Part shown: positions 1 through 64,000 of the stretch, one piece after another
How the letters are laid out: each line of letters opens with the position of its first letter
Position numbering within the stretch: the first letter of the stretch is position 1
Origin: Mycobacterium paraseoulense
GTDB taxonomy: Bacteria; Actinomycetota; Actinomycetes; Mycobacteriales; Mycobacteriaceae
Direction of reading: 5' to 3'
Assembly: GCF_010731655.1 (NCBI RefSeq)
Contig: NZ_AP022619.1
Span: 4,030,001 to 4,094,000, forward strand
DNA: 64,000 nt
Made by a program: the position numbers and the translations under genes
The notes under the pieces: generated by a model
What the model was told of the DNA's origin: nothing
Databases searched by the model: none
What the model saw: only the letters and a program-made list of their open reading frames with translations

Positions 1-125
1 CCCGGGTACCACCTCAGAACCGTCGCTTCGAGCGACCACTTGCCGAGAGGCGTGAAGACGGCACCGTCCCAGACTTTTCCGTCGCGCGCGGGAAGCAAAT
101 CCGCCGCGGTGCGGTTGCACCGCCA

Positions 126-983
126 ATGCGCATCGGAGTGGTGTTCCCACAAACCGAGCTCGGCTCAGACCCCGCCGTCGTACGCACGTACGGGCAGGCA
201 GTCGAAGGGCTCGGGTTCACCCACATCCTCGCCTACGACCACGTCGTGGGCGCCGACCCGAGCGTGCATCAAGGCTGGGACGGCCCCTACGACATCGACT
301 CGACCTTCCATGAGCCGTTCGTCATGTTCGGCTACCTGGCAGCGATCACTTCTCTCGAACTCGTGACCGGTGTGATCATCCTGCCGGAGCGACAGACGGC
401 GCTGGTGGCCAAGCAAGCGGCCGAAGTCGACCTGCTGACCGGCGGCCGATTTCGGCTCGGCATCGGAGTGGGCTGGAACGCGGTCGAATACGAGGCGCTG
501 GGCGAGAAGTTCACCAATCGCGGGAAGCGCTCCGAGGAGCAGGTCGAGCTGATGCGCAGGCTGTGGACCCAACGATCGGTCACCTTCGACGGCACCTATC
601 ACACCGTGACCGCCGCGGGACTGGCGCCGCTGCCCACCCAACGCCCCATCCCGGTGTGGATCGGCACGGCGTCACAACGCGGGTGGGAACGCGTGGGACG
701 GCTCGCGGACGGCTGGTTCCCGATGACCGGCCCCGGACCGGGCCTGGACCACGCACGCGAACAGGTGCACCGCGCGGCCGCGGCGGCCGGCCGGGACGCG
801 GAAAGCCTGGGCATGGAAGGCCGGGTCAATTGGACCGGTGACCGGGACGAGGCCGCCGCCGCCATCGCCGCCTGGCGAGCCGCGGGTGCCACCCATGTGT
901 CGGTCAACACGATGCAGTCGGGGTTCGCGACCGTCGATGACCACCTCGCTGCGCTGGAGCGGATCGCCGCCGACCTGAGGTAG
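126..983 (+). CDS. LLM-class F420-dependent oxidoreductase
   Basis: Predicted coenzyme F420-dependent oxidoreductase of the luciferase-like monooxygenase superfamily (285 aa, cytoplasmic; substrate unknown). The protein starts with MRIGVVFPQTELG, the first strand of the TIM barrel. AYDHVVGAD (about residues 36-44) and LTGGRFRLGIGVGWN (104-118) are typical LLM signatures, and PVWIGTASQRGWERVGRLADGW lies in the cofactor-binding half. The ATG at 126 lacks an obvious ribosome binding site, but the reading frame fits the family start. It converges on the SulP transporter gene with only about 10 bases between the stop codons. F420 rather than FMN is inferred from the mycobacterial setting. Confidence 0.85.
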   Translation: MRIGVVFPQTELGSDPAVVRTYGQAVEGLGFTHILAYDHVVGADPSVHQGWDGPYDIDSTFHEPFVMFGYLAAITSLELVTGVIILPERQTALVAKQAAEVDLLTGGRFRLGIGVGWNAVEYEALGEKFTNRGKRSEEQVELMRRLWTQRSVTFDGTYHTVTAAGLAPLPTQRPIPVWIGTASQRGWERVGRLADGWFPMTGPGPGLDHAREQVHRAAAAAGRDAESLGMEGRVNWTGDRDEAAAAIAAWRAAGATHVSVNTMQSGFATVDDHLAALERIAADLR

Positions 984-993
984 CGGCAACGGG

Positions 994-2559
994 TTAGCCG
1001 GTGTCCGCTTCGACCAGGCTGAGGTGGACGGCGCGGCCGCTGGCCTTCGACGACTTGTCCGCCCGTGCATGGGGATTCATCAGCCCGTGGGCCACCTTGA
1101 CCTCGCCCCCCGTCGCGCAATGCCGGCGCTGCCAGTCGCTGATCGCCTGGTGTGCAGCGTGATCGAGGTAAGTGGCCATCATGTGGATCGTGACGGTGGT
1201 GCGCTCGGGGATGGTCGCGAGCACTCCGGTCAGCCGGGGCAGGGCCAGGAAGGTGCAGGCCCCTTCGATGGTCAGCTGCCATTCCGCACCGACCGACTTC
1301 GCTTCCACCCTGGCCCGCACCACCCGCCATCCGGTCACCATGACCGCCACCGCGAGTCCGATCATGACGCCGTGCAGCAGATTGAGAAAGACGACGCCGA
1401 CGATGGTCACCAGATAAACGGCGAGATCGCCGTTGCGCAAGGCGGTCTCGATGTGGGCCGGCTTCAGCAGCTCGATTCCGATGACGATGAGCAAGCCCGC
1501 GAGCGCCGCGGTGGGGATCCGTTCGACCAACCCGGCGAAGGGTACGGCGAACACCAGGATCCACACCCCGTGCATGATCGTCGACGCGCGAGTTCTGGCT
1601 CCCGCGTTGACGTTAGCCGCGCTGCGCACGATCACGCCGGCGATCGGAAGCCCGCCGACCGCACCCGAGGCGATGTTCGCCGCGCCTTGCCCGATCAGCT
1701 CGCGGTTGAAGTCGGTACGCGCCCCGGTGTGCATTCGGTCGATCGAGACGGCCGTCAACAGGCTTTGGACGCTGGTGATCAGGGTGACGGTGATCACCGC
1801 GATCACGACGGCCCCCCAGTTCCCGTCGGGTAGTTGGGGAAGCTGGAGCGCCTCTAGCACCGAGCCCTCCAGCCGGATGCGGGAGACGTTGAACGGCAAC
1901 GTGACCGAGATGACCGTGACGGTCACGATGGCGACCAGCGGCCCGGGGATCTTGGCCAGCCGGGCCGGGGCCCAGCGCCACGCAATCAGAATGGCGATCA
2001 CGAGCAGGCCCAGCACGACCCCCGGCCGGTGCGCGCCGACGATTTGCGTGGGCAGACCGACGACGTTCGTCCACGCCGAACTCTGCGATTCACCGCCGAG
2101 CAATACGTGCACCTGCTGCAGCGCGATGGTGATTCCGATCCCTGCCAGCATGGCGTGCACCACGACCGGCGAGATGGCCAAGGCGGCCCGCGCAATCCCG
2201 CTGATACCCAACATGACTTGCAGCGCCCCGGCAATGACGGTGATGAAACATGTTACCGTCCATCCGAACTGGGAGATGAGATCGGCGACGACGACGGTGA
2301 GCCCGGCTGCCGGTCCACTGACCTGCAGCGGTGACCCGCCGATGCACCCGGCGACGATGCCGCCGACGATCGCCGCGATCAAACCCGACAGCACGGGGGC
2401 GTCGGAGGCGATCGCGATTCCCAGCGACAACGGCAGCGCAACCAGAAAGACCACCAACGATGCCGGCAGGTCGTACTGCATGGCGGCGCACGGTCGGTCG
2501 ACTCGATTCGGCTCCGCCTGCTCGGCGTCGTGTTCACCTGGCCGCCGGGCGTGTTGCAT
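994..2559 (-). CDS. SulP-family anion transporter with C-terminal STAS-like region
   Basis: Predicted inner-membrane SulP/SLC26 anion transporter (521 aa), probably for sulfate, bicarbonate or a carboxylate. Residues from about 27 carry the SulP start motif (YDLPASLVVFLVALPLSLGIA), followed by about ten hydrophobic segments. VSGPAAGLTVVVADLI and the GGLPIAGVIVRSAANVNAGARTR stretch are family hallmarks. The last about 120 residues look like a STAS domain, but I see no DSSG-type motif at the usual phospho-acceptor site. The start is placed at 2559 because GGGAGG sits just upstream of that ATG; a longer reading to 2646 has no such signal. Convergent with the LLM oxidoreductase. Confidence 0.88.
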   Translation of the reverse strand: MQHARRPGEHDAEQAEPNRVDRPCAAMQYDLPASLVVFLVALPLSLGIAIASDAPVLSGLIAAIVGGIVAGCIGGSPLQVSGPAAGLTVVVADLISQFGWTVTCFITVIAGALQVMLGISGIARAALAISPVVVHAMLAGIGITIALQQVHVLLGGESQSSAWTNVVGLPTQIVGAHRPGVVLGLLVIAILIAWRWAPARLAKIPGPLVAIVTVTVISVTLPFNVSRIRLEGSVLEALQLPQLPDGNWGAVVIAVITVTLITSVQSLLTAVSIDRMHTGARTDFNRELIGQGAANIASGAVGGLPIAGVIVRSAANVNAGARTRASTIMHGVWILVFAVPFAGLVERIPTAALAGLLIVIGIELLKPAHIETALRNGDLAVYLVTIVGVVFLNLLHGVMIGLAVAVMVTGWRVVRARVEAKSVGAEWQLTIEGACTFLALPRLTGVLATIPERTTVTIHMMATYLDHAAHQAISDWQRRHCATGGEVKVAHGLMNPHARADKSSKASGRAVHLSLVEADTG

Positions 2560-2848
2560 CGAGCCTCCCTGGAATACGCATGAGAGACGCGTTCGGGTAC
2601 CACCCGTTATCGCGCCAAGACAGCGGTGTAAGCTTCTGTGGCACAATCGATCACAGTCGCCGCGAACGCCGTTGTTCCGCTGTGCGTGCCCTGCCTATGC
2701 ACATCGACGGTATGGGCCGGCCCACCCAGTCGCAACCCGACATTCGGGGCGCATATCGAATGCAAATCTTTGCCGCGGACGGCTGCGGCAGCGACGGTGC
2801 TGCCTGACGGCGCGCTCGCGCGCTGGAATGAATTGGGGCCCAGCGTGT
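2560..2848. other. Intergenic region, no gene seen
   Basis: About 290 bases between the SulP start and the end of the Ddn-like gene. I see no supported reading frame. The part next to 2559 must hold the SulP promoter. A GC-rich inverted stretch (gcgcgctcgcgcgc, near 2810-2823) could form a hairpin near the end of the Ddn-like gene. Confidence 0.4.
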
Positions 2849-3271
2849 TTACTCGAGGACGAAGACTGGTATCTGTCGCGTCGTCTTGGCCTGATACTCG
2901 GCGTAGGGCGGGTAAGCCTCGACCGCCCGCAGCCACCACTGCTCGCGTTCGGCCCCCTCAAGCTGACGCGCTCTCAGGGAGACGACCCGTTCCCCGTCTT
3001 GCAGCGACACCTCCGGGTTCGCCTTCAGGTTGAAGTACCACAGGGGATGCGCGGGAGCGCCGCCTTTCGAAGCGACCATGGCGTAACGGCCGTCGTGTTC
3101 GACGCGCATCATCGGGACGTACCGCTTCTTGCCGGACTTCGCGCCCGTCACGGTCACCAGAACCACGGGCCGATCGAGAATCTCGACCCCGTCGGTCGTG
3201 CCTTGTTTCAGGATCTGCTCGGTCTGCTCGCGCACCCAGTCCCTCGGGCTCAGTTCGATCTCGTCGGCCAT
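2849..3271 (-). CDS. Nitroreductase/deazaflavin-dependent oxidoreductase (Ddn-like)
   Basis: Small split-barrel protein (140 aa) of the F420-dependent Ddn/FDOR-A type, probably a membrane-associated quinone or xenobiotic reductase. Visible family features are LVTVTGAKSGKKRYVPMM (the TxGxxSG and R motif that contacts the deazaflavin), GGAPAHPLWYFNLKANPEV (the WxxNLxAxP signature) and the C-terminal PPYAEYQAKTTRQIPVFVLE. ATG at 3271 is chosen over an upstream TTG because the family normally starts close to this point. It is monocistronic and divergent from the methyltransferase at 3404. Its physiological substrate cannot be read from sequence. Confidence 0.88.
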   Translation of the reverse strand: MADEIELSPRDWVREQTEQILKQGTTDGVEILDRPVVLVTVTGAKSGKKRYVPMMRVEHDGRYAMVASKGGAPAHPLWYFNLKANPEVSLQDGERVVSLRARQLEGAEREQWWLRAVEAYPPYAEYQAKTTRQIPVFVLE

Positions 3272-3403
3272 ACCCGATCTCAACACGTCCCCGCGCCCGA
3301 GTCATCCCCCGATGCGCATCGCCCACCATCCGCGCGCCCGGGGAGCGTACAGTGGGCGCCATCGCTTAAATGAGCTAACTAATGACCGAGGGGAGACGCT
3401 GGA

Positions 3404-4303
3404 GTGGCCCGCAGCGAGAACGACACATGGGACTTGGCCTCCAGCGTCGGAGCGACCGCAACAGCCGTCGCCGCACAGCGGGCGATCGCTTCGAAGGGAG
3501 CCGAGCCCCTGCTGCACGATCCGTTCGCCGACGCGCTCGTGCGCGCGGTGGCCAGCGAGGTCTTCGTCAAGCTTCTCGACAATGAGATCGACCGGTCCGA
3601 CGATCCCTTGCTGAACCGCCGGGCCGTGAACGAGCAGATCACGGTCCGCACCCGCTACTTCGACGATTTCTTCATGCAGGCAACCGAATCCGGTGTTCGC
3701 CAGGCGGTGATCCTGGCGTCCGGCCTGGACACCAGGGCCTACCGCCTGCCGTGGCCGGCGGGCACGGTGGTTTACGAGATCGACCAGCCCGAGGTCATCG
3801 AGTTCAAGACGCGGGTACTGGCCGACCTGGGCGCCGCACCGCCCGCCGAGCGCCGCACGGTCGCGAAAGATCTGCGCGACGACTGGCCGGCAGCACTGGT
3901 CGAGGCCGGCTTCGACGCCGACGCGCCGACCGCCTGGAGCGCCGAAGGGCTGCTCGTCTACCTGCCGCCCGAGGCCCAGGACCGTTTGTTCGACAACATC
4001 GTCGTGTTGTCTGCGCCGGGGAGTCGGATCGCGACCGAGCACATGGATATGCGCAACATCCCGTCGGACTGGGCGCAGAAGCTGACCGAGCGGTCGCAAC
4101 GGCTGGGCTCCGACATCAACTTGGCCGACCTTTTCTACACCGGCGACCGCAACACCGCCGCCGAATACCTGGCCGCCCGCGGCTGGCGGGTCGAGATCCG
4201 GACAACCGAGGAGGCCTTTGCCGCGCATGGGTTCGAGGTGCCCGATGACGAGCTGGCTTCCTTCGGCGAAGACTCCGGTTACCTGACGGCCGCGCTCAAA
4301 TAG
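3404..4303 (+). CDS. SAM-dependent methyltransferase (TIGR00027 / DUF574 family)
   Basis: Putative S-adenosylmethionine-dependent methyltransferase (299 aa) of a family greatly expanded in mycobacteria. The N-terminal DTWDLASSVGATATAVAAQRA is the family start block, LLHDPFADALV follows, and QAVILASGLDTRAYRLPWP (about 107-125) is the SAM-binding loop with the GLDTRAYR signature. AWSAEGLLVYLPPEAQD is a later family motif. A GTG start is used, preceded by GAGGGGAGA about eight bases upstream. Family members have been linked to O-methylation of polyketide-type lipids and small molecules, but no substrate is indicated here. Confidence 0.9.
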   Translation: MARSENDTWDLASSVGATATAVAAQRAIASKGAEPLLHDPFADALVRAVASEVFVKLLDNEIDRSDDPLLNRRAVNEQITVRTRYFDDFFMQATESGVRQAVILASGLDTRAYRLPWPAGTVVYEIDQPEVIEFKTRVLADLGAAPPAERRTVAKDLRDDWPAALVEAGFDADAPTAWSAEGLLVYLPPEAQDRLFDNIVVLSAPGSRIATEHMDMRNIPSDWAQKLTERSQRLGSDINLADLFYTGDRNTAAEYLAARGWRVEIRTTEEAFAAHGFEVPDDELASFGEDSGYLTAALK

Positions 4304-4329
4304 GTCGCTCGCCACACGCATCAACGCCG

Positions 4330-5054
<725 letters not shown>

Positions 5055-5137
5055 CTCGACGGACTCCGCCAGGTTTCGGACCGCGGGATACGGGAGACCC
5101 TGACTGGAGTGCCATAACCGGTCAGAGGAGATCTCAC

Positions 5138-5305
5138 GTGGACCAGCAAGTCAATCTCAACCCGCCAGCCGCACCCGAGGATGCCACCCGGGCGACGGAG
5201 GACCAGCGCAAGCTGCAGGAACAACTCGAGCACCAGAACGATGACCCGGACGGGCCCGGATTGCAGCAGTCCCGGCACGATACGGCCGACGAAAGCACGC
5301 GCTAG
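5138..5305 (+). CDS. Small hydrophilic hypothetical protein (55 aa)
   Basis: Short reading frame starting at GTG 5138, with AGAGGAG about eight bases upstream. The 55-aa product (beginning MDQQVNLNPPAAPEDATRAT) is rich in Q, D, E and P, with a possible short helix EDQRKLQEQLEHQNDD, and has no membrane segment or cysteines. No family is recognised. The good ribosome binding site and acidic, gene-like composition are the main reasons to call it. It lies about 80 bases after the methyltransferase and could be co-transcribed. Confidence 0.5.
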   Translation: MDQQVNLNPPAAPEDATRATEDQRKLQEQLEHQNDDPDGPGLQQSRHDTADESTR

Positions 5306-5358
5306 TTTCCTCCCGGCGGCCGATGGTGCTGGATTCCAAGGGCGATCGGGATAGGGCG

Positions 5359-5715
5359 TCAGCTCCTGGCGTGCCTGCGGTCATGTGCGAGCGCTGCCGC
5401 TGCCAGCCCCACCAAAGTCAGGCCGCCGACCGTCGCCGCGGGAATCGCCCACGCGCGTCGGATGAAGAGCGCGTTGTCGCATTGGTCGACGTAGTTCGTC
5501 CTCGGCGGGGCGGGCTGAATGGGGCCTCCGTGGTCGTTCTTGTTGCCGTCAGCGACTGACGCCTGGGTGAGGTCCGTCGTGAAGCCGCTGCCGCATTTGA
5601 CCTGCCAGCCGAACTGATCGTAGGCGTCGATGAACACCGGGAAACGCAGCGCGCAAAGCCCGATGACCAAAGCCACCGTGGCCACCGAGAAGATCGCGGG
5701 CCCGCGTCTGGACAT
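5359..5715 (-). CDS. Small membrane protein, unknown function (118 aa)
   Basis: Two predicted transmembrane helices, near residues 8-25 (IFSVATVALVIGLCALRFPVF) and 88-110 (AWAIPAATVGGLTLVGLAAAALA), flank an external loop with two cysteines (VKCGSG and DQCDNA) that could form a disulfide. The loop also contains IQPAPPRTNYVD. I recognise no named family. ATG 5715 is chosen because AGGGG lies seven bases upstream; a GTG at 5721 is possible. It follows the 74-aa membrane protein gene by about ten bases, so the two likely form an operon and may act together. Confidence 0.65.
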   Translation of the reverse strand: MSRRGPAIFSVATVALVIGLCALRFPVFIDAYDQFGWQVKCGSGFTTDLTQASVADGNKNDHGGPIQPAPPRTNYVDQCDNALFIRRAWAIPAATVGGLTLVGLAAAALAHDRRHARS

Positions 5716-5725
5716 CTCCACACCC

Positions 5726-5950
5726 CTAGGTCATGCACACGTTGGCGAAGATCAGCACGGGCCACGACACGATCGAGCCGAGAAATGACACGACCAGGTC
5801 GATGCCGTGCATGTCGCGCAGATGTGCGGTGTGAGTACACGACCAGATCACCCCGACGATGAGGTACGGCGTGCCCAGCAGCACAGACAGCCCCAGCAGC
5901 TCGGCGATAGTCAACTGGTAGTCCAGTATTCGACGGATCCTGCTGAGCAT
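5726..5950 (-). CDS. Small membrane protein, unknown function (74 aa)
   Basis: Short protein with two predicted transmembrane segments (about 17-38, AELLGLSVLLGTPYLIVGVIW, and 52-72, LVVSFLGSIVSWPVLIFANV) joined by a short loop with a cysteine and histidines (SCTHTAHLRDMHGID). ATG 5950 has AAGGGGA upstream. It is the first gene of a two-gene operon with the 118-aa membrane protein. Its family is unknown to me; conserved small membrane protein pairs like this are common in mycobacteria. Confidence 0.65.
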   Translation of the reverse strand: MLSRIRRILDYQLTIAELLGLSVLLGTPYLIVGVIWSCTHTAHLRDMHGIDLVVSFLGSIVSWPVLIFANVCMT

Positions 5951-6169
5951 CGGACGTCCCCTTCGCACGAGCTAGACGAGCCATTATGTTAATGACTATT
6001 CGCCCGCTTCGGTAGCTTCTGCCGATAATTTTGCGTTGCCCGGTCGCGCCGGACGTCCCAATTCGTGTTGGTTTAACTGGGGTTCGGAGCTGCGATTGAC
6101 TTCACGTCGGCCAGCACAGATCCAGGAAGTGGTGCGCAATTCGGCTGTCGCCGACGCACCCTAGGCGAC

Positions 6170-7429
6170 TCAGCGCCGTCGCGTCCCGCCGGCAGCCTTG
6201 CCCGATGTCGTGGCGGGCTGGCCCAGCAAGGTGATTTCCATCAGCCGCCGCAGTGTCATGCGTGCCGACTGGCTCGAGCCGGGAATGACGAGCCGGCCGA
6301 TGTCGACGGCGAGGGCGAACGCACCGTGTACGGCGTATCGCGCGCGGCCGAGCGTCAGGTCGGGCCGCGCCGCCACCGCCAGCCCGGCCCACGATTCGAC
6401 GATGGAACGCTGAATGTTGTACAGCAGCAACGCGTCCGCGTCCGCCAGGTTGTGCCGCTCGGTGTAGTACACCCGGGCGAGTTCGGGGCTGACCAGCGAC
6501 CGCGCGACGAAGGCGTCGATCAGCCGCCGCAACGACTGCTCGGGATCGCCCCCGGCGGCCACAATGGTCGACAGGTCGCCGGAGAGCTGGTCGGCGCCGC
6601 GGCGGTATGAGGCCGCCAAGATGGCGGACTTGCTCGGAAAGTATTGGTAAATGCTGGCCACCGGTATGCCGACGGCCGCCGCGATGTCCTCCATACCGGT
6701 TTCGCGGTAACCCCGTTCGTTGAACAGACGCATCGATTCGCGCAAGAGTATTTCGTAGCTGCCGACCGCGCTGGTGATCGCCACTGCCGGCGCCGGCCCC
6801 GCCGTGCCGGTCCGCTGCGCCGGCACGTCGGCCCACAACACGGCGGTGGCGATGTCGGCCAACGTCGCCCGGATCTCGCCGTTGCCCAGCCGGGAGCGAT
6901 GGTCGGTGATGCTGCCGATGACGCTCAACGCGGCTGCCGACAGCACCCAGCGTTGCCGCGATTTCAGCTTGGGCCGCAAGCTGAGTAACGGCCGCTGCAG
7001 GCGACGGTTGACCAACTTGACCTGCTCTGCCAATAGCCCCTGATCTTCACCGAGTAGGTAACGGCCCTCCCATCGGTACAGCCCGCCCGCGGTGCGGTTG
7101 GCGATGGCGGTGTCGATCAACGCAGCGGTCAGCGCGCGCAGCGTCGCTTCGGGATCGGCGCCCTCGGGCAGTTCATCGGCGAAGTCCGTCGCATCGACGA
7201 GTTGTTGCCCGAGCGCGAGGACCGCCGAACGGAACAAGTCGTATTTGCCCTGCGAATGCCGGTACAGCGCCGCCGCCGAGATTCCCACACGGGCAGCGAT
7301 GTTTTCCATGCTGACCGCGTGGTATCCGAATTCGCCGAAGGCGTCGGTGGCGGCGCGGGCGATCTGCGCCTTGCGGTCTTTCGGGCGCCGCCTCACGGGG
7401 TCTGCGGACGTACGGCCGGCCGGCGTCAT
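6170..7429 (-). CDS. Tandem TetR-type regulator (two TetR domains in one chain)
   Basis: One uninterrupted 419-aa frame carries two complete TetR units. The first helix-turn-helix is about residues 19-58 (KAQIARAATDAFGEFGYHAVSMENIAARVGISAAALYRH), followed by a helical ligand domain. The second begins near 229 (YEILLRESMRLFNERGYRETGMEDIAAAVGIPVASIYQYFPSK) with its own C-terminal domain. Single-domain TetR proteins are about 200 aa. ATG 7429 is chosen because residues before it look non-coding and a TACGGT box sits seven bases upstream. The protein may bind DNA as a pseudo-dimer. Its targets are not evident. Confidence 0.88.
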   Translation of the reverse strand: MTPAGRTSADPVRRRPKDRKAQIARAATDAFGEFGYHAVSMENIAARVGISAAALYRHSQGKYDLFRSAVLALGQQLVDATDFADELPEGADPEATLRALTAALIDTAIANRTAGGLYRWEGRYLLGEDQGLLAEQVKLVNRRLQRPLLSLRPKLKSRQRWVLSAAALSVIGSITDHRSRLGNGEIRATLADIATAVLWADVPAQRTGTAGPAPAVAITSAVGSYEILLRESMRLFNERGYRETGMEDIAAAVGIPVASIYQYFPSKSAILAASYRRGADQLSGDLSTIVAAGGDPEQSLRRLIDAFVARSLVSPELARVYYTERHNLADADALLLYNIQRSIVESWAGLAVAARPDLTLGRARYAVHGAFALAVDIGRLVIPGSSQSARMTLRRLMEITLLGQPATTSGKAAGGTRRR

Positions 7430-7587
7430 AGAGATCACCGTAGTCCCAGCATGCCTGGCTGGGTGGGCGCGCCGCTGGCTGGTTCTCCGGATCAGCCCGC
7501 CACAGCGGGGACGCGGGGCTCCCGCCTGCAGGCGGGGCACCCTCCATCGTCAAAGCGCTTGGTGTCGCGGGCAATTGGGAAGCCCCC

Positions 7588-8568
7588 TCATGCCGGACCC
7601 GAGGGCGACCCGCACGACGCGTGAACCCGCTGACCAACCGCGACCGAGGCCTGCAACGCGCCGGTAGGCTCCGCAGCCTGGGCCGCTCGGCGTGGACGAG
7701 ACTGTCGGCTGTTGAGCCAGCAGGCGAACCCGCCCAGGACGAGGCCGACCGCGACACCGGGGTCGGGGCGCTGGCCCAGCATGAGCCAGGCCAGCACCGC
7801 GGCGACCGCGGGGATGACGGCGAAGAGCATCGCCACCGCAGCCGCGCCGTGGGTGTTGATGGCCCGGACGTAGAGGCTCACCGCGAGCGTCGCGTTCAGC
7901 AGCACCATGCCGGCGACCGCGATCGCCGCCCGCCGGACGTCGTGCACGGTGAACGGCGTGAGGGTCGCCAGCGCGGCCGCCGGAATGAGCGCGACCGCGT
8001 TCTGCATCGCGCTCATCGCGCGAAAGTCGACGCCGGCGCAGAACCGCTGCTGATAGACGCCGCCCGCCGAAAGGCCCAGCAGCGCAATGCCAAGCAGCAC
8101 GATGACCGGGTCCACTCCGTGGGTGGACGCCAACCGTTTGGCGCATGCGGCGAGCACCGCGAGGACGCCGAGAAGGAGCGCGACCATCCGTTGGGGACCG
8201 AGCGGCTCGCGCAAGAACATGGCGGCGAGGATGGCCGTGGCGACCGGATTCATCGCGATCACCACCGCGCACAGCACCGCGGGCGATCCGAGCTGAACGG
8301 CTTCGTACAGGCAGCAGAACTGCAGGGCCTGGATCAGCAGGCCGACCACCGCGACGTGACCGAACTGGGCGCCCCGGGGCCAGGGCGCCTTGGCCAGTAC
8401 CGCCCACAAGCCCAAAATCGTTGCGGCCAAACCGAAGCGGAGCACCAGCGCGGCCATCGGCGCCATGGCGGTCACCGCCAGCACTCCGATGGGGTAACCG
8501 AGCGCGTAGAAGAACGTCACCGCCGACGCGGTGGTCAGTGGCATGCGCGGCAGGTCCATGCGACCCAT
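7588..8568 (-). CDS. EamA/DMT-family exporter
   Basis: Predicted drug/metabolite-transporter superfamily exporter (326 aa) with about ten transmembrane segments arranged as two EamA repeats. The first repeat includes TFFYALGYPIGVLAVTAMAPMAALVLRFGLAA (about 17-48) and the second RFCAGVDFRAMSAMQNAVALIPAAALATLTPF. The C-terminal tail after about residue 290 is polar. The substrate could be an amino acid or metabolite. It is divergent from the LysR gene at 8716, which is the usual arrangement for LysR control of an exporter. The start could also be at 8559 or 8544. Confidence 0.85.
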   Translation of the reverse strand: MGRMDLPRMPLTTASAVTFFYALGYPIGVLAVTAMAPMAALVLRFGLAATILGLWAVLAKAPWPRGAQFGHVAVVGLLIQALQFCCLYEAVQLGSPAVLCAVVIAMNPVATAILAAMFLREPLGPQRMVALLLGVLAVLAACAKRLASTHGVDPVIVLLGIALLGLSAGGVYQQRFCAGVDFRAMSAMQNAVALIPAAALATLTPFTVHDVRRAAIAVAGMVLLNATLAVSLYVRAINTHGAAAVAMLFAVIPAVAAVLAWLMLGQRPDPGVAVGLVLGGFACWLNSRQSRPRRAAQAAEPTGALQASVAVGQRVHASCGSPSGPA

Positions 8569-8608
8569 GCTGGCCCAGACCCTCCCCGGCAGTCCAACGA
8601 TTATTGCT

Positions 8609-8709
8609 GATCGGGACCGATCGCATCCCCTTATCAGTGCGGCAGGGCCTTGGCTGAGATTTAGGGCTAGGACTCAACGATTGATCACCAATCCAGATCG
8701 GATTATGGT
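8609..8709 (+). promoter_or_regulatory. Divergent EamA/LysR control region with two inverted repeats
   Basis: Two palindromes lie between the divergent genes: GATCGG-GA-CCGATC (8609-8622) nearer the exporter and GATTG-N5-CAATC (8679-8693) nearer the LysR gene. TTGATC (8681-8686), 17 bases, then TATGGT (8704-8709) make a plausible promoter for the LysR gene that would start at or beside its ATG (8716). The second palindrome covers its -35 box, as expected for LysR autorepression. Confidence 0.55.
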
Positions 8710-8715
8710 GCTGCT

Positions 8716-9567
8716 ATGCCCCAGGTGCTGGACATCGCGCCGCTGCGCAGCCTCGTCGCCGTCGCCGACTGTGGTGGATTTCACCGCGCCGCCGCCGCCC
8801 TGCACCTCAGTCAGTCCGCGGTCAGCCAGCATCTGCGCCGGGTCGAGGCGGTCGTCGGCGAGCCCCTGATCCAACGCTCCGGCCGCGGCATCGTGTTCAC
8901 CGAGATAGGGCTGAAGACGCTGCGTCATGCCCGCACGATATTGGCCGCACACGACACGGCGCTCGACGACCTCGGCGCCATCGAACCCAAGCTCGTGACG
9001 ATCGGGGCCACCGAGCACGGCGCGGACGTGATGCTGGCCGGGCTGACCGGCGCGCTGCGGGAGCGGCTCCCGGACCGGCGGGTGCGGTTCCGGCTCGACC
9101 GCAACGTGTCGCTGGCCGACTCGATCGAACGCGGGCTGGTTGACCTGGCGATCATGCTCGACGGCGCCGGCCTGGACCGCGCGAACGCATCCGGGTTGGT
9201 TCGGCTGCAATGGATTTCCGCGCGCGCGTTGGCTGTCCCGGCGCGCAACCCACTCCCACTGGTGATCTTCTCCGAGCCGTGCACCCTGCGTGAGCCCGCC
9301 TTCGCCATTCTCGAAGACCACGGCATCGACTATGAGATCGCCGCCGAATGCGGCGATCTGTCCGGGCTGTACGCGGCGGTACGGTCGGGCCTCGGGGTGG
9401 CGTTGTTGCCGATGATCGGCAAGCTGCCCGACGGCTTGTGTCCGGCCGAGGGACTACCGCCCACCAATAACGCATCGGTTCTGGTTCGCGGCCGAGCCGG
9501 CATCGACCCGGACTTGCTGAGCACGGTCGACGAGGCGGTGCGGGACGTGCTCGCCGCCGCGGACTGA
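8716..9567 (+). CDS. LysR-family transcriptional regulator
   Basis: LysR-type regulator (283 aa). The N-terminal winged helix-turn-helix is clear (LRSLVAVADCGGFHRAAAALHLSQSAVSQHLRRVEAVVGEPL, about 8-50), followed by a linker helix and a periplasmic-binding-like effector domain (from about 90). No ribosome binding site precedes the ATG, but a promoter-like TATGGT ends six bases before it, suggesting leaderless expression. It is divergent from an EamA exporter, which is its most likely target. The effector may be an amino acid by analogy with ArgP/LysE-type pairs, but that is inference. Confidence 0.9.
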   Translation: MPQVLDIAPLRSLVAVADCGGFHRAAAALHLSQSAVSQHLRRVEAVVGEPLIQRSGRGIVFTEIGLKTLRHARTILAAHDTALDDLGAIEPKLVTIGATEHGADVMLAGLTGALRERLPDRRVRFRLDRNVSLADSIERGLVDLAIMLDGAGLDRANASGLVRLQWISARALAVPARNPLPLVIFSEPCTLREPAFAILEDHGIDYEIAAECGDLSGLYAAVRSGLGVALLPMIGKLPDGLCPAEGLPPTNNASVLVRGRAGIDPDLLSTVDEAVRDVLAAAD

Positions 9568-9903
9568 CGGCAGGTGCCGCGAGACATCGCCCGGTAGAGC
9601 ATTTCGCGCTCCGCCAGCTCAGCTCACAGTGCGGCGGTGAGTCCGCACGACGCTTCGCGGTCCACCGTTGCGAAGCGATCGATCGGGCTGCCTGCGCGAC
9701 GGCGGGGAAATCCATCGGTTGACAGTCCAGGGGCGCTTCGACGCATTGACCGCGAATCGCTGTCATAGCGCGAAGTTGTCGAGTGCGCCGCACAATGGGA
9801 TGAAACCCCCGACCGCTTTGACCCGGCGACCAGAGCGCTTGCCGCCTTCGGCAAACAAGTCACCACCGGTCGGCGGCGCCTGAATGGGTAATCTCGCATC
9901 GAG
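9568..9903. other. Gene-poor stretch with possible decayed coding remnant
   Basis: About 336 bases after the LysR gene contain no complete gene I can support. On the plus strand at about 9766-9885 one frame reads REVVECAAQWDETPDRFD and continues as plausible protein to a TAA, but a stop immediately precedes it and no start or ribosome binding site is seen. It could be the tail of a degraded gene. Confidence 0.35.
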
Positions 9904-10008
9904 ATGAAACGTGACAAGCCGGTGGGTCGGGTAGCACTGGCCTATGCCGATGGCATGAAAAGCCCCGATAGCATCGCCGAGATCGGCGCCGACCCGCCCA
10001 GCCGATGA
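9904..10008 (+). CDS. Possible 34-aa leader peptide overlapping the next gene
   Basis: A short frame from ATG 9904 to TGA 10006-10008 encodes MKRDKPVGRVALAYADGMKS plus 14 residues. Its stop overlaps the ATG of the next gene (ATGA), the normal mycobacterial arrangement for translational coupling. No good ribosome binding site precedes it and no family is known, so it may be a chance frame or the remnant of a longer protein. Confidence 0.25.
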   Translation: MKRDKPVGRVALAYADGMKSPDSIAEIGADPPSR

Positions 10009-10715
10009 CAGTGCAAATCGCCGAAATCGAAACGATTCTTGGAAGTGTCGCGCACTCCGAGCCCGTCGTCCTCGCCGAAATCGGATCCGGCACCGATGTG
10101 CCTGAATCCTGGCGGCCGATCGCGCACTCCGATGCGGCAGGAGCCCGGCGCCTGGCGGCAGTGTCGCTGTGGAACAGCGACTTCCTGGAACTGGTGCCCA
10201 CCTTCGCCCACGTATTCACGACCGAACTCGCCGACGTCCGACTCGGCCACGTCGCCGGAGAATCCGTCCTGGTGTACGCCGTCGAACATCACGACGCCGA
10301 CCAGCGGCACGTGCGCTGTTGGATCGGCTGGGACCCGGCTCTCTCCCACAACACAGAATTGCGGTTCGCCGAAGCAATCCCCAATGCCGTGCGGCGCTTC
10401 TACCGCGAGGCGCACGCCGGCTTCGTCGCTCCCGACTGGATGTCCAACGGACCCATCCAACCTCGGCACTTGCAGACCTACGCCGAATACCTGGGATGCC
10501 CGCAAGGACTGCCGCGATCCAACTGGCCGCGTGACGCGGTAGACCCTAGGCGCCTGCTGCTCCTGGCAACCACCGCGGACTCACACGTGTGCGTTTCACC
10601 TGATCTTCCTTTGGGACAGGCCGTCACCGTTTACGGCGGGACCCCCGAGGACCCAGAGGATTTCGGCACACTGCTTGATCAGACGATGACCGCTCAATTC
10701 GATGGAATCGCCTGA
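10005..10715 (+). CDS. Hypothetical protein (236 aa)
   Basis: Acidic soluble protein of no family I recognise. Features seen are an N-terminal helix (TVQIAEIETILGSV), a beta-rich middle (GESVLVYAVEHHDADQRHVRCWIGWDP), two cysteines within the middle and C-terminal parts, and LLLATTADSHVCVSPDLPLGQAVTVYGGTPEDPEDFGTLLDQ near the end. The end-loaded short beta strands, together with the PEDPEDFGTLLDQ phrase, loosely recall SUKH/SMI1-type proteins, but no decisive motif is present. The start overlaps the stop of a 34-aa frame. It sits in a gene-poor accessory stretch, so horizontal origin is possible. Confidence 0.6.
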   Translation: MTVQIAEIETILGSVAHSEPVVLAEIGSGTDVPESWRPIAHSDAAGARRLAAVSLWNSDFLELVPTFAHVFTTELADVRLGHVAGESVLVYAVEHHDADQRHVRCWIGWDPALSHNTELRFAEAIPNAVRRFYREAHAGFVAPDWMSNGPIQPRHLQTYAEYLGCPQGLPRSNWPRDAVDPRRLLLLATTADSHVCVSPDLPLGQAVTVYGGTPEDPEDFGTLLDQTMTAQFDGIA

Positions 10716-10770
10716 GCCCCAGAGTGACTCACGACCATCAAGGCCGTCCCGGCTTCCGGTGAGGAGGGAA

Positions 10771-11091
10771 TTACCGGGTCAGTACCGGCCTGAGGTCGTC
10801 GAGGCGGTCGAATAGGTGCCAGATGTATCCCGATGACCCGTTCTCCCGGTGCCGATGCAGATCGGCGAGCTCCGGGTCGTTGCAGTAGCTGTCAAATGCG
10901 TCTCGTGATTCCCATTCCACGAGTATCAGCACTTGTCGCGGCTCGATGTCACCGACAATCGCATGTTGGAGACTCCCGAGCGCGACGACGCGACCGCCGT
11001 GCTTGGCCACCTCGGCGGGTGAGCGTCGTGAGTATGCGCGGTACTCGTCTGCGTCGGCGATATCGAAGAGGTTCAGGGCATAAACGGTCAT
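10771..11091 (-). CDS. DUF1330 family protein
   Basis: Small soluble protein (106 aa) with a ferredoxin-like dimeric alpha-beta barrel typical of DUF1330. The start VYALNLFDIADADEYRAYSRR and the middle VVALGSLQHAIVGDIEPRQVLILVEWESRDAFDSYCNDPE show the family pattern (x-Y-x-L-N, a G-G-R-V strand, and I-x-x-F-x-x at the SRDAFDSYCNDPE helix). Such proteins are often found as stand-alone genes; the reaction is unknown. It is divergent from the MaoC-type gene at 11229. Confidence 0.8.
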   Translation of the reverse strand: MTVYALNLFDIADADEYRAYSRRSPAEVAKHGGRVVALGSLQHAIVGDIEPRQVLILVEWESRDAFDSYCNDPELADLHRHRENGSSGYIWHLFDRLDDLRPVLTR

Positions 11092-11228
11092 GGTCGCAGA
11101 CGTTACGGGCCTTGAGAGTGCGCCGGCAGGTGGCGGTGTTCAACAGCGGCGTTACCGGCGCAATGTCGGCACGTTAGTGTGCCTTGGTCGGCCGCAGCGA
11201 ACCGGTCGATAGAAAAGTTGAGCAATTC

Positions 11229-12260
11229 ATGACCGCAGCAGCAGAAGAGTCAACGCTCGAATCGCGCGTCGGCCACTACTACCGAGTCGACGACAGCTAC
11301 CGGGTCGCCGCTGAAAAGGTGCGCGAATACGCCCGCGCGGTGCAGGACTATCACCCCGCGCACTGGGATGTCGCTGCCGCCGCGAAGCTCGGATATTCGG
11401 GCCTGGTGGCGCCGCTGACCTTCACGTCGATCCCCGGCATGGTCGCCAACCGGCACCTGTTCGAATCGGTGGTCGTCGGTTACGACATGTACCTGCAAAC
11501 CGAAGAAGTCTTCGAGCAGCATCGGCCGATCGTGGCCGGCGATGAACTGCACACGGACGTCGAGCTGTCGTCGGTGCGCAGAATCGCGGGCAGGGATCTG
11601 ATCACCGTGACCAACACCTTCACGGACTCGGTCGGCGAACGGGTGCACACCATGCACACCACCGTCGTCGGGGTGACGGCGGAGGACGTCGATCCGGCGA
11701 TGATGGCTGCCGCGGAGAACGTGGTGATGCACGACGTGAATCTCGCCGGAGTCGATCGCTCCGAAGCGGCCTACCGCAAGACGGTACGTCCCGAGGCTGA
11801 CGTGCGGGTAGCCCAGGGCGGCACGCAGCGCATCCCCGGCACCCTCTCCTTCGATGCCCTCAAGGTCGGCGATGAGCTGCCGGTGCACCACGCCCGATTG
11901 TCGCGCGGCGACCTGGTGAACTATGCCGGCGTGGCCGGCGACGCCAACCCGCTGCATTGGGACGAGAACGTCGCCAAGCTGGCGCGGCAGCCCGATGTGA
12001 TCGCCCACGGAATGCTCACCATGGGTTTGGGTGCCGCGTTCGCGTCCGCCTGGTCGGGCGACCCCGGTGCGGTGACCCGCTACGCGGTGCGCCTGTCGCA
12101 GCCCGCGATCGTGTCGGCCGCAGGCGGTGCAGACATCGAGTACAGCGGCCGGATCAAGTCGTTGGACCCCGCGACCCGAACCGGTGTGATCATCATCGGC
12201 GCCAAGTCCGGTGGCCGGAAAATCTTCGGCCTGGCGACGTTGAACATCCGCTTTCGCTGA
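11229..12260 (+). CDS. Double-hotdog MaoC-like hydratase/dehydratase
   Basis: 343-aa protein with two hotdog domains in tandem. The N-terminal half (about 10-155) resembles the FAS1-type dehydratase domain (YYRVDDSYRVAAEKVREYARAVQDYHPAHWD), and the C-terminal half (about 205-340) is a MaoC domain with LVNYAGVAGDANPLHWDENVAKL, where the Asp and His of the D-x-N-P-x-H motif form the hydratase catalytic pair, and a following HGMLTMGLGAAFA. It likely acts on a (3R)-hydroxyacyl/enoyl thioester. ATG 11229 is used; upstream non-ATG starts would add 15 unlikely residues. TAGTGT at 11175-11180 may be its -10 box. Confidence 0.85.
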   Translation: MTAAAEESTLESRVGHYYRVDDSYRVAAEKVREYARAVQDYHPAHWDVAAAAKLGYSGLVAPLTFTSIPGMVANRHLFESVVVGYDMYLQTEEVFEQHRPIVAGDELHTDVELSSVRRIAGRDLITVTNTFTDSVGERVHTMHTTVVGVTAEDVDPAMMAAAENVVMHDVNLAGVDRSEAAYRKTVRPEADVRVAQGGTQRIPGTLSFDALKVGDELPVHHARLSRGDLVNYAGVAGDANPLHWDENVAKLARQPDVIAHGMLTMGLGAAFASAWSGDPGAVTRYAVRLSQPAIVSAAGGADIEYSGRIKSLDPATRTGVIIIGAKSGGRKIFGLATLNIRFR

Positions 12261-12344
12261 ATGTCCTCCGTGGGAGGGGTGGCCTATTGGTCCGCGTCAG
12301 CGGATGCATGGGCTCGAAGCATCATGTGCGGCTTACCTCGCGCG

Positions 12345-12596
12345 TCAGCTGATGCGGATGACGAGCTTGCCGATGCTTACCGTCGAGCAATTGCTTGAAC
12401 GCCCTTCTCGCATCTGCAAATTCGATGACGTCATCGATCAACGGTCCCACTTCGCTGTCGCCGGATCGAAGCTGCTGATGAGCAGCCGCGGTGGTTGCCG
12501 GCTCCCGAATTAACCATCGTGGTGACGGATCCGCCATTCGATGTCGCGACGATGACAATTCCGCCATCTTGGTTGAGAACCGACACCCACAGCGAA
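12345..12596 (-). pseudogene. Remnant of a zinc-type alcohol dehydrogenase/quinone oxidoreductase
   Basis: On the minus strand one frame reads EVGPLIDDVIEFADARRAFK followed by QLLDGKH, and a +1 frame immediately continues as IGKLVIRIS and a stop at 12345-12347. Together these match the C-terminal end of MDR-family alcohol dehydrogenases (IDxVxxxxDAxxAFxxLxxGKHxGKLVIxI). Upstream in the third frame GGIVIVATSNGGSVTTM resembles the glycine-rich strand of the same enzymes. No intact frame joins them, and there is no N-terminal domain, so this is a frameshifted fragment downstream of dnaB. Confidence 0.65.
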
Positions 12597-13973
12597 TCAC
12601 CGCGCCATGTTGGCGAAACGCGACAGGTGCAGCTGGTGCGCGACGGTGACGGTCTTGGTCGGCCCGTTACGGTGTTTGGCGAGAATGAAATCCGCCTCCC
12701 CCCCGCGTGGATCGTCGCGCTCGAAAGCGTCCGGCCGGTTCAACAGGATGACCATGTCCGCGTCCTGCTCCAGCGACCCGGACTCACGGAGGTCGGACAA
12801 CATCGGCTTCTTGTCGGTGCGCTGCTCGGGACCGCGGTTCAGCTGAGCGATCGCCACCACCGGCACCTCAAGCTCTTTGGCCAACAACTTGAGTTGGCGC
12901 GAGAATTCCGAGACTTCGACCTGGCGTGACTCGTGCTTCTTGCCCGACGTCATCAGCTGCAGGTAGTCGACCACGACCAGCTTCAGGTCGGCCTTCTGCT
13001 TGAGCCGGCGTGCTTTGGCGCGGATCTCCATCATCGTCAGGTTGGGCGAGTCGTCTATATACAGCGGGGCCTCGCTGATTTCGCTCATCCGCCGCGCCAG
13101 CCGCGTCCAGTCGTCGTCGCTCATCCGGCCCGAACGCATGTCGGACAGTTTGATCTTCGCCTCGGCCGAGAGCAGCCGCATCACGATCTCGGACTTGCTC
13201 ATCTCCAGCGAGAAGATCACGCTGGCCATCCGGTGCTTGATCGAGCAGGACCGTAAAAAATCCAGTCCGAGGGTCGACTTCCCGACTCCAGGTCTCGCCG
13301 CCACGATGATCATCTGCCCGGGGTGCAGGCCGTTGGTCACCTCGTCGAGTTCGGTGAAGCCGGTCGGGACGCCGCGCGAGATGCCGCCGTTGGAGGCGAT
13401 GGCGTCGATCTCGTCCATCGTCGGTTGCAGCAAGTCCTCCAACGGCACGAAGTCCTCCGACGTGCGGCGGTCAGCGACGTCGTAGATCTCCGCCTGCGCC
13501 CGATCGACCACCTCGGCCACGTCGGCGCCCTCGGCCCCCGCGTAGCCGTACTGCACGACCCGCGTCCCCGCCTCCACCAGCCGGCGCAGCAGCGCCTTCT
13601 CGGCGACGATGCCGGCGTAGTAGCCGGCGTTGGCGGCCGTGGGCACGGTCGAGATCAGCGTGTGCAGATAGGGCGCGCCACCGATGCGGCGCAGCATCCC
13701 GCGGCGGTCCAATTCCGCGGCCACCGTCACGGCATCGGCCGGTTCACCGCGCCCGTAAAGATCCAGGATCGCGTCGTAGACGTTCTGATGCGCGGGGCGG
13801 TAGAAGTCGCCGGGCCGCAGCCGTTCCAGCACATCGGCGATGGCGTCCTTGCTCAGCAGCATGCCGCCGAGCACCGCCTGCTCCGCCGCGAGATCCTGCG
13901 GTGGCTGACGACCAAAGTCCTCGCTGGGAGCCGGCGAATCCATGCCAGACGTCAGGTCATCGACGACCGCCAT
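12597..13973 (-). CDS. dnaB: Replicative DNA helicase DnaB (no intein)
   Basis: Hexameric 5'-3' replicative helicase that unwinds the fork and recruits primase (458 aa). The N-terminal domain begins near PQDLAAEQAVLGGMLLSKDAI (about 24-44). The RecA-like domain has the Walker A motif ARPGVGKSTLGLDF (about 225-238), Walker B in LVVVDYLQLM, and the arginine-finger region near DLRESGSLEQDADMVILLNRP. The M. tuberculosis protein is about 870 aa because of an intein; here the frame is continuous. ATG 13973 follows GGGGAGGAGGGA, a strong ribosome binding site. It lies downstream of rplI on the same strand after a large regulatory gap. Confidence 0.97.
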   Translation of the reverse strand: MAVVDDLTSGMDSPAPSEDFGRQPPQDLAAEQAVLGGMLLSKDAIADVLERLRPGDFYRPAHQNVYDAILDLYGRGEPADAVTVAAELDRRGMLRRIGGAPYLHTLISTVPTAANAGYYAGIVAEKALLRRLVEAGTRVVQYGYAGAEGADVAEVVDRAQAEIYDVADRRTSEDFVPLEDLLQPTMDEIDAIASNGGISRGVPTGFTELDEVTNGLHPGQMIIVAARPGVGKSTLGLDFLRSCSIKHRMASVIFSLEMSKSEIVMRLLSAEAKIKLSDMRSGRMSDDDWTRLARRMSEISEAPLYIDDSPNLTMMEIRAKARRLKQKADLKLVVVDYLQLMTSGKKHESRQVEVSEFSRQLKLLAKELEVPVVAIAQLNRGPEQRTDKKPMLSDLRESGSLEQDADMVILLNRPDAFERDDPRGGEADFILAKHRNGPTKTVTVAHQLHLSRFANMAR

Positions 13974-14450
13974 GGATCCCTCCTCCCCTACCACGCACCC
14001 GAACGTACATTCGAAAACCGCTCTCGTCAGCGTAAGTCAAGGAGCCGACACTTTCGCCGCACAGCACTCGCACGCCTCGCGCCGGGATGACGTTAGACGT
14101 TGCTGGCTAGGAGGTGAAAGGGGCGCTGTTCATGAACCTGTGCATCGTGTGTGCATATCCGTCGACACCTGTGTTGAGTGGGGTGTGGAGAACCTGTGTA
14201 TGAATTCAATGGGCTTGAACATCAATGCTGTTAAGGGCCATGTAACGCGACGAATTTGGTGTGGACAAGAATCTCTACGGCGTGTCGTCGCAGGTTACTG
14301 CGCCGGGCGTGTTGGCTTTCAGCCATATTTTCGGAGAGTTACGGCAGGGTAAATAGGGTCCGCCAAACACCCCCCACCAATAGTTCGCTGGCGCACGCCT
14401 CCGCGACCGTCGGCCATCAGGGCAGAGGGCATGACCGCAGCACAACTGAA
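13974..14450. other. dnaB upstream region without a supported gene
   Basis: Nearly 480 bases between dnaB and the rplI terminator. I see no gene with a convincing start or composition. The stretch is less GC-rich than its surroundings, has repeated CCTGTG(T/C) words between about 14140 and 14205, and carries two DnaA-box-like sequences, so it most likely holds the dnaB promoter and a long leader or regulatory region. Confidence 0.5.
14184..14268 (-). promoter_or_regulatory. Pair of DnaA-box-like sequences upstream of dnaB
   Basis: TGTGGACAA (14260-14268) is the exact reverse complement of TTGTCCACA, the mycobacterial DnaA box consensus. TGTGGAGAA (14184-14192; reverse TTCTCCACA) differs by one base. 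Both lie in the same orientation 76 bases apart, 210-295 bases upstream of the dnaB start. Binding of DnaA is inferred. Confidence 0.45.
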
Positions 14451-14482
14451 CCCGGCGGCGGCCGATCAGGGCCGCCGCCGGG
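14451..14482 (-). terminator. Strong hairpin terminator after rplI
   Basis: CCCGGCGGCGGCC (14451-14463), a six-base loop and GGCCGCCGCCGGG (14470-14482) form a perfect 13-bp stem beginning about 20 bases after the rplI stop. A T-rich run is weak on the minus strand (TTCAGTTGTG), which is common for mycobacterial terminators. It separates the ribosomal operon from dnaB. Confidence 0.75.
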
Positions 14483-14502
14483 AAAGAGCAAACGTCGGAG
14501 GC

Positions 14503-14961
14503 TTAGCTCTCCGCGACAACCTCGAGAGCGACCTCGACGTCGACCTCGGGATGCAGATGCACCGACACCGGGTGGGTGCCGACGGCCTTGATGTGTGACT
14601 TGGGCAACCGGACGATCCGCTTGTCGAGGTTCGGCCCGCCCGCCTTCTTGATGGCCGCGACGACGTCGCCGGAGGTCACCGAGCCGAACAGCTTGCCGGA
14701 GTCGGCCGCGGTCCGCACCGGCAGCTGGACGGGGCCCAGCGCTTCGATCGCCGTCTTGAGTTCGTTGGCGTGCCCGAGGTCGCGCACCGCCTTGCTCTCG
14801 CGGGACCGGCGGATGTCGTCGGCCTGCTTCTGCGCGCCGCGTGATGCGACGATCGCCAGGCCGCGCGGGAGCAGGAAGTTGCGGCCATAGCCGTCCTTGA
14901 CCTCGACCGTGTCACCGACGGTACCGAGGTGGTCGACGTCGGCCGTCAGAATCAGCTTCAT
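14503..14961 (-). CDS. rplI: 50S ribosomal protein L9
   Basis: Ribosomal protein L9 (152 aa), binding 23S rRNA at the base of the L1 stalk. The N-terminal domain [36 protein letters not shown] is the conserved L9 signature, followed by the long connecting helix (about 42-75) and the C-terminal domain ending [12 protein letters not shown]. Last gene of the rpsF-ssb-rpsR-rplI run, followed at once by a strong hairpin terminator. Length matches the family. Confidence 0.98.
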
Positions 14962-14993
14962 CGTTGTTCGTACTTTCGCTCAGGCTTCGGCGG

Positions 14994-15248
14994 CTATCGC
15001 GCCGAGGAAGTGAAGGGCAGCAGAGCCACCTCGCGGGCGTTCTTCACCGCGATCGCGATGTCGCGCTGGTGCTGCACGCAGTTGCCGGTGACGCGGCGGG
15101 CGCGGATCTTGCCGCGCTCACTGATGTAGGTGCGCAGCAGCGCGGTGTCCTTGTAGTCGATCGATTGGTCCTTCTTCGCGCAGAAGACACACTTCCGCGT
15201 CTTGACCGGCTTTTCGGGCGCCGGGCGTCGCTTGCTGGACTTGGCCAT
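14994..15248 (-). CDS. rpsR: 30S ribosomal protein S18 (Cys-containing form)
   Basis: Ribosomal protein S18 (84 aa), which pairs with S6 on the 30S platform. It keeps the cysteines CVFC (about 20-23) and GNC near residue 56, so it is the zinc-binding C+ type. Mycobacteria usually have a second, cysteine-free S18 elsewhere that replaces it under zinc limitation; this copy would be the zinc-replete version. [25 protein letters not shown] is the conserved rRNA-binding core. Lies 32 bases before rplI in the same operon. Confidence 0.97.
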
Positions 15249-15287
15249 GACTGTCTTTCTTTCCGTTTCTTACTGTTGAAGTTCTTT

Positions 15288-15806
15288 TTAGAACGGCGGT
15301 TCGTCGTCGCCGCCGCCGAAGGAACCCGACGCGGGGGCGCTGCCCCAGGGGTCGTCGGCGGGCGCGGGGCTCGCCGGAGCCGACCCCTGCCGGGACCCGC
15401 CTCCGCCGCCGAATCCGCCACCACCGCCACCGCCACCGCTGCGGCTGGCCTTGTTCACCTTGGCGGTGGCGTACCGCAGCGAGGGCCCGATCTCGTCGAC
15501 CTCGACCTCGACGACCGTGCGCTTCTCGCCCTCGCGCGTCTCGAAGGACCGCTGCTTAAGCCGGCCGGTGACGATCACTCGCGCGCCGCGGGTGAGGCTC
15601 TCTGCCACGTTCTCGGCGGCTTCCCGCCAGATGTTGCAGCGCAGGAAGAGGGCCTCGCCGTCTTTCCATTCCCCGCTCTGGCGGTCATAGATCCGCGGTG
15701 TCGACGCGACGGTGAAATTCGCGACGGCGGCACCCGACGGGGTGAACCGCAGTTCGGGGTCGGCGGTCAGGTTTCCGACGACGGTGATAGTGGTGTCACC
15801 AGCCAC
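15288..15806 (-). CDS. ssb: Single-stranded DNA-binding protein
   Basis: SSB (172 aa), tetrameric single-strand DNA binding protein for replication, recombination and repair. The OB fold spans about residues 1-112 ([32 protein letters not shown] at the start). It is followed by a glycine-rich disordered linker ([15 protein letters not shown]) and the acidic tip DDEPPF that binds partner proteins. GTG start with AGGAGGA five bases upstream. Its place between rpsF and rpsR is the classic bacterial S6-SSB-S18 operon. Confidence 0.98.
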
Positions 15807-15918
15807 AATTTCCTCCTAGTTCCGCCCTGCTACTCGCTTCTCAGACGGTGGATGGCACGTGTCCTCGCTGAGCCTACGCAAGTCCACCGACCGTGGGCCC
15901 GCGACTCAGCCACGGGTG

Positions 15919-16209
15919 TTAGTGCTTGTCGGTGCGCATCACCTTGGTGCGCAATACCGACTCGTTGAGGCTGAGCTGGCGGTCGAGCTCGGAGACCGTC
16001 GCCGGCTCCGCTTTCAGGTCGACGACGACATAGATGCCCTCGGCGTGCTTGGCGATCTCGTAGGCCAGCCGGCGCCGGCCCCAGATGTCGACCTTTTCGA
16101 CGGTTCCGCCGTCTTTGCGGACGACGTTGAGGAACGTCTCCAGCGACGGGGCAACAGTGCGCTCGTCGAGCGTGGGGTCAAGAATGACCATGATTTCGTA
16201 TGGACGCAT
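15919..16209 (-). CDS. rpsF: 30S ribosomal protein S6
   Basis: Ribosomal protein S6 (96 aa), partner of S18. [19 protein letters not shown] and [36 protein letters not shown] are conserved family blocks. ATG 16209 is used because GAGGAGGTGGTGAGG lies upstream and the length equals the usual mycobacterial S6. First gene of the rpsF-ssb-rpsR-rplI operon; S6-S18 complexes are known to autoregulate such operons by binding the leader, which could be examined in the 140 bases upstream. Confidence 0.97.
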
Positions 16210-16353
16210 GGAAACCTCACCACCTCCTCTGGTCTGCACGGCCACGGTCGATCCGTGGCAGGAGGGTCGCCTGCGTCGGCAACCGCACCAGGCTACCGGA
16301 CGGGCGGGGTGGCCTCCAAAACTGACGGCGATCCGGGCGCTCGAGCAACCCGG

Positions 16354-16995
16354 CTACCGCCGGGCGCCCAGGTATTCGGTGGCCCTGTCCAGCGTCGCCT
16401 GATCGGCCCTGGCGAGGGAACCGGAATCGAAGGGCGGCTGCGGGTCGTATTCGATGAGCAGCTGCGCAGCCTGCGCGGCCTGTCGATCGACCAGGAGCTC
16501 AACCAGCCGCAAGGCCATGTCGATGCCGCTGGAGACGCCGGCGGCGGTGATGATCCGCTCCGGTAGGTGCTCGACGACCCGGTCCGGCACGTAACGCGCT
16601 CCGAGGTCGGTGAGCAGGTCGCTGGCCCGCCAATGCGTGGTGGCGGTGAGCCCGTCGAGCAGGCCCGCGGCGGCCAACAACAATGCGCCGGTGCACACCG
16701 ACGTGGTGAACGTCGTGGTGGGGTGCACGGCTTGCAGCCAGGCGCGGATGGTGTCGTCGTGGATCAACTGCCGCGTGCCGATCCCGCCGGGAAACAGCAC
16801 CACGTCCGGCGAGGTGACCTCGTCGAATCGCGCGTCGCAGCTCAGCCCGAGCATGCCGTTTTCCGTACGCACCTCGCCGCGGCGGTGACCGATGAACACC
16901 ACCTCGATCGACGGGACGCGTTGCAGCACCTCGTAGGGGCCCACCGCGTCGAGCGCGGTCACCCGGGGAAACAGCGGCACGGCGACGAGTGTCAT
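16354..16995 (-). CDS. DJ-1/PfpI family protein (class I glutamine amidotransferase-like)
   Basis: 213-aa DJ-1/PfpI-type protein. PDVVLFPGGIGTRQLI carries the strand and Glu/Gly loop, and TFTTSVCTGALLLAAAGLLDG contains the nucleophile elbow with Cys (about residue 102), followed by TATTHWRASDLL, where His completes the site. The family includes isonitrile hydratases (InhA of Pseudomonas) and chaperone-like deglycases; DTG/SVCTGA plus THW is closest to the isocyanide hydratase/AraC-N-terminal group. Its ATG overlaps the stop of the GT87 gene by four bases (ATGA), so it is translationally coupled within the ponA1 cluster. Confidence 0.85.
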   Translation of the reverse strand: MTLVAVPLFPRVTALDAVGPYEVLQRVPSIEVVFIGHRRGEVRTENGMLGLSCDARFDEVTSPDVVLFPGGIGTRQLIHDDTIRAWLQAVHPTTTFTTSVCTGALLLAAAGLLDGLTATTHWRASDLLTDLGARYVPDRVVEHLPERIITAAGVSSGIDMALRLVELLVDRQAAQAAQLLIEYDPQPPFDSGSLARADQATLDRATEYLGARR

Positions 16996-18620
16996 GGCAC
17001 GGCGGGCTCGACCTCGGGGACCGCCGCGCGGCGCGCGCCGGGCGGTCGCAGCCGGTCCGGCAGCCACCCCCGCGGGGCGTCGGGGGCGCGGTCGAACGGG
17101 CCGCCCGACGGGTCGTCCACCCGGCCGCCCCAGCGCACCAGATCCTCGTCGGGCCGGTAGATCTGGCGGACCACCAGCGCGCACAACGCGACGACGGCGA
17201 TGTCGCGCAGTAACACCGTCGTGGTGAAGAACTGCTCGGGCAACGAGCGGTTCGGGTTGCCATACAGGTAGTACATCCGCGGCACCCATACCACCGCGTC
17301 GATGGTCATCCAGGCCAGCAGGATCCGGCGATGCGGCAAGGCCAGCACCGCAAGCGGCACCAGCCACAACGAGAACTGCGGACTCCACACCTTGTTGGTC
17401 AACAGGAAGACGGCCACCACCAAGAACACCAGCTGCGCCAGCCGCGGCCGCTGGGGAGCGGTGAGCGCCACGTATACGATTGCCGCACAACCGATTACGA
17501 AAAGTACGGCGACCACCGCGTTCAGCACGGTGGGCGGCTCCCAGAACCCGAGCTTGGGATCGAAACCGCGCCAGCCCGTGAACGACTTCACCACGTTGTA
17601 CACCGAATCCATGTCGTCGCCACGCCGGGTGTTGAGCCGGAAGAACTCCGACCACCCACGCGGAAACAGCACCAGGACCGGCAGATTCACCAACAACCAG
17701 GTCACCGCGGCCGTCCCGGCCGTGCGGGCCGACGCGCGGAAGCGCCCCGTCCGGATCGCCAGGGCCACCATCGGACCGAGGAACAACAGCGGATACAGCT
17801 TGGCGGCGGCGCCCAATCCGATCAGCACACCGGCGAGCACCGGTCTGCGCCGCGCCCACGCCAGCAGCCCGGCCATCGCGAATGCCGTTGCCAGCGCATC
17901 GAAGTTGGTGAAGATCTGGAAGATCACCAGCGGCGACGCGGCCACCAGGGCCGCATCCCAGACCCGCCGCCCCGCCAGACCGGCGGTCGCCCAGACCGTG
18001 GCCAGCCACGCCAGCGCAAGGCCGAATGCCGCGACGTCGAAGAACATCACCACCTCGGCGACCACCGGCAACGGGGCCAGCTTGCTCAGCGCGGTGTAGG
18101 TCTTCGCCAGCGCCATGGAGACGTACTGATACATCCCGGTCAGCACCGGATACTCCATGTAGCGCACCGCGGGCCGGCCGTCGTAGCGGGTCTGCGGGGT
18201 GCCGCTGCCGTCGGTCTCGACCCAGCTGGACTTGTACGGAAACTTACCCTGGCTCAACAACTCCGCGCCGTAAAGCGGAACCGTGTCTGAGTAACACAAC
18301 TCGTAGTAGGCGCGCTGGTTCTCCCAGTTGGCCACCCGCTGATCGGCGGTTCCGGTGCCGGTGCTCTGCAGGCAGGCCGCCTTCGTCGACCAGCCAAGCG
18401 CCAGGAACACCAGGCCGATCATGAACATCACCCGCAGCGGGGTCAGCACCCGGGTACGGCCGATCAGGGCGTGCCGGCCTACCGGCCCCCCGGCGACGTC
18501 CGCCAGCGCGGCGCCCAACGGGTCGGTGCGACTCGGGCAATCGCGATTGCCGACGCTACGCAGATCGGCGGCCAGCGGCACTGGGGAAATGGTGGCGGTC
18601 TGCCGCTGAGCCTCGGTCAC
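16992..18620 (-). CDS. GT87-type polyprenyl-phosphate mannosyltransferase-like membrane protein
   Basis: Integral membrane glycosyltransferase (542 aa) of the GT-C superfamily, DUF2029/GT87. About ten transmembrane helices begin near residue 60 (VMFMIGLVFLALGWSTKAACL). The first extracytoplasmic loop holds acidic residues and YMEYPVLTGMYQYVS, followed by IFTNFDALATAFAMAGLLAWARRR and LIGLGAAAKLYPLLFLGP, both typical of GT87. It should transfer a sugar from a polyprenyl-phosphate donor to an envelope glycolipid on the outer face. Its GTG start overlaps the ponA1 stop (GTGA), linking it to peptidoglycan synthesis. The polar C-terminal tail is cytoplasmic. Confidence 0.87.
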   Translation of the reverse strand: MTEAQRQTATISPVPLAADLRSVGNRDCPSRTDPLGAALADVAGGPVGRHALIGRTRVLTPLRVMFMIGLVFLALGWSTKAACLQSTGTGTADQRVANWENQRAYYELCYSDTVPLYGAELLSQGKFPYKSSWVETDGSGTPQTRYDGRPAVRYMEYPVLTGMYQYVSMALAKTYTALSKLAPLPVVAEVVMFFDVAAFGLALAWLATVWATAGLAGRRVWDAALVAASPLVIFQIFTNFDALATAFAMAGLLAWARRRPVLAGVLIGLGAAAKLYPLLFLGPMVALAIRTGRFRASARTAGTAAVTWLLVNLPVLVLFPRGWSEFFRLNTRRGDDMDSVYNVVKSFTGWRGFDPKLGFWEPPTVLNAVVAVLFVIGCAAIVYVALTAPQRPRLAQLVFLVVAVFLLTNKVWSPQFSLWLVPLAVLALPHRRILLAWMTIDAVVWVPRMYYLYGNPNRSLPEQFFTTTVLLRDIAVVALCALVVRQIYRPDEDLVRWGGRVDDPSGGPFDRAPDAPRGWLPDRLRPPGARRAAVPEVEPAVP

Positions 18621-21172
18621 GGTGGCGGTTGGCCAGGCGGCGGGGCTTGGGGACCACCCGGCGGGACACCGGGCTCGGGACCGCCGCCGGGCGGCGCCGG
18701 CCCGACCGTGACCGTCGTGGGCGGGCCGACCGGGATGGTGATGCCGGGCGCCACTTCGACGGTCGGCTGAATGACGGTCACCGACGGCTGCGGCGGCGGG
18801 GGCGGCGGCGCCGGGACACCCGCGTAGCCGCCGATCTCGGTTGGCTTGGGGAAGGATTCGTTGGGCGTGCCCTTCAGGGCGCCGTCCATGGTGGACTTCC
18901 AGATGTCCGACGGCAGCCCCGAGCCGTAAACCGGTGCGCCCGAAGCGGTTACCAGCGGCACGTCGCCTTTCGCGGTGCCCACCCACACGGCCGTCGCCAA
19001 CGACGGCGTGTATCCGACCATCCACGCGTCCTTGTCGGCGTTGGTGTCGCCGAGCTGCGTGGTGCCCGTCTTGGCCGCCGACGGCCTGCCGCCCGACAGG
19101 GCGTGGCCGCGCGAGTAGCTGGCGATCGGCTCCATGGCCGCGGTGACGTTGTCGGCCACGGCCTTCGGGATGCGCTGTTCGCCGTTGTTGTCGGACTTGC
19201 TCGCGTCGAAGAGCACCTGCCCGTCGGAGTTGACGACCTTCTGCACAAAGTGCGGCCGGTGGTAGACACCGGACGCGGCCAGGGTGGCGTACGCCGAGGC
19301 CATGTCGATGACCCGGGTCTGGTACTGCCCCAACACAACCCCGTTGTTGGGCGGCCCACCCTTGCCGTCTTCGGACAACGTGTGGTCCACGCCGGGGAAG
19401 CTGGTCGCGACTCCGGCCTGGTGCGCGGCGTCCGCGACGGCCTGGGGTCCGCCCTTGAGCTTGAGCATCAACCGGTAATAGGAGGTGTTCAGCGATTGCT
19501 TGAGCGCCTGGGCGATGTTGCACGTCCCGCAGCCCTCGCCGTCCACGTTCGTGATCTTGATGCCGTCGACCGTCAGCGGTGAACTGTCGACCTGGTAACC
19601 CAGTCCGATCCCCTGCTCGAGCGCGGCGACCAAGGCGAACACCTTGAACGACGAACCGGTTTGCAGCCCGGCCTGCGCGAAGTCGAAGCCGTTGGCGTCC
19701 GTGCCCCCGTAATAGGCGCGGATCGCCCCGTCGTGCGGGTCGATCGACACCACGGCCGACCGCATGTCGGGGTCTTGCCCGTCAAGGTATTTCGAAACCG
19801 CCTTCTCGGCGGCCTGCTGGGCCTTCGGGTCGATGGTGGTGGTGACCTGCAAGCCCTGCGTGTTCAGGGTCCGCTCGTCGATGTTGAACAACTCCATCAA
19901 CTCTTTGGTCACCTGGCGCTCGATGAGCCCGTTGGGCCCCGTCGTCTGGTTCTCCGCGCGCGCCTGATCGGGCGGAACGGTCTGTGGAAACTCCTGCGCG
20001 GCACGGTCGCTGGGTGAGAGCGCCTTGGTCTCCACCATGCCGTCGAGCACCCAGTTCCAGCGGGCCCGGGCGCCCTGCGGATCGATGGCCGGGTCCAGCG
20101 CGGACGGCCGCCGAATCAGGGCCGCCAGCAAGGCACCCTCGGAGACCGTGAGCTGCTCGACGGGTTTGTTGAAATAAGCCTTGGCGGCGGCCGAGATCCC
20201 GTAGGCACCGCGGCCGAAGTAGATGATGTTCAGGTAGGCCTGCAGCACATCGTCTTTCGACCACTCCCCCGACATCTTGGTGGCGATGACGAGTTCCTTG
20301 GCCTTGCGCATCAGACCGCTGAGGCCGTGCTGGGCCGACCCCACCAGCGCGTTCTTCACGTATTGCTGGGTGATCGTCGACCCGCCCTGCAGGTCGCCGT
20401 TGCCGAAGAGGTTGTTGTCCACCGCCCGCGCGAAGCCGCTGAAGTCGAACCCGGGGTTCGAATAGAAGTTACGATCCTCGGCGGCGATCACCGCCTGGCG
20501 CACGTGCACCGGCACCTGGTTGATGTTGACGTCGACCCGATTACCCTCGGGCGGAATGATTTTGGCGATTTCAGACCCGTCGCTGGCCAGAATGGTGGAG
20601 ACCTGGTTGGTGCGCAGGTCACCCGGCTTGGGGATGTCGACGATGAAGTAGGCCATGGCGAACGTGACGATCGGCAGGAGCACCAGCACCGCCGCCGACA
20701 GGTAGGCCGCTCGCCGCACCCACACCCAGTTGATCTGTTGGGTCCAGTGAACGCCACCCCGCGGTCGGGGCCCGAAGCCGTCGGGCCCGCCGGGCCGTCC
20801 GCGCGGCCCCGCCGGCGGCGGTGGGCCTTCCGGCGGGCGGCCTCCCCCGCCCGGCCGGTCGCGGCGCGCCGACGTCCGGCTGTCCAGCGCGGCCTTGACC
20901 TCTTCGAGCGCGTCCCGTTGCAGGGGCGTCGACGGGGGGGCGTCCATCGCGGCTTTGACTTCGTCGACGCTGGGGTCGGGCCGGCGGGGTGACCGGTCGT
21001 CGACAACCGGCGGCAGGATCGTGGTCAGCCTGTCATCGGGTGGGACGCCCCGGCGGTGGCCGGGCGATGGCGCGTCGCGCGGACGATCGCCGATTCCATG
21101 TCTGCCCACACGCTCAGTCGCCGGCCCGTCCGCGTCGCCCGGCGGCTGGTTGTGGGGTCCGTCGTTATTCAA
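18617..21172 (-). CDS. ponA1: Bifunctional class A penicillin-binding protein PonA1
   Basis: Peptidoglycan glycosyltransferase and DD-transpeptidase (851 aa). A proline- and charge-rich cytoplasmic tail of about 150 residues precedes one transmembrane helix (155-178). The GT51 domain follows, with catalytic Glu in VIAAEDRNFYSNPGFD (about 232) and GGSTITQQYVKNAL. The transpeptidase domain has SSFK (catalytic Ser about 507), SLN (about 560) and KTGTT (about 701). The C-terminus is a Pro/Gly-rich tail. The frame supports a TTG start at 21172 overlapping the DUF5318 stop; a later internal start near the membrane helix would give a shorter protein lacking the tail. The tail in M. tuberculosis is phosphorylated by PknB. 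Confidence 0.95.
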   Translation of the reverse strand: MNNDGPHNQPPGDADGPATERVGRHGIGDRPRDAPSPGHRRGVPPDDRLTTILPPVVDDRSPRRPDPSVDEVKAAMDAPPSTPLQRDALEEVKAALDSRTSARRDRPGGGGRPPEGPPPPAGPRGRPGGPDGFGPRPRGGVHWTQQINWVWVRRAAYLSAAVLVLLPIVTFAMAYFIVDIPKPGDLRTNQVSTILASDGSEIAKIIPPEGNRVDVNINQVPVHVRQAVIAAEDRNFYSNPGFDFSGFARAVDNNLFGNGDLQGGSTITQQYVKNALVGSAQHGLSGLMRKAKELVIATKMSGEWSKDDVLQAYLNIIYFGRGAYGISAAAKAYFNKPVEQLTVSEGALLAALIRRPSALDPAIDPQGARARWNWVLDGMVETKALSPSDRAAQEFPQTVPPDQARAENQTTGPNGLIERQVTKELMELFNIDERTLNTQGLQVTTTIDPKAQQAAEKAVSKYLDGQDPDMRSAVVSIDPHDGAIRAYYGGTDANGFDFAQAGLQTGSSFKVFALVAALEQGIGLGYQVDSSPLTVDGIKITNVDGEGCGTCNIAQALKQSLNTSYYRLMLKLKGGPQAVADAAHQAGVATSFPGVDHTLSEDGKGGPPNNGVVLGQYQTRVIDMASAYATLAASGVYHRPHFVQKVVNSDGQVLFDASKSDNNGEQRIPKAVADNVTAAMEPIASYSRGHALSGGRPSAAKTGTTQLGDTNADKDAWMVGYTPSLATAVWVGTAKGDVPLVTASGAPVYGSGLPSDIWKSTMDGALKGTPNESFPKPTEIGGYAGVPAPPPPPPQPSVTVIQPTVEVAPGITIPVGPPTTVTVGPAPPGGGPEPGVPPGGPQAPPPGQPPP

Positions 21173-21620
21173 TGGCCGTTCGCGCGCCGTTGCGCGCCGT
21201 CCGCGTGGTCCGGGTGCCCCTGGGCGGAGGTGCGGTGCGCGCCGCGCCGAGCACGTACGACTTGACCAGATGGTTCCACTCGCAGGTTCGACATACCTCC
21301 ACCACGTGGACGGCGAACTCCTCGAAGCGACTTGCCAGCAGGACCAACTCTTCGGCCGTGCGCGCCGAGCCCGACACCGGACCCAGGTGCTCACCGAATA
21401 CCCACGACACCAGCGTCAGCTGCTCCTTGCGGCAGATCGGGCACATGACCTGGCTCGGTTTCCCGTGAAACTTGGCGGCGCGCAGCAGATAAGGGTTCGC
21501 GTCACACACCTCGGACACACCCGTGCGGCCCGAGTACACCTCGGCCAGCAGTGCTCGCCGCCGGAGCGCGTAGTCCACCACTTGTCGCTGCAGTCGCACG
21601 CCCCCAGAGTACGTCGCCAT
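21165..21620 (-). CDS. DUF5318 protein with two CxxC pairs
   Basis: 151-aa actinobacterial protein of unknown function found beside ponA1. Two cysteine pairs, CPIC (about 60-63) and CRTC (about 110-113), probably bind one zinc ion. MATYSGGVRLQRQVVDYALRRRALLAEVYSGRTGVSEVCDANPYLLRAAKFHG is the conserved start and RTCEWNHLVKSYVLG the end. ATG 21620 is preferred to an upstream start at 21644. Its last codons (ATT GAA TAA) overlap the TTG proposed as ponA1 start, so it likely heads the ponA1-GT87-DJ-1 unit. The C-terminal tail is rich in R and T. Confidence 0.85.
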   Translation of the reverse strand: MATYSGGVRLQRQVVDYALRRRALLAEVYSGRTGVSEVCDANPYLLRAAKFHGKPSQVMCPICRKEQLTLVSWVFGEHLGPVSGSARTAEELVLLASRFEEFAVHVVEVCRTCEWNHLVKSYVLGAARTAPPPRGTRTTRTARNGARTAIE

Positions 21621-21708
21621 CGGCGAGCGCCGATACGCAACCAAAACCGTGGCGTCCCGCGGCGGGTGGTCGGCCGCTGCTTTCCGCCCCGGACCGGGGG
21701 CCGGACTC

Positions 21709-21721
21709 TACGATCATCCCC
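21709..21721 (+). promoter_or_regulatory. -10 box for leaderless DUF1707 gene
   Basis: TACGAT (21709-21714) ends seven bases before the GTG start at 21722. No ribosome binding site is present, so the mRNA probably begins at the start codon. The -35 region is not recognisable. Confidence 0.45.
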
Positions 21722-22603
21722 GTGGCGAAATGGCTCGGGACGTCGCTCGCTGGGCGGCCGGCGGCGAACACCCGCGCGACGGACACCAACCGGCAAGACG
21801 CCTGCAAGATCCTCGACGACGCGTTGAACGACGGCCAGCTCTCCATGGAGGAACACCGGGAACGTGTCAGCGCGGCCACCAATGCGGTCACCCTCGGCGA
21901 CCTCCAGGCCCTGGTGACCGACCTGCAGACCGACAGCTCCGCGCTGCCGACGCCGGCGGTCAAGGGCCCGCGGTTGCCGCCGAAGCTCGGCGGCTGGGGC
22001 TCGCTCGCCGCCGCCTTCGCCGTGTCGGTGCTGCTCGGCATAGGCATCGGCTGGGGCCTGTACGGCAACACCAGCTCGCCCCTGGACTTCACCACCGATC
22101 CCGGAGCCAGGCCGGACGGAGTCGGCCCCGTGGTGCTGACCCCGCCCACCCAACTGCATTCGGTCGGCGGGCTTACCGGGCTGCTCGAGCAAACGCGCAA
22201 ACGGTTCGGCGACGCCGTCGGGTACCGGCTGGTGATCTACCCGACGTACGCGGTGTTCGACCGCCCGGATCCCTCCGACGACCGCAGGGTGCTGACCTAC
22301 ACCTACCGCGGCGGATGGTCAGACCCCTCCAGTTCTGCCAGGAGCTCTGCCGACGGTCCCGTCGCCGTCGACCTGAGCAAGTTCGACGTCACGGCGACGG
22401 TGGGCATCATGCGCGGCGCCCCGCAGACGCTTCGCATGAAGCCGTCGGACGTCAAAACCCAGTACCTGATCATCGAACCGGCGAGCGACCCGACCACCCC
22501 CGGCGCGCTGTCGCTATCGCTGTATGTCTCCAGCGACTACGGTAGTGGCTACATCGTCTTCGCAGGTGACGGAACCGTCAAGCAGCTGAACTTGCCGTCC
22601 TGA
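21722..22603 (+). CDS. DUF1707 domain membrane protein
   Basis: 293-aa membrane protein. The N-terminal DUF1707 domain (about 18-72: TNRQDACKILDDALNDGQLSMEEHRERVSAATNAVTLGDLQALVTDLQ) is followed by one transmembrane helix near 95-115 (LAAAFAVSVLLGIGIGWGLYG) and a large extracytoplasmic domain of about 170 residues ending in SLYVSSDYGSGYIVFAGDGTVKQLNLPS. It matches the protein found next to the PadR-ino1 pair in M. tuberculosis by position and size. Function is unknown. Start GTG 21722 is supported by the adjacent -10 box and the family length. Confidence 0.85.
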   Translation: MAKWLGTSLAGRPAANTRATDTNRQDACKILDDALNDGQLSMEEHRERVSAATNAVTLGDLQALVTDLQTDSSALPTPAVKGPRLPPKLGGWGSLAAAFAVSVLLGIGIGWGLYGNTSSPLDFTTDPGARPDGVGPVVLTPPTQLHSVGGLTGLLEQTRKRFGDAVGYRLVIYPTYAVFDRPDPSDDRRVLTYTYRGGWSDPSSSARSSADGPVAVDLSKFDVTATVGIMRGAPQTLRMKPSDVKTQYLIIEPASDPTTPGALSLSLYVSSDYGSGYIVFAGDGTVKQLNLPS

Positions 22604-22694
22604 CCGCCATGTGAGCGGGCCGGCACCCGCCGCAATTCGATTTCGCGCACCCCGACTAACAGCCGACGAACATCCGGTGGTGTTGTGGCGAATA

Positions 22695-22724
22695 TATCGA
22701 GGCGATACGATGACGCGAGGCGTC
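22695..22724 (+). promoter_or_regulatory. Two adjacent palindromes upstream of the PadR gene
   Basis: TATCG-AGG-CGATA (22695-22707) and GACGC-GAG-GCGTC (22712-22724) are perfect 5-bp-arm inverted repeats, each with a three-base centre, 17 bases apart. They lie 40-70 bases before the PadR start, the expected place for an autorepressor site that could also govern ino1 downstream. Confidence 0.5.
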
Positions 22725-22761
22725 GAACCGTCGTAACCAATCGTGCAAAGGGGGTGATTCG

Positions 22762-23304
22762 ATGCTCGAGCTCGCCATCCTGGGCCTTCTGATCGAATCG
22801 CCGATGCATGGTTACGAGTTGCGCAAACGACTGACCGGACTCCTCGGTGCGTTCCGTGCATTCTCGTACGGTTCGCTGTACCCGGCCCTCCGGCGGATGC
22901 AGGCCGAAGGGTTGATTGCCGAGGATGCCGCCCCGGCCGGGACCCCGGTTCGGCGCGCCCGGCGCGTCTACCAGCTAACCGACGAGGGCCGTCGGCGCTT
23001 CGGTGAGCTGGTGGCCGACACCGGTCCGCACAACTACACCGACGACGGCTTCGGGGTGCACCTGGCCTTCTTCAACCGGACTCCGGCGGAAGCACGCATG
23101 CGCATCCTGGAGGGCCGCCGCCGTCAGGTCGAAGAGCGGCGGGAGGGCTTGCGCGAAGCCGTGGCGCGGGCCAGTAACTCGTTCGACCGTTACACCCGCC
23201 AACTTCACCAACTCGGGCTCGAGTCCAGCGAGCGCGAAGTGAAGTGGCTCAACGAGCTCATCGCCGCGGAGCGGGCGATGCCCGGCCTCTCCGAGCAGAC
23301 GTAA
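22762..23304 (+). CDS. PadR-family transcriptional regulator
   Basis: PadR-type regulator (180 aa). The winged helix is at the extreme N-terminus ([51 protein letters not shown], about 2-53), with the characteristic HGYEL and GSLYPAL words. A C-terminal helical dimerisation domain follows (about 95-175). ATG 22762 follows AAAGGGGGTG, a strong ribosome binding site. It is 59 bases upstream of ino1 on the same strand and likely co-transcribed with it, so inositol synthesis may fall under its control. Confidence 0.92.
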
Positions 23305-23363
23305 ACCCCTGCACGAATCCCATCAGCTGCGAAACAAGGTTATTGGAGTTAGGAGAACGCCCC

Positions 23364-24470
23364 ATGAGTGACCACCTGCCGCCGAAGGCGGAAGAGGCGC
23401 ACACCGAGGTACGAGTCGCCATTGTCGGCGTCGGTAATTGCGCGTCTTCGCTGGTACAGGGCGTCGAGTACTACCAGAACGCGGACGAGAACAGCACCGT
23501 CCCCGGTCTGATGCACGTGAAGTTCGGCCAGTACCACGTGCGCGACGTCAAGTTCGTTGCCGCCTTCGACGTGGACGCCAAGAAGGTCGGATTCGACCTG
23601 TCCGACGCGATCTTCGCCTCGGAGAACAACACGATCAAGATCGCCGACGTGCCGCCCACCAACGTGACAGTGCAGCGCGGCCCGACCCTGGACGGCATCG
23701 GCAAGTACTACGCCGACACCATCGAGCTTTCCGACGCCGAGCCGGTCGACGTGGTCAAGGTGCTCAAGGAGAACAACGTCGACGTGCTGGTCTCCTACCT
23801 GCCCGTGGGTTCGGAAGAGGCCGACAAGTTCTACGCCCAGTGCGCCATCGACGCAGGCGTGGCGTTCGTCAACGCGCTGCCGGTGTTCATCGCCTCGGAC
23901 CCGGTGTGGGCCAAGAAGTTCGCCGACGCGGGTGTGCCGATCGTCGGCGACGACATCAAGAGCCAGGTCGGCGCGACCATCACCCACCGCGTGATGGCCA
24001 AGCTGTTCGAGGACCGCGGTGTGCAGCTGGACCGCACCATGCAGCTCAACGTGGGCGGCAACATGGACTTCCTCAACATGCTCGAGCGCGAGCGGCTGGA
24101 GTCCAAGAAGATCTCCAAGACGCAGGCGGTCACCTCCAACCTGCAGCGGGAGTTCAAGACGAAGGACGTGCACATCGGGCCGTCGGACCACGTCGGCTGG
24201 CTCGACGACCGCAAGTGGGCCTACGTGCGGCTCGAGGGTCGGGCGTTCGGCGACGTGCCGCTGAACCTGGAGTACAAGCTCGAGGTGTGGGACTCGCCGA
24301 ACTCAGCGGGCGTCATCATCGACGCGGTGCGCGCGGCCAAGATCGCCAAGGACCGCGGCATCGGCGGCCCGGTGATCCCGGCGTCGGCCTACCTGATGAA
24401 GAGCCCGCCGCAGCAGCTGCCCGACGATGTCGCGCGCACCCAGCTCGAAGAGTTCATCAGCGAAGGCTGA
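23364..24470 (+). CDS. ino1: Inositol-1-phosphate synthase
   Basis: Myo-inositol-1-phosphate synthase (368 aa), converting glucose-6-phosphate to inositol-1-phosphate using NAD; the product feeds phosphatidylinositol, PIM, LAM and mycothiol synthesis. [18 protein letters not shown] (about 16-33) is the NAD-binding motif, and [21 protein letters not shown] plus [13 protein letters not shown] are conserved catalytic blocks with active-site lysine residues. AGGAGA eight bases before ATG 23364 fixes the start. Followed by a clear terminator. Length matches the short mycobacterial enzyme. Confidence 0.96.
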
Positions 24471-24479
24471 AGTCTCTAA

Positions 24480-24506
24480 CCGCGGGCGTAACGCCGCGGC
24501 GATTTT
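24480..24506 (+). terminator. Rho-independent terminator after ino1
   Basis: The inverted repeat CCGCGGGCGTAACGCCGCGG (24480-24499) starts nine bases after the ino1 stop and is followed by CGATTTT. It should end the padR-ino1 transcript. Confidence 0.7.
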
Positions 24507-24597
24507 CACCTCTGGAATTCGCCACAGCGTTACGCTCGCGGTCGCTGGAGCCGTTTCGGCCCCACCGCGCTGTGCGAGTGCTTAGCATCATCTCTCG

Positions 24598-25725
24598 ATG
24601 ACCGTTCAGCCCGCCGCGTTCCTGCGCACCACCCTCCCGCTGGACCTGTCCCGGCTCGCGGAGTTGGACAGCGGCCGATACCACTCGATCTGGCTGCCCG
24701 ACCACATGGTCAGCTTCTGGCCCGACTCCCTCTGGACCCCCGAGTTCACCGACCTGGCCACCGCATCCCCGTCGCCGCACCGCCACCTGGACGGGCTGGC
24801 GGTAGCCGCCGCGGCCGCCGTCCTGACCGAGAACGTGCCGCTCGTCAGCGCCGTCGTCGACACCGTGCGCCGCCACCCAGCCATGCTGGCCCAGACGGCG
24901 CTCACCATCGACCACCTGGCCAAGGGGCGCTTCATCCTGGGCCTGGGCAGCGGCGAGAGCGAGAACACCCTGCCCTACGGCTTCGACTTCTCCCGGCCGG
25001 TCAGCCGCTTCGAGGAGGCGCTGACGGTGATCCGGCTGCTCTGGGAGAGCGACGGCCCGGTCGATTTCGACGGGCAGTTCTACACGCTGCGCCATGCCCG
25101 GCTGGACACCGAACCCTACGCGGGCCGGCCGCCGCAAATCTGGATCGGTGCCAGTGGCCCCCGGATGCTGGACATCGCCGGCCGGCACGCCGACGGGTGG
25201 TGGCCCGCCGGCGCCTGGACACCGGAGCACTACGCCGAAATGCTCGCCGCGGTCAGGGAATCGGCCGAACGCGCCGGCCGCGATCCGCAGGCGATCACGC
25301 CGTGCTTCATCCAGGTGTGTCTGATCGGCGAGGACGAGGACGCCCTCGCCGAGATCCTCCAAGCGCCCCTGGTCAAGGCGTTCCTGCTGCAGGTATCCGC
25401 GGACACGTTGCGCGACTTCGGATTTGAGCACCCGATGGGCGACCGGTGGCGCGGATTCCACGACATCGACCCGGCGGTGCTCACCCGCGACCGGGTCCTG
25501 GAATTCCTCGACAAAGCGCGGCCCGAGATGGTGCTGGCCGCCGTACCGCACGGGACGCCGAAGCAGGTCGCCGAGATCGTCAAGACCTTTGTGGACGCGG
25601 GACTGCGCGTCCCCAAGATCCTGGATTATGGCGCGATGGCAGGCCTGAGATACGCCGAGGCTTCGACGGCCAACGTGCGCGCCGCCGAAGACGAACTGGT
25701 GCGGCTGTGCGGAGCGTCATCGTGA
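24598..25725 (+). CDS. LLM-class F420-dependent oxidoreductase (first gene of a four-gene cassette)
   Basis: 375-aa luciferase-like oxidoreductase. YHSIWLPDHMVSFWP (about 28-42), HLAKGRFILGLGSGESENTLPYGFDFSRPVSRFEEALTVIRLLWES (about 106-150) and PPQIWIGASGPRMLDIAGRHADGWWP (about 178-203) are close to F420-dependent phthiodiolone ketoreductase and glucose-6-phosphate dehydrogenase-like proteins. TAGCAT ten bases before the ATG may be the -10 box. Its stop overlaps the GTG of the sulfotransferase gene. The substrate is unknown, but the coupling suggests a dedicated pathway with the three following genes. Confidence 0.88.
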   Translation: MTVQPAAFLRTTLPLDLSRLAELDSGRYHSIWLPDHMVSFWPDSLWTPEFTDLATASPSPHRHLDGLAVAAAAAVLTENVPLVSAVVDTVRRHPAMLAQTALTIDHLAKGRFILGLGSGESENTLPYGFDFSRPVSRFEEALTVIRLLWESDGPVDFDGQFYTLRHARLDTEPYAGRPPQIWIGASGPRMLDIAGRHADGWWPAGAWTPEHYAEMLAAVRESAERAGRDPQAITPCFIQVCLIGEDEDALAEILQAPLVKAFLLQVSADTLRDFGFEHPMGDRWRGFHDIDPAVLTRDRVLEFLDKARPEMVLAAVPHGTPKQVAEIVKTFVDAGLRVPKILDYGAMAGLRYAEASTANVRAAEDELVRLCGASS

Positions 25726-26891
25726 CGACGCCCCTGGACGCCGCCCAGCTGCTCGCCGACGCGCAGGCCGAGACGGGGCTGCGCGACTACGGCGATCCCA
25801 CCTTGCCGCAACGCTTCGCCGTCGCCGTCGACCACCTCAACGGCCTGGGCATGGACACCGAGGGAAACCGGCAGGCGGCACGGGTGTGCCGCTGGCTGCT
25901 GACGTCGCGTCTGGAACTCATCGAAGACCGCAACCGCTACCCGATCGCCGACGAGGTGATCGACGGGCCGATGTTCGTCACGGGCGAACCCCGCTCGGGC
26001 ACAACGCTCATGCACGCCCTGATGTCCGTCGACCCGTCAGCCCGGGCGCTGCGCTTCTGGGAAGTGATGTATCCGTCACCGCCGCCGGGTCTGGCGGGTC
26101 CCGACGACGACCGCCGGGAGCGGGCCGACGAGGACTGGCGGGAGATCAACGCCAAGCTGCCCAAGTGGCTGCACAGCCACCCGTACAACGACATGCTGGG
26201 TGACGGCCTGCCCGAGGACGAGCGCACCTGGGCGTTCGACTTCCGCGTGATGACGCCCACCGCCTGGTGGCGAGTGCCGATGCAGTCGCTGGTCGGCGGC
26301 CTGGCCACCGATCCGGCGGCGCAATATCGGCTCCACAAGGCCATGCTGCAACAGCTGCAATATCGTCGGCCACGAAAGTATTGGGTGCTCAAGGGTTTTC
26401 ACGGTTTTCGCCTCAAGGAACTGTTCGACACCTATCCCGACGCGCACATGGTGTGGCTGCATCGCGACCCCGTCCAGGTCGCGGCGTCGCGCACGATGAT
26501 GATGGCCGACATCGCCGAGGGCATCGTCGGTCCGGTCGACCTGCATGCCGAAGCAAAGAGGCACCTCGAGATGACCCGCGCCAGTATCGCCAACACGATG
26601 AGCAATCCGTTCGTCGACGACCCGCGCATCCTGCACGTGCGCTACGCCGACTTCGTCGCAGACCACGTCGGCACCGTGCGGCGCTACTACCAGTTCTGCG
26701 GCCGCCAGCTGTCGGACGACGCCGAATCGGCGATGCGCGCCTACCTGGCCAACAATCGTGGCGACCGCTACGGCAAATTCACCTATTCCACCCAACTGCT
26801 GACCGACATCGGCGAAGACCTCGATGCGCTGCACGCCGAATTCCAGTCATTCCGCGAGCGATTCGGCATCGCCATCGAGAACCGCGCCTGA
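25722..26891 (+). CDS. Sulfotransferase-family protein
   Basis: Predicted PAPS-dependent sulfotransferase (389 aa). MFVTGEPRSGTTLMHALMSVDPSARALRFWEV (about 85-117) holds the 5'-phosphosulfate loop (G-x-P-R-S-G-T-T-L), and ADAHMVWLHRDPVQVAASRTMMM (about 241-262) holds the 3'-phosphate motif with Arg and Ser. ILHVRYADFVADHVGTVRRYYQFCG is a later family element. The acceptor could be a lipid, carbohydrate or terpenoid. The GTG start overlaps the previous TGA (GTGA), and the next gene starts one base after its stop, so it is translated from one operon. Confidence 0.88.
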   Translation: MTTPLDAAQLLADAQAETGLRDYGDPTLPQRFAVAVDHLNGLGMDTEGNRQAARVCRWLLTSRLELIEDRNRYPIADEVIDGPMFVTGEPRSGTTLMHALMSVDPSARALRFWEVMYPSPPPGLAGPDDDRRERADEDWREINAKLPKWLHSHPYNDMLGDGLPEDERTWAFDFRVMTPTAWWRVPMQSLVGGLATDPAAQYRLHKAMLQQLQYRRPRKYWVLKGFHGFRLKELFDTYPDAHMVWLHRDPVQVAASRTMMMADIAEGIVGPVDLHAEAKRHLEMTRASIANTMSNPFVDDPRILHVRYADFVADHVGTVRRYYQFCGRQLSDDAESAMRAYLANNRGDRYGKFTYSTQLLTDIGEDLDALHAEFQSFRERFGIAIENRA

Positions 26892-26892
26892 C

Positions 26893-27696
26893 ATGGCCGG
26901 CCCACACCACCGTCTGTCGGTGCACAACGTCACCTTCCACGGTGAGTCCCTGGCCGAACTGGAAGCTCATTGGGCGGCGCTTGGTGTCTCCCGGCTGAGC
27001 ATCCTGGACAGCCAGCTGCTCGAACCGAACTTCCCAATGTTGTTGCACGGCAACGCATATGCCGTGGAGGCCGTCTACCACCTGTTCGCCGGTGGCCGGC
27101 TGTCCAGCGACTCGCACGCCGCGCGTGATGCGCTGTCGGCTGTGATCGACGCCGCTGCCGCAGTCGGCGCCCGCACCGTCTATTTGCTGACCGGCGGGCG
27201 CGGCGACCTCACGTGGGCGCAGGCCGCCGACCGATTTTGCGCGATGGTCGCGCCCTGCGTGGCGCAGGCCGAGGCGGCCGGGGTGGCGCTGGCCATCGAG
27301 AATGCGTCCAGCCTCTACGCCGACATCCACCTTGCCCACACCCTGCGCGACACCGTCACGCTGGCCGAGATGGGCGGCCTGGGTGTCTGCATCGACGTGT
27401 TCCACTGTTGGGCTGAGGGGGATGTCGAGGCTATGGTGCAGCGGGCGTTACCGCGCACGTCGCTGATCCAGCTGAGCGACTATGTGCTCGGCGACCGGGC
27501 GTTGCCGGCCAGGGCGGTGCCGGGCGACGGCACGATTCCGCTCGAGGCGTTCGTCGCCCAAGCGCTCGCCGGCGGCTACTCCCACGGTTTCGACCTGGAA
27601 CTGATCGGTCCCCGGATCGACCGCGAGGGGCATCTGGAATCCGCCCGGCGCGCATGTGGTGTCCTCAGCGCGATGCTCGAGAGGCTGGGTGCGTGA
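26893..27696 (+). CDS. Sugar phosphate isomerase/epimerase-like TIM barrel protein
   Basis: 267-aa protein of the AP-endonuclease-2/xylose-isomerase-like superfamily. VALAIENASSLYADIHLAHTLRDTV (about 131-155), LGVCIDVFHCWAEGD and TSLIQLSDYVLGDRALPARAVPGDGTIPLEAFV show the ordered Glu, Asp/His, and D-x-x-P-G-D-G-x-I metal-binding motifs. It could isomerise or epimerise a sugar or keto compound, as in inositol or hydroxypyruvate pathways. The start lies one base after the sulfotransferase stop, and its own stop overlaps the next GTG, so the cassette is translationally coupled. Confidence 0.85.
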   Translation: MAGPHHRLSVHNVTFHGESLAELEAHWAALGVSRLSILDSQLLEPNFPMLLHGNAYAVEAVYHLFAGGRLSSDSHAARDALSAVIDAAAAVGARTVYLLTGGRGDLTWAQAADRFCAMVAPCVAQAEAAGVALAIENASSLYADIHLAHTLRDTVTLAEMGGLGVCIDVFHCWAEGDVEAMVQRALPRTSLIQLSDYVLGDRALPARAVPGDGTIPLEAFVAQALAGGYSHGFDLELIGPRIDREGHLESARRACGVLSAMLERLGA

Positions 27697-28907
27697 GCAT
27701 GGCCTTCGGTGACGGTCCCCACGACGCAGCGCTGCAGCGGGCGTGGTCCGAATTCTGCGCGCGGCTGCAGGAAGCGGGCGAGCAGGTCTTCAAGCAGGCC
27801 AACCCGGCGTCGGGCGTGCATCGGGTCGACGCCTACCGGTTTCTCACCCAAAACCTCGGCCAGGCCTTCGATCTGGCGCTCGAGACGCACGACACCCGCT
27901 ACCCGGTTCTGCACACCTTCTGTGGCCCGACCCGCAAGCTGGGCGGCGACTGCGCCGACTTCACCTACCAGCAGGCGTGGATCGACGGGCAGTCGACGTA
28001 CCGGCTCGCCGGGACCCGGGGCACCGCAAGGTTCTTCAACGTTACGGTCCACGGGCCACGTGCGCCCGGCCCGGGCGTGCTGCACGAACCGTTCGGCGAC
28101 GTACCGGAGGCCAATCTGCTCGGTCATCAGCTCCAGGTCGGCGACGACAGCGAATTCGAGCTCTACATCGGCGGACCCGAGCGCGGGCCGAACTGGCTGC
28201 CCACCACGGCCGCGTCGCGGAAACTGTTCGTTCGCCAGGGTTTCGACCGTTGGGACGAACTGCCGGCGCAGCTGCGCATCGAGCGGATCGACATGGACTC
28301 CCCCAAGCCGTTGCCCTCGCCCATCGAGATGGTCGAGGCGATGCGCTGGGCCGGTGAGTTCGTCACCGGCCTGATGGCCGACTGGCCCGAGTTTCCCTTC
28401 ACCTACGGCGGCGTCGACGCCAACTGCCCCAACACCTTCCCGCACGTCGCCGCGTCCGATGCGGATACCAGGCGCGGCCGGGCGGCCGCCAACATGTATT
28501 GGGAACTCGCGGACGACGAGGCGCTGATCGTCGAGTTCGGCGCCCACGAGGGGTTGTGGATGCTGAGCAACATGGGTGTCTTCTTCAACAGCATGGATTA
28601 CCTGTACCGGCCGGTGAGCTACACGCCGAGCCGCACGCAGACCGACGCAGACGGACGTGTTCGTCTCGTCATGGCCCACCGTGATCTGGGCGTTCACAAC
28701 TGGCTCGACACCCAGGGCTTCGCGCGCGGCAACCTGACCTACCGGCACATGCTCGAAGGCGAGCCCGCCGCGCTGAACACCCGGGTTGTCAAGCACGACG
28801 AACTGCTCGCCGCCCTGCCCGCAGGCACCGCCATGGTCACCCCAGCCGAACGCACCGCCGCGATGTGGGAGCGCTTCCACGGCATTCGCCGTCGTTACGT
28901 CCTCTAG
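27693..28907 (+). CDS. DUF1214 domain protein
   Basis: 404-aa soluble protein carrying a DUF1214-type C-terminal domain (about 255-390: NMYWELADDEALIVEFGAHEGLWMLSNMGVFFNSMDYL, then RPVSYTPSRTQTDADGRVRLVMAHRDLGVHNWLDTQGFARGNLTYRH). The N-terminal part binds a GPTRKLGGDCADFTYQQAWIDGQSTYRLAG element seen in related proteins. The DUF1214/DUF1254 families occur near lipid and steroid catabolic genes, but no activity is established that I can name. A GTG start at 27693 overlaps the previous stop. Last gene of the four-gene cassette. Confidence 0.82.
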   Translation: MSMAFGDGPHDAALQRAWSEFCARLQEAGEQVFKQANPASGVHRVDAYRFLTQNLGQAFDLALETHDTRYPVLHTFCGPTRKLGGDCADFTYQQAWIDGQSTYRLAGTRGTARFFNVTVHGPRAPGPGVLHEPFGDVPEANLLGHQLQVGDDSEFELYIGGPERGPNWLPTTAASRKLFVRQGFDRWDELPAQLRIERIDMDSPKPLPSPIEMVEAMRWAGEFVTGLMADWPEFPFTYGGVDANCPNTFPHVAASDADTRRGRAAANMYWELADDEALIVEFGAHEGLWMLSNMGVFFNSMDYLYRPVSYTPSRTQTDADGRVRLVMAHRDLGVHNWLDTQGFARGNLTYRHMLEGEPAALNTRVVKHDELLAALPAGTAMVTPAERTAAMWERFHGIRRRYVL

Positions 28908-28917
28908 ACACCGGAGC

Positions 28918-28931
28918 TAGGGTCTTAGATC
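28918..28931 (+). promoter_or_regulatory. -10 box for leaderless hydrolase gene
   Basis: TAGGGT (28918-28923) lies eight bases before the GTG start at 28932, with no ribosome binding site between, suggesting a leaderless transcript that begins a new unit after the DUF1214 gene. Confidence 0.4.
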
Positions 28932-29846
28932 GTGGCCGAAATCTCCGAAGACGTACTGGATGGACTCTCTGAATTCGCGCTGTTGGGCGAGAACGCCGAG
29001 CAAGCCGGTGTCACCGGCCCGCTGCCCGATGTGCAACGCGTCGAGGCGGGCGACGGGGAGGGCAAGATCAGCGCGCTGCGCTGGGGCGCCACTCCCCCGC
29101 GGATCGTCTTCCTGCACGGCGGCGGTCAGAACGCGCACACCTGGGACACCGTCATCGTCGGCCTCGGCGAGCCCGCGCTGGCCGTCGACCTGCCCGGGCA
29201 CGGCCATTCGGCGTGGCGCGAGGACGGCGACTACTCGCCGCAGCTCAACGCCGACGCCCTGTTGCCGGCGCTGCGCGAGCACGCCCCAAACGCCGATCTT
29301 GTCGTGGGCATGTCGCTGGGCGGGTTGACCGCGATACGGCTGGCCGCCGTGGCGCCCGAACTCGTCGACGAACTGGTCCTCATCGACGTCACACCGTCGG
29401 CGCTGCAGCGGCACTCGGAGATGACCAAAGAACAGCAGGGCACGGTGGCGTTGATGCATGGGGAGCGCGAATTCGAAAGCTTCCAAGCGATGCTGGACCT
29501 GACGATCGCCGCGGCGCCGCATCGCGAGGTGACGGCGCTGCGCCGCGGCGTCTTTCACAACTCGCGGCGGCTGGACAACGGCACGTGGACGTGGCGCTAC
29601 GACGTCATCCGCAAGTTCCCCGACTTCGACGTCCTCTGGGACGACGTGGACAGGTTGTCCGCGCCCATCACCCTCATCCGCGGCGGCAACTCCGGATTCG
29701 TCAGCGACGACGATGCCGCCGAATTACGGCGTCGAACAAGGCATTTCCGTACCGCACACGTCGTCGAGAATGCCGGCCACTCCGTGCAAAGCGACCAGCC
29801 CCGCGCCCTGATCGACCTGCTGCGCGGGGTGCTGGAGGCGCGCTGA
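28932..29846 (+). CDS. Alpha/beta hydrolase (Rv0045c-type esterase)
   Basis: 304-aa esterase-like hydrolase. RIVFLHGGGQNAHTWDTVIVGLG holds the oxyanion HGGG/HG region, VDLPGHGHSAW is conserved, and VVGMSLGGLTA (about 122-132) is the nucleophile elbow GxSxG with Ser about 125. The acid is likely in FVSDDDAAEL and the catalytic His in VVENAGHSVQSDQP near the C-terminus. Small-ester hydrolysis is established for the M. tuberculosis homologue at this map position; the natural substrate remains unclear. GTG start, possibly leaderless. Confidence 0.88.
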   Translation: MAEISEDVLDGLSEFALLGENAEQAGVTGPLPDVQRVEAGDGEGKISALRWGATPPRIVFLHGGGQNAHTWDTVIVGLGEPALAVDLPGHGHSAWREDGDYSPQLNADALLPALREHAPNADLVVGMSLGGLTAIRLAAVAPELVDELVLIDVTPSALQRHSEMTKEQQGTVALMHGEREFESFQAMLDLTIAAAPHREVTALRRGVFHNSRRLDNGTWTWRYDVIRKFPDFDVLWDDVDRLSAPITLIRGGNSGFVSDDDAAELRRRTRHFRTAHVVENAGHSVQSDQPRALIDLLRGVLEAR

Positions 29847-29849
29847 GCC

Positions 29850-29862
29850 TACGGTGGGTGGT
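29850..29862 (+). promoter_or_regulatory. -10 box for leaderless LLM gene
   Basis: TACGGT (29850-29855) overlaps the end of the esterase region and sits seven bases before ATG 29863, giving a probable leaderless mRNA. GGGTGG between them could alternatively act as a weak ribosome binding site. Confidence 0.4.
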
Positions 29863-30648
29863 ATGCAATCAGGCCTCCCCATCCGCGTCGGTGTGCAACT
29901 GCAGCCGCAGCACGCGCCGCAATACGGACAAATCCGTGACGCCGTGCGTCGCTGCGAGGACATCGGCGTCGACATCGCGTTCAACTGGGACCACTTCTTC
30001 CCCCTTTACGGGGATCCCGACGGCGCGCATTTCGAATGCTGGACCATGCTCGGGGCGTGGGCCGAGCAGACATCGCGCATTCAGATCGGCGCGCTGGTCA
30101 CCTGCAACTCCTACCGGAATCCCGAGTTGCTGGCCGACATGGCCCGCACGGTCGACCACATCTCTGACGGCCGCCTCGTGCTGGGGATCGGCTCGGGCTG
30201 GAAGCAGAAGGACTACGACGAATACGGCTACCACTTCGGCACCGCGGGCAGCCGTCTGGACGACCTGGCCGGCGCGCTCCCCCGCATCAAGGCCCGGCTG
30301 GCCAAGCTGAATCCGCTGCCGAACCGCGACATCCCGATCCTGATCGGCGGCGGCGGCGAGCGTAAGACGCTACGGCTGGTCGCCCAATACGCCGACATGT
30401 GGCACAGCTTCACCTCCGCCGACGAGTTCCCGGCCAAGTCAGAGGTGCTGGCCCGGCACTGCGCCGACGTCGGCCGCGACCCGGCGAGCATCGAACGTTC
30501 GGCGGCCGTGCAGCACCGCGGCGACCTGGTAGGCAATGCCGAGACGCTCGTCGGCCTCGGTGTCACGCTGTTGACGGTTGCCTGTGACGGTCCGGATTAC
30601 GACCTCGGCGCGGCCGAAGCGCTGTGCCGGTGGCGCGATAGTCGTTGA
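29863..30648 (+). CDS. LLM-class F420-dependent oxidoreductase
   Basis: 261-aa luciferase-like F420 enzyme. [48 protein letters not shown] is the start of the barrel, [44 protein letters not shown] is the conserved LLM core, and [25 protein letters not shown] is the C-terminal cofactor block. It corresponds by neighbourhood to the oxidoreductase between the esterase and GntR gene of M. tuberculosis. The substrate is unknown. Start ATG 29863 rather than the ATG three codons upstream, because of the adjacent -10 box. Confidence 0.88.
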
Positions 30649-30716
30649 GGCCTCCGACCATTTATCGGTCAAACGCCGGAAAGTACGAGCCCACTCGTGA
30701 GAAACTTCTCGCGCTG

Positions 30717-31493
30717 ATGACCGAATCGGGTTTGAAAGAGACTCAACGACGAATGCCGAAGAAATACGGGGTCAAAGAAAAGGACCTGGTTGTTTCGCAC
30801 ATCCTTCACCTCTTGCTGACGGGAAAGTTGCGCACCGGCGACCGCGTCGATCGCAATGAGATCGCGTTGGGACTGGGAGTGAGCCGCGTCCCCATTCAAG
30901 AGGCGCTGGTTCAGCTCGAACACGACGGCATTGTCTCCACCCGCTATCACCGTGGGGCGTTCGTCGAGCGATTCGACGAAGCCACCGTCCTCGAGCATCA
31001 CGAGCTCGAGGGCCTGCTCAACGGCATCGCGTCCGCGCGCGCGGCCACTAGTCCCACCCCGAGGATCCTGGGTCGGCTCGACGCCCTGATGCGATCGCTG
31101 CGCGCCGCGAAGGATTCGCGGACCTTTTGCGACATCGCCGCGGAATACCGGCAAACGATCAACGACGAATACGCCGGCCCGCGACTGCACGCGACGATCC
31201 GCGCCTCGCAAAACCTGGTCCCCCGGGTGTTCTGGCTGATCTATCAAGGCAGCCGCGAGGAAATGCTGCCGTTCTACGAAGACGAGACGGCCGCGATCAA
31301 CCGGCGCGACCCCGAGGCGGCACGGGCCGCGTGCGTCGGCCGCTCCTACCTGATGGCCCAGACCATGCTGGCCGAACTTTCCCGGCGCAGAGTGTTCACC
31401 GCGCCCGACGAGGTGATCCCGGTCGTCCCCGGACCGCTCGAGGGACTCGACGACGCCGAACCCGTGGGCGTCGAGCCGTCGCTGGCCCTATAG
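30717..31493 (+). CDS. GntR-family transcriptional regulator (FCD subfamily)
   Basis: GntR/FadR-type regulator, 258 aa from ATG 30717. The winged helix-turn-helix is [62 protein letters not shown], and the C-terminal helical FCD domain includes [21 protein letters not shown] and [28 protein letters not shown] with possible metal-binding His/Asp residues. An alternative start at ATG 30753 ([11 protein letters not shown]) gives a length like the M. tuberculosis homologue; a TTG at 30645 is less likely. It may control the adjacent amino-acid transporter or LLM genes. Confidence 0.87.
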
Positions 31494-31530
31494 AGGGGAC
31501 GCTCACCCGACGAGGCCGGGCGCCGGTCGT

Positions 31531-31543
31531 TACGGTGGCAGGG
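31531..31543 (+). promoter_or_regulatory. -10 box ahead of fused ABC transporter gene
   Basis: TACGGT (31531-31536) is seven bases before ATG 31544. The intervening GGCAGGG could serve either as leader or weak ribosome binding site. Confidence 0.4.
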
Positions 31544-33361
31544 ATGAACGCGCGCGCGGACCGGCGCACCCTGCGTCGCGGCAGGCTGTTCGGACTCACC
31601 GCGACCACGGTGTTGGTGTGCTGCATGGCATTAGGCGGGCTCGCCGTGCCCGCCGCTGCCGATTGGAACCAATGCGCGCCGGCCGGTTTGGACAGCGCAA
31701 GGGCCCTGCCCAAAGATCTGACCGAGTCCCAGCCCACGCCCGAGGAAGACCGGGACACGACCAATTCCGTGGAACCGCTCAGCGCTGTCGACGTCGGCGC
31801 GCTGCGCCTGGGCATTCCGGGCGTGCTGACGGTGGGGACGCTGTCGGACGCCCCGCCCAACATCTGCATCAATCCCACCGGCGAATTCAGCGGCTTCGAC
31901 AACCTGCTGCTGCGCGCCATCGCCGACAAGCTGCACCTGCAGGTCCGCTTTGTCAGCACGGACTTCTCCGCGCTACTCGCCCAAGTGGCGTCCCGGCGCT
32001 TCGACGTCGGATCGGCGTCGGTGAAAGCCACCGAGCGGCGCCGTCACACCGTCGCGTTCACCAACGGCTACGACTTCGGCTTCTATTCGCTGGTGGTGCC
32101 GCCCGGTTCGCCGATCCACAAGTTCAGCGACCTGGCGGCCGGCCAGCGCATCGGTGTCGTCCAGGGCACCGTCGAGGAGTCTTACGTCGTCGACACCCTG
32201 CATCTGCAACCGGTGAAGTATCCGGGCTTCGCGACCCTGTATGCCAGCCTGAAGACCCGGCAGATCGACGCGTGGGTGGCGCCCGGAACCCTCGCCTCGA
32301 CCGTCATTCGACCGGGCGATCCGGCGGTGACCGTCGCGAACACTTACAGCGCAGGCAATTTCGTGGCCTACGCGGTCGCCAAGGAGAACCAGCCACTGAT
32401 CGATGCGCTGAACTCCGCGCTGGACGCGGTGATCGCCGACGGCACCTGGGCGAAGCTGTACTGCCAATGGGTCCCGCGTAGCCTGCCGCCGGGCTGGAAA
32501 CCCGGGTCCAAGGCCGCGCCCGTCCCAAGCCTGCCGGATTTCGCCGCGATCGCCGCCAGCCGGCATGGCGCGCCGACGGGTCAAGCCGCGCCCAAGTCGA
32601 CGCTGGCCCAGTTGCGTGACTCGTTCTTCGACTGGGACATGTACCGCCAGGCCATTCCGGTCCTGTTCACGACGGGCCTACCAAACACGTTGATCCTGAC
32701 CAACAGCGCCATCGTGATCGGCTTGGCGCTCGGAATGGTGCTGGCCATGGCGGGCATCTCGCATCGGCGCTGGCTGCGCTGGCCGGCGCGGGTTTACACG
32801 GACATCTTCCGTGGCCTTCCCGAAGTGGTGATCATTCTGCTGATCGGAATGGGCATCGGGCCGTTGGTCGGTGGACTGACGAACAAGAATCCCTATCCCT
32901 TAGGTATTGCCGCGTTGGGATTGATGGCGGCGGCCTACATCGGCGAAATCCTCCGCTCCGGAATACAAAGTGTGGACCCCGGCCAGTTGGAGGCCTCGCG
33001 GGCCCTGGGATTCAGCTATACGGCCGCGATGCGGCTGGTGGTGGTGCCGCAGGGCATCCGACGGGTACTGCCGGCGCTGGTCAATCAGTTCATCGGGTTG
33101 TTGAAGGCGTCGGCTTTGGTGTACTTCCTCGGCCTGATCGCCGATCAACGGGAGTTGTTCCAGGTGGGCCGGGATTTGAATGCCCAAACCGGGAGCCTGT
33201 CCCCGCTGGTGGCGGCCGGTCTGTTCTACCTGATACTGACCATTCCGTTAACGCATTTGGTGAATTACATCGACGCGCGCCTGCGCCGCGGTCGAGGCGC
33301 CCCCGACCCCGATGACAATTCCAGCTTGCTCGCCACCACGTTCGGCCAGGAGATCACGTGA
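31544..33361 (+). CDS. Fused amino-acid ABC transporter: binding protein plus permease
   Basis: 605-aa single chain with a signal peptide or anchor (LFGLTATTVLVCCMALGGLAVPAAADW, residues 15-41), a type 3 extracellular solute-binding domain (about 65-325; LTVGTLSDAPPNICINPTGEFSGFDNLLLRAIADKLHLQVRFV at its start) and then a HisM/GlnP-type permease (about 365-590) with TGLPNTLILTNSAIVIGLALGMVLAMAG and the EAA-loop region GQLEASRALGFSYTAAMRLVVVPQGIRRVLPALVNQFIGLLK. Probably imports a polar amino acid such as glutamine or glutamate. The downstream ATPase overlaps its stop (GTGA). Fusion places the receptor permanently beside the channel. Confidence 0.9.
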   Translation: MNARADRRTLRRGRLFGLTATTVLVCCMALGGLAVPAAADWNQCAPAGLDSARALPKDLTESQPTPEEDRDTTNSVEPLSAVDVGALRLGIPGVLTVGTLSDAPPNICINPTGEFSGFDNLLLRAIADKLHLQVRFVSTDFSALLAQVASRRFDVGSASVKATERRRHTVAFTNGYDFGFYSLVVPPGSPIHKFSDLAAGQRIGVVQGTVEESYVVDTLHLQPVKYPGFATLYASLKTRQIDAWVAPGTLASTVIRPGDPAVTVANTYSAGNFVAYAVAKENQPLIDALNSALDAVIADGTWAKLYCQWVPRSLPPGWKPGSKAAPVPSLPDFAAIAASRHGAPTGQAAPKSTLAQLRDSFFDWDMYRQAIPVLFTTGLPNTLILTNSAIVIGLALGMVLAMAGISHRRWLRWPARVYTDIFRGLPEVVIILLIGMGIGPLVGGLTNKNPYPLGIAALGLMAAAYIGEILRSGIQSVDPGQLEASRALGFSYTAAMRLVVVPQGIRRVLPALVNQFIGLLKASALVYFLGLIADQRELFQVGRDLNAQTGSLSPLVAAGLFYLILTIPLTHLVNYIDARLRRGRGAPDPDDNSSLLATTFGQEIT

Positions 33362-34107
33362 GCGTCGCCGCTGCGGGACGTGCGCCGGTATCGCTGGCCG
33401 CCAAAGACATTCACCAAACTCTGGGCGGAAACAAGGTGCTGCGCGGCGTTGACTTCGAGGCGCCCGCCGGCACCACCGTCGCCGTCATCGGGCCGTCCGG
33501 CTCCGGCAAGTCGACGCTGCTGCGCACCTTGAACCGATTGCACGAACCCGATAGCGGCGACATCTTGCTGGACGGCCGATCGGTGTTGCGCGACGACCCC
33601 AACGAGCTGCGCCAGCGCATCGGCATGGTGTTCCAGCAATTCAACCTCTTCCCGCATCTGAGCGTGCTGAAAAACGTTGCGATGGCGCCGCGCAAGTTGC
33701 GGCACCTGCCCGCCGACCAGGCCCGCGAGCTGGCGCTGGCTCAGTTGGAGCGAGTTGGCCTGAAGCACAAGGCCGATGCGCGGCCCGGCATGCTGTCCGG
33801 CGGCCAACAACAACGGGTGGCGATCGCCCGGGCGCTGGCCATGGCCCCGCAGGTGATGTTTTTCGACGAGGCGACGTCGGCGCTGGATCCCGAAACGGTG
33901 AAAGGAATTCTGCAACTCATCGCCGACCTCGGTGCCGACGGTATGACCATGATCGTGGTCACTCACGAAATGGGTTTTGCCCGCTCGGCATCCGACACCG
34001 TTGTCTTCATGGATCGCGGCAAGGTCGTGGAATCCGGGGCGCCGGACCAGATTTTCGAAGCCGCGCGGACCGAACGGCTACAGCGATTCTTGTCCCAGGT
34101 ACTTTGA
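33358..34107 (+). CDS. Polar amino-acid ABC transporter ATP-binding protein
   Basis: 249-aa ATPase of the GlnQ/HisP type. Walker A VIGPSGSGKSTLLRTLNRL (about 43-61), Q-loop MVFQQFNLFPHLSVLKNV, signature LSGGQQQRVAIARALAM (about 146-162), Walker B VMFFDEATSALD and H-loop VVTHEMGFARSAS are all intact. It energises the fused binding-protein/permease encoded immediately upstream, with which its GTG start overlaps by four bases. The next gene is a MarR regulator separated by about 70 bases that carry a palindrome. Confidence 0.95.
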   Translation: MSVAAAGRAPVSLAAKDIHQTLGGNKVLRGVDFEAPAGTTVAVIGPSGSGKSTLLRTLNRLHEPDSGDILLDGRSVLRDDPNELRQRIGMVFQQFNLFPHLSVLKNVAMAPRKLRHLPADQARELALAQLERVGLKHKADARPGMLSGGQQQRVAIARALAMAPQVMFFDEATSALDPETVKGILQLIADLGADGMTMIVVTHEMGFARSASDTVVFMDRGKVVESGAPDQIFEAARTERLQRFLSQVL

Positions 34108-34118
34108 CCACCTCATTG

Positions 34119-34132
34119 CGACTAATTAGTCG
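34119..34132. promoter_or_regulatory. Perfect 14-bp palindrome, likely MarR operator
   Basis: CGACTAATTAGTCG is perfectly symmetric and lies between the ABC ATPase stop and the MarR start. AT-rich symmetric sites of this kind are typical for MarR dimers. It is about 30 bases upstream of the predicted -10 box TAGACT (34165-34170). Confidence 0.6.
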
Positions 34133-34178
34133 GCATAGCTACCTTGTCCGTGCTGATATAGCGTTAGACTCCCCGTTT

Positions 34179-34685
34179 ATGGCGGACAGCGAATCCACCG
34201 CGGCCGACGTCACCGAGCTTGCGGAAGGTTTGCACCGTGCGCTGTCCAAATTGTTTTCGATTCTGCGGCGCGGGGACCCCAGCGGCACGGCGGCCGCGGG
34301 CGAACTGACGTTGGCGCAACTGTCGATTCTGGTCACCCTGCTGGACCAAGGGCCGATTCGGATGACCGACCTCGCGGCCCACGAACGGGTGCGCACGCCC
34401 ACCACCACCGTGGCGATCCGCCGGCTGGAAAAGCTGGGGCTGGTGAAACGCTCGCGCGACCCGTCCGACCTGCGGGCGGTGCTGGTCGACATCACCCCGC
34501 GCGGGCGTGCCGTTCACGGCGAGTCGCTGGCCAACCGGCGCGCCTCGCTGGCCGCGATGCTCAGTCAGCTACCCCCGTCCGACCTCGGTATCCTGATGCA
34601 GGCGCTGGCGCCGCTGGAGCGGCTGGGCTGCGGCGAACCGACCGCGGGCCCCGCGGGTGCGCCGCCGGCGTGTAAAGAGGCATGA
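34179..34685 (+). CDS. MarR-family transcriptional regulator
   Basis: MarR-type winged-helix regulator, 168 aa from ATG 34179. GELTLAQLSILVTLLDQGPIRMTDLAAHERVRTPTTTVAIRRLEKLGLVKRSRDPSDLRAVLVDITPRGRAV (about 40-112) is the complete winged helix with the DPSDLRAVLV wing. ATG 34179 is preferred over an upstream TTG at 34104 because TAGACT (34165-34170) ends eight bases before it, implying a leaderless mRNA, and because a palindromic operator lies in between. The C-terminal tail is Pro/Ala/Gly-rich. Likely autoregulated; it could also affect the transporter upstream or the SDR downstream. Confidence 0.88.
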   Translation: MADSESTAADVTELAEGLHRALSKLFSILRRGDPSGTAAAGELTLAQLSILVTLLDQGPIRMTDLAAHERVRTPTTTVAIRRLEKLGLVKRSRDPSDLRAVLVDITPRGRAVHGESLANRRASLAAMLSQLPPSDLGILMQALAPLERLGCGEPTAGPAGAPPACKEA

Positions 34686-34720
34686 AAATGTCTGCCATGC
34701 AACAAGTTTGGTCGCACCCG

Positions 34721-34733
34721 TAGACTGCGGTAC
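34721..34733 (+). promoter_or_regulatory. -10 box for leaderless SDR gene
   Basis: TAGACT (34721-34726) lies seven bases before ATG 34734 and is identical to the -10 box proposed for the preceding MarR gene. Confidence 0.45.
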
Positions 34734-35405
34734 ATGCCCACTGCACTCATCACCGGCGCCGGTGGCGGCATCGGTTCCGCGATCGCCACGGCGTTGGCGC
34801 CCACCCACACCCTGCTGCTGGCCGGTCGGCCGTCCGACCGGCTCGACGCCGTCGCGCAGCGGCTCGGGTCGACGACGTTTCCACTGGACCTGACCGACTC
34901 CGGTGATATCGAGGCCGCCTGCGAGATCGTGGACGAACTCGACGTGCTGGTGCACAACGCCGGCGTGTCGATCCCCGGTCATGTGGCCGAGTCCAACGTC
35001 GACGAGTGGCGCGCCACCTTTGCCGTCAATGTGCTAGGGCCGGTGGAACTTACGTTGGCGTTGCTACCTGCGCTGCGGCAGGCGCACGGTCAGGTGGTGT
35101 TCATCAACTCCGGGGCGGGCCGCAACGTTTCGCCCGGCATGGCCTCGTACTCGGCCAGCAAGTTCGCGCTGCGCGCCTTCGCCGACTCGCTGCGCGCCGA
35201 CGAGCCCGAGCTGCGGGTGACCACGGTCTACCCCGGCCGCACGGACAGCGAGATGCAACGCGAGCTCGTCGAGTACGAGGGCGGGACGTACGACCCCAGC
35301 AAGTTCCTCCGGCCCGAAACTGTCGCGGTCGCGGTCGCCAACGTGGTGGCTACGCCCCCAGACGGCCACGTCCACGAGGTGGTGCTGCGGCCCACGGGCC
35401 GGTGA
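34734..35405 (+). CDS. Short-chain dehydrogenase/reductase
   Basis: Classical SDR (223 aa). TALITGAGGGIGSAIATAL (about 3-21) is the TGxxxGxG dinucleotide motif, LVHNAGVS the NAG motif, INSGAGRNVSPGMASYSASKFALRAF contains Ser, Tyr and Lys of the catalytic triad (Y about 137, K about 141), and VTTVYPGRTDSEM is the PG motif. Leucine at LLAGRPSDR after strand 2 leaves cofactor choice open, with the Arg suggesting NADPH. Substrate unknown. It is convergent with leuS, 11 bases apart, and sits directly after the MarR gene. Confidence 0.92.
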   Translation: MPTALITGAGGGIGSAIATALAPTHTLLLAGRPSDRLDAVAQRLGSTTFPLDLTDSGDIEAACEIVDELDVLVHNAGVSIPGHVAESNVDEWRATFAVNVLGPVELTLALLPALRQAHGQVVFINSGAGRNVSPGMASYSASKFALRAFADSLRADEPELRVTTVYPGRTDSEMQRELVEYEGGTYDPSKFLRPETVAVAVANVVATPPDGHVHEVVLRPTGR

Positions 35406-35416
35406 CTCGTCGGCCG

Positions 35417-38329
35417 CTAGACGACCAGGTTGACCAGCCGGCCCGGGACCACGATGACCTTGCGCGGGTTGGCTCCGGCCAGGAATGCCCGAACCTTTTC
35501 GTCCGACAACGCCGCGGCCTTCAGGGTGTCCTGATCGGCGTCGGCGGCCACCACTACTCGCCCCCGCACCTTGCCGTTCACCTGGACGGGGTATTCGACG
35601 CTGTCGTCGACCAGGTAGGCCGGGTCGGCCTCCGGGAACGGGCCATGCGCCAGCGACGTGGTGTGGCCCAACCGCAGCCATAGCTCCTCGGCCATGTGCG
35701 GCGCCAGCGGCGCCAACATCAGCACCAGCGGCTCGGCCGCCGCCCGCGGCACCGCGTCGCGGTGCTCTTTGGTGAGGTGGTTGGTGTACTCGATCAGTTT
35801 GGCGGCCGCAGTGTTGTTGCGCAGTGCGGCATAGTCTTCCGACACTCCCGCGATGGTGCGGTGCAACGCTCGCAGGGTGTTGACGTCGAGCTCCTGCTCC
35901 CCTGCCACATCGACTACCCGCGTCTCGCCGGTCTGCTCGTCGACCACGAGGCGCCACACACGTTGCAGGAAGCGGTGCGCCCCGACGACGTCCTTGGTGG
36001 CCCATGGGCGGGAGGCCTCCAGCGGACCCATCGACATCTCGTACACCCGCAGCGTGTCGGCGCCGTACTCGTCGCAGATCTCATCGGGCGAGATCGAGTT
36101 CTTCAGGCTCTTGCCGATTTTGCCGAATTCCTGGAAGACCTCGATCTCGCCGTCCGGACCCCGGTAGAAAAAGCGGCCGCCGCGCTCGAGCACCTCGTCG
36201 GCCGGAACGTAAGACCCGCGCGAGTCGGTGTAGGCGAAGGCCTGAATGTAACCCTGGTTGACCAGGCGGCGGTACGGCTCCCGGGAACTGACGTGGCCCA
36301 GGTCGTATAAAACCTTGTGCCAGAACCGGGCGTACAGCAGGTGCAGCACCGCGTGCTCGGCGCCTCCCACGTAGAGGTCGACGCCGCCGGGATCCTGCGG
36401 GCCGTGCTCGTCCGGTCGCGGTCCCATCCAGTAAGCTTCATTTTCCTTGGCGCACAACCGTTCCGAGTTGTGCGGATCGGTGTATCGCAGTTCGTACCAG
36501 GAGCTGCCGGCCCACTGCGGCATCACGTTGGTGTCGCGGGTGTAGGGCTGCAGGCCGTCGCCGAGGTCCAGGTCGACATGCACCCACCCCGTCGCCTTGG
36601 CCAGTGGTGGCGACGGCTCGCTGTCCGCGTCGTCGGGGTCGAACAGCACCGGCGAATAGTCGGGCACGTCGGGCAGCTCGACGGGCAGCGCAGCCTCGTC
36701 GAGCGCGTGGGCGCGTCCGTCGCCGTCGTAGACGATCGGAAACGGCTCACCCCAGTAGCGCTGCCGGGCGAAAAGCCAGTCCCGCAGCTTGAATTCGATC
36801 CGCGCCCAGCCGCGGCCGTCCGCCTCCAGGCGGGCGGTGATCGCCTCCTTCGCCGCGGGCACGTCCATTCCGTCGAGGTAACCGGAATTGACCAGAACAC
36901 CGTCACCGGGGTATGCGGCCTCCGAGATATCTCCTCCCGCAATGACTTCCACGATCGGCAGCCCGAGCTCCCGGGCGAAGTCCCAGTCGCGCTGGTCGTG
37001 GCCGGGGACCGCCATGATGGCGCCGGTGCCGTAGCCGGCCAACACGTAGTCGGCGATGAAGATCGGTACCGGCTTGCCGTTGGCGGGGTTCGTCGCGTAG
37101 CTACCCAGGAACACGCCGGTCTTGTCCCTGTTCTCTTGACGCTCGAGGTCCGACTTCGCCGCGATCGCCTGCCGGTAGGCGGCGACCGCCTCGCCCGGCG
37201 TCGCGGCCCCGTAGGTCCACCGCGCGTCGGTCCCCTCCGGCCAGCCGGCGGCGATCAGGCCGTCGACCAGGTCGTGCTCGGGAGCCAGCACCAGGTAGGT
37301 GGCGCCGAACATGGTGTCCGGCCGGGTGGTGAACACCTCGATGTCGACCGTCTCGCCGCCGGCGTTGATCGCCGCGAACAGCGCCCGGGTGCCGGTGGAG
37401 CGGCCGATCCAGTTGCGTTGCATGGTCTTGACCGGATCCGGCCAGTCAAGCAGTTCCAGGTCGTCGAGCAGGCGGTCGGCGTAGGCGGTGATACGCATCA
37501 TCCACTGCCGCAACCGCTTCCGGAACACGGGGAAGTTGCCGCGATCGCTACGGCCATCCGCGGTGACCTCTTCGTTCGCCAGCACCGTGCCTAGACCGGG
37601 ACACCAATTCACCATCGAGTCCGCGCGGTAGACCAGTCGGTGGCTGTCGATCACGTCGGCGCGCTCCCCCACCGACAGCGCGGCCCAGTCCCGTCCGTCC
37701 TCGAGCCTCCTTGCGCCCGAGTCGAATTCGGCGATGAGCTCGGCGATCGGGCGCGCCTTGCGGGCCGAGGTGTCGAACCAGGCGTTGTAGATCTGCAGGA
37801 AGATCCACTGCGTCCACTTGTAGAACTCGACGTCGGTGGTCGAGAAGCTGCGCCGGCTGTCGTGGCCCAGGCCCAGCCGGCCCAGTTGACGCCGGAAGTT
37901 CACGACGTTGGCCTCGGTCCGGGTGCGGGGGTGGGTGCCGGTTTGCACGGCGTATTGCTCGGCGGGCAGCCCGAAGGCGTCGAAACCCAACGCGTGCAGG
38001 ACGTTATGTCCAGTCATCCGGTAGTAGCGGGCGTACACGTCGGTGGCGATATAGCCCAGCGGGTGCCCGACGTGCAGTCCCTCGCCCGAGGGATAGGGAA
38101 ACATGTCCTGCACGAACAACTTGTCGGCGGGGACAGGGGTGCCGTCCGTCGGGGCCAGCGAACCGACCGGGTTGGGCACGTTGAACGTGCCGAGCCTCGC
38201 CCAGTTCTCCTGCCAGGTGCTCTCGATACGGCCCGCCAGCGCCGCCGTGTAACGATACGTCGGCGCATCGGAGTCCGTCTGAACGGCACCGGGGTTGTTC
38301 CCGGGGGCGGCGGTCGGGGAGTCGGTCAC
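35417..38329 (-). CDS. leuS: Leucyl-tRNA synthetase
   Basis: Class Ia synthetase (970 aa) charging tRNA-Leu. The HIGH-type motif is [27 protein letters not shown] (about 75-101). The CP1 editing domain for hydrolysis of mischarged tRNA is inserted around 230-430 ([21 protein letters not shown]). The KMSKS-type loop is [17 protein letters not shown], and the C-terminal region ends [18 protein letters not shown]. The GTG at 38329 matches the mycobacterial start; an upstream reading to 38398 is not supported. Divergent from mtc28. tRNA-Leu(CAG), one of its substrates, also lies in this window. Confidence 0.97.
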
Positions 38330-38507
38330 CTGAACAGGGTATAAGGGCGGCCTCGGCCCGACCCCCGGCCACAGGATGGTCTCGGTTCCGTTGCGCACCG
38401 ATCAGAGGTTCATCCCATCTCGATTTCGGGCCTATTCATCGCCTTTGACCTGTAGTTACAGTCGGCCTCTAGCTGCTGGCAGTGCGCCATTGGAAGGACC
38501 GACGCAG

Positions 38508-39683
38508 ATGATCGAGATCGTCCCCGCCCACCGTGCGCTCCTCGGGGGTATGGTCGCCGGCCTGATCGGCATGGCGGTTTTCACTTGCGCCCAGGCATCG
38601 GCAGACCCCGTGCTTCCCGCACCATCACCCGTTCCCGTGCTCCCGGCACCCGCGCCGCAGAACGTCACCGCCGTGCCGGGACAGGCACCGACCAACCGGC
38701 TCCTCGCCGCCCCCCCGGCGTCGAATCCCGTCGCGTCGCCGACGGCCCCGGGTGCCGCGGCCCCGGTCGCGCCCGCCGCGCCGGTGGCCCCCGCGGTGAC
38801 CCCGGCCGCCTCGGGCACCATCCGCGAATACCTGGAGTCGAAGGGGGTCAAGCTCGAGGCGCAGAAGCCCCAAGGGCTCAACGCGCTCGACATCACCCTG
38901 CCCGTGCCGGCGCGCTGGACCCAGGTGCCCGACCCGAACGTGCCCGACGCGTTCGCGGTGATCGCCGACCGGCAAGGCAGCAGCATTTACACCTCGAATG
39001 CCCAGGTGGTGGTGTACAAGCTGGTCGGCAATTTCGACCCGCGAGAGGCCATCTCCCACGGTTATGTCGACAGCCAGAAACTTCTCGCCTGGCAGCCCAC
39101 CAACGCCTCGATGGCCGATTTCGGCGGCTTCCCGTCCTCGATCGTTGAAGGCACCTACCGTGACGGCGACATGACGCTGAACACGTCGCGGCGTCACGTC
39201 ATCGCCACCTCAGGGCATGACAATTACCTGGTCTCGCTCGCAGTAACCACCGATCGCGCGGTCGCCGTGGCCGACGCACCGGCCACCGACGCGATCGTCA
39301 ACGGCTTCCGCGTGACCGTTCCCGGGGCGCCCGTCCCCGCGCCGGTCCAAGCGCCCGCGGCCTCGCCGGTCGGGCTGACCCCGGCCCCGGCGCCGGTTGC
39401 ACAAAGGCCGGCCCTGGCTCCGGTCCCCCAGGCCCCGGTCTCGCAAGTTCCGGTCGCGGCCCCGGTCGGGCAAGTACCGCCCATGCCCCCGATCGGGCAG
39501 GCACCCGTCACCGCTCCGGTCGGCCAGGCACCCGCCGTGGCCCCGCTCCGGCAGACCTCGGCCACCGCCCCGGTTGGCCTGCCGGTGCAGGCGCCCATGC
39601 CCAGCCGGCAGCCCACGCCAAACCTGCTGGCCCTGGTTCCCGGGCTGCCCCCGCTGCCCAACTTCTCGTTTTTGCAGCACTAG
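38508..39683 (+). CDS. mtc28: Secreted proline-rich antigen Mtc28 (LpqN/LpqT-fold)
   Basis: 391-aa secreted protein corresponding to the 28-kDa proline-rich antigen. A signal peptide is at residues 7-32 ([28 protein letters not shown]), then a Pro/Ala/Val linker to about 105, a folded LpqN/LpqT-type domain (about 108-270: [49 protein letters not shown]), and a long C-terminal Pro/Ala/Gln tail with repeated PVGQ(A/V)P units. ATG 38508 follows GGAAGGA. The tail makes it longer than I expect for the M. tuberculosis protein (about 310 aa). Cell-wall associated; function unknown. Confidence 0.9.
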
Positions 39684-39736
39684 GCCCACGGCCCCGACCC
39701 CTCGGAGCCGACTGAGCGGACGGGGGTTCGGCCTCG

Positions 39737-39748
39737 TATTGTGAGGCC
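39737..39748 (+). promoter_or_regulatory. -10 box for small membrane protein gene
   Basis: TATTGT (39737-39742) ends six bases before ATG 39749, with GAGG in between that could also act as a ribosome binding site. A leaderless or very short-leader transcript is likely. Confidence 0.35.
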
Positions 39749-40090
39749 ATGCTGATTGCGGGCCTGCTGAGCATGTGTGCGGCGGTCGCCTCCGCCGGGT
39801 TCGGGACCTGGTCGCTGGCGCGCCCCCGGAATGTCGACCCCACCGCGCTGGCGCTGCGGTCCATGGCTCCCGCTCAACTGGCGGCGGCCATCATGCTTTC
39901 CGCCGGGGGGGTGGTGGCGCTGGCGGCCCCTGCGCACACGGCGCTGGTGGTGCTGATCGTCTGTGTCATCGGCGCCTTCGGAACGCTCGCCGCCGGGTCC
40001 TGGCAGAGCGCGCGCTTCGCACTGCGACAAGAGTCGGCCGCGCCGGCCTGCGCGGGGACCTGTGCGGGCTGCGCGCAGTCCTGCCACTGA
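39749..40090 (+). CDS. Small membrane protein with Cys-rich C-terminal tail
   Basis: 113-aa membrane protein, the counterpart by order of the small membrane protein next to mtc28 in M. tuberculosis. Predicted helices are about 2-22, 41-62 (QLAAAIMLSAGGVVALAAPAHT) and 65-88 (LVVLIVCVIGAFGTLAAGSW). The tail CAGTCAGCAQSCH holds four cysteines and a terminal histidine, similar to metal-binding tails of small Cys-rich membrane proteins. Function unknown; metal binding is inference. Convergent with the YqgE gene, 11 bases apart. Confidence 0.82.
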   Translation: MLIAGLLSMCAAVASAGFGTWSLARPRNVDPTALALRSMAPAQLAAAIMLSAGGVVALAAPAHTALVVLIVCVIGAFGTLAAGSWQSARFALRQESAAPACAGTCAGCAQSCH

Positions 40091-40101
40091 GCCCGGCGGG
40101 G

Positions 40102-40704
40102 CTAGTTGCGGCTGAGGTCGATCGGATGGGTGGCCAGCAGCGACAGCGGCAGCGGCTGGCGGCGCAGCACCTGCCCCCACAGGTCGGACCTCGACCCCGC
40201 GAGAACGTCAGAGGGCAACGCGGACAAAACGATCCAGTCGTCGCGTTCGATTTCGCCTTCCAGCTGCCCGATGGTCCATCCGGAGTAGCCCGCGAAAATC
40301 CGCACCCCCTCCACGAAGGGCGCGATCGTGTCGGGGTCGGCGTCGAGGTCGACCATCACCACTCGGCCATCCACATGCCGCAGGCCCGCCACGCCTTGCG
40401 GATCGGCGCCAACGCGCAACGCCGCCAGGCATAGGGCCGCGTCGCGCTTCACCGGACCGCCGATGAACATCGTCTTCGGCTTGGCCGCCAGTTTGGTCCA
40501 CTGCGGTAAGACGTTGTACACCGCGGTCTCGCTGGCGCGGTTGAGCACCACACCCAAGGTGCCGCCATCGTTGTGCTCGACGATGTAGATCACACTGCGC
40601 CGGAACGTCGGTTCGAAAAGATCGGTGTTGGCCAGCAGCAAGGTACCCGCGCGCACCCGCTGCGCGGCCGGCGCGACATAGTCCTCTGGATCCTCGGGCG
40701 GCAC
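40102..40704 (-). CDS. YqgE/AlgH (UPF0301) family protein
   Basis: 200-aa cytoplasmic protein of the YqgE/AlgH family. RAGTLLLANTDLFEPTFRRSVIYIVEHNDGGTLGVVLNRASE (about 18-59) is the conserved N-terminal block, MFIGGPVKRDAALCLAALR and RIFAGYSGWTIGQLEGEIERDDWIVLSA are later family motifs. A GTG start fits the family length. Biochemical role is not established; in other bacteria it is often found with Holliday-junction resolvase genes. Divergent from the MFS gene. Confidence 0.92.
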   Translation of the reverse strand: MPPEDPEDYVAPAAQRVRAGTLLLANTDLFEPTFRRSVIYIVEHNDGGTLGVVLNRASETAVYNVLPQWTKLAAKPKTMFIGGPVKRDAALCLAALRVGADPQGVAGLRHVDGRVVMVDLDADPDTIAPFVEGVRIFAGYSGWTIGQLEGEIERDDWIVLSALPSDVLAGSRSDLWGQVLRRQPLPLSLLATHPIDLSRN

Positions 40705-40845
40705 CCCACCATCATCGCATCCGGCGGTTGCCGCTCGGGGGAATCAAGCGCGGGGCGTGAAGATTTGTACTGTTGGTAAGTCGGCTCGGACGTGACGAGC
40801 TTGCTAGCCCCCCTCTTGGAAGTCGGTTTTGTGATCCAATCCCGG

Positions 40846-42165
40846 ATGCACTCAAGCGCACCCGCCGAAATCTGGCGGTCGGTGCGCAGTTTGCCGGAAT
40901 TCTGGCGGCTGCTGCAGGTGCGCATGGCGAGTCAATTCGGTGACGGGCTGTTCCAGGCGGGTCTGGCCGGGGCGTTGCTGTTCAATCCGGACCGGGCCGC
41001 CGATCCGATGGCCATCGCGCGGGCGTTCACCGTGCTGTTCCTGCCTTATTCGCTGTTGGGTCCGTTCGCGGGAGCGCTGATGGACCGTTGGGACCGGCGG
41101 CTCGTGCTCGTCGGCGCCAACGCCGGCCGCGTCATCCTGATCGCAGCGATAGGCACCATCCTGGCCGTCCGGGCCGGCGATCTGCCGCTGTTGTTGGGCG
41201 CGCTGTTCGCCAACGGTTTGGCCCGGTTCGTCGCTTCCGGGCTCTCGGCGTCGCTGCCGCACGTCGTGCCGCGCGAACAGGTCGTGACGATGAACGCCGC
41301 AGCCAACGCGGCCGGGGCCGTCGCCGCCTTCATCGGCGCCAACTTCATGCTCGTGCCCCGGTTCGTATTCGGCGCCGGTGACAAGGGGGCCTCGGCGATC
41401 ATCTTCCTCACCGCGATCCCCGTCGTGATCGCCTTGCTGCTGTCGTGGCGGTTCGGCCCTCGTGTCCTCGGCCCCGACGACACCAAGCGGGCGATCCACG
41501 GACCGGTCATCTACGCCGTGGTCACCGGCTGGCTGCACGGCGCGCGCACGGTGGCGCAACGGCCGACCGTCGCCGCGACCTTGTCCGGCCTGGCCGCCCA
41601 CCGGATGGTGATCGGCATCAATTCCTTGCTGGTCCTGTTGCTGGTCCACCACATGACCGACCCCGAAGCCGGGGGATTGGGCACCGCGCTGGTGTTCTTC
41701 GGCGCCGCGGGTCTGGGCGCATTCCTGGCCAATGTGCTGACTCCGCCCGCGGTCCGTCGCTGGGGGCGCTATGCGACGGTCAATGGTGCTTTGGTGATGT
41801 CGGCGATCATCGAAGTCGCCGGCGCGGGATTACTGCTACCGATCATGGTGGCTTGCGGCTTCTTCCTCGGTGTGACCGGGCAGATGGTCAAGCTGTGCGC
41901 CGACTCGGCGATGCAGATGGATGTCGATGACGCCCTGCGCGGGCACGTGTTCGCCGTGCAGGACGCGCTGTTCTGGGTCTCGTTCATCGTCTCGATCACG
42001 GTGGCCGCGCTGTTGATTCCCGCCGACGGCCACGCGCCGGCTTTCGTCCTGTTCGGCTCGGGGGTGTACCTGGCCGGCCTGGCCATGCACGGCGTCCTGG
42101 GCCGGCGGGGCGAGCAGGCGAATAATCGCTACCCGGCGGCGGCAACCGACGAGCGGAGGCAATGA
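40846..42165 (+). CDS. MFS transporter
   Basis: 439-aa major facilitator superfamily protein with about 12 transmembrane helices. The N-terminal cytoplasmic part ([43 protein letters not shown]) leads into helix 1, and [20 protein letters not shown] (about 80-99) is the MFS motif A loop between helices 2 and 3. Helix 12 is near 415. It is similar to the enterobactin exporter-like (EntS) or drug-efflux group; substrate unknown. ATG 40846 is chosen; an upstream ATG at 40792 would add 18 residues. The stop overlaps the next ATG by four bases. Confidence 0.88.
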
Positions 42166-42938
42166 TGGCGGGTCCCGAACCGATCGTGGCTGACCTACGG
42201 GCCGAAAGCGATGAGCTCGACGCCCTGGTTGCACCGCTGCCGCCCGAACGCTGGGCCGATCCGACGCCCGCGCCCGGCTGGACAATCGCCCATCAGATCG
42301 GGCATTTGTTGTGGACCGACCGGGTCGCGCTGACCGCGGTCACCGACGAGGCCGGGTTCGCCGAAGAGCTCAAGGCGGCGGCCGCCGACCCAGCCGGCTT
42401 CGTCGACGCCGGCGCCGAAGAGTTGGCGGCTCTTCCGCCGGCCGAGCTGCTCGCCGATTGGCGGGTCACCCGCGGCCGATTGCACGACGACCTGCTGATG
42501 GTTCCCGCCGGGCGAAAACTTCCCTGGTTCGGCCCCCCGATGAGCGCGGCGTCGATGGCTACCGCGCGGTTGATGGAGACGTGGGCCCACGGACTGGACG
42601 TGGCGGACGCGCTGGGCGTCAAGCGGGTGGCCACCGACCGGTTGCGGTCGATCGCTCATCTGGGGGTGCGCACCCGCGACTACGCCTTTTTCGTGAACAA
42701 CCTCCCCGCTCCGGCCGAGCCTTTCCTGGTCGAGTTGCGGGGACCCAGCGGCGACACCTGGAGTTGGGGACCGCCCGACGCCGCCCAGCGGGTCACCGGT
42801 TCCGCGGAAGACTTCTGCTGTCTGGTCACTCAGCGCCGCTCGCTCAGTGCCCTCGACATCACCGCGCACGGGCCCGACGCCCAGCGCTGGCTGGAGATCG
42901 CGCAGGCCTTCGCCGGCCCGCCCGGCGTCGGTCGATGA
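42162..42938 (+). CDS. DinB/MDMPI-fold metal-binding protein (TIGR03084 family)
   Basis: 258-aa protein with an N-terminal DinB-like four-helix metal-binding domain of the mycothiol-dependent maleylpyruvate isomerase type. [16 protein letters not shown] (about 37-52) supplies one metal His, and [20 protein letters not shown] (about 128-147) supplies Glu and His of the E-x-x-x-H-x-x-D motif. The C-terminal domain binds no known ligand. It could be a thiol-dependent isomerase or transferase. Translationally coupled to the MFS gene upstream (ATGA). Its stop codon lies inside the first unit of a 54-bp tandem repeat. Confidence 0.87.
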
Positions 42939-43061
42939 GCGCGCCGGCGCGCGAAGAGAGCCGGCGCCCACGGACCGAGCGTCGGTCGATGAGCGCGCCG
43001 GCGCGCGAAGAGAGCCGACGCCCACGGACCGAGCGTCGGTCGATGAGCGCGCCGGCGCGAG
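42925..43061 (+). repeat. 54-bp tandem repeat (2.5 copies) between convergent genes
   Basis: Units begin at 42925, 42979 and 43033, each starting GCGTCGGTCGATGAGCGC; the third is cut short at about 43061. The first two differ at only one or two bases (GCCGGCGCCC against GCCGACGCCC). Every unit holds the palindrome GCGCGCCGGCGCGC or its start, and contains GATGAG where the first copy carries the stop of the preceding gene. The unit length (18 codons) and position recall mycobacterial MIRU/VNTR loci. The palindromes might also act as bidirectional terminators. Confidence 0.9.
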
Positions 43062-43385
43062 TTAGTGCAGCGGTCCGCCGTAACTTGCCCGGTTCTCGGC
43101 CTCGGCCTCTTCCCGCAGGGCCGTGATCGCGAGGTTCAGTCGGTCGGCGAGCTCGCCGTGGGCATATCCGGTCATCACGCCGGGATGCAGCGTCAGCTTG
43201 AGCAACCGTCCGTCGGCATTGGCCACGGCAAAGATGTCGCCGAGATCGACGCTGTAGGTGACGGCCTCGGCCTGCGCCACAAGGGCTTCCCACTTGTCGG
43301 CGGCCTCGCTCAGTTCGCGAAGAACCGACTCGACGAGATCCTTGTCGCTGAGATTCGCGCGACCGCCCGAACCCGACACGATCAC
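43062..43385 (-). CDS. YbaB/DUF2710-like small protein
   Basis: 107-aa soluble protein. DKDLVESVLRELSEAADKWEALVAQAEAVTYSVDLGDIFAVANADGRLLKLTLHPGVMTGYAHGELADRLNLAITALREEAEAENRA shows a YbaB-like arrangement: long N-terminal helix, a small beta sheet (GRLLKLTLHPGV) and a C-terminal helix. Such proteins accompany type VII secretion genes in mycobacteria. GTG 43385 with GGAGGGG ten bases upstream. It is the last gene of the minus-strand cluster, 65 bases after the DUF5631/5632 gene. Nucleoid or secretion-related function is not shown. Confidence 0.8.
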   Translation of the reverse strand: MIVSGSGGRANLSDKDLVESVLRELSEAADKWEALVAQAEAVTYSVDLGDIFAVANADGRLLKLTLHPGVMTGYAHGELADRLNLAITALREEAEAENRASYGGPLH

Positions 43386-43450
43386 AGTATGTCGACCCCT
43401 CCAACCAGCGTCAATTCGACAATTCGTGGGCCAGGGGCAACTCCGATCGC

Positions 43451-45250
43451 CTAGGCGTCGGGCGGCGGGCCGGCGAGTTTCCGATACCAGGCGAGGTGGT
43501 AGTTCGCCGATATCGCGTCACCGCTGGCGAGGCCTTCGGTGGCCGCCATCAACAGGCACTTGAGCAGAAGTGCCGGATTCACGGTCGGGTATTGGACCAA
43601 GAGCTGGTAGCGCGCCGTATCGAGGTGCACCCGCAAGACATCGACCTCCTGGTCGATGATCACGGCGTCCGCGGCGGCCGCATCCGCCAGCCTCTGCACG
43701 ATCCGGGGAAGCCCGTCGAAGCGGCGCGTGGTCTCGCTCAGCGCCCTGCCCAGGTCCTCGATCGCGGGCAGCTCGCGCGGTTCCACAGACGATTTCGTCG
43801 CGGCGAAGTCCGCCGAGCGGCGCAGCGAATCACCGGGGGCATAAGTCACGACGCGTACCGCGTCGCCGATCAACGCCCCGACCCTGCCGGTGCGTGGCTC
43901 GGGTTCCAACAACCGCACGCCGGCCGGAAGGGTGATGCCTGCAGGTATCCAGCCGTGGGCGAGATCGGTGACCAAGACCGTCGTACCGTCGGCGCGCTCG
44001 CCGACCGCCCAATTCAGCCGCGGCTCCTGGCGGACCACATACTCGAGCAATCGGTTCAGCCGGTCGACCTCGAAACCCGTTGCAGTGGGGCGTTTTTCGC
44101 GGGGCAGGCCGGGGGACTCCCGGGGAATCCGCGGTTCGTCGTGCCCGGCAGCGGGCTCGCCGACGAACGCGTGGTGGCGACCGGCGTCCGCCGGTTCGTC
44201 GACGACGGGCTCGGCCTCGGTGATCGCGGGGATGACCTGTGTCTCGGCAATCGAAGCCGCCGCTGCGGTGTCGGCGGGTTCCGGCTCCTGCTGGGCCTCG
44301 TCCGGTCCCGGCGCCGGCTCCGCCACGTCGACATGGTGGCGACCGGTGGCGACGGGCGCCCAATCCATCGCGGGCACGCTGTCGGCGGGCTCGTCGACGA
44401 CACGTTCGACTTCGGTGATCGCGGGGATGACCCGCGTCTCCTCGACCGCGGTCACCGCGGCATCGTCCTCCGGCGGCCACTCGGGCTCGTCCTGGCGCGG
44501 TGCCGGCTCCTGCGCCTCCACGTAGTGGCGACCGTTCGCGAGGGACTCATGACCGGCTTCCACGTCCTCGGCCGGCGCTTCGGCGACGTGCTCCACTTCA
44601 GCCAAGCTCGGGATGACCTGCGTCTCCTCCATATGCTGGATTTCCGGCACATCCGGCATTTCCGGCGCGGTCGCAGCCTCCGCCGCGATCTCCTGTGCAG
44701 GGGTTTCACGCGGCGGCGGCCCGGGCTCGTCCCCTGTCGGCATCACGGGAGGCGGCCTGTCGGCGACCCGCCAGCGCGGCTTACGCACCGTCCTGGTGGG
44801 CGCTTCGGAAGGTCGCGCGTCCGTGACAGCAGGGATGATCCGGGTCTGCTCCATGTCCGACGACGGCGGCTCGGCGAATTGCGGACGTGGATACCCGGCG
44901 TTCACCGAGTGCAGCTGGCGAATCGTCGATTCCACGCGCCGCACGGCGCGGGCACGGGCCTCATCGATGACCCGTGCTTCTTCGGCCTGGCGGGGCAGAT
45001 CTGCCAATCCCGCACGTTTGATCATCCTCAGCTGCTGGTTGGCGTTGTCGGCGATTCGTTGCAGGTCGACCTTCAGATACTCTGCGAGCGTGGCGTTTTC
45101 GGTGGTGAGCGTCGCAAGCTCGGCAGGCCAAAGCCCACCGATCACCCAGGGGGTGCAATCGATGGGAGAGCTAAAGGCCGGCATCGCCAGTGATTCCCGG
45201 GTAGCTCTCCGGAGGCGCTGACGCGCCGTCATCCGACCGAAGATCGCCAC
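43451..45250 (-). CDS. DUF5631/DUF5632 protein with repeated ExT(Q/R)xIP segments
   Basis: 599-aa protein, longer than the roughly 365-aa M. tuberculosis counterpart. An N-terminal helical domain (about 23-120, starting MPAFSSPIDCTPWVIGGLWP) is followed by an acidic, low-complexity middle (about 125-385) and a C-terminal domain (about 390-599; RLNRLLEYVVRQEPRLNWAVGERADGTTVLVTDLAHGWIPAGI). The middle holds four EQTRIIP/EETQVIP-type motifs with Thr at about 136, 210, 272 and 337, and three GRH(Y/H)-E-P-A-P segments, suggesting a duplicated repeat unit of about 65 residues. GTG 45250 is six bases after TACGCT, which suggests a leaderless start; ATG 45232 or 45184 are alternatives. Function unknown; type VII secretion-linked. 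Confidence 0.82.
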   Translation of the reverse strand: MAIFGRMTARQRLRRATRESLAMPAFSSPIDCTPWVIGGLWPAELATLTTENATLAEYLKVDLQRIADNANQQLRMIKRAGLADLPRQAEEARVIDEARARAVRRVESTIRQLHSVNAGYPRPQFAEPPSSDMEQTRIIPAVTDARPSEAPTRTVRKPRWRVADRPPPVMPTGDEPGPPPRETPAQEIAAEAATAPEMPDVPEIQHMEETQVIPSLAEVEHVAEAPAEDVEAGHESLANGRHYVEAQEPAPRQDEPEWPPEDDAAVTAVEETRVIPAITEVERVVDEPADSVPAMDWAPVATGRHHVDVAEPAPGPDEAQQEPEPADTAAAASIAETQVIPAITEAEPVVDEPADAGRHHAFVGEPAAGHDEPRIPRESPGLPREKRPTATGFEVDRLNRLLEYVVRQEPRLNWAVGERADGTTVLVTDLAHGWIPAGITLPAGVRLLEPEPRTGRVGALIGDAVRVVTYAPGDSLRRSADFAATKSSVEPRELPAIEDLGRALSETTRRFDGLPRIVQRLADAAAADAVIIDQEVDVLRVHLDTARYQLLVQYPTVNPALLLKCLLMAATEGLASGDAISANYHLAWYRKLAGPPPDA

Positions 45251-45297
45251 CGGTTAAGCGTACCGGCAGCTGACGAATCGCTTATTCGGTCAGTGAA

Positions 45298-45332
45298 TTG
45301 TGCAGCTGTGACGGCCTGGGTAGCGTGGGGAT
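45298..45332 (+). promoter_or_regulatory. Promoter of the 47-aa microgene
   Basis: TTGTGC (45298-45303), a 17-base spacer and TAGCGT (45321-45326) precede ATG 45333 by six bases, predicting transcription from the start codon. The region is shared with the divergent DUF5631/5632 gene. Confidence 0.55.
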
Positions 45333-45476
45333 ATGGCTGAATCTGCGCTGCAGCAGCAACTCGACGAAGTGCGTGCCCTGCTCGCTCGCGCACGAGAGTT
45401 GTTCGGCCCCAATCCCGTCGAGCCGCCCACCGATATCGCTCCGGATCCCCGGGCGGCCAAGACCTGGCTGCTGTAG
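45333..45476 (+). CDS. 47-aa small protein, opposite strand within the T7SS-linked cluster
   Basis: Short frame ATG 45333 to TAG 45474-45476. The product begins MAESALQQQLDEVRALLARAR, a heptad-like amphipathic helix, and continues to a proline/acidic stretch (ELFGPNPVEPPTDIAPDPRA) and the end KTWLL. It is not a shadow: the space between the DUF2694 and DUF5631/5632 genes is otherwise empty and a good promoter sits immediately upstream. The helix resembles the N-terminal coiled-coil of small partner proteins, so a role in binding a neighbour's product is possible. No family recognised. Confidence 0.65.
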   Translation: MAESALQQQLDEVRALLARARELFGPNPVEPPTDIAPDPRAAKTWLL

Positions 45477-45489
45477 GGCCCGAAACCGG

Positions 45490-45801
45490 CTACCGTGCGG
45501 TGCCGCGGCGGCGCAGTTTATGCGCAAGCAACTTCTCGATCGCCGTATCAAGATCGCGCGGAGTGGGAACCTCCGCCGAGGGGGTATGCCCGGCCGCCAG
45601 GATTTCGTCGCGAATCTCCAGCAATGCCTTGAGGCAAGAAACGTCGGCGGTCAGCAAAATGCCACGTGCCAGCGTCTCGGCGTCGGTCTCCATCGCCTCT
45701 TCGCTCAGCGCGACGCTGTGCATGTAGCCGCCGCGGCAGGAGCGGACGAGGATGTGCCCACTCGGGTGAACGGTGTCAAAAGCGGGATTCGCGTCCGTCA
45801 T
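45490..45801 (-). CDS. DUF2694 family protein
   Basis: 103-aa mycobacterial protein. The core FDTVHPSGHILVRSCRGGYMHSVALSEEAMETDAETLARGILLTADVSCLKALLEIRDEILAAG shows a short beta hairpin followed by helices, as expected for DUF2694 proteins associated with type VII secretion loci. Start ATG 45801 overlaps the stop of the preceding EspC-like gene by four bases, so the two are translationally coupled. Ends 14 bases from the opposite-strand microgene stop. The biochemical role is unknown. Confidence 0.82.
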   Translation of the reverse strand: MTDANPAFDTVHPSGHILVRSCRGGYMHSVALSEEAMETDAETLARGILLTADVSCLKALLEIRDEILAAGHTPSAEVPTPRDLDTAIEKLLAHKLRRRGTAR

Positions 45802-46115
45802 CGACCGCGGTCGGCAATGCCGCCGAGGTTGCGCGCCGACTCCTGCTCGTGCTGCTCCCACATCGCCGCCGACGCCGCGAGTTTGTCCGCCAGGTCGGCG
45901 TGGTCGGCGGCTTGTTGTTCGTAGCACTGGCGTCGGAGTTCGAGCAGTTCGCGCCCGGCGTCGCGTAGTTCACCGAAGATCGGGCCCAGCGAGTCCAGGC
46001 TTTCCTGTATCGCCTCATGCGACGACGGGACCGTACGCAAGTACTCGGAGGTTTCCTGGTGACGCGCGGCGGCTTGACGCAAGTGCGTGGGAACCACATG
46101 GATCGAATCTGCCAT
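45798..46115 (-). CDS. EspC-like type VII secretion target (DUF2580-type)
   Basis: 105-aa, almost entirely helical protein. ADSIHVVPTHLRQAAARHQETSEYLRTVPSSHEAIQESLDSLGPIFGELRDAGRELLELRRQCYEQQAADHADLADKLAASAAMWEQHEQESARNL shows the helix-turn-helix layout of WXG100-like/EspC substrates, with a late helix where a YxxxD/E-type export signal would lie (YEQQAAD near residue 67). Its length equals that of the M. tuberculosis counterpart. It overlaps the DUF2694 gene. The partner may be the DUF2694 protein or a DUF4226 protein, as these substrates are often exported as heterodimers. Confidence 0.84.
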   Translation of the reverse strand: MADSIHVVPTHLRQAAARHQETSEYLRTVPSSHEAIQESLDSLGPIFGELRDAGRELLELRRQCYEQQAADHADLADKLAASAAMWEQHEQESARNLGGIADRGR

Positions 46116-46165
46116 CCGCTGTCTCCTGTTCACGGTTGCCGGCCAGACCGGCGTGATCACTATTG

Positions 46166-47521
46166 TCAGGTGGTCGACGAACTCGCCGGCCGTGTGGGTG
46201 TCGGTGTGTCGGGCTTCGCCGGCGCGGTCACGGCCGACGCCGGTGGATGCTCCCAGCCTAGAAAGGCCGGCCCGCTCACGGTGGCGATGTCTTGAATTCG
46301 GCCATCGAGAAGGGCCTTGCCCGGGCCGAGGGCAAGTGCGTGCCGGTCGACGAACATCCCGATGTCCGCCGGAGCCACGCGCGACGCGTCGATCGGTTCG
46401 GTGACCGCCGTGCCCGGCGGCGGAATCGTTATTCCCTGCTGTTGAAAGGCATCTGATATAGCCACCCCACCAACCGCGGCTTTGATCGCCGCCGCTAACT
46501 GGGGGCTGGCCGCGGTCACCGTCTCACCGTCGGGCAAGGTCACGGTGGTGGGACCGGCCGGTGCCGGCTCGTCCCCATCCGCCGGCACGTCAATGGGGGC
46601 GTCACCGTCTTGTGCGCCTGATTCATCTGATGAAGCGTCGGCCTCCGGATCCGGGTCTTGCCCGGACTCCAGCGGGCCGCCGTCGTCGAGGCCGGGCAGG
46701 GATTCGCCGCCCTGCGGGGCGGGAAGCGGGAACCCGCCCGGCGTGGCGCCGAGACTCGGCAGTCCCGGGCCGAGGCTGGGCAGTTGCGGCAACATCGCAG
46801 GCATGGGCGCCGCCGGGGCGGTCACGCCGTCCGGCACACCCATTCCGTCATCGGGTGCTGGGCCCGGATCGTCGGCCAGCAATGAATCCAGCAGCGGATC
46901 CCACTCGGCATCATCCGCCGACGGCTGGGTTTCGGTATCGGCGCCGGAGGCCCGGCCCGGCGGGCGCTCGTCGGGGCCGTTCGGCTGGGTCTTCGATGCG
47001 TCGTAGAGCGATGTCCATGCGGCCATCAGAGCTGATTTCGACGTGTCGTCCAGGCTGGCGCTGAGGACCACCGCGCGAATGTCTCGGAGTTTGCCGATCA
47101 GAAAGCGCTGGAAGTCTCGCGCTCCGGCCGGGGTGTCCAGATCCGATCGCGTCCGTACCGCGGCTTCGGTGTCGTGCTGCAACTTGGCCAGCGCCTGGCC
47201 GCCATCGACGGCGTTCAGGTGGGCATTCAAGATGGCGGTAATCACCTGCATGTCGAGCTGGGAGCTCGACGAATTCTGGTGTGCCAAAGCGGCTTCGGCG
47301 CGCGCGATGGCTTCCGCCGCTTCACCCTTCTCCCCACCCGGGGGCGTCGCGTGTTGCTGACGGATCTTGCCCACGATCGCCTGAAGCTGTTCGGGGCGCG
47401 TCGTCGGGGCGATCACGGCGGCCAGCTCACCGGGCGATAGGCCCGCCTGCCACGCGTTCGGGTCACCGGTGCGATCTCGCGCATATTGCACCGCGGCAAG
47501 CAGCTCCTCGTACGCCGACAT
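46166..47521 (-). CDS. DUF4226 protein with long acidic-proline linker
   Basis: 451-aa protein. The N-terminal domain (about 1-180) includes the DUF4226-type helix pair (QNSSSSQLDMQVITAILNAHLNAVDGGQALAKLQHDTEAAVRTRSDLDTPAGARDFQRFLIGKLRDIRAVV) that is shared with the next upstream gene ([24 protein letters not shown]). A disordered acidic/proline linker (about 185-335) connects to a C-terminal domain (about 335-430: TTVTLPDGETVTAASPQLAAAIKAAVGGVAISDAFQQQGI). No signal peptide, so export, if any, would be through type VII secretion. Function unknown; paralogous to the 120-aa neighbour in its shared helix pair. Confidence 0.82.
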   Translation of the reverse strand: MSAYEELLAAVQYARDRTGDPNAWQAGLSPGELAAVIAPTTRPEQLQAIVGKIRQQHATPPGGEKGEAAEAIARAEAALAHQNSSSSQLDMQVITAILNAHLNAVDGGQALAKLQHDTEAAVRTRSDLDTPAGARDFQRFLIGKLRDIRAVVLSASLDDTSKSALMAAWTSLYDASKTQPNGPDERPPGRASGADTETQPSADDAEWDPLLDSLLADDPGPAPDDGMGVPDGVTAPAAPMPAMLPQLPSLGPGLPSLGATPGGFPLPAPQGGESLPGLDDGGPLESGQDPDPEADASSDESGAQDGDAPIDVPADGDEPAPAGPTTVTLPDGETVTAASPQLAAAIKAAVGGVAISDAFQQQGITIPPPGTAVTEPIDASRVAPADIGMFVDRHALALGPGKALLDGRIQDIATVSGPAFLGWEHPPASAVTAPAKPDTPTPTRPASSSTT

Positions 47522-47663
47522 CTAGGCGACCGGCGCTGCATGCACCGCACGTGTTTGCGGGATGCGTTGCGGCCCCTCCATGTCCGGCGACAGTACCCAG
47601 ACATCTGGCTGCCGACAATTCACTGCGCAGGGCGACTGTGGATGACACTGCGACCGCGCCGTG

Positions 47664-48026
47664 CTAGCCGTTCTCGGGGGCGTACTGGTCCCGAAGACCG
47701 TCCAGGACAACCTTTTTCGCTTGACTGAGTTCGCGTGCATGTTCGACGACCGCTGCGATCTCGCGCTGTTTGGCCAGCAGGAATCTTTGAAACTCCCGCG
47801 CGCCCATGGGCGTATCGACGGCGAGGCCCGCTTGGTGCGAGGTGGCGTGGTCGATCTGCTCGGCGATGGCATCCAGCCGCCGGGCACCCTCCCGCATCGC
47901 GGCATGAGCGCTGGTGAGCACCTCCGCCAGCACGCGGTCGGCGTCGGCGGCCGTGCCATGCCGGCCGGCCAACGCCGACTGCCGCGCCTGCATGGCGGCT
48001 ACCGAAGGTCCGGCTTGTTCGGTCAT
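47664..48026 (-). CDS. DUF4226 family protein (120 aa)
   Basis: 120-aa helical protein. [90 protein letters not shown] is the DUF4226 helical core; the [20 protein letters not shown] segment is nearly repeated in the larger DUF4226 protein encoded next. ATG 48026 is used (AGGGTGA upstream) and gives the same length as the M. tuberculosis homologue. It begins 16 bases after the NlpC/P60 stop, so it is probably in the same operon. A WXG100-like secreted or chaperone role is inference. Confidence 0.84.
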
Positions 48027-48042
48027 CGGTTCACCCTGTTCG

Positions 48043-48858
48043 TCATAGCGGTCGGCGGATAGCGACGTTGGCGCCCAGCCGGCTGATCCGAACCGAAGCA
48101 CCCGAATACGGCGCTTCGATCACCAGGTTGTTGCCGATGGCCAGCTGAACGTGCCCGGGGTGGGGGAAGACGAGATCACCGGGACGGACTTGCGAACGAG
48201 GCACCGGGATCCCGTCGTTGATCTGCTGATAGGTGGTGCGGTCCAACCGAATTCCGGCTTGCGCGTAGCTCCACTGGACCAGGCCCGAACAGTCGAACTC
48301 GTCGGGCCCCGTCGCACCCCACACGTAGGGCCGACCCAGGCGTGACAACGCGGCGCGCACCGCGGCTGCGGCTCGCCCGGTCAGCCCCGATCCGGCGACG
48401 CGGTGGCGCAGGAGTTGGTAGCGCAGTGCCCGCAGTTCCGCGAGGTGTCGTCGGGACCGTAATCGGGCCGACAAGACGTGCGCGCGTTGTGTCCGAAGTC
48501 GCGCCGCGCGGCGGCGCATCGCCTCGCGCTGCGCCATCGGTGTCGTCGGGACCACAGCGTCGGCGCGGGCCTCTTCGAGGACGGTCCGGGTCAAATCGCG
48601 GGCCTGGTCCCGATCCCGCTGGGCTCCGGCGATGACGTTTGCCGCCGCGGCGTCCGTCGCAGCGGCGGCCGCGAGGCGTTGCCGACTGTGATCCGCGGCG
48701 AGCCGATAGCCACCGTGTCCCAATCCGTCGCTCAGCTCCGCGGCCGGACGCAAGAGGTCGCGGTAATGCCCGATGCCGGCATCCAACGACGGGGCCCGAG
48801 TACTACCGACGAACATGTCGTGAGCACGGCTCAATGCCGCGATCTCGCTTCCGTTCAC
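48043..48858 (-). CDS. NlpC/P60 peptidoglycan hydrolase-like protein
   Basis: 271-aa protein. The N-terminal two thirds (1-150) are helical, with a long charged coiled-coil region ([39 protein letters not shown]). The C-terminal NlpC/P60 domain has [32 protein letters not shown] (Cys nucleophile about residue 193), [32 protein letters not shown] (catalytic His) and a third polar residue after it. The domain cleaves D-Glu/mDAP bonds in RipA relatives. There is no signal peptide, so export may depend on type VII secretion. The GTG start overlaps the XRE stop (GTGA). Confidence 0.9.
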
Positions 48859-49625
48859 TGCGCCTCCTCGCCTTGGCGGCCTTCGGCTTCGACGGCATCG
48901 GTGAAGGCGCGCACGCGGGGGAGTGCCCCGGGCGGGATAACCCCCCGGTTGCGAATGTCCCAGATCTCCTCGACGTCGACCCCGACCAGGGCTGCGATGA
49001 TCGTTTCCGGCAGTGACGAGCGCGCGCAGGCCCTGTCGAAGCGTGCGCTCAAGCTGGTAGGCATCCGCTTGAGCAGGGCCGTGCGGGTGGCCTCGAGGGC
49101 TTGGAGGTGCTCCATCAGGCGGTCGGTGGAGTCCGCGCCGGCATTCACCGCGACCCGCCAGGAACCGGCGGCGAGCATCTCGGCCTTCACGCACTGAGCG
49201 ATCACAGACAGAATATACGTCTCATATTCGTTTGATGTTGTCGCAGGCAACCGATCGATGACGGACTTGAGCGCTTCGAGCTGAGCTTCGGCGTAACCTT
49301 CCAGCACTTCGGTGTCAGTGTGCCGGTCCACGATCACGGGCCCGGTGCGCCTGGCGGGCACGGCGGCGGGCGGCTGCGCGGCCATCAGCCGGGCCAGTTC
49401 GGCATCCGGATCGGCGGCCACCAACAGCCGGGAATAGGTGCCCGGGGGGAGGCCAAGTCCGTTCTCAACCTTCTGAACTGTGCTTTTGTGTGGCTTACGG
49501 GCGCCGCGCTCCAGGAAGCTCAGCCCCATGATGCTGACACCGGTCGCGGCGGCAAGGTCGGCCAGTGACCAGTCGCGCGACTCTCGTAAAGCGCGGATCG
49601 CCGCGCCGGCCGATTCACGGCTCAC
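48855..49625 (-). CDS. XRE-family regulator
   Basis: 256-aa protein with an N-terminal Cro/C1-type helix-turn-helix (GAAIRALRESRDWSLADLAAATGVSIMGLSFLERGARKPHKSTVQKVENGLGLPPGTY, about 6-63) and a C-terminal helical domain (about 90-250) with IWDIRNRGVIPPGALPRVRAF near the end. It corresponds by position to the regulator next to whiB5 in M. tuberculosis. GTG start 49625. It leads the minus-strand cluster and is divergent from the WhiB gene across a palindrome-rich region, so it probably regulates both. Confidence 0.9.
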   Translation of the reverse strand: MSRESAGAAIRALRESRDWSLADLAAATGVSIMGLSFLERGARKPHKSTVQKVENGLGLPPGTYSRLLVAADPDAELARLMAAQPPAAVPARRTGPVIVDRHTDTEVLEGYAEAQLEALKSVIDRLPATTSNEYETYILSVIAQCVKAEMLAAGSWRVAVNAGADSTDRLMEHLQALEATRTALLKRMPTSLSARFDRACARSSLPETIIAALVGVDVEEIWDIRNRGVIPPGALPRVRAFTDAVEAEGRQGEEAQ

Positions 49626-49633
49626 CGCACGCT

Positions 49634-49730
49634 CCGGCCATAGGCCGGATAGTACACAGCGCAGGCCGTATCGCTCCGTATATACGTTTTTGTCACGTTT
49701 CTCTTGCGCGCCGCCCGTCTATCTGTATAC
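49634..49730. promoter_or_regulatory. XRE/WhiB divergent control region with palindromes
   Basis: The 143-base gap holds CCGGCC-ATA-GGCCGG (49634-49648), the perfect palindrome CGTATATACG (49677-49686) and GTATAC (49725-49730), with two ACGTTT words near 49696 and 49741. The spacing suggests repeated binding of a dimeric regulator, most likely the XRE protein. Confidence 0.55.
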
Positions 49731-49768
49731 GCTTCTATCTACGTTTCGCGCTCGACAAGGAGACCGAC

Positions 49769-50185
49769 ATGGGACACCCCTGCGCTGCCAACCCGGAACT
49801 TTGGTTCGGCTACCCCGACGACGACGGTGGTGATGGCGCGGCCAAGGCCCGTGCGTACGAACGGTCGGCCGTCGAGGCGCGCATCCAGTGCCTGCGCCGC
49901 TGCCCGCTGGCGCAGCAGCGCCGCTGCGCCCAGCACGCCATTGCACACCGCGAGGAGTACGGCGTCTGGGCGGGGGTGAAGCTCCCCGGTGGCCAGTACC
50001 GCAAGCGCGAACAGCTTGCCCAGGCTCATGAGGTTCTGCGGCGCATCGCGTCCGGCGAGATCAATGCGCGCCAGCTGCCGGAGAATGCGGCCCTGCTCGC
50101 CAACCACGAACACGAGACCGTTCCGGTGGCCGCGGTGGTGCTGCACCTGCCGCTCGCCCAGGTCGGGCCGCGCTCGGCCGCCTGA
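49769..50185 (+). CDS. whiB5: WhiB-family Fe-S regulator (WhiB5-like)
   Basis: 138-aa WhiB-like protein, expected to bind a [4Fe-4S] cluster and sigma-A and so sense redox or NO. Cysteines are at residue 5 (HPCAANPELWFGYP), then QCLRRCPLAQQRRCAQHA. The central pair is C-x3-C and the last spacing C-x7-C, instead of the usual C-x2-C-x5-C; a CxxxC pair is what is reported for WhiB5. YGVWAGVKLPGGQYRKREQL holds the G(V/I)W turn and basic DNA-binding tail. ATG 49769 follows AAGGAGA. Position next to the XRE regulator also matches WhiB5. Confidence 0.88.
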   Translation: MGHPCAANPELWFGYPDDDGGDGAAKARAYERSAVEARIQCLRRCPLAQQRRCAQHAIAHREEYGVWAGVKLPGGQYRKREQLAQAHEVLRRIASGEINARQLPENAALLANHEHETVPVAAVVLHLPLAQVGPRSAA

Positions 50186-50276
50186 CGTTTCCGTCCGGCA
50201 TTCGAATCGTTTGCTGGCGTAGTCAACGGGGTAGTCGGGCGGCACGACCGTGTCTGTCGACCCGAAGGCGGGATCC

Positions 50277-51659
50277 ATGACGTTCGACCTGACCCCGACC
50301 GCAGCACAGCACGACCTGGCCCGGCGAACCCACGAGTTCGCCGAAGAAGTGATCCGCCCTGTGGCGCTGCACTACGACCAACGGCAGGAGTTTCCGTGGG
50401 CGGTGTTGGAGGAGGCGGCCCAGCGCGGCTTCTACAGCCCCCTGTTCTACCGCGACCTCATCGGCGATCCGAGCGGCCTCTCGTTGCCGATGTTCATGGA
50501 GGAGCTGTTCTGGGGCTGCGCCGGGATCGGGCTGGCGATCGTGATGCCGGCGTTGGCGCTGTCGGCGATCGGGCAGGCCGCGTCGCCCGAGCAGATGCTC
50601 CAGTGGGCGCCCGAGTGTTTCGGAACCCCAGGCGATCTCAAGCTCGCGGCGTTGGCGATCTCCGAACCGGAGGGCGGCAGCGACGTCAGGAACCTGCGCA
50701 CACGCGCACGCCGCGACGGTGACGACTGGATCATCGACGGCCACAAGATGTGGATCGGCAATGGCGGGATCGCCAACGTCCACGTCGTCAACGCGGTCGT
50801 CGACGAAGAACTCGGCCATCGCGGACAGGCGCTGTTCGTGGTGCCCGGTGGCACACCGGGGCTGAAGCTGGTGCGCAAGCTGGACAAGCTGGGCTGCCGC
50901 GCGTCCCACACCGCCGAGCTGCTGTTCGAAGGCGTTCGGGTGCCTGGCGCGAATCTGCTTGGCGGACAAGAGAAGTTGGAGCACAAGCTCGCCAAGGCAC
51001 GCGAAGTCGTGGCGGGCGGGAAGCGCTCCGGCTCCGCGACGTTGGGCACGTTCGAGCAGACCCGGCCCATGGTCGCCGCCCAGGCCATCGGGATCGCCCG
51101 CGCGGCGCTGGAGTACGCGACGGCGTATGCCACCGAGCGCGAGGCGTTCGGCGGGCCGATCATCGACAACCAAGGCATCGCCTTCCCGCTGGCGGAGCTG
51201 GCCACCCAGATCGACGCCGCCCGACTGCTGACCTGGCGAGCGTCGTGGATGGCGGCCAACAACGTTGCGTTCGAACGCGGGGAAGGCTCGATGTCGAAGA
51301 TGGCCGCCAGTGAGGTGGCCGTCAAGGCCACCGAACGCGCGATTCAAACCATGGGCGGCTGGGGCTACATCACCGATCACCCGGTGGAGAAGTGGTATCG
51401 GGATGCCAAGCTGTACACCATCTTTGAGGGCACCAGCGAGATCCAGCGGATGGTGATCGCCAACGCGCTGGGGGCCAGCGTCGGCACGCCCCCACTGCAT
51501 GTGGTGCTCGAGCCGTCGGGCGGACCGCTGAACCGGGTCTTCGGGCGCGGCACCCCGCTTCGATCCCGCGCCGCCGACGCCGCGTTGTCGATGCAGGACC
51601 GGGTGCCCGAACCCGTCATGCGGCTGGCCATGAAGGTGCTCCGCCCGCCGCGCAAGTAG
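50277..51659 (+). CDS. Acyl-CoA dehydrogenase
   Basis: FAD-dependent acyl-CoA dehydrogenase (460 aa), introducing a trans-2 double bond in an acyl-CoA. LAISEPEGGSDVRNLRTRARRDGDDWIIDGHKMWIGNGGIA is the conserved middle domain, QTRPMVAAQAIGIARAALEYATAYATEREAFGGPI starts the C-terminal helical domain, and KLYTIFEGTSEIQRMVIA holds the catalytic-base glutamate. The N-terminal helices begin near 8. ATG 50277 is chosen; a GTG at 50250 would add nine residues. A later Pro-rich C-terminal stretch is short. It is not clearly operonic with pirin (27 bases downstream), but could be. Confidence 0.92.
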   Translation: MTFDLTPTAAQHDLARRTHEFAEEVIRPVALHYDQRQEFPWAVLEEAAQRGFYSPLFYRDLIGDPSGLSLPMFMEELFWGCAGIGLAIVMPALALSAIGQAASPEQMLQWAPECFGTPGDLKLAALAISEPEGGSDVRNLRTRARRDGDDWIIDGHKMWIGNGGIANVHVVNAVVDEELGHRGQALFVVPGGTPGLKLVRKLDKLGCRASHTAELLFEGVRVPGANLLGGQEKLEHKLAKAREVVAGGKRSGSATLGTFEQTRPMVAAQAIGIARAALEYATAYATEREAFGGPIIDNQGIAFPLAELATQIDAARLLTWRASWMAANNVAFERGEGSMSKMAASEVAVKATERAIQTMGGWGYITDHPVEKWYRDAKLYTIFEGTSEIQRMVIANALGASVGTPPLHVVLEPSGGPLNRVFGRGTPLRSRAADAALSMQDRVPEPVMRLAMKVLRPPRK

Positions 51660-51686
51660 GGGTGTCTGGGTACGGTCGAGGTGACG

Positions 51687-52670
51687 ATGAGCAACCTTGA
51701 GGCGGCGCCGATCGAAGTCGCCTGCGCTGCTTTCCCAAGCGCGGGCCTCGAGGTGCTGCGCCCCCGGGAGGTTCCATTGGGCGGGCCCCGCGCCATGCGG
51801 GTGCATCGCACGCTTCCGCAGCGCCAACGCTCGCTGATCGGGGCGTGGTGCTTTGTCGACCACTACGGCCCCGCATCCACGCGCATGGACGTCCCGCCGC
51901 ATCCGCACACCGGACTACAAACGGTGAGTTGGTTGTTCAGTGGGGAAGTGGAGCACAACGACAGCGCCGGCGTGCACGCGATGGTCCGGCCCGGCGAGCT
52001 GAACCTGATGACTGCGGGCGCCGGTATCTGCCATTCCGAGGTATCGGTTGAATCGCCGGCCGCCTTGCACGGCGTACAGCTCTGGGTGGCGCTGCCGGGG
52101 TCGGACCGCGATACCGGTCGCGACTTCGCCCACTACGTGCCGCCGCCGGCGGCGCTTCCCGGTGCGACGGTGCGGGTGTTCCTCGGCGAGCTGCCCGATG
52201 CCTCGTCCCCGGTGCATACCTTTACTCCGCTGCTGGGCGCGCAGGTCGATCTCGACGCCGGGGCCCGCCTCGATATCGCCATCGACCCGTCATTCGAGCA
52301 CGGCGTGCTCGCCGATCGGGGTTCCGTCCGCGTGAAGGAGACCGCTTTGACGGTTGCCGAGCTCGCCTATCTGAGCCCCGGCCACACCTCGCTGCACCTG
52401 CACAACGTGGGGGAGGGGCCGGCGCGGGTGCTGCTGCTCGGTGGGCCACCATTCACCGAAGAGCTGGTGATGTGGTGGAACTTCGTGGGACGAAGCCACG
52501 ACGACATCGTCGGTTACCGCCGCCTGTGGGAGGACGGCGACGAGCGCTTCGGCGCCGTCCACGGCTACCGCGGTTCGCTTGCGCGACTGCCCGCCCCGCC
52601 GCTGCCGACCACCCGGCTGCGGCCCCGGCCTGTACCGCAAAGAGAGGAAAGCACAGATGACCACCGATAA
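51687..52670 (+). CDS. Pirin family protein
   Basis: Bicupin pirin (327 aa). The metal-binding N-terminal cupin has MDVPPHPHTGLQTVSWLFSGEVEHNDSAG (His-x-His and further His) and NLMTAGAGICHSEVS (His-x-Glu), so the 3-His/1-Glu iron site is intact. The second cupin (about 190-290) lacks ligands, as usual. Pirins act as quercetinases or as regulatory iron proteins. ATG 51687 is used; a GTG at 51681 is possible. The end of the gene overlaps the acetyltransferase gene by 14 bases. Confidence 0.92.
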   Translation: MSNLEAAPIEVACAAFPSAGLEVLRPREVPLGGPRAMRVHRTLPQRQRSLIGAWCFVDHYGPASTRMDVPPHPHTGLQTVSWLFSGEVEHNDSAGVHAMVRPGELNLMTAGAGICHSEVSVESPAALHGVQLWVALPGSDRDTGRDFAHYVPPPAALPGATVRVFLGELPDASSPVHTFTPLLGAQVDLDAGARLDIAIDPSFEHGVLADRGSVRVKETALTVAELAYLSPGHTSLHLHNVGEGPARVLLLGGPPFTEELVMWWNFVGRSHDDIVGYRRLWEDGDERFGAVHGYRGSLARLPAPPLPTTRLRPRPVPQREESTDDHR

Positions 52671-52986
52671 GACCGGAGCCGAAACCACTGTCAGGCTGGA
52701 GGAGGGCCGCTACACCATTGCCGTGGAAGGCAGGCAGGTCGGCCTCGCCGATTTCGCCGACCGCGGTGACCAGCGCGTCTTCTACCACACCGAAATCGAT
52801 CCGGCGTACGGCGGACGTGGCCTGGCGACCATCCTCGTCGAGGAGGCACTCAACGACGCCCGCGGCGAAGGCAAGCGCATCGTCCCCGTGTGCTCGATGA
52901 TCGGCACGGTGTTGAAGAAGCACCCCGAGTACGACGACATCACCGACGCCGTGACGCCGGATGTCTTGCGGTGGGTGCAGTCGTAG
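52657..52986 (+). CDS. Small GNAT acetyltransferase (YidJ-like, COG2388)
   Basis: 109-aa single-domain acetyltransferase-like protein. RVFYHTEIDPAYGGRGLATILVEEALNDARGEGKRIVPVCSMIGTVLKKHPEY is the acetyl-CoA-binding core, with the G-x-G-L-A turn and the V-P-x-C-x-x-x strand characteristic of the short COG2388 GNAT family. Substrate unknown. ATG 52657 with AGAGAGGA upstream; it overlaps the pirin gene, implying one transcription unit. Confidence 0.9.
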   Translation: MTTDKTGAETTVRLEEGRYTIAVEGRQVGLADFADRGDQRVFYHTEIDPAYGGRGLATILVEEALNDARGEGKRIVPVCSMIGTVLKKHPEYDDITDAVTPDVLRWVQS

Positions 52987-53050
52987 TTTGGCGGGTGAAT
53001 CTTCGCGGAAGTGGCGGGTGGTTCCGGTTACTCGGCTTTACAACCCGCGG

Positions 53051-53524
53051 CTAGGATCCATTGAGAACCATGCGCTCAATCTCATCCACCGATTTCGCCA
53101 TGAGATGGCTGAAAATCGTGGCATTGACCGCTGATAAAACAGCACATTCTTTGTTCAGGCATATCTCGTATCCTGACTCTGTTTTGGAAACGTCCACACC
53201 CGGCGCATAGCCCTGCCGGGCGAGATCGGCTCCCAAGGGACCTGATGCAAGATCTGAGCGTGAGGTGGTTGCCCAGTCCCAGATGAGATATTTTTCGGTC
53301 AGGTTGAAGTTCGAAAGTCGTGCGGCGCCATTGCGTCGCTGCCCACGGTCATTCACGGTATCCACAACCCACCAATCCCCCTCATCGCGAAGATGGACCG
53401 AATAGTCGTCGGTGCCAAAAAGGACGACACAGTCAGGGCAATTTGTCGTGACAAATGCCTTGCCACCGCCCATCCCGGGCGCCCATCGATACCAGTGGCT
53501 CGATAAGCGGGAAAAGTCTTGCAT
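53051..53524 (-). CDS. Imm61-like immunity protein (orphan)
   Basis: 157-aa protein. The order WYRWAPGMGGGKAFVT, then DEGDWWVVDTVNDRGQRR, FNLTEKYLIWDWA, GYEICLNKECAVLSAVNATIFSHLMAKSVDEI resembles Imm61-type immunity proteins, the group that includes the antitoxin of the M. tuberculosis toxin TNT (CpnT), where a W-x-V-x-x-x-D-R...EKYL pattern occurs. ATG 53524 with AAGGA upstream is used. It starts five bases after the stop of a truncated toxin N-terminus, so it is an immunity gene whose toxin domain is gone here. The family assignment is by eye and not certain. Confidence 0.68.
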   Translation of the reverse strand: MQDFSRLSSHWYRWAPGMGGGKAFVTTNCPDCVVLFGTDDYSVHLRDEGDWWVVDTVNDRGQRRNGAARLSNFNLTEKYLIWDWATTSRSDLASGPLGADLARQGYAPGVDVSKTESGYEICLNKECAVLSAVNATIFSHLMAKSVDEIERMVLNGS

Positions 53525-53528
53525 CACC

Positions 53529-53828
53529 TTATCCTTTGTAGGAATCCCCACGGGACTGAATACCGAGCGACTGGGTCACCCGCTGCACTTCGGCGGAGTC
53601 GTTGATCGGATGACCGCCATCCCTGCGGTCCCACGCAGCGTTGAATCGGTTGCGAGCTTGCTCGAAGGCGTGCTGCGCCTCAGCGGTGCATCGGCCGGCG
53701 CGGTGGAAGACCTCCGCCAGCGAGGAGATCTGCCCGGGGCTCCCGGATTGCAAGCTCTTGTTGATCGCCCACGGGTCACCGCCGGCCTCGCCAATCAGCG
53801 CCGCAACGCTTATGTAGCGCAGCTGCAT
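53529..53828 (-). pseudogene. Truncated N-terminus of a polymorphic toxin
   Basis: 99-aa frame (MQLRYISVAALIGEAGGDPW at its start) with QSGSPGQISSLAEVFHRAGRCTAEAQHAFEQARNRFNAAWDRRDGGHPINDSAEVQRVTQSLGIQ. This WXG-like helical region is the N-terminal delivery module of mycobacterial type VII-secreted toxins. In intact members it should continue into several hundred residues including a C-terminal toxin domain; here it ends after SRGDSYKG. It is either a deletion remnant or a short stand-alone trafficking domain. The immunity gene follows at once, on the same strand. Confidence 0.68.
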
Positions 53829-54033
53829 CGCATCACCCTTAGCTGCGCGGCGTCATACGCCACGACCATTGCCACCCCTCCTGAGCTGGCAATTACGCTA
53901 CTAATGCGATCGCAGCCGTCAATTCACTGCGGGCTTCAGCCCATGGGGCGATGACCAACACACCGCTCCTACTGGGATGGGGAGGGTGGCCGGGTGTCCT
54001 GCCTCCGGCGCAACATGAGGGAATACACAGAGG

Positions 54034-54056
54034 TCACGAGCTCCTCGAGCCCGTGA
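54034..54056 (-). terminator. Hairpin downstream of tRNA-Leu
   Basis: TCACGAGCTC (54034-54043), CTC, GAGCCCGTGA (54047-54056) form a 10-bp stem with one G-T pair, 23 bases after the tRNA 3' end. The following minus-strand sequence is not strongly T-rich. Confidence 0.45.
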
Positions 54057-54078
54057 ACTCACCGCCAATATTCAAATG

Positions 54079-54161
54079 TGGGCGAAGGGGGACTTGAACC
54101 CCCACGTCCCGAAGGACACTGGCACCTGAAGCCAGCGCGTCTGCCATTCCGCCACTCGCCC
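54079..54161 (-). tRNA. leuT: tRNA-Leu (anticodon CAG)
   Basis: The minus strand folds as an 83-nt type II tRNA. The acceptor stem is GGGCGAG with UUCGCCC and an A discriminator, the anticodon stem-loop is CTGGC-TTCAGGT-GCCAG with anticodon CAG, a long variable arm is formed by GTCC-TTCG-GGAC, and the T-arm is GGGGG-TTCAAGT-CCCCC. The CCA end is not encoded. It decodes CUG, the main leucine codon of this GC-rich genome. Confidence 0.95.
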
Positions 54162-54402
54162 GGAAAACAACCGGTGGACCATACCACTCTAATAGCCGCG
54201 TTCCCCAACCCGCTGGTCGGGCTCGGAAGCTGGGCGGCACTGCGCGACAACGCCTCTGAGCAGGTCCGACGCAGTTCTCAGAGTTTCCACGGTGCCGCGG
54301 CGGCGCGCTGTCCCGATACCATGCTGGAGTGAAAGGTCACCGCGCGATTGGTTTGCCGCCGGCGTGCGGCATACCGCGTCACGTGCAGGTGAATGCCAGC
54401 GC

Positions 54403-56055
54403 ATGAGTAACCAACGGGGCCTGGCGGCGCGGATCGAGCGCAAGCTCGAGGCCACCGTCGACAATGCGTTCGCCCGCGTCTTCGGCGGCTCGATCGTTCC
54501 GCAGGAGGTGGAAGCCCTCCTGCGGCGCGAGGCCCGGGACGGTGTCGAGAGGCTGCAGGGAAATCGCCTTTTGGCCCCCAACGAATACATCATTACCCTC
54601 GGTAGGCACGACTTCGAGAAGGTGGGCGCCGACCCTGATCTCACTTCGGACGCTTTCGCTGGGTACTTGACCGACTACATCCGTGAACAGGGGTGGCAAA
54701 CGTATGGTGAGGTGGTCGTCCGGTTCGAGCAGTCATCGAACCTGCGTACCGGCCAGTACCGCGCCCGTGGTGCTGTCAACCCCGATGTGCAGCCCCGCCC
54801 GACGGTCAACGATCCCGTCCGGCCACAATCAAATAATGCGTTCGGCGCAGAACGAGGAGTAGCACCAATGACTGACGATTCGAGCTACCGCGGGGCTCAG
54901 GGGCCGGGGCGGCCCAGTGATGAGTATTACGACGACCGCTACCAGCGTCCGCCAGAGGGTGGCGCGGAACCTCAGGGGGCACCTGACCAGCGCGGTGGGT
55001 ATCCGCCCGAGCCGAGCGGCTATCCGCCGCAGCAGGGCTACCCGCCACCCCGGCAGCCCGAGCAGGGCGGCTACCCGGAACAAGGCGGGTACCAAGGCCC
55101 GGGCGGCTACCCCGACCAACGCGGCTACCAAGGCCCGGGCGGCTACCCCGACCAACGCGGCTACCAGGGCCCGGGCGGCTACCCCGAGCAGGGCCAGGGC
55201 GGCTACCCGCCGCAGTACGAGCAGCGTCCTCCCGGACCCGGCGGGTACGGCGGCCAGGGTTACGACCAGGGCTACCGCCCGGGCGGCGGCTACGGCCCCC
55301 CGCCCGGGGGCGGTCAGCCCGGCGGCCAGCAGGGCTACGGCGGTTACGGCGAATACGGCCGCGGACCGGCGCGCCCGGACGAGGGGGGCTACGCCCCGCC
55401 CGAGCAACGGCCGGCCTATCCCGAGCAGGGCGCCGGCTACGAGCAAGGCGCCGGCTACGAGCAGGGTGCCGGCTACGAGCAAGGCGCCGGGTATGAGCAG
55501 GGCGCCGGCTACGAGCAGGGATACCCGCAGGGCGGCGGCTACGGCCGGCCGGACTACGGCCCCGGCGACTACACGCAATACGCCGAAAACGTCCCCGCCG
55601 GGGGATACCCCGGCCAGGCCGGCGGATACGCCGAGCCCGCGCACCGCGACTACGACTACGGCCAGCAGGCCGAGTACGCACAGCCGAGCGAGTACGGCCA
55701 GCCCGCCGACTACGGCCAGCCGGCCGGTGGCTACGGCGCGTACGGCGGTGGCGGCTACGGCGCGGCCGGAACGACGGTCACCCTGCAGCTCGACGACGGC
55801 AGCGGCCGCACCTATCAGCTGCGTGAAGGCTCCAACATCGTTGGCCGCGGGCAAGACGCCCAATTCCGGCTGCCCGACACGGGGGTGTCACGGCGTCACC
55901 TCGAGATCCGCTGGGACGGGCAGGTGGCGCTCCTTTCGGACCTGAACTCGACCAACGGCACCACCGTGAACAACGCGCCCGTGCAGGAGTGGCAGCTAGC
56001 GGACGGTGACGTGATTCGTCTGGGCCACTCGGAGATCATCGTCCGGATCCACTAA
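54403..56055 (+). CDS. fhaA: FHA-domain protein FhaA
   Basis: 550-aa forkhead-associated protein of the PknA/PknB operon. An N-terminal folded domain (1-125; LAARIERKLEATVDNAFARVFGGSIVPQEVEALLRRE and NRLLAPNEYIITLGRHDFEKVGADP) is followed by a very long disordered G/Y/Q/P-rich region (about 150-450), then the FHA domain (about 460-550: YQLREGSNIVGRGQDAQFRLPDTGVSRRHLEIRWDGQVALLSDLNSTNGTTVNN), with the G-R, S-R-x-H and N-G pThr-binding residues. In M. tuberculosis FhaA binds phosphorylated MviN. ATG 54403 matches the family start. First gene of the operon. Confidence 0.96.
   Translation: MSNQRGLAARIERKLEATVDNAFARVFGGSIVPQEVEALLRREARDGVERLQGNRLLAPNEYIITLGRHDFEKVGADPDLTSDAFAGYLTDYIREQGWQTYGEVVVRFEQSSNLRTGQYRARGAVNPDVQPRPTVNDPVRPQSNNAFGAERGVAPMTDDSSYRGAQGPGRPSDEYYDDRYQRPPEGGAEPQGAPDQRGGYPPEPSGYPPQQGYPPPRQPEQGGYPEQGGYQGPGGYPDQRGYQGPGGYPDQRGYQGPGGYPEQGQGGYPPQYEQRPPGPGGYGGQGYDQGYRPGGGYGPPPGGGQPGGQQGYGGYGEYGRGPARPDEGGYAPPEQRPAYPEQGAGYEQGAGYEQGAGYEQGAGYEQGAGYEQGYPQGGGYGRPDYGPGDYTQYAENVPAGGYPGQAGGYAEPAHRDYDYGQQAEYAQPSEYGQPADYGQPAGGYGAYGGGGYGAAGTTVTLQLDDGSGRTYQLREGSNIVGRGQDAQFRLPDTGVSRRHLEIRWDGQVALLSDLNSTNGTTVNNAPVQEWQLADGDVIRLGHSEIIVRIH
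55088..55515 (+). repeat. In-frame tandem repeats in the FhaA linker
   Basis: Two blocks repeat within the fhaA linker. One encodes GYQGPGGYPDQR three times (about 55088-55200, unit 36 bp), and one encodes GAGYEQ five or six times (about 55430-55515, unit 18 bp). Both keep the reading frame. Such blocks change copy number between strains, so length here may differ from relatives. Confidence 0.85.
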
Positions 56056-56179
56056 CCCGCTCGGCTCAACGCTGCCGTGCTTCGCCCCGTGTCGACCGGC
56101 GTCCAAGTATCGTGACGTTGCCGATGTGCTCGGGGTCACGGGCGCAGGGGGGATGACGCCAGGACGGAAAGGACGCCAG

Positions 56180-56647
56180 ATGCAGGGACTCGTTCTGCAG
56201 CTGACGCGCGCCGGATTTTTAATGTTGTTATGGGTATTCATCTGGTCCGTCTTGCGGATCTTGCGGACCGATATCTATGCGCCCACGGGCGCCGTCATGG
56301 TGCGCCGCGGGTTGGCGTTGCGCGGCACCCTGCTGCCGTCGCGGCAGCGCCGGCACGCCGCGCGCTATCTGGTGGTGACCGAGGGAGCGTTGGCCGGGGC
56401 GCGCATCACACTCAGCGGGCAACCGGTGTTGATCGGGAGGGCTGACGACTCGACCCTGGTCCTCACCGACGACTACGCCTCCACACGGCACGCGCGGCTG
56501 TCTCAGCGCGGTTCGGAATGGTACGTCGAGGATCTAGGATCGACGAACGGCACTTACCTTGACAGGGCAAAGGTGACGACTGCGGTACGAGTTCCGATAG
56601 GGACGCCGATTCGGATCGGCAAAACGGCGATCGAGTTGCGCCCGTGA
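56180..56647 (+). CDS. fhaB: FHA-domain protein FhaB (FipA)
   Basis: 155-aa membrane-anchored FHA protein. One transmembrane helix (about 9-29: TRAGFLMLLWVFIWSVLRIL) is followed by a cytoplasmic FHA domain (about 65-155: RYLVVTEGALAGARITLSGQPVLIGRADDSTLVLTDDYASTRHARLSQRGSEWYVEDLGSTNGTYLD). Gly/Arg, Ser-Thr-Arg-His and Asn-Gly motifs that read phosphothreonine are present. It supports cell division with FtsZ/FtsQ under oxidative stress in M. tuberculosis. ATG 56180; length matches the homologue. Overlaps pstP. Confidence 0.96.
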   Translation: MQGLVLQLTRAGFLMLLWVFIWSVLRILRTDIYAPTGAVMVRRGLALRGTLLPSRQRRHAARYLVVTEGALAGARITLSGQPVLIGRADDSTLVLTDDYASTRHARLSQRGSEWYVEDLGSTNGTYLDRAKVTTAVRVPIGTPIRIGKTAIELRP

Positions 56648-58158
56648 CGCTGGTCTTGCGATATGCCGCCCGCAGCGATCGCGGCCTGGTGCGCGCCAAC
56701 AACGAAGACTCCGTGTACGCCGGTGCGCGACTGCTCGCCCTGGCCGACGGCATGGGCGGCCACGCCGCCGGCGAGGTCGCCTCCCAACTGGTGATCGCCG
56801 CCCTGGCCCATCTCGACGACGACGAGCCCGGCGGGGACCTGCTGGCCAAGCTCGACGCCGCGGTGCGCTCAGGCAACGCGGCGATCGCGGCGCAGGTCGA
56901 GGCGGAGCCCGAGCTCGAGGGAATGGGCACCACGCTCACCGCCATCCTGTTCGCGGGTGACCGGATCGGTCTGGTGCACATCGGCGACTCGCGCGGCTAC
57001 CTGCTGCGCGACGGCGAACTGACCCAGATCACCAAGGACGACACCTTCGTCCAGACCCTGGTCGACGAGGGCCGCATCACCCGCGAAGAGGCACACAGCC
57101 ACCCGCAACGGTCGCTGATCATGCGCGCGCTGACCGGTCACGAGGTCGAACCCACCCTGACCATGCGCGAGGCACGCGCCGGCGACCGGTACCTGCTCTG
57201 CTCCGATGGGCTCAGCGACCCGGTGAGCGACGAAACCATCCTCGAGGCGCTGCAGATCCCCGACGTCGCCGAAGCCGCCTACCGGCTCATCGAGTTGGCG
57301 CTGCGCGGCGGCGGCCCCGACAACGTGACCGTGGTGGTGGCCGACGTCGTCGACTACGACTACGGCCAGACCCAGCCGATTCTGGCCGGCGCAGTTTCCG
57401 GTGACGACGACCAGATGACCTTGCCGAACACCTCCGCGGGCCGCGCCTCGGCGATCAGGCCGCGCGACGAATCCGCCAAACGCGTTGCGCCACAACCAGA
57501 AACACCCATCCGCCCCCGTTGGCCCCGGCGGCGGATGTTCTTCGTGGCGACACTGGCGGTGTTGTTCGCCCTCTCGGGCCTCGCCATCGCGTGGTGGGTC
57601 ATCCAGCGCAACTATTACGTCGCCGAATACGACGGCAAGGTGTCGATCGTCCGCGGAATTCAGGGGTCCTTGTTGGGCGTGCCCCTGCAGGAGCCATATT
57701 TGGTCGGCTGCCTGAGTCCGCGCAACGAACTGTCGCTGATCAGTTATGGCCAATCCGGTCACTCGAACTGCCAGCTGATGACGTTGCGGGATCTGCGCCG
57801 TCCCGGGCAGGTGCAGGTGCAGACCGGGTTGCCGGGAGGCAGCCTGGACCAGGCGGAGTCGCAGCTACGGCAACTGCTGGCCGAGTACCTGCTGCCAACC
57901 TGTCCGTCGCCGCGCGCCACGTCGCCGCCGGGGCCGCCTGCCCCCGGGAGCGGCCCCCCCGAGTCAAGTGCCGCGACATCGTCGACAACGACCGCTCCAC
58001 CGACCACCACTTCTTCCGCTCCCGGCGCCCCAGCCCCCACCAGTGCCACAGGCGGCGCGATCCCTTCGCCGGTGGGCCCCACGACCACTTCCCAGACGGT
58101 CACCGCGCTTCCAGCGCCTCCACTGCAACCGGGCATTGACTGCCGGACGGTGGCATGA
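56644..58158 (+). CDS. pstP: PP2C-type Ser/Thr phosphatase PstP
   Basis: Membrane-bound PPM/PP2C phosphatase (504 aa) that dephosphorylates PknA, PknB and their targets. YAARSDRGLVRANNEDSVYAGARLLALADGMGGHAAGEVAS (about 6-47) holds the metal-binding Asp residues of motifs 1-2, VHIGDSRGYLLRDGELTQITKDD and LCSDGLSDPVSDE, then GGPDNVTVVVADV complete the fold. A juxtamembrane segment leads to one transmembrane helix near 298-320, and the extracytoplasmic domain ends in a Pro/Ser/Thr-rich tail. The GTG start overlaps fhaB (GTGA). Confidence 0.96.
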   Translation: MTLVLRYAARSDRGLVRANNEDSVYAGARLLALADGMGGHAAGEVASQLVIAALAHLDDDEPGGDLLAKLDAAVRSGNAAIAAQVEAEPELEGMGTTLTAILFAGDRIGLVHIGDSRGYLLRDGELTQITKDDTFVQTLVDEGRITREEAHSHPQRSLIMRALTGHEVEPTLTMREARAGDRYLLCSDGLSDPVSDETILEALQIPDVAEAAYRLIELALRGGGPDNVTVVVADVVDYDYGQTQPILAGAVSGDDDQMTLPNTSAGRASAIRPRDESAKRVAPQPETPIRPRWPRRRMFFVATLAVLFALSGLAIAWWVIQRNYYVAEYDGKVSIVRGIQGSLLGVPLQEPYLVGCLSPRNELSLISYGQSGHSNCQLMTLRDLRRPGQVQVQTGLPGGSLDQAESQLRQLLAEYLLPTCPSPRATSPPGPPAPGSGPPESSAATSSTTTAPPTTTSSAPGAPAPTSATGGAIPSPVGPTTTSQTVTALPAPPLQPGIDCRTVA

Positions 58159-59564
58159 CAACACAACTGCAGCCGCCCGTCGCGGTCACGCCTCCGCTGC
58201 CAACGCGTCGCAACGCCGAGCTGCTGCTGCTGTGTTTCGCCGCGGCGATCACCGTCGCCGCGTTGCTGATCGTCGAGGCCAACCAGGATCGCGAAGTGCG
58301 CTGGAACGTCATCAGCTACGGGCTGGTGTTCCTGCTCGTATTCGGGTCCGCGCACATGGCCATCAGGCGCTTCGCCCCCTACACCGATCCGCTGCTGTTG
58401 CCAATTGTGGCCCTGCTCAACGGGCTTGGCCTGGTAATGATCCATCGACTCGACCTGGTCGACAACCAGATGAGCGGCCGCCATCACCCCAGCGCCACCC
58501 AGCAGATGATGTGGACCGTGGTCGGGGTCGTCACGTTCGCGCTCGTGGTCACGTTTCTCAAAGACCATCGCCAGTTGGCGCGGTACGGCTACATCTGCGG
58601 CATCACGGGGCTGGTGCTGTTGGTGATTCCCGCCCTGCTGCCGGCATCGCTATCCGAGCAGAACGGCGCGAAGATCTGGATTCGCTTCTCCGGCTTCTCA
58701 ATTCAGCCAGCCGAATTCTCCAAAATCTTATTGCTGATCTTCTTTTCCGCCGTGCTGATCGCCAAGCGGGGGCTCTTCAACAGCGTCGGAAAGCATTTCA
58801 TGGGCCTGACCCTGCCGCGCCCGCGCGACCTCGCGCCGCTGCTGGCGGCCTGGGTGATCTCGGTGGGTGTGATGGCCTTCGAGAAGGACCTGGGCACCTC
58901 GCTGCTGCTCTACGCGTCGTTCCTGGTGGTGGTTTACCTTGCGACACAACGGTTCAGCTGGGTGGTGATCGGCCTGGTGCTGTTCGCGGTGGGCAGCGTC
59001 ATCGCGTATTTCATCTTCGCCCACGTCCGCGTGCGCGTGCAGATGTGGTGGGACCCGTTCTCCGACCCGGACGGCAGCGGCTACCAGATCGTGCAGTCCC
59101 TGTTCAGTTTCGCCACGGGCGGCATCTTCGGCACCGGGCTCGGCAATGGTCAGCCCGATACGGTGCCGGCCGCGTCGACTGATTTCATCATCGCGGCCTT
59201 CGGTGAAGAGCTGGGACTCGTGGGCCTGGCCAGCATTTTGATGCTCTACACCATCGTCATCGTCCGCGGCATGCGCACCGCGATCGCGACGCGGGACAGC
59301 TTCGGCAAGCTACTGGCCGCGGGCCTGGCTTCCACCCTGGCGATTCAACTATTCATCGTCGTCGGCGGCGTCACGCAACTCATTCCACTGACCGGACTGA
59401 CCACGCCGTGGATGTCCTATGGCGGCTCGTCATTGCTGGCGAACTACATACTGCTGGCCATCCTCGCTCGCATCTCCAACAGCGCCCGGCACCCCGTGCG
59501 CGGGCGCGACCGCACGGACTCCCCGATCGCGGCGGCCAAGACCGAGGTAATCGAGAAGGTATGA
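58155..59564 (+). CDS. rodA: SEDS peptidoglycan glycosyltransferase RodA (FtsW/RodA)
   Basis: 469-aa SEDS-family polymerase with ten or more membrane helices. KDHRQLARYGYICGITGLVLLVIPAL, NGAKIWIRFSGFSIQPAEFSKI and GGSSLLANYILLAILARISNSAR are conserved SEDS blocks; the Asp in the large periplasmic loop (MWWDPFSDPDGSGYQIVQSLF) follows the family pattern. RodA polymerises lipid II glycan chains and pairs with a class B PBP, here PbpA encoded next. Its ATG overlaps the pstP stop (ATGA), and pbpA starts within its last four bases. Confidence 0.96.
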   Translation: MTTQLQPPVAVTPPLPTRRNAELLLLCFAAAITVAALLIVEANQDREVRWNVISYGLVFLLVFGSAHMAIRRFAPYTDPLLLPIVALLNGLGLVMIHRLDLVDNQMSGRHHPSATQQMMWTVVGVVTFALVVTFLKDHRQLARYGYICGITGLVLLVIPALLPASLSEQNGAKIWIRFSGFSIQPAEFSKILLLIFFSAVLIAKRGLFNSVGKHFMGLTLPRPRDLAPLLAAWVISVGVMAFEKDLGTSLLLYASFLVVVYLATQRFSWVVIGLVLFAVGSVIAYFIFAHVRVRVQMWWDPFSDPDGSGYQIVQSLFSFATGGIFGTGLGNGQPDTVPAASTDFIIAAFGEELGLVGLASILMLYTIVIVRGMRTAIATRDSFGKLLAAGLASTLAIQLFIVVGGVTQLIPLTGLTTPWMSYGGSSLLANYILLAILARISNSARHPVRGRDRTDSPIAAAKTEVIEKV

Positions 59565-61039
59565 ACACCTCTCTGCGCCGCATCTCGGTCACCGTCATGG
59601 CGTTGATCGTGCTGCTGCTGCTCAACGCCACGATGACGCAGGTGTTCGCCGCCGACTCGCTGCGGGCGGACCCGCGCAATCAGCGCGTCCTGCTCGACGA
59701 GTACTCGCGGCAACGCGGCCAGATCGTCGCGGGTGGCCAGCTGCTGGCGTACTCGGTGGCCACCGACAGCCGCTTCCGCTTTCTGCGGGTCTATCCCAAC
59801 CCCGCGGTGTACGCGCCGCTCACCGGCTTCTACTCGCTGCGCTACTCCAGCACGGGCCTGGAGCGTGCCGAGGACCCGCTGCTGAACGGCTCCGACGAGC
59901 GGCTGTTCGGGCGGCGGCTGGCCGACTTCTTCACCGGCCGCGATCCGCGCGGCGGCAACGTGGACACCACGATCCGGCCGCGGGTCCAGCAGGCCGGGTG
60001 GGACGCGATGCAGCAGGGCTGCGGCGGGCCGCCGTGCAAGGGTGCCGTCGTCGCCCTCGAGCCGTCCACCGGCAAGATCTTGGCGATGGTGTCATCGCCG
60101 TCCTACGACCCCAATCTGCTCGCCTCGCACGATCCCGAGGTGCAGGCGCAGGCATGGCAGCGGCTTCGCGACGACCCCGACAATCCCATGACCAACCGCG
60201 CCATCTCGGAGACGTACCCACCCGGTTCCACGTTCAAGGTCATCACCACCGCCGCCGCGCTCGAGGCCGGTGCGACCGACGCCGAGCAGCTGACCGCGGC
60301 GGCCTCCATCCAGCTGCCCGACAGCACCGCGACGCTCGAGAACTACGGCGGCCAGCCCTGTGGCAGCGAGCTCACGGTATCCCTCAAGCAGGCGTTCGCC
60401 CTGTCGTGCAACACCGCATTCGTTCAGCTCGGCATCCACACCGGGGCCGATGCGCTGCGCAGCATGGCGCACTCGTTCGGCCTGGACACCACCCCCGGCG
60501 TCATTCCGCTGCAGGTGGCCGAATCCGCCCTCGGGATCATTCCGGACGCCGCCGCGCTGGGCATGTCCAGCATCGGCCAGAAGGACGTGGCGCTGACGCC
60601 GCTGGAAAACGCTCAGATCGCCGCGACCATCGCGAACGACGGCGTCACGATGCAGCCCTACCTGATCGACAGCCTCAAGGGCCCCGACCTGGCGACCATC
60701 AGCACCACCGTTCCCTATCAGCAGCGCCGCGCGGTGTCACCCCAAGTCGCCGCTAAGCTAACAGAGCTGATGGTCGGCGCCGAGAAGGTCGCGCAGCAGA
60801 AAGGGGCCATTCCCGGCGTGCAGATCGCATCAAAGACTGGTACCGCAGAGCACGGCACCGATCCGCGAAATACGCCGCCGCACGCGTGGTACATCGCCTT
60901 CGCGCCCGCGCAGACGCCCAAAGTCGCCGTGGCAGTGTTGGTGGAGAATGGCGGCGACCGCCTGTCCGCGACGGGAGGTGCACTCGCCGCGCCGATCGGA
61001 CGGGCCGTCATCCAAGCCGCGCTACAGGGAGGACCATGA
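59561..61039 (+). CDS. pbpA: Class B penicillin-binding protein PbpA
   Basis: 492-aa transpeptidase with an N-terminal membrane anchor (residues 10-30). Non-penicillin-binding domain to about 150, then the transpeptidase domain: [11 protein letters not shown] (SxxK with Ser about 223), LSCNTAF (the S-x-N motif region), and [10 protein letters not shown] (KTG, about 445). It crosslinks peptidoglycan in partnership with RodA, in cell division and septum formation. The ATG overlaps the rodA stop by four bases, and its stop overlaps pknA. Confidence 0.96.
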
Positions 61040-62364
61040 GCCCGCGAGTTGGTGTGACGCTGTCGGGCCGCTACCGCCTGCAGCGCCTGATCGCCACCGG
61101 CGGCATGGGCCAGGTTTGGGAGGCCGTGGACAGCCGGCTCGGCCGCCGTGTCGCGGTCAAGGTGCTCAAGCAGGAGTTCTCCCAGGACCCGGAGTTCATC
61201 GAGCGGTTCCGGGCCGAGGCCCGCACCACCGCCATGCTCAACCACCCCGGCATCGCCCAGGTCCACGACTACGGCGAAAGTCAGCTGGACGGGGAAGGCC
61301 GCACGGCCTACCTGGTGATGGAGCTGGTCAACGGCGAGCCGCTGAACTCGGTGCTCAAGCGCACGGGCCGGCTGTCGCTGCGGCACGCGCTGGACATGCT
61401 CGAGCAGACCGGCCGGGCGCTGCAGGTCGCGCACGCCGCCGGCTTGGTGCACCGCGACGTCAAACCGGGCAACATCCTGATCACCCCGACGGGCCAGGTG
61501 AAGATCACCGACTTCGGTATCGCCAAAGCCGTCGACGCGGCACCCGTCACCCAGACCGGGATGGTGATGGGCACCGCCCAGTACATCGCCCCCGAACAGG
61601 CACTGGGGCACGACGCAACCCCCGCCAGCGACGTGTATTCGCTGGGCGTCGTCGGCTACGAGGTGGTGTCGGGCAAGCGGCCGTTCACCGGTGACGGCGC
61701 CCTGACGGTGGCGATGAAACACATCAAAGAGCCGCCCCCGCCGCTGCCCGCCGAGCTGCCGCCCAACGTGCGCGAGCTCATCGAGATCACGCTCGTCAAG
61801 AATCCCGCGATGCGCTACCGCAGTGGCGGTCCTTTCGCCGACGCCGTGGCGGCGGTGCGCGCCGGCCGCCGGCCGCCCCGGCCCAGCCAGTCACCACCGC
61901 CCGGACGGGCGTCGCCGGCGGCCATCCCGTCCAGCCCCACCACCAGGGCGGCCGCCGTCACCAGCACCCGCGCTGCGGCGCCGCGCCGAACCCGGCCGGC
62001 CACCGGCGGTCATCGTCCGCCCCCGGCGCGGCGCACCTTCTCGTCGGGTCAGCGGGCATTGTTGTGGGCCGCCGGGGTGCTCGGAGCGCTGGCGATCATC
62101 ATCGCGGTGCTCATCGTCATCAATTCCCGCGCGGACACCCCGCAGCAACCGCCGCCTCCGACGGTCACCGACACGGGGGGTCCGCCGGCGCCGCCGCCGA
62201 GCAAGACCCCGAGCGGTTCTGCGCCCGGCGCCGCGCTGCGGCTCAATTGGACGGATCGACCGACGATAGGGAATTCTGGACCGCGAAGGGGGCCGGCCGA
62301 GCACGGGTGGCGTGCACCACTGGCGCCCAGCGTGTCACCGCCCCGACACGAGATACCACGATGA
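61036..62364 (+). CDS. pknA: Ser/Thr protein kinase PknA
   Basis: 442-aa receptor-type kinase without PASTA repeats. The kinase domain covers about 13-275: [22 protein letters not shown] (Gly loop), VAVKVL (Lys about 42), [11 protein letters not shown] (catalytic Asp about 141), [12 protein letters not shown] (DFG), and an activation loop with [17 protein letters not shown] whose Thr residues are the usual autophosphorylation sites. A juxtamembrane region and one transmembrane helix (about 338-360: [23 protein letters not shown]) lead to a short outside tail. It phosphorylates cell-wall and division proteins. Overlaps pbpA upstream and pknB downstream. Confidence 0.96.
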
Positions 62365-64000
62365 CCTCCCCTCAACACCTGTCTGACCGCTATGAACTGG
62401 GCGAAATCCTCGGTTTCGGGGGCATGTCCGAGGTTCACCTGGCCCGCGACGTCCGGCTCCACCGCGATGTCGCGGTCAAAGTCCTGCGCGCCGACCTGGC
62501 CCGCGATCCCAGCTTTTATCTGCGGTTCCGCCGCGAGGCGCAGAACGCCGCCGCGCTGAACCACCCGTCGATCGTCGCGGTCTACGACACCGGCGAGGCG
62601 GAGACCCCAACGGGCCCGCTGCCCTACATCGTTATGGAGTACGTCGACGGTGTCACGCTGCGGGACATCGTGCACACCGACGGCCCGCTACCCCCGCGGC
62701 GAGCCATCGAGATCATCGCCGACGCATGCCAGGCGCTGAACTTCAGTCACCAGGCCGGCATCATCCACCGCGACGTCAAGCCGGCGAACATCATGATCAG
62801 CAACACCAACGCGGTCAAGGTGATGGACTTCGGCATCGCGCGCGCGATCGCCGACAGCGGCAACAGCGTCACCCAGACGGCGGCCGTGATCGGCACGGCC
62901 CAGTACCTGTCGCCCGAGCAGGCCCGCGGCGACACGGTCGACGCCCGATCCGACGTCTACTCGCTAGGGTGTGTACTCTACGAAATCCTCACGGGTGAGC
63001 CACCTTTCACCGGCGACTCCCCGGTCGCGGTCGCATACCAGCACGTGCGCGAGGACCCGATTCCACCGTCACATCGGCACGAGGGCATCTCGGCCGACCT
63101 CGACGCCGTCGTGCTCAAGGCGCTGGCCAAGAATCCGGACAACCGCTACCAGACGGCCGCCGAAATGCGCGCCGACCTGGTGCGGGTGCACAACGGCGAA
63201 ACCCCCGAGGCGCCAAAGATACTCACCGATGCCGACCGCTCGTCGCTGCTCGCCACGGGCGGCAACCTGCCCGGCCCGCGCACTGATCCGCTGCCCCGGC
63301 AGTCCCTGCGCCGCATCGAGGACCGCGACGGCGGATCGGTCGGTCGCTGGATCGTCGCGGTCGCCGCGCTGGCGGTGCTGACGATCGTCGTCGTCATCGC
63401 CTTCAACACCTTCGGCGGCACGACCCGAGATGTCCAGGTGCCCGACATGCGGGGCCAGGTGTCCGCGGATGCCATTGCCGCGCTGCAGAATCGCGGCTTC
63501 AAGACCCGCACCCTGCAAAAGCCCGATTCCGCGATCCCGCCCGACCATGTCATTAGCACCGATCCCGGCGCCAACGCGTCGGTGAGCGCGGGCGACGAGA
63601 TCACCATCAACGTCTCGACCGGTCCCGAACAGCGTGAAGTACCCGACGTGTCCTCGCTGAGTTACTCAGACGCGGTCAGCAAGCTCAAGGCCGCGGGATT
63701 CAGCAAGTTCAAGCAGGCCAATTCGCCGTCGAGTCCCGAGTCGATGGGCAAGGTGATCGGCACCAACCCGCCGGCCAACCAGACGTCGGCAATCACCAAC
63801 GTGATCACCGTCATCGTCGGCTCCGGCCCGGAGACCAAGCAGGTGCCCGACGTCGCTGGCCAGACCGTCGACGTCGCCCAGAAGAATCTCACCGTCTACG
63901 GGTTCAGCAAGATCACCCAGGCGCAGGTGGACAGCACCCGACCCGCCGGCGAGGTCATCGGCACCAATCCGCCCAAGGGCCAGATGGTTCCGGTCGATTC
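62361..64000 (+). CDS. pknB: Ser/Thr protein kinase PknB (3' end missing)
   Basis: The frame is open to the window edge, giving 546 codons of a protein expected at about 625 aa. The kinase domain has [27 protein letters not shown] (Lys about 40), [11 protein letters not shown] (Asp about 138) and an activation loop with [18 protein letters not shown] carrying the two autophosphorylated Thr. The transmembrane helix is near 330-352. Beyond it are PASTA repeats ([63 protein letters not shown]) that bind peptidoglycan; a fourth is presumably cut off. Starts four bases inside pknA's end. Confidence 0.96.

What the first reader, a model, noticed from the sequence alone, without database searches (positions are those of the whole stretch)
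43062..50185. XRE/WhiB-controlled cassette joining a type VII target with an NlpC/P60 hydrolase
Nine genes are arranged as a unit: WhiB5-like divergent from XRE, which overlaps NlpC/P60, then two DUF4226 proteins sharing a helix pair, an EspC-like target overlapping DUF2694, the DUF5631/5632 repeat protein, a YbaB-like protein, and an antisense microgene. None of the predicted exported proteins has a signal peptide. Inference: this could be a satellite type VII secretion module that delivers a cell-wall hydrolase under redox (WhiB) control, without its own ESX ATPase or membrane channel.
Basis: partly seen in the sequence, partly recalled or inferred. Interest (0 to 1): 0.72.

Follow-up and report, generated by a model that had tools for sequence, protein, structure and literature searches.

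The report
Detached half of the ESX-2 locus
A row of ten mycobacterial genes turns out to be the regulator, chaperone-like, substrate-like and wall-cutting half of the little-understood ESX-2 protein secretion locus, which in some other species sits in one piece but here has been broken apart.

Summary
The cassette is real: nine protein genes at 43062-50185 plus a conserved 47-aa antisense microgene. It is better read as part of ESX-2 than as a satellite without a machine. Of 198 Mycobacterium genomes, 89 have ESX-2 eccB2, and all 89 have the cassette marker DUF2694; 15 have the marker alone. In 29 of the 54 genomes with both on one contig, eccB2 lies 0.6-6.3 kb downstream on the same strand. 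Six annotated loci run from the cassette straight through eccB2 to eccA2. An EccB tree places these cores in ESX-2 (100/100). Presence is not tied to ESX-1 (37 both, 67 cassette only, 71 ESX-1 only). In the window's genome ESX-2 lies in three pieces within about 150 kb. Related modules share contigs with plasmid ESX cores. I infer that XRE/WhiB5 regulate, and EspC-, EspH- and EspK-like proteins serve, ESX-2, which may deliver the hydrolase. Export is not shown. Some genomes keep the cassette without ESX-2, so another ESX system may use it or it may be a leftover. Nine searches of a partial library found no paper that assigns these genes to ESX-2.

The parts
49769..50185 (+). whiB5-like WhiB regulator, 138 aa, divergent from XRE
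   Evidence: Pfam Whib 5.3e-10; called in 46 of 56 named loci; not resolved as a sister of WhiB6
48855..49625 (-). XRE regulator (Rv0023-like), 256 aa, EspM-like over the HTH and following part, without the FHA domain
   Evidence: HTH_3 2.4e-11; NCBIfam EspM profile positions 139-305, E 1.3e-5, far below its cut-off; hhalign 86% and 73% to EspM-type proteins
48043..48858 (-). NlpC/P60 hydrolase (RipE/Rv0024-like), 271 aa, Cys190/His236/Glu248 kept in 55 of 55; N-terminal domain shared with the protein encoded before eccB2
   Evidence: Pfam 9.2e-22; conservation; N-terminal match to the Rv3896c-like protein 3.9e-19 in a small set; hhalign 99.8%
47664..48026 (-). DUF4226 protein a, 120 aa
   Evidence: Pfam 1.2e-37
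46166..47521 (-). DUF4226 protein b, 451 aa, DUF4226 + low-confidence linker + conserved C-terminal domain
   Evidence: Pfam 5.2e-36; AlphaFold confident at about 1-60 and 320-430 only
45798..46115 (-). EspC/EspF-family type VII target, 105 aa, WxxxE/D in place of YxxxD/E
   Evidence: PF10824 2.8e-29; motif kept in 57 of 57
45490..45801 (-). DUF2694, EspH-type small partner or chaperone (inferred role), 103 aa
   Evidence: PF10904 2.3e-53; the same profile passes its cut-off on espH of the ESX-1 locus of G105 but matches 0 of 49 other EspH
45333..45476 (+). conserved antisense microgene, 47 aa, in the gap between DUF2694 and DUF5631
   Evidence: 54 of 56 named loci; codon-position pattern of a coding gene
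43451..45250 (-). DUF5632/DUF5631 protein, 599 aa; residues 385-598 fold like Rv3899c and, more weakly, EspK
43062..43385 (-). DUF2710, weakly YbaB-like (EspL-like) small protein, 107 aa; lies just before eccB2, or before an Rv3896c-like gene and eccB2, in contiguous ESX-2 loci
   Evidence: PF10921 2.1e-52; YbaB 0.0049, below cut-off; adjacency

Best explanation
The cassette is the upstream (regulator / esp-like / hydrolase) half of the ESX-2 type VII secretion locus, separated from the ESX-2 core in this lineage by chromosomal rearrangement. Shown: gene content and order; contiguity with eccB2-eccC2 in many genomes and with the whole ESX-2 core in six annotated ones; EccB phylogeny placing those cores in ESX-2; near-perfect co-occurrence of the DUF2694 marker with ESX-2; similar modules on contigs with plasmid ESX cores. 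Inferred: XRE and WhiB5 set expression of the system; DUF4226b with the EspC-like protein are its Esp-type substrates; the EspH-like DUF2694, EspK-like DUF5631 and YbaB-like DUF2710 proteins are partners or chaperones; the NlpC/P60 enzyme, with the sister enzyme encoded next to eccB2, trims peptidoglycan for or through the ESX-2 channel, recognised by its DUF4226-like N-terminal domain rather than by a signal peptide.
For: (1) Contiguity: 29 of the 54 genomes with both on one contig have eccB2 0.6-6.3 kb downstream of DUF2694 on the same strand; 25 have them apart; 35 more have them on different contigs. Complete cassette-to-eccA2 loci annotated in G186, G084, G012, G060, G071 and G191, cassette-eccB2/eccC2 loci in G006, G045, G143 (in G045 eccB2 is placed) and G175. 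(2) EccB tree of 20 rows: contiguous-locus EccB plus the window's and G105's ESX-2 EccB form a 100/100 clade; ESX-1, -3 and -5 outside; ESX-4 not included. (3) Co-occurrence: eccB2 and DUF2694 in 89, DUF2694 only in 15, eccB2 only in 0, neither in 94 of 198; with eccE2 86/18/1/93; with ESX-1 37/67/71/23. The slow-grower control ESX-5 gives 72/32/4/90, and ESX-2 stays associated within ESX-5-positive (64/8/0/4) and ESX-5-negative (25/7/0/90) genomes. (4) In 8 genomes whose DUF5631 matches were all listed (G004, G009, G024, G093, G098, G136, G156, G176) a DUF5631 gene lies just upstream of eccB2 and none near DUF2694. (5) Plasmid ESX loci of M. poriferae and M. chubuense carry DUF4226-EspC-DUF2694-X-small DUF2710/YbaB-place gene beside eccC/eccB; of 12 plasmid-type EccB places, 8 share a contig with a weak DUF2694 match, 7 within 35 kb. 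(6) Literature, passages only: Rv0023 represses whiB5 (PMC7020754); WhiB5 regulates esx-2 and esx-4 (cited in PMC7020754, PMC3796483); Rv3899c, next to ESX-2, and Rv0029 share EspK's C-terminal fold (PMC9811218). (7) NlpC and Rv3896c-like N-termini match at 99.8%; they match DUF4226 at 59% and 86%.
Against: 15 of 104 genomes with the marker have no eccB2 match at the threshold used (1e-120). Of the 10 examined, G195 keeps all nine genes and most others keep XRE, NlpC, DUF4226b, EspC and DUF2694, so the cassette can outlive ESX-2. M. marinum M encodes a DUF2694 88% identical to that of G006 although ESX-2 is reported absent there (PMC4791881, PMC6616192), and M. ulcerans, also reported without ESX-2, expresses whiB5 (PMC10100886). 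[quoted passage not shown] Co-occurrence and order are partly shared ancestry, and ESX-5 correlates too. No expression, interaction or secretion data were produced here. Of 20 control comparisons for the DUF4226 likeness, 19 scored 2.2% or less but one (hydrolase N-termini against XRE) 26.6%, so that likeness is moderate. The EspC-like protein has W instead of Y in the usual export motif. DUF2694 against EspH by hhalign gave 14% and DUF2710 against EspL 0.3%. In G084 and G012 the XRE gene is called on the other strand from NlpC.
Confidence: 0.78

Rival explanations
1. Independent satellite module: the cassette works with whichever ESX channel is present, and its neighbourhood with ESX-2 in some clades is incidental.
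For: 15 of 104 marker genomes lack eccB2; G195 keeps a nine-gene cassette with ESX-1 and ESX-5 but no ESX-2 match; M. marinum and M. ulcerans keep parts although ESX-2 is reported absent.
Against: 0 of 89 eccB2 genomes lack the marker; adjacency in 29 of 54; plasmid relatives share contigs with ESX cores, including M. branderi, whose module has no annotated ecc gene within 18 kb but an EccB-type match about 34 kb away on the same 864,257-base contig (G117:C2); four ESX-2-less genomes have lost DUF5631 and DUF2710 from the cassette and one shows fragments.
Confidence: 0.17
2. ESX-1 duplicate: the cassette is a stripped copy of the ESX-1 flanks (whiB6/espM, espF, espH, espK, espL) and serves ESX-1.
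For: EspC/F family membership and a DUF2694 match on one espH; EspM-like XRE; EspK-like fold; a parallel in regulation, since EspM binds upstream of whiB6 (PMC7002343, passage) as Rv0023 does at whiB5 (PMC7020754).
Against: Negative association with ESX-1 (37/67/71/23) and 53 genomes with the marker and ESX-2 but no ESX-1; DUF5631 and the hydrolase N-terminus match the ESX-2 region best (1.4e-29 and 3.9e-19 in the set searched); WhiB5 does not group with WhiB6 (poorly resolved).
Confidence: 0.05
3. The hydrolase is a cytoplasmic or conventionally exported enzyme and only a neighbour of the esp genes (this can hold together with the best explanation).
For: A review treats Rv0024 as a fifth Rip protein, RipE (PMC12067865, section 11 and passages), without an ESX link in what I read.
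Against: No signal-peptide-like stretch in a crude scan; position inside the locus in 55 of 56 named loci and in six complete ESX-2 loci; N-terminal domain shared with the protein encoded beside eccB2 and moderately like DUF4226; present in plasmid modules, though not in L096.
Confidence: 0.3

Closest known systems
ESX-2 (M. tuberculosis Rv3884c-Rv3895c as defined in PMC6616192, passage)
   Same: In many species the cassette is contiguous with this core and gives it a 5' end
   Different: The published definitions that I read in passages stop at eccB2 and do not include the cassette; in the window it is detached
ESX-1 flanks: whiB6, espM, espF, espH, espK, espL, espB
   Same: EspC/F family, EspH-type protein, EspK-like fold, EspM-like regulator beside a whiB gene
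   Different: No FHA domain in XRE; WhiB5 is a separate WhiB lineage; DUF4226 instead of EspE; hydrolase genes added; different core
Plasmid ESX loci (M. poriferae pJCM12603, M. chubuense pMYCCH.01)
   Same: DUF4226-EspC-DUF2694-X-YbaB-like beside eccC/eccB; M. poriferae also a C40 peptidase
   Different: Slot X holds a PPE-domain or unnamed protein instead of DUF5631; where a whiB/XRE pair was seen beside such a module (L094 = M. branderi plasmid, L096 = G162) it is WhiB6/EspM-like
Rv0024 / RipE
   Same: NlpC/P60 enzyme with Cys-His-Glu, beside XRE
   Different: Treated in the review as one of five Rip proteins; here placed in ESX-2 with an SLT-type sister

Membership tests
ESX-2 locus | Contiguous with an ESX-2 core in genomes | tested here: met
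   29 of 54 same-contig genomes; six complete loci
ESX-2 locus | Adjoining core is phylogenetically ESX-2 | tested here: met
   EccB clade 100/100; ESX-4 not in the tree
ESX-2 locus | Presence tracks ESX-2 | tested here: met
   89/15/0/94 of 198; eccE2 86/18/1/93; the 15 exceptions count against exclusivity
ESX-2 locus | Products exported by or needed for ESX-2 | not testable with these tools
   Needs mutants and secretomes
EspC/EspF (PF10824) | Profile match above cut-off | tested here: met
   101.9 against 23.5 bits
EspC/EspF (PF10824) | YxxxD/E export motif (recalled) | tested here: not met
   WxxxE/D in 57 of 57 instead
EspH | One profile recognises DUF2694 and EspH | tested here: inconclusive
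   EspH of G105 24.1 against cut-off 22; but 0 of 49 EspH in A1 matched at E 0.01 and hhalign 14%
EspK chaperone | C-terminal EspK fold | tested here: inconclusive
EspK chaperone | Binds an EspB-like substrate | not testable with these tools
   No EspB-like gene in the cassette itself
EspL / YbaB | YbaB profile above cut-off | tested here: not met
   17.4 against 25.5; plasmid relative in L096 25.1 (YbaB) and 25.9 (DUF2710, cut-off 29.6)
EspM | FHA + HTH + C-terminal part, over cut-off | tested here: not met
   24.3 against 550 bits, only profile positions 139-305
WhiB6 | WhiB5 sister to WhiB6 | tested here: not met
   WhiB6 groups with plasmid WhiB (98/96), WhiB5 apart; tree poorly resolved
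NlpC/P60 | Domain and catalytic triad | tested here: met
   9.2e-22; C190/H236/E248 in 55 of 55
EspA/EspE | DUF4226 related to EspA_EspE | tested here: inconclusive
   hhalign 1.4% to one EspE; no PDB fold match for DUF4226b

The most novel reading that the evidence does not exclude
ESX-2 is a wall-remodelling secretion system: it exports, as its own DUF4226-tagged folded substrates, a pair of peptidoglycan hydrolases (NlpC/P60 endopeptidase and SLT-type transglycosylase) together with an EspC/DUF4226 pair, under an XRE/WhiB5 switch that has stayed coupled to a core now scattered to two other places in the chromosome.
Probability: 0.33. Interest if true: 0.82.

Novelty: new variant of a known kind. 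Interest (0 to 1): 0.68.

Why it matters
ESX-2 is among the least understood of the five mycobacterial ESX systems, yet it is needed for phagosome permeabilisation (PMC8593097, passages). In what I read, its own substrates and chaperones are not assigned. If the cassette is its missing half, this names candidates for substrates, chaperones and regulators at once, would explain why WhiB5 acts on esx-2, would place the orphan hydrolase RipE in a secretion pathway, and offers another reading of the split ESX-2 of M. paragordonae, whose second part was ascribed to lateral transfer (PMC6616192, passages).

Tried and rejected
Considered first: the cassette as a collinear copy of the ESX-1 flanks. 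Some families fit, but distribution, best matches and the WhiB tree point to ESX-2. DUF2694 against EspH by hhalign gave only 14%, and 0 of 49 EspH sequences matched PF10904; the link rests on G105 espH. EspL against DUF2710 by hhalign was negative (0.3%). The DUF4226b model gave no PDB match (best E 1.0; a missing match does not exclude a fold). The DUF4226/EspE parallel is positional only.

Not in print: nine full-text searches of a partial library (most subscription journals missing) showed no paper assigning Rv0022c-Rv0030 to the ESX-2 locus; two searches returned nothing relevant, and Casonato 2012 was seen only as cited. ESX labels of loci and the H37Rv gene numbers rest on gene order, are partly recalled, and were not checked against a named H37Rv record.

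Dropped before counts: of 116 genomes with a DUF2694 match, 12 with only weak matches (E above 1e-20) were left out of the 104; of the 12, those whose loci I annotated (G117, G185, G162, G140, G157, and one contig of G033) carry plasmid-type modules. Twelve EccB rows at 48-52% identity were treated as plasmid-type, not ESX-2. For eccE2, 87 genomes with rows of 47% identity or more, fragments included, were counted out of 134 with a match. The DUF5631 place list was cut short; one search used the 150 rows copied. In that of the 89 eccB2 genomes have a listed DUF5631 within 4.5 kb upstream of eccB2; for the other 31 none was listed. Genome lists and places were copied by hand into scripts. Of 15 marker-only genomes, 10 were examined; G018, G056, G089, G126 and G148 were not. 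While checking this report I found that the M. branderi plasmid does have an EccB-type match about 34 kb from its module, so I lowered the satellite rival from 0.20 to 0.17.
Full report
WHAT IS THERE. XRE/NlpC and EspC/DUF2694 overlap by 4 bp. A 47-aa antisense gene lies in the gap between DUF2694 and DUF5631 (45333-45476, +). Its motif is found in 54 of 56 named loci, and in 52 of them changes concentrate at third codon positions (216/108/588; 497 synonymous codons, 216 not), so it is probably a real protein gene. In the 56 named loci, which were found through DUF5631, the called genes keep one order.

RELATIVES AT ESX LOCI OF THE SAME GENOME. The genome (6,085,955 bases, one contig) has ESX-1, ESX-2, ESX-3 and ESX-5 loci (labels by gene order). 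The XRE protein matches the ESX-1 regulator EspM over profile positions 139-305; among the 14 matches of that profile in the genome, only EspM itself and an EspM-like gene near ESX-3 also reach that part. The EspC-like gene is in the EspC/EspF family. The DUF2694 profile passes its curated cut-off on the espH gene of the ESX-1 locus of G105, although 0 of 49 other EspH proteins match it. The two strongest single-sequence matches are to the ESX-2 region: DUF5632/5631 (1.4e-29) and the N-terminal part of NlpC/P60 (3.9e-19, to the Rv3896c-like gene before eccB2) (E-values for a small set).

THE DECISIVE OBSERVATION. I searched 198 Mycobacterium genomes with DUF2694, DUF5631, EccB2, EccE2, EccE1 of ESX-1 and EccE5 of ESX-5. 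Strong DUF2694 matches occur in 104. ESX-2 EccB2 orthologues (58% identity or more) occur in 89, and all 89 also have the DUF2694 marker; 15 have the marker alone and 94 neither. Of the 54 genomes with both on one contig, 29 have eccB2 0.6-6.3 kb downstream of DUF2694 on the same strand. Annotating six genomes end to end (G186, G084, G012, G060, G071, G191) gave one locus: XRE-NlpC-(DUF4226a)-DUF4226b-EspC-DUF2694-DUF5631-DUF2710-(Rv3896c-like)-eccB2-eccC2-PE-PPE-esx-esx-espG-(EspI-like)-eccD2-mycP2-eccE2-eccA2. Exceptions seen there: whiB5 was not called in G186, G012 and G060; DUF4226a not in G071 and G191; XRE is called on the other strand in G084 and G012; the espG label is weak, and missing in G191; the Rv3896c-like gene is missing in G084 and G012; the EspI-like gene is missing in G071. 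In G191 whiB5 is two genes away from mycP1 of ESX-1. In G022 the whole core is inverted, tail to tail with the cassette. In 8 genomes with all DUF5631 matches listed, a DUF5631 gene sits just upstream of eccB2 and none near DUF2694. In 11 of the 25 genomes in which the two are apart on one contig, the window's among them, the distance is about 62-86 kb. In the window's genome the core itself is in two pieces, eccB2-eccC2 from 4137980 and eccA2 to PE36 beside mycP1 from about 3995 kb. A paper reports transposition of EccB2 and EccC2 in the M. avium complex (PMC4791881, passages), and another a split ESX-2 in M. paragordonae, whose second part is explained there by lateral transfer (PMC6616192, passages). 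An EccB tree of 20 sequences puts the contiguous-locus proteins in ESX-2 (100/100), the M. poriferae plasmid protein next to them (94/93), and ESX-1, -3 and -5 outside (ESX-4 not included; [quoted passage not shown]

CONTROLS FOR SHARED ANCESTRY. The marker is not tied to ESX-1: both 37, marker only 67, ESX-1 only 71, neither 23; 53 genomes have marker and ESX-2 but no ESX-1. ESX-5, another slow-grower trait, does correlate with it (72/32/4/90), so part of the ESX-2 signal is clade membership; within ESX-5-positive genomes the ESX-2 association remains (64/8/0/4) and within ESX-5-negative ones too (25/7/0/90). Physical contiguity is the stronger argument.

PLASMID RELATIVES. DUF2694-type proteins occur in 21 PLSDB plasmids. 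M. poriferae pJCM12603 and M. chubuense pMYCCH.01 carry DUF4226, EspC-like target, DUF2694, a PPE-domain or unnamed protein, and a small protein in the DUF2710 place (annotated YbaB in M. chubuense) about 4 kb before eccC or eccB, with PE, PPE, two small genes in the esx place and espG following. L096 (G162) has whiB and EspM-like genes, the module without NlpC, and an EccC in a row. M. branderi pJCM12687 has whiB/XRE, a lytic transglycosylase, NlpC/P60 and the module with no annotated ecc gene within 18 kb, but the same contig (G117:C2, equal length) has an EccB-type match about 34 kb away. Of 12 plasmid-type EccB places, 8 share a contig with a weak DUF2694 match, 7 of them within 35 kb (G162, G033, G144, G117, G185, G140, G056; G152 is 184 kb). 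So the module looks like an old companion of ESX cores.

AGAINST. The cassette outlives ESX-2 in 15 of 104 genomes; of the 10 examined, G195 has all nine genes; G134 lacks a called DUF2710, G030 a called whiB5 and DUF2710 (with an eccA2-like gene beside it); G101 and G181 keep most of it beside an eccA2-like gene; G151, G184, G053 and G043 have no DUF5631 or DUF2710 in the cassette; G076 shows fragments of cassette and core. M. marinum M has a DUF2694 gene and is reported to lack ESX-2. So either another ESX system can use the cassette, or losses are recent. WhiB5 is not a demonstrable sister of WhiB6. The EspC-like protein has WxxxE/D instead of YxxxD/E (57 of 57).

VERDICT. A conserved, real module. 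The single families and the WhiB5-esx-2 link are known; the assignment of the whole cassette to the ESX-2 locus was not found in nine searches of a partial library.

Noticed in passing
window 45333-45476 (+): Conserved 47-aa antisense gene (LQQQLDEV motif) with a coding pattern of changes, inside the ESX-2 cassette; not found by the motif in L112 (G022) and L128 (G084), where it may have diverged.
   Followed up: partly
window 42925-43059: 54-bp GC-rich tandem repeat, 2.5 copies, 98% matches, between DUF2710 and the gene at 42162-42938; looks like a mycobacterial interspersed repeat (recalled).
   Followed up: no
L001 7272-10027: A second espE-like/espF-like stretch inside ESX-1 between espF and espG of the window's genome (my reading, not tested).
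   Followed up: no
L002 5140-7212: A TetR regulator gene and a second espB-like gene (my reading of its start, not tested) lie between espJ and espK in ESX-1.
   Followed up: no
L003 11793-12923: EspM-like regulator (400 bits to the EspM profile, below its cut-off) near ESX-3.
   Followed up: no
L102 (M. branderi pJCM12687) 10523-20286: Plasmid cassette with whiB/XRE, lytic transglycosylase and NlpC/P60, no annotated ecc gene within 18 kb, an EccB-type match about 34 kb away on the same contig.
   Followed up: partly
L121 (G076): Cassette and eccB2/eccC2 both in fragments: possible joint decay of the two halves.
   Followed up: no
G075 and G115: Two 3.3-Mb single-contig genomes have ESX-1 and ESX-5 but neither the DUF2694 marker nor ESX-2.
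   Followed up: no
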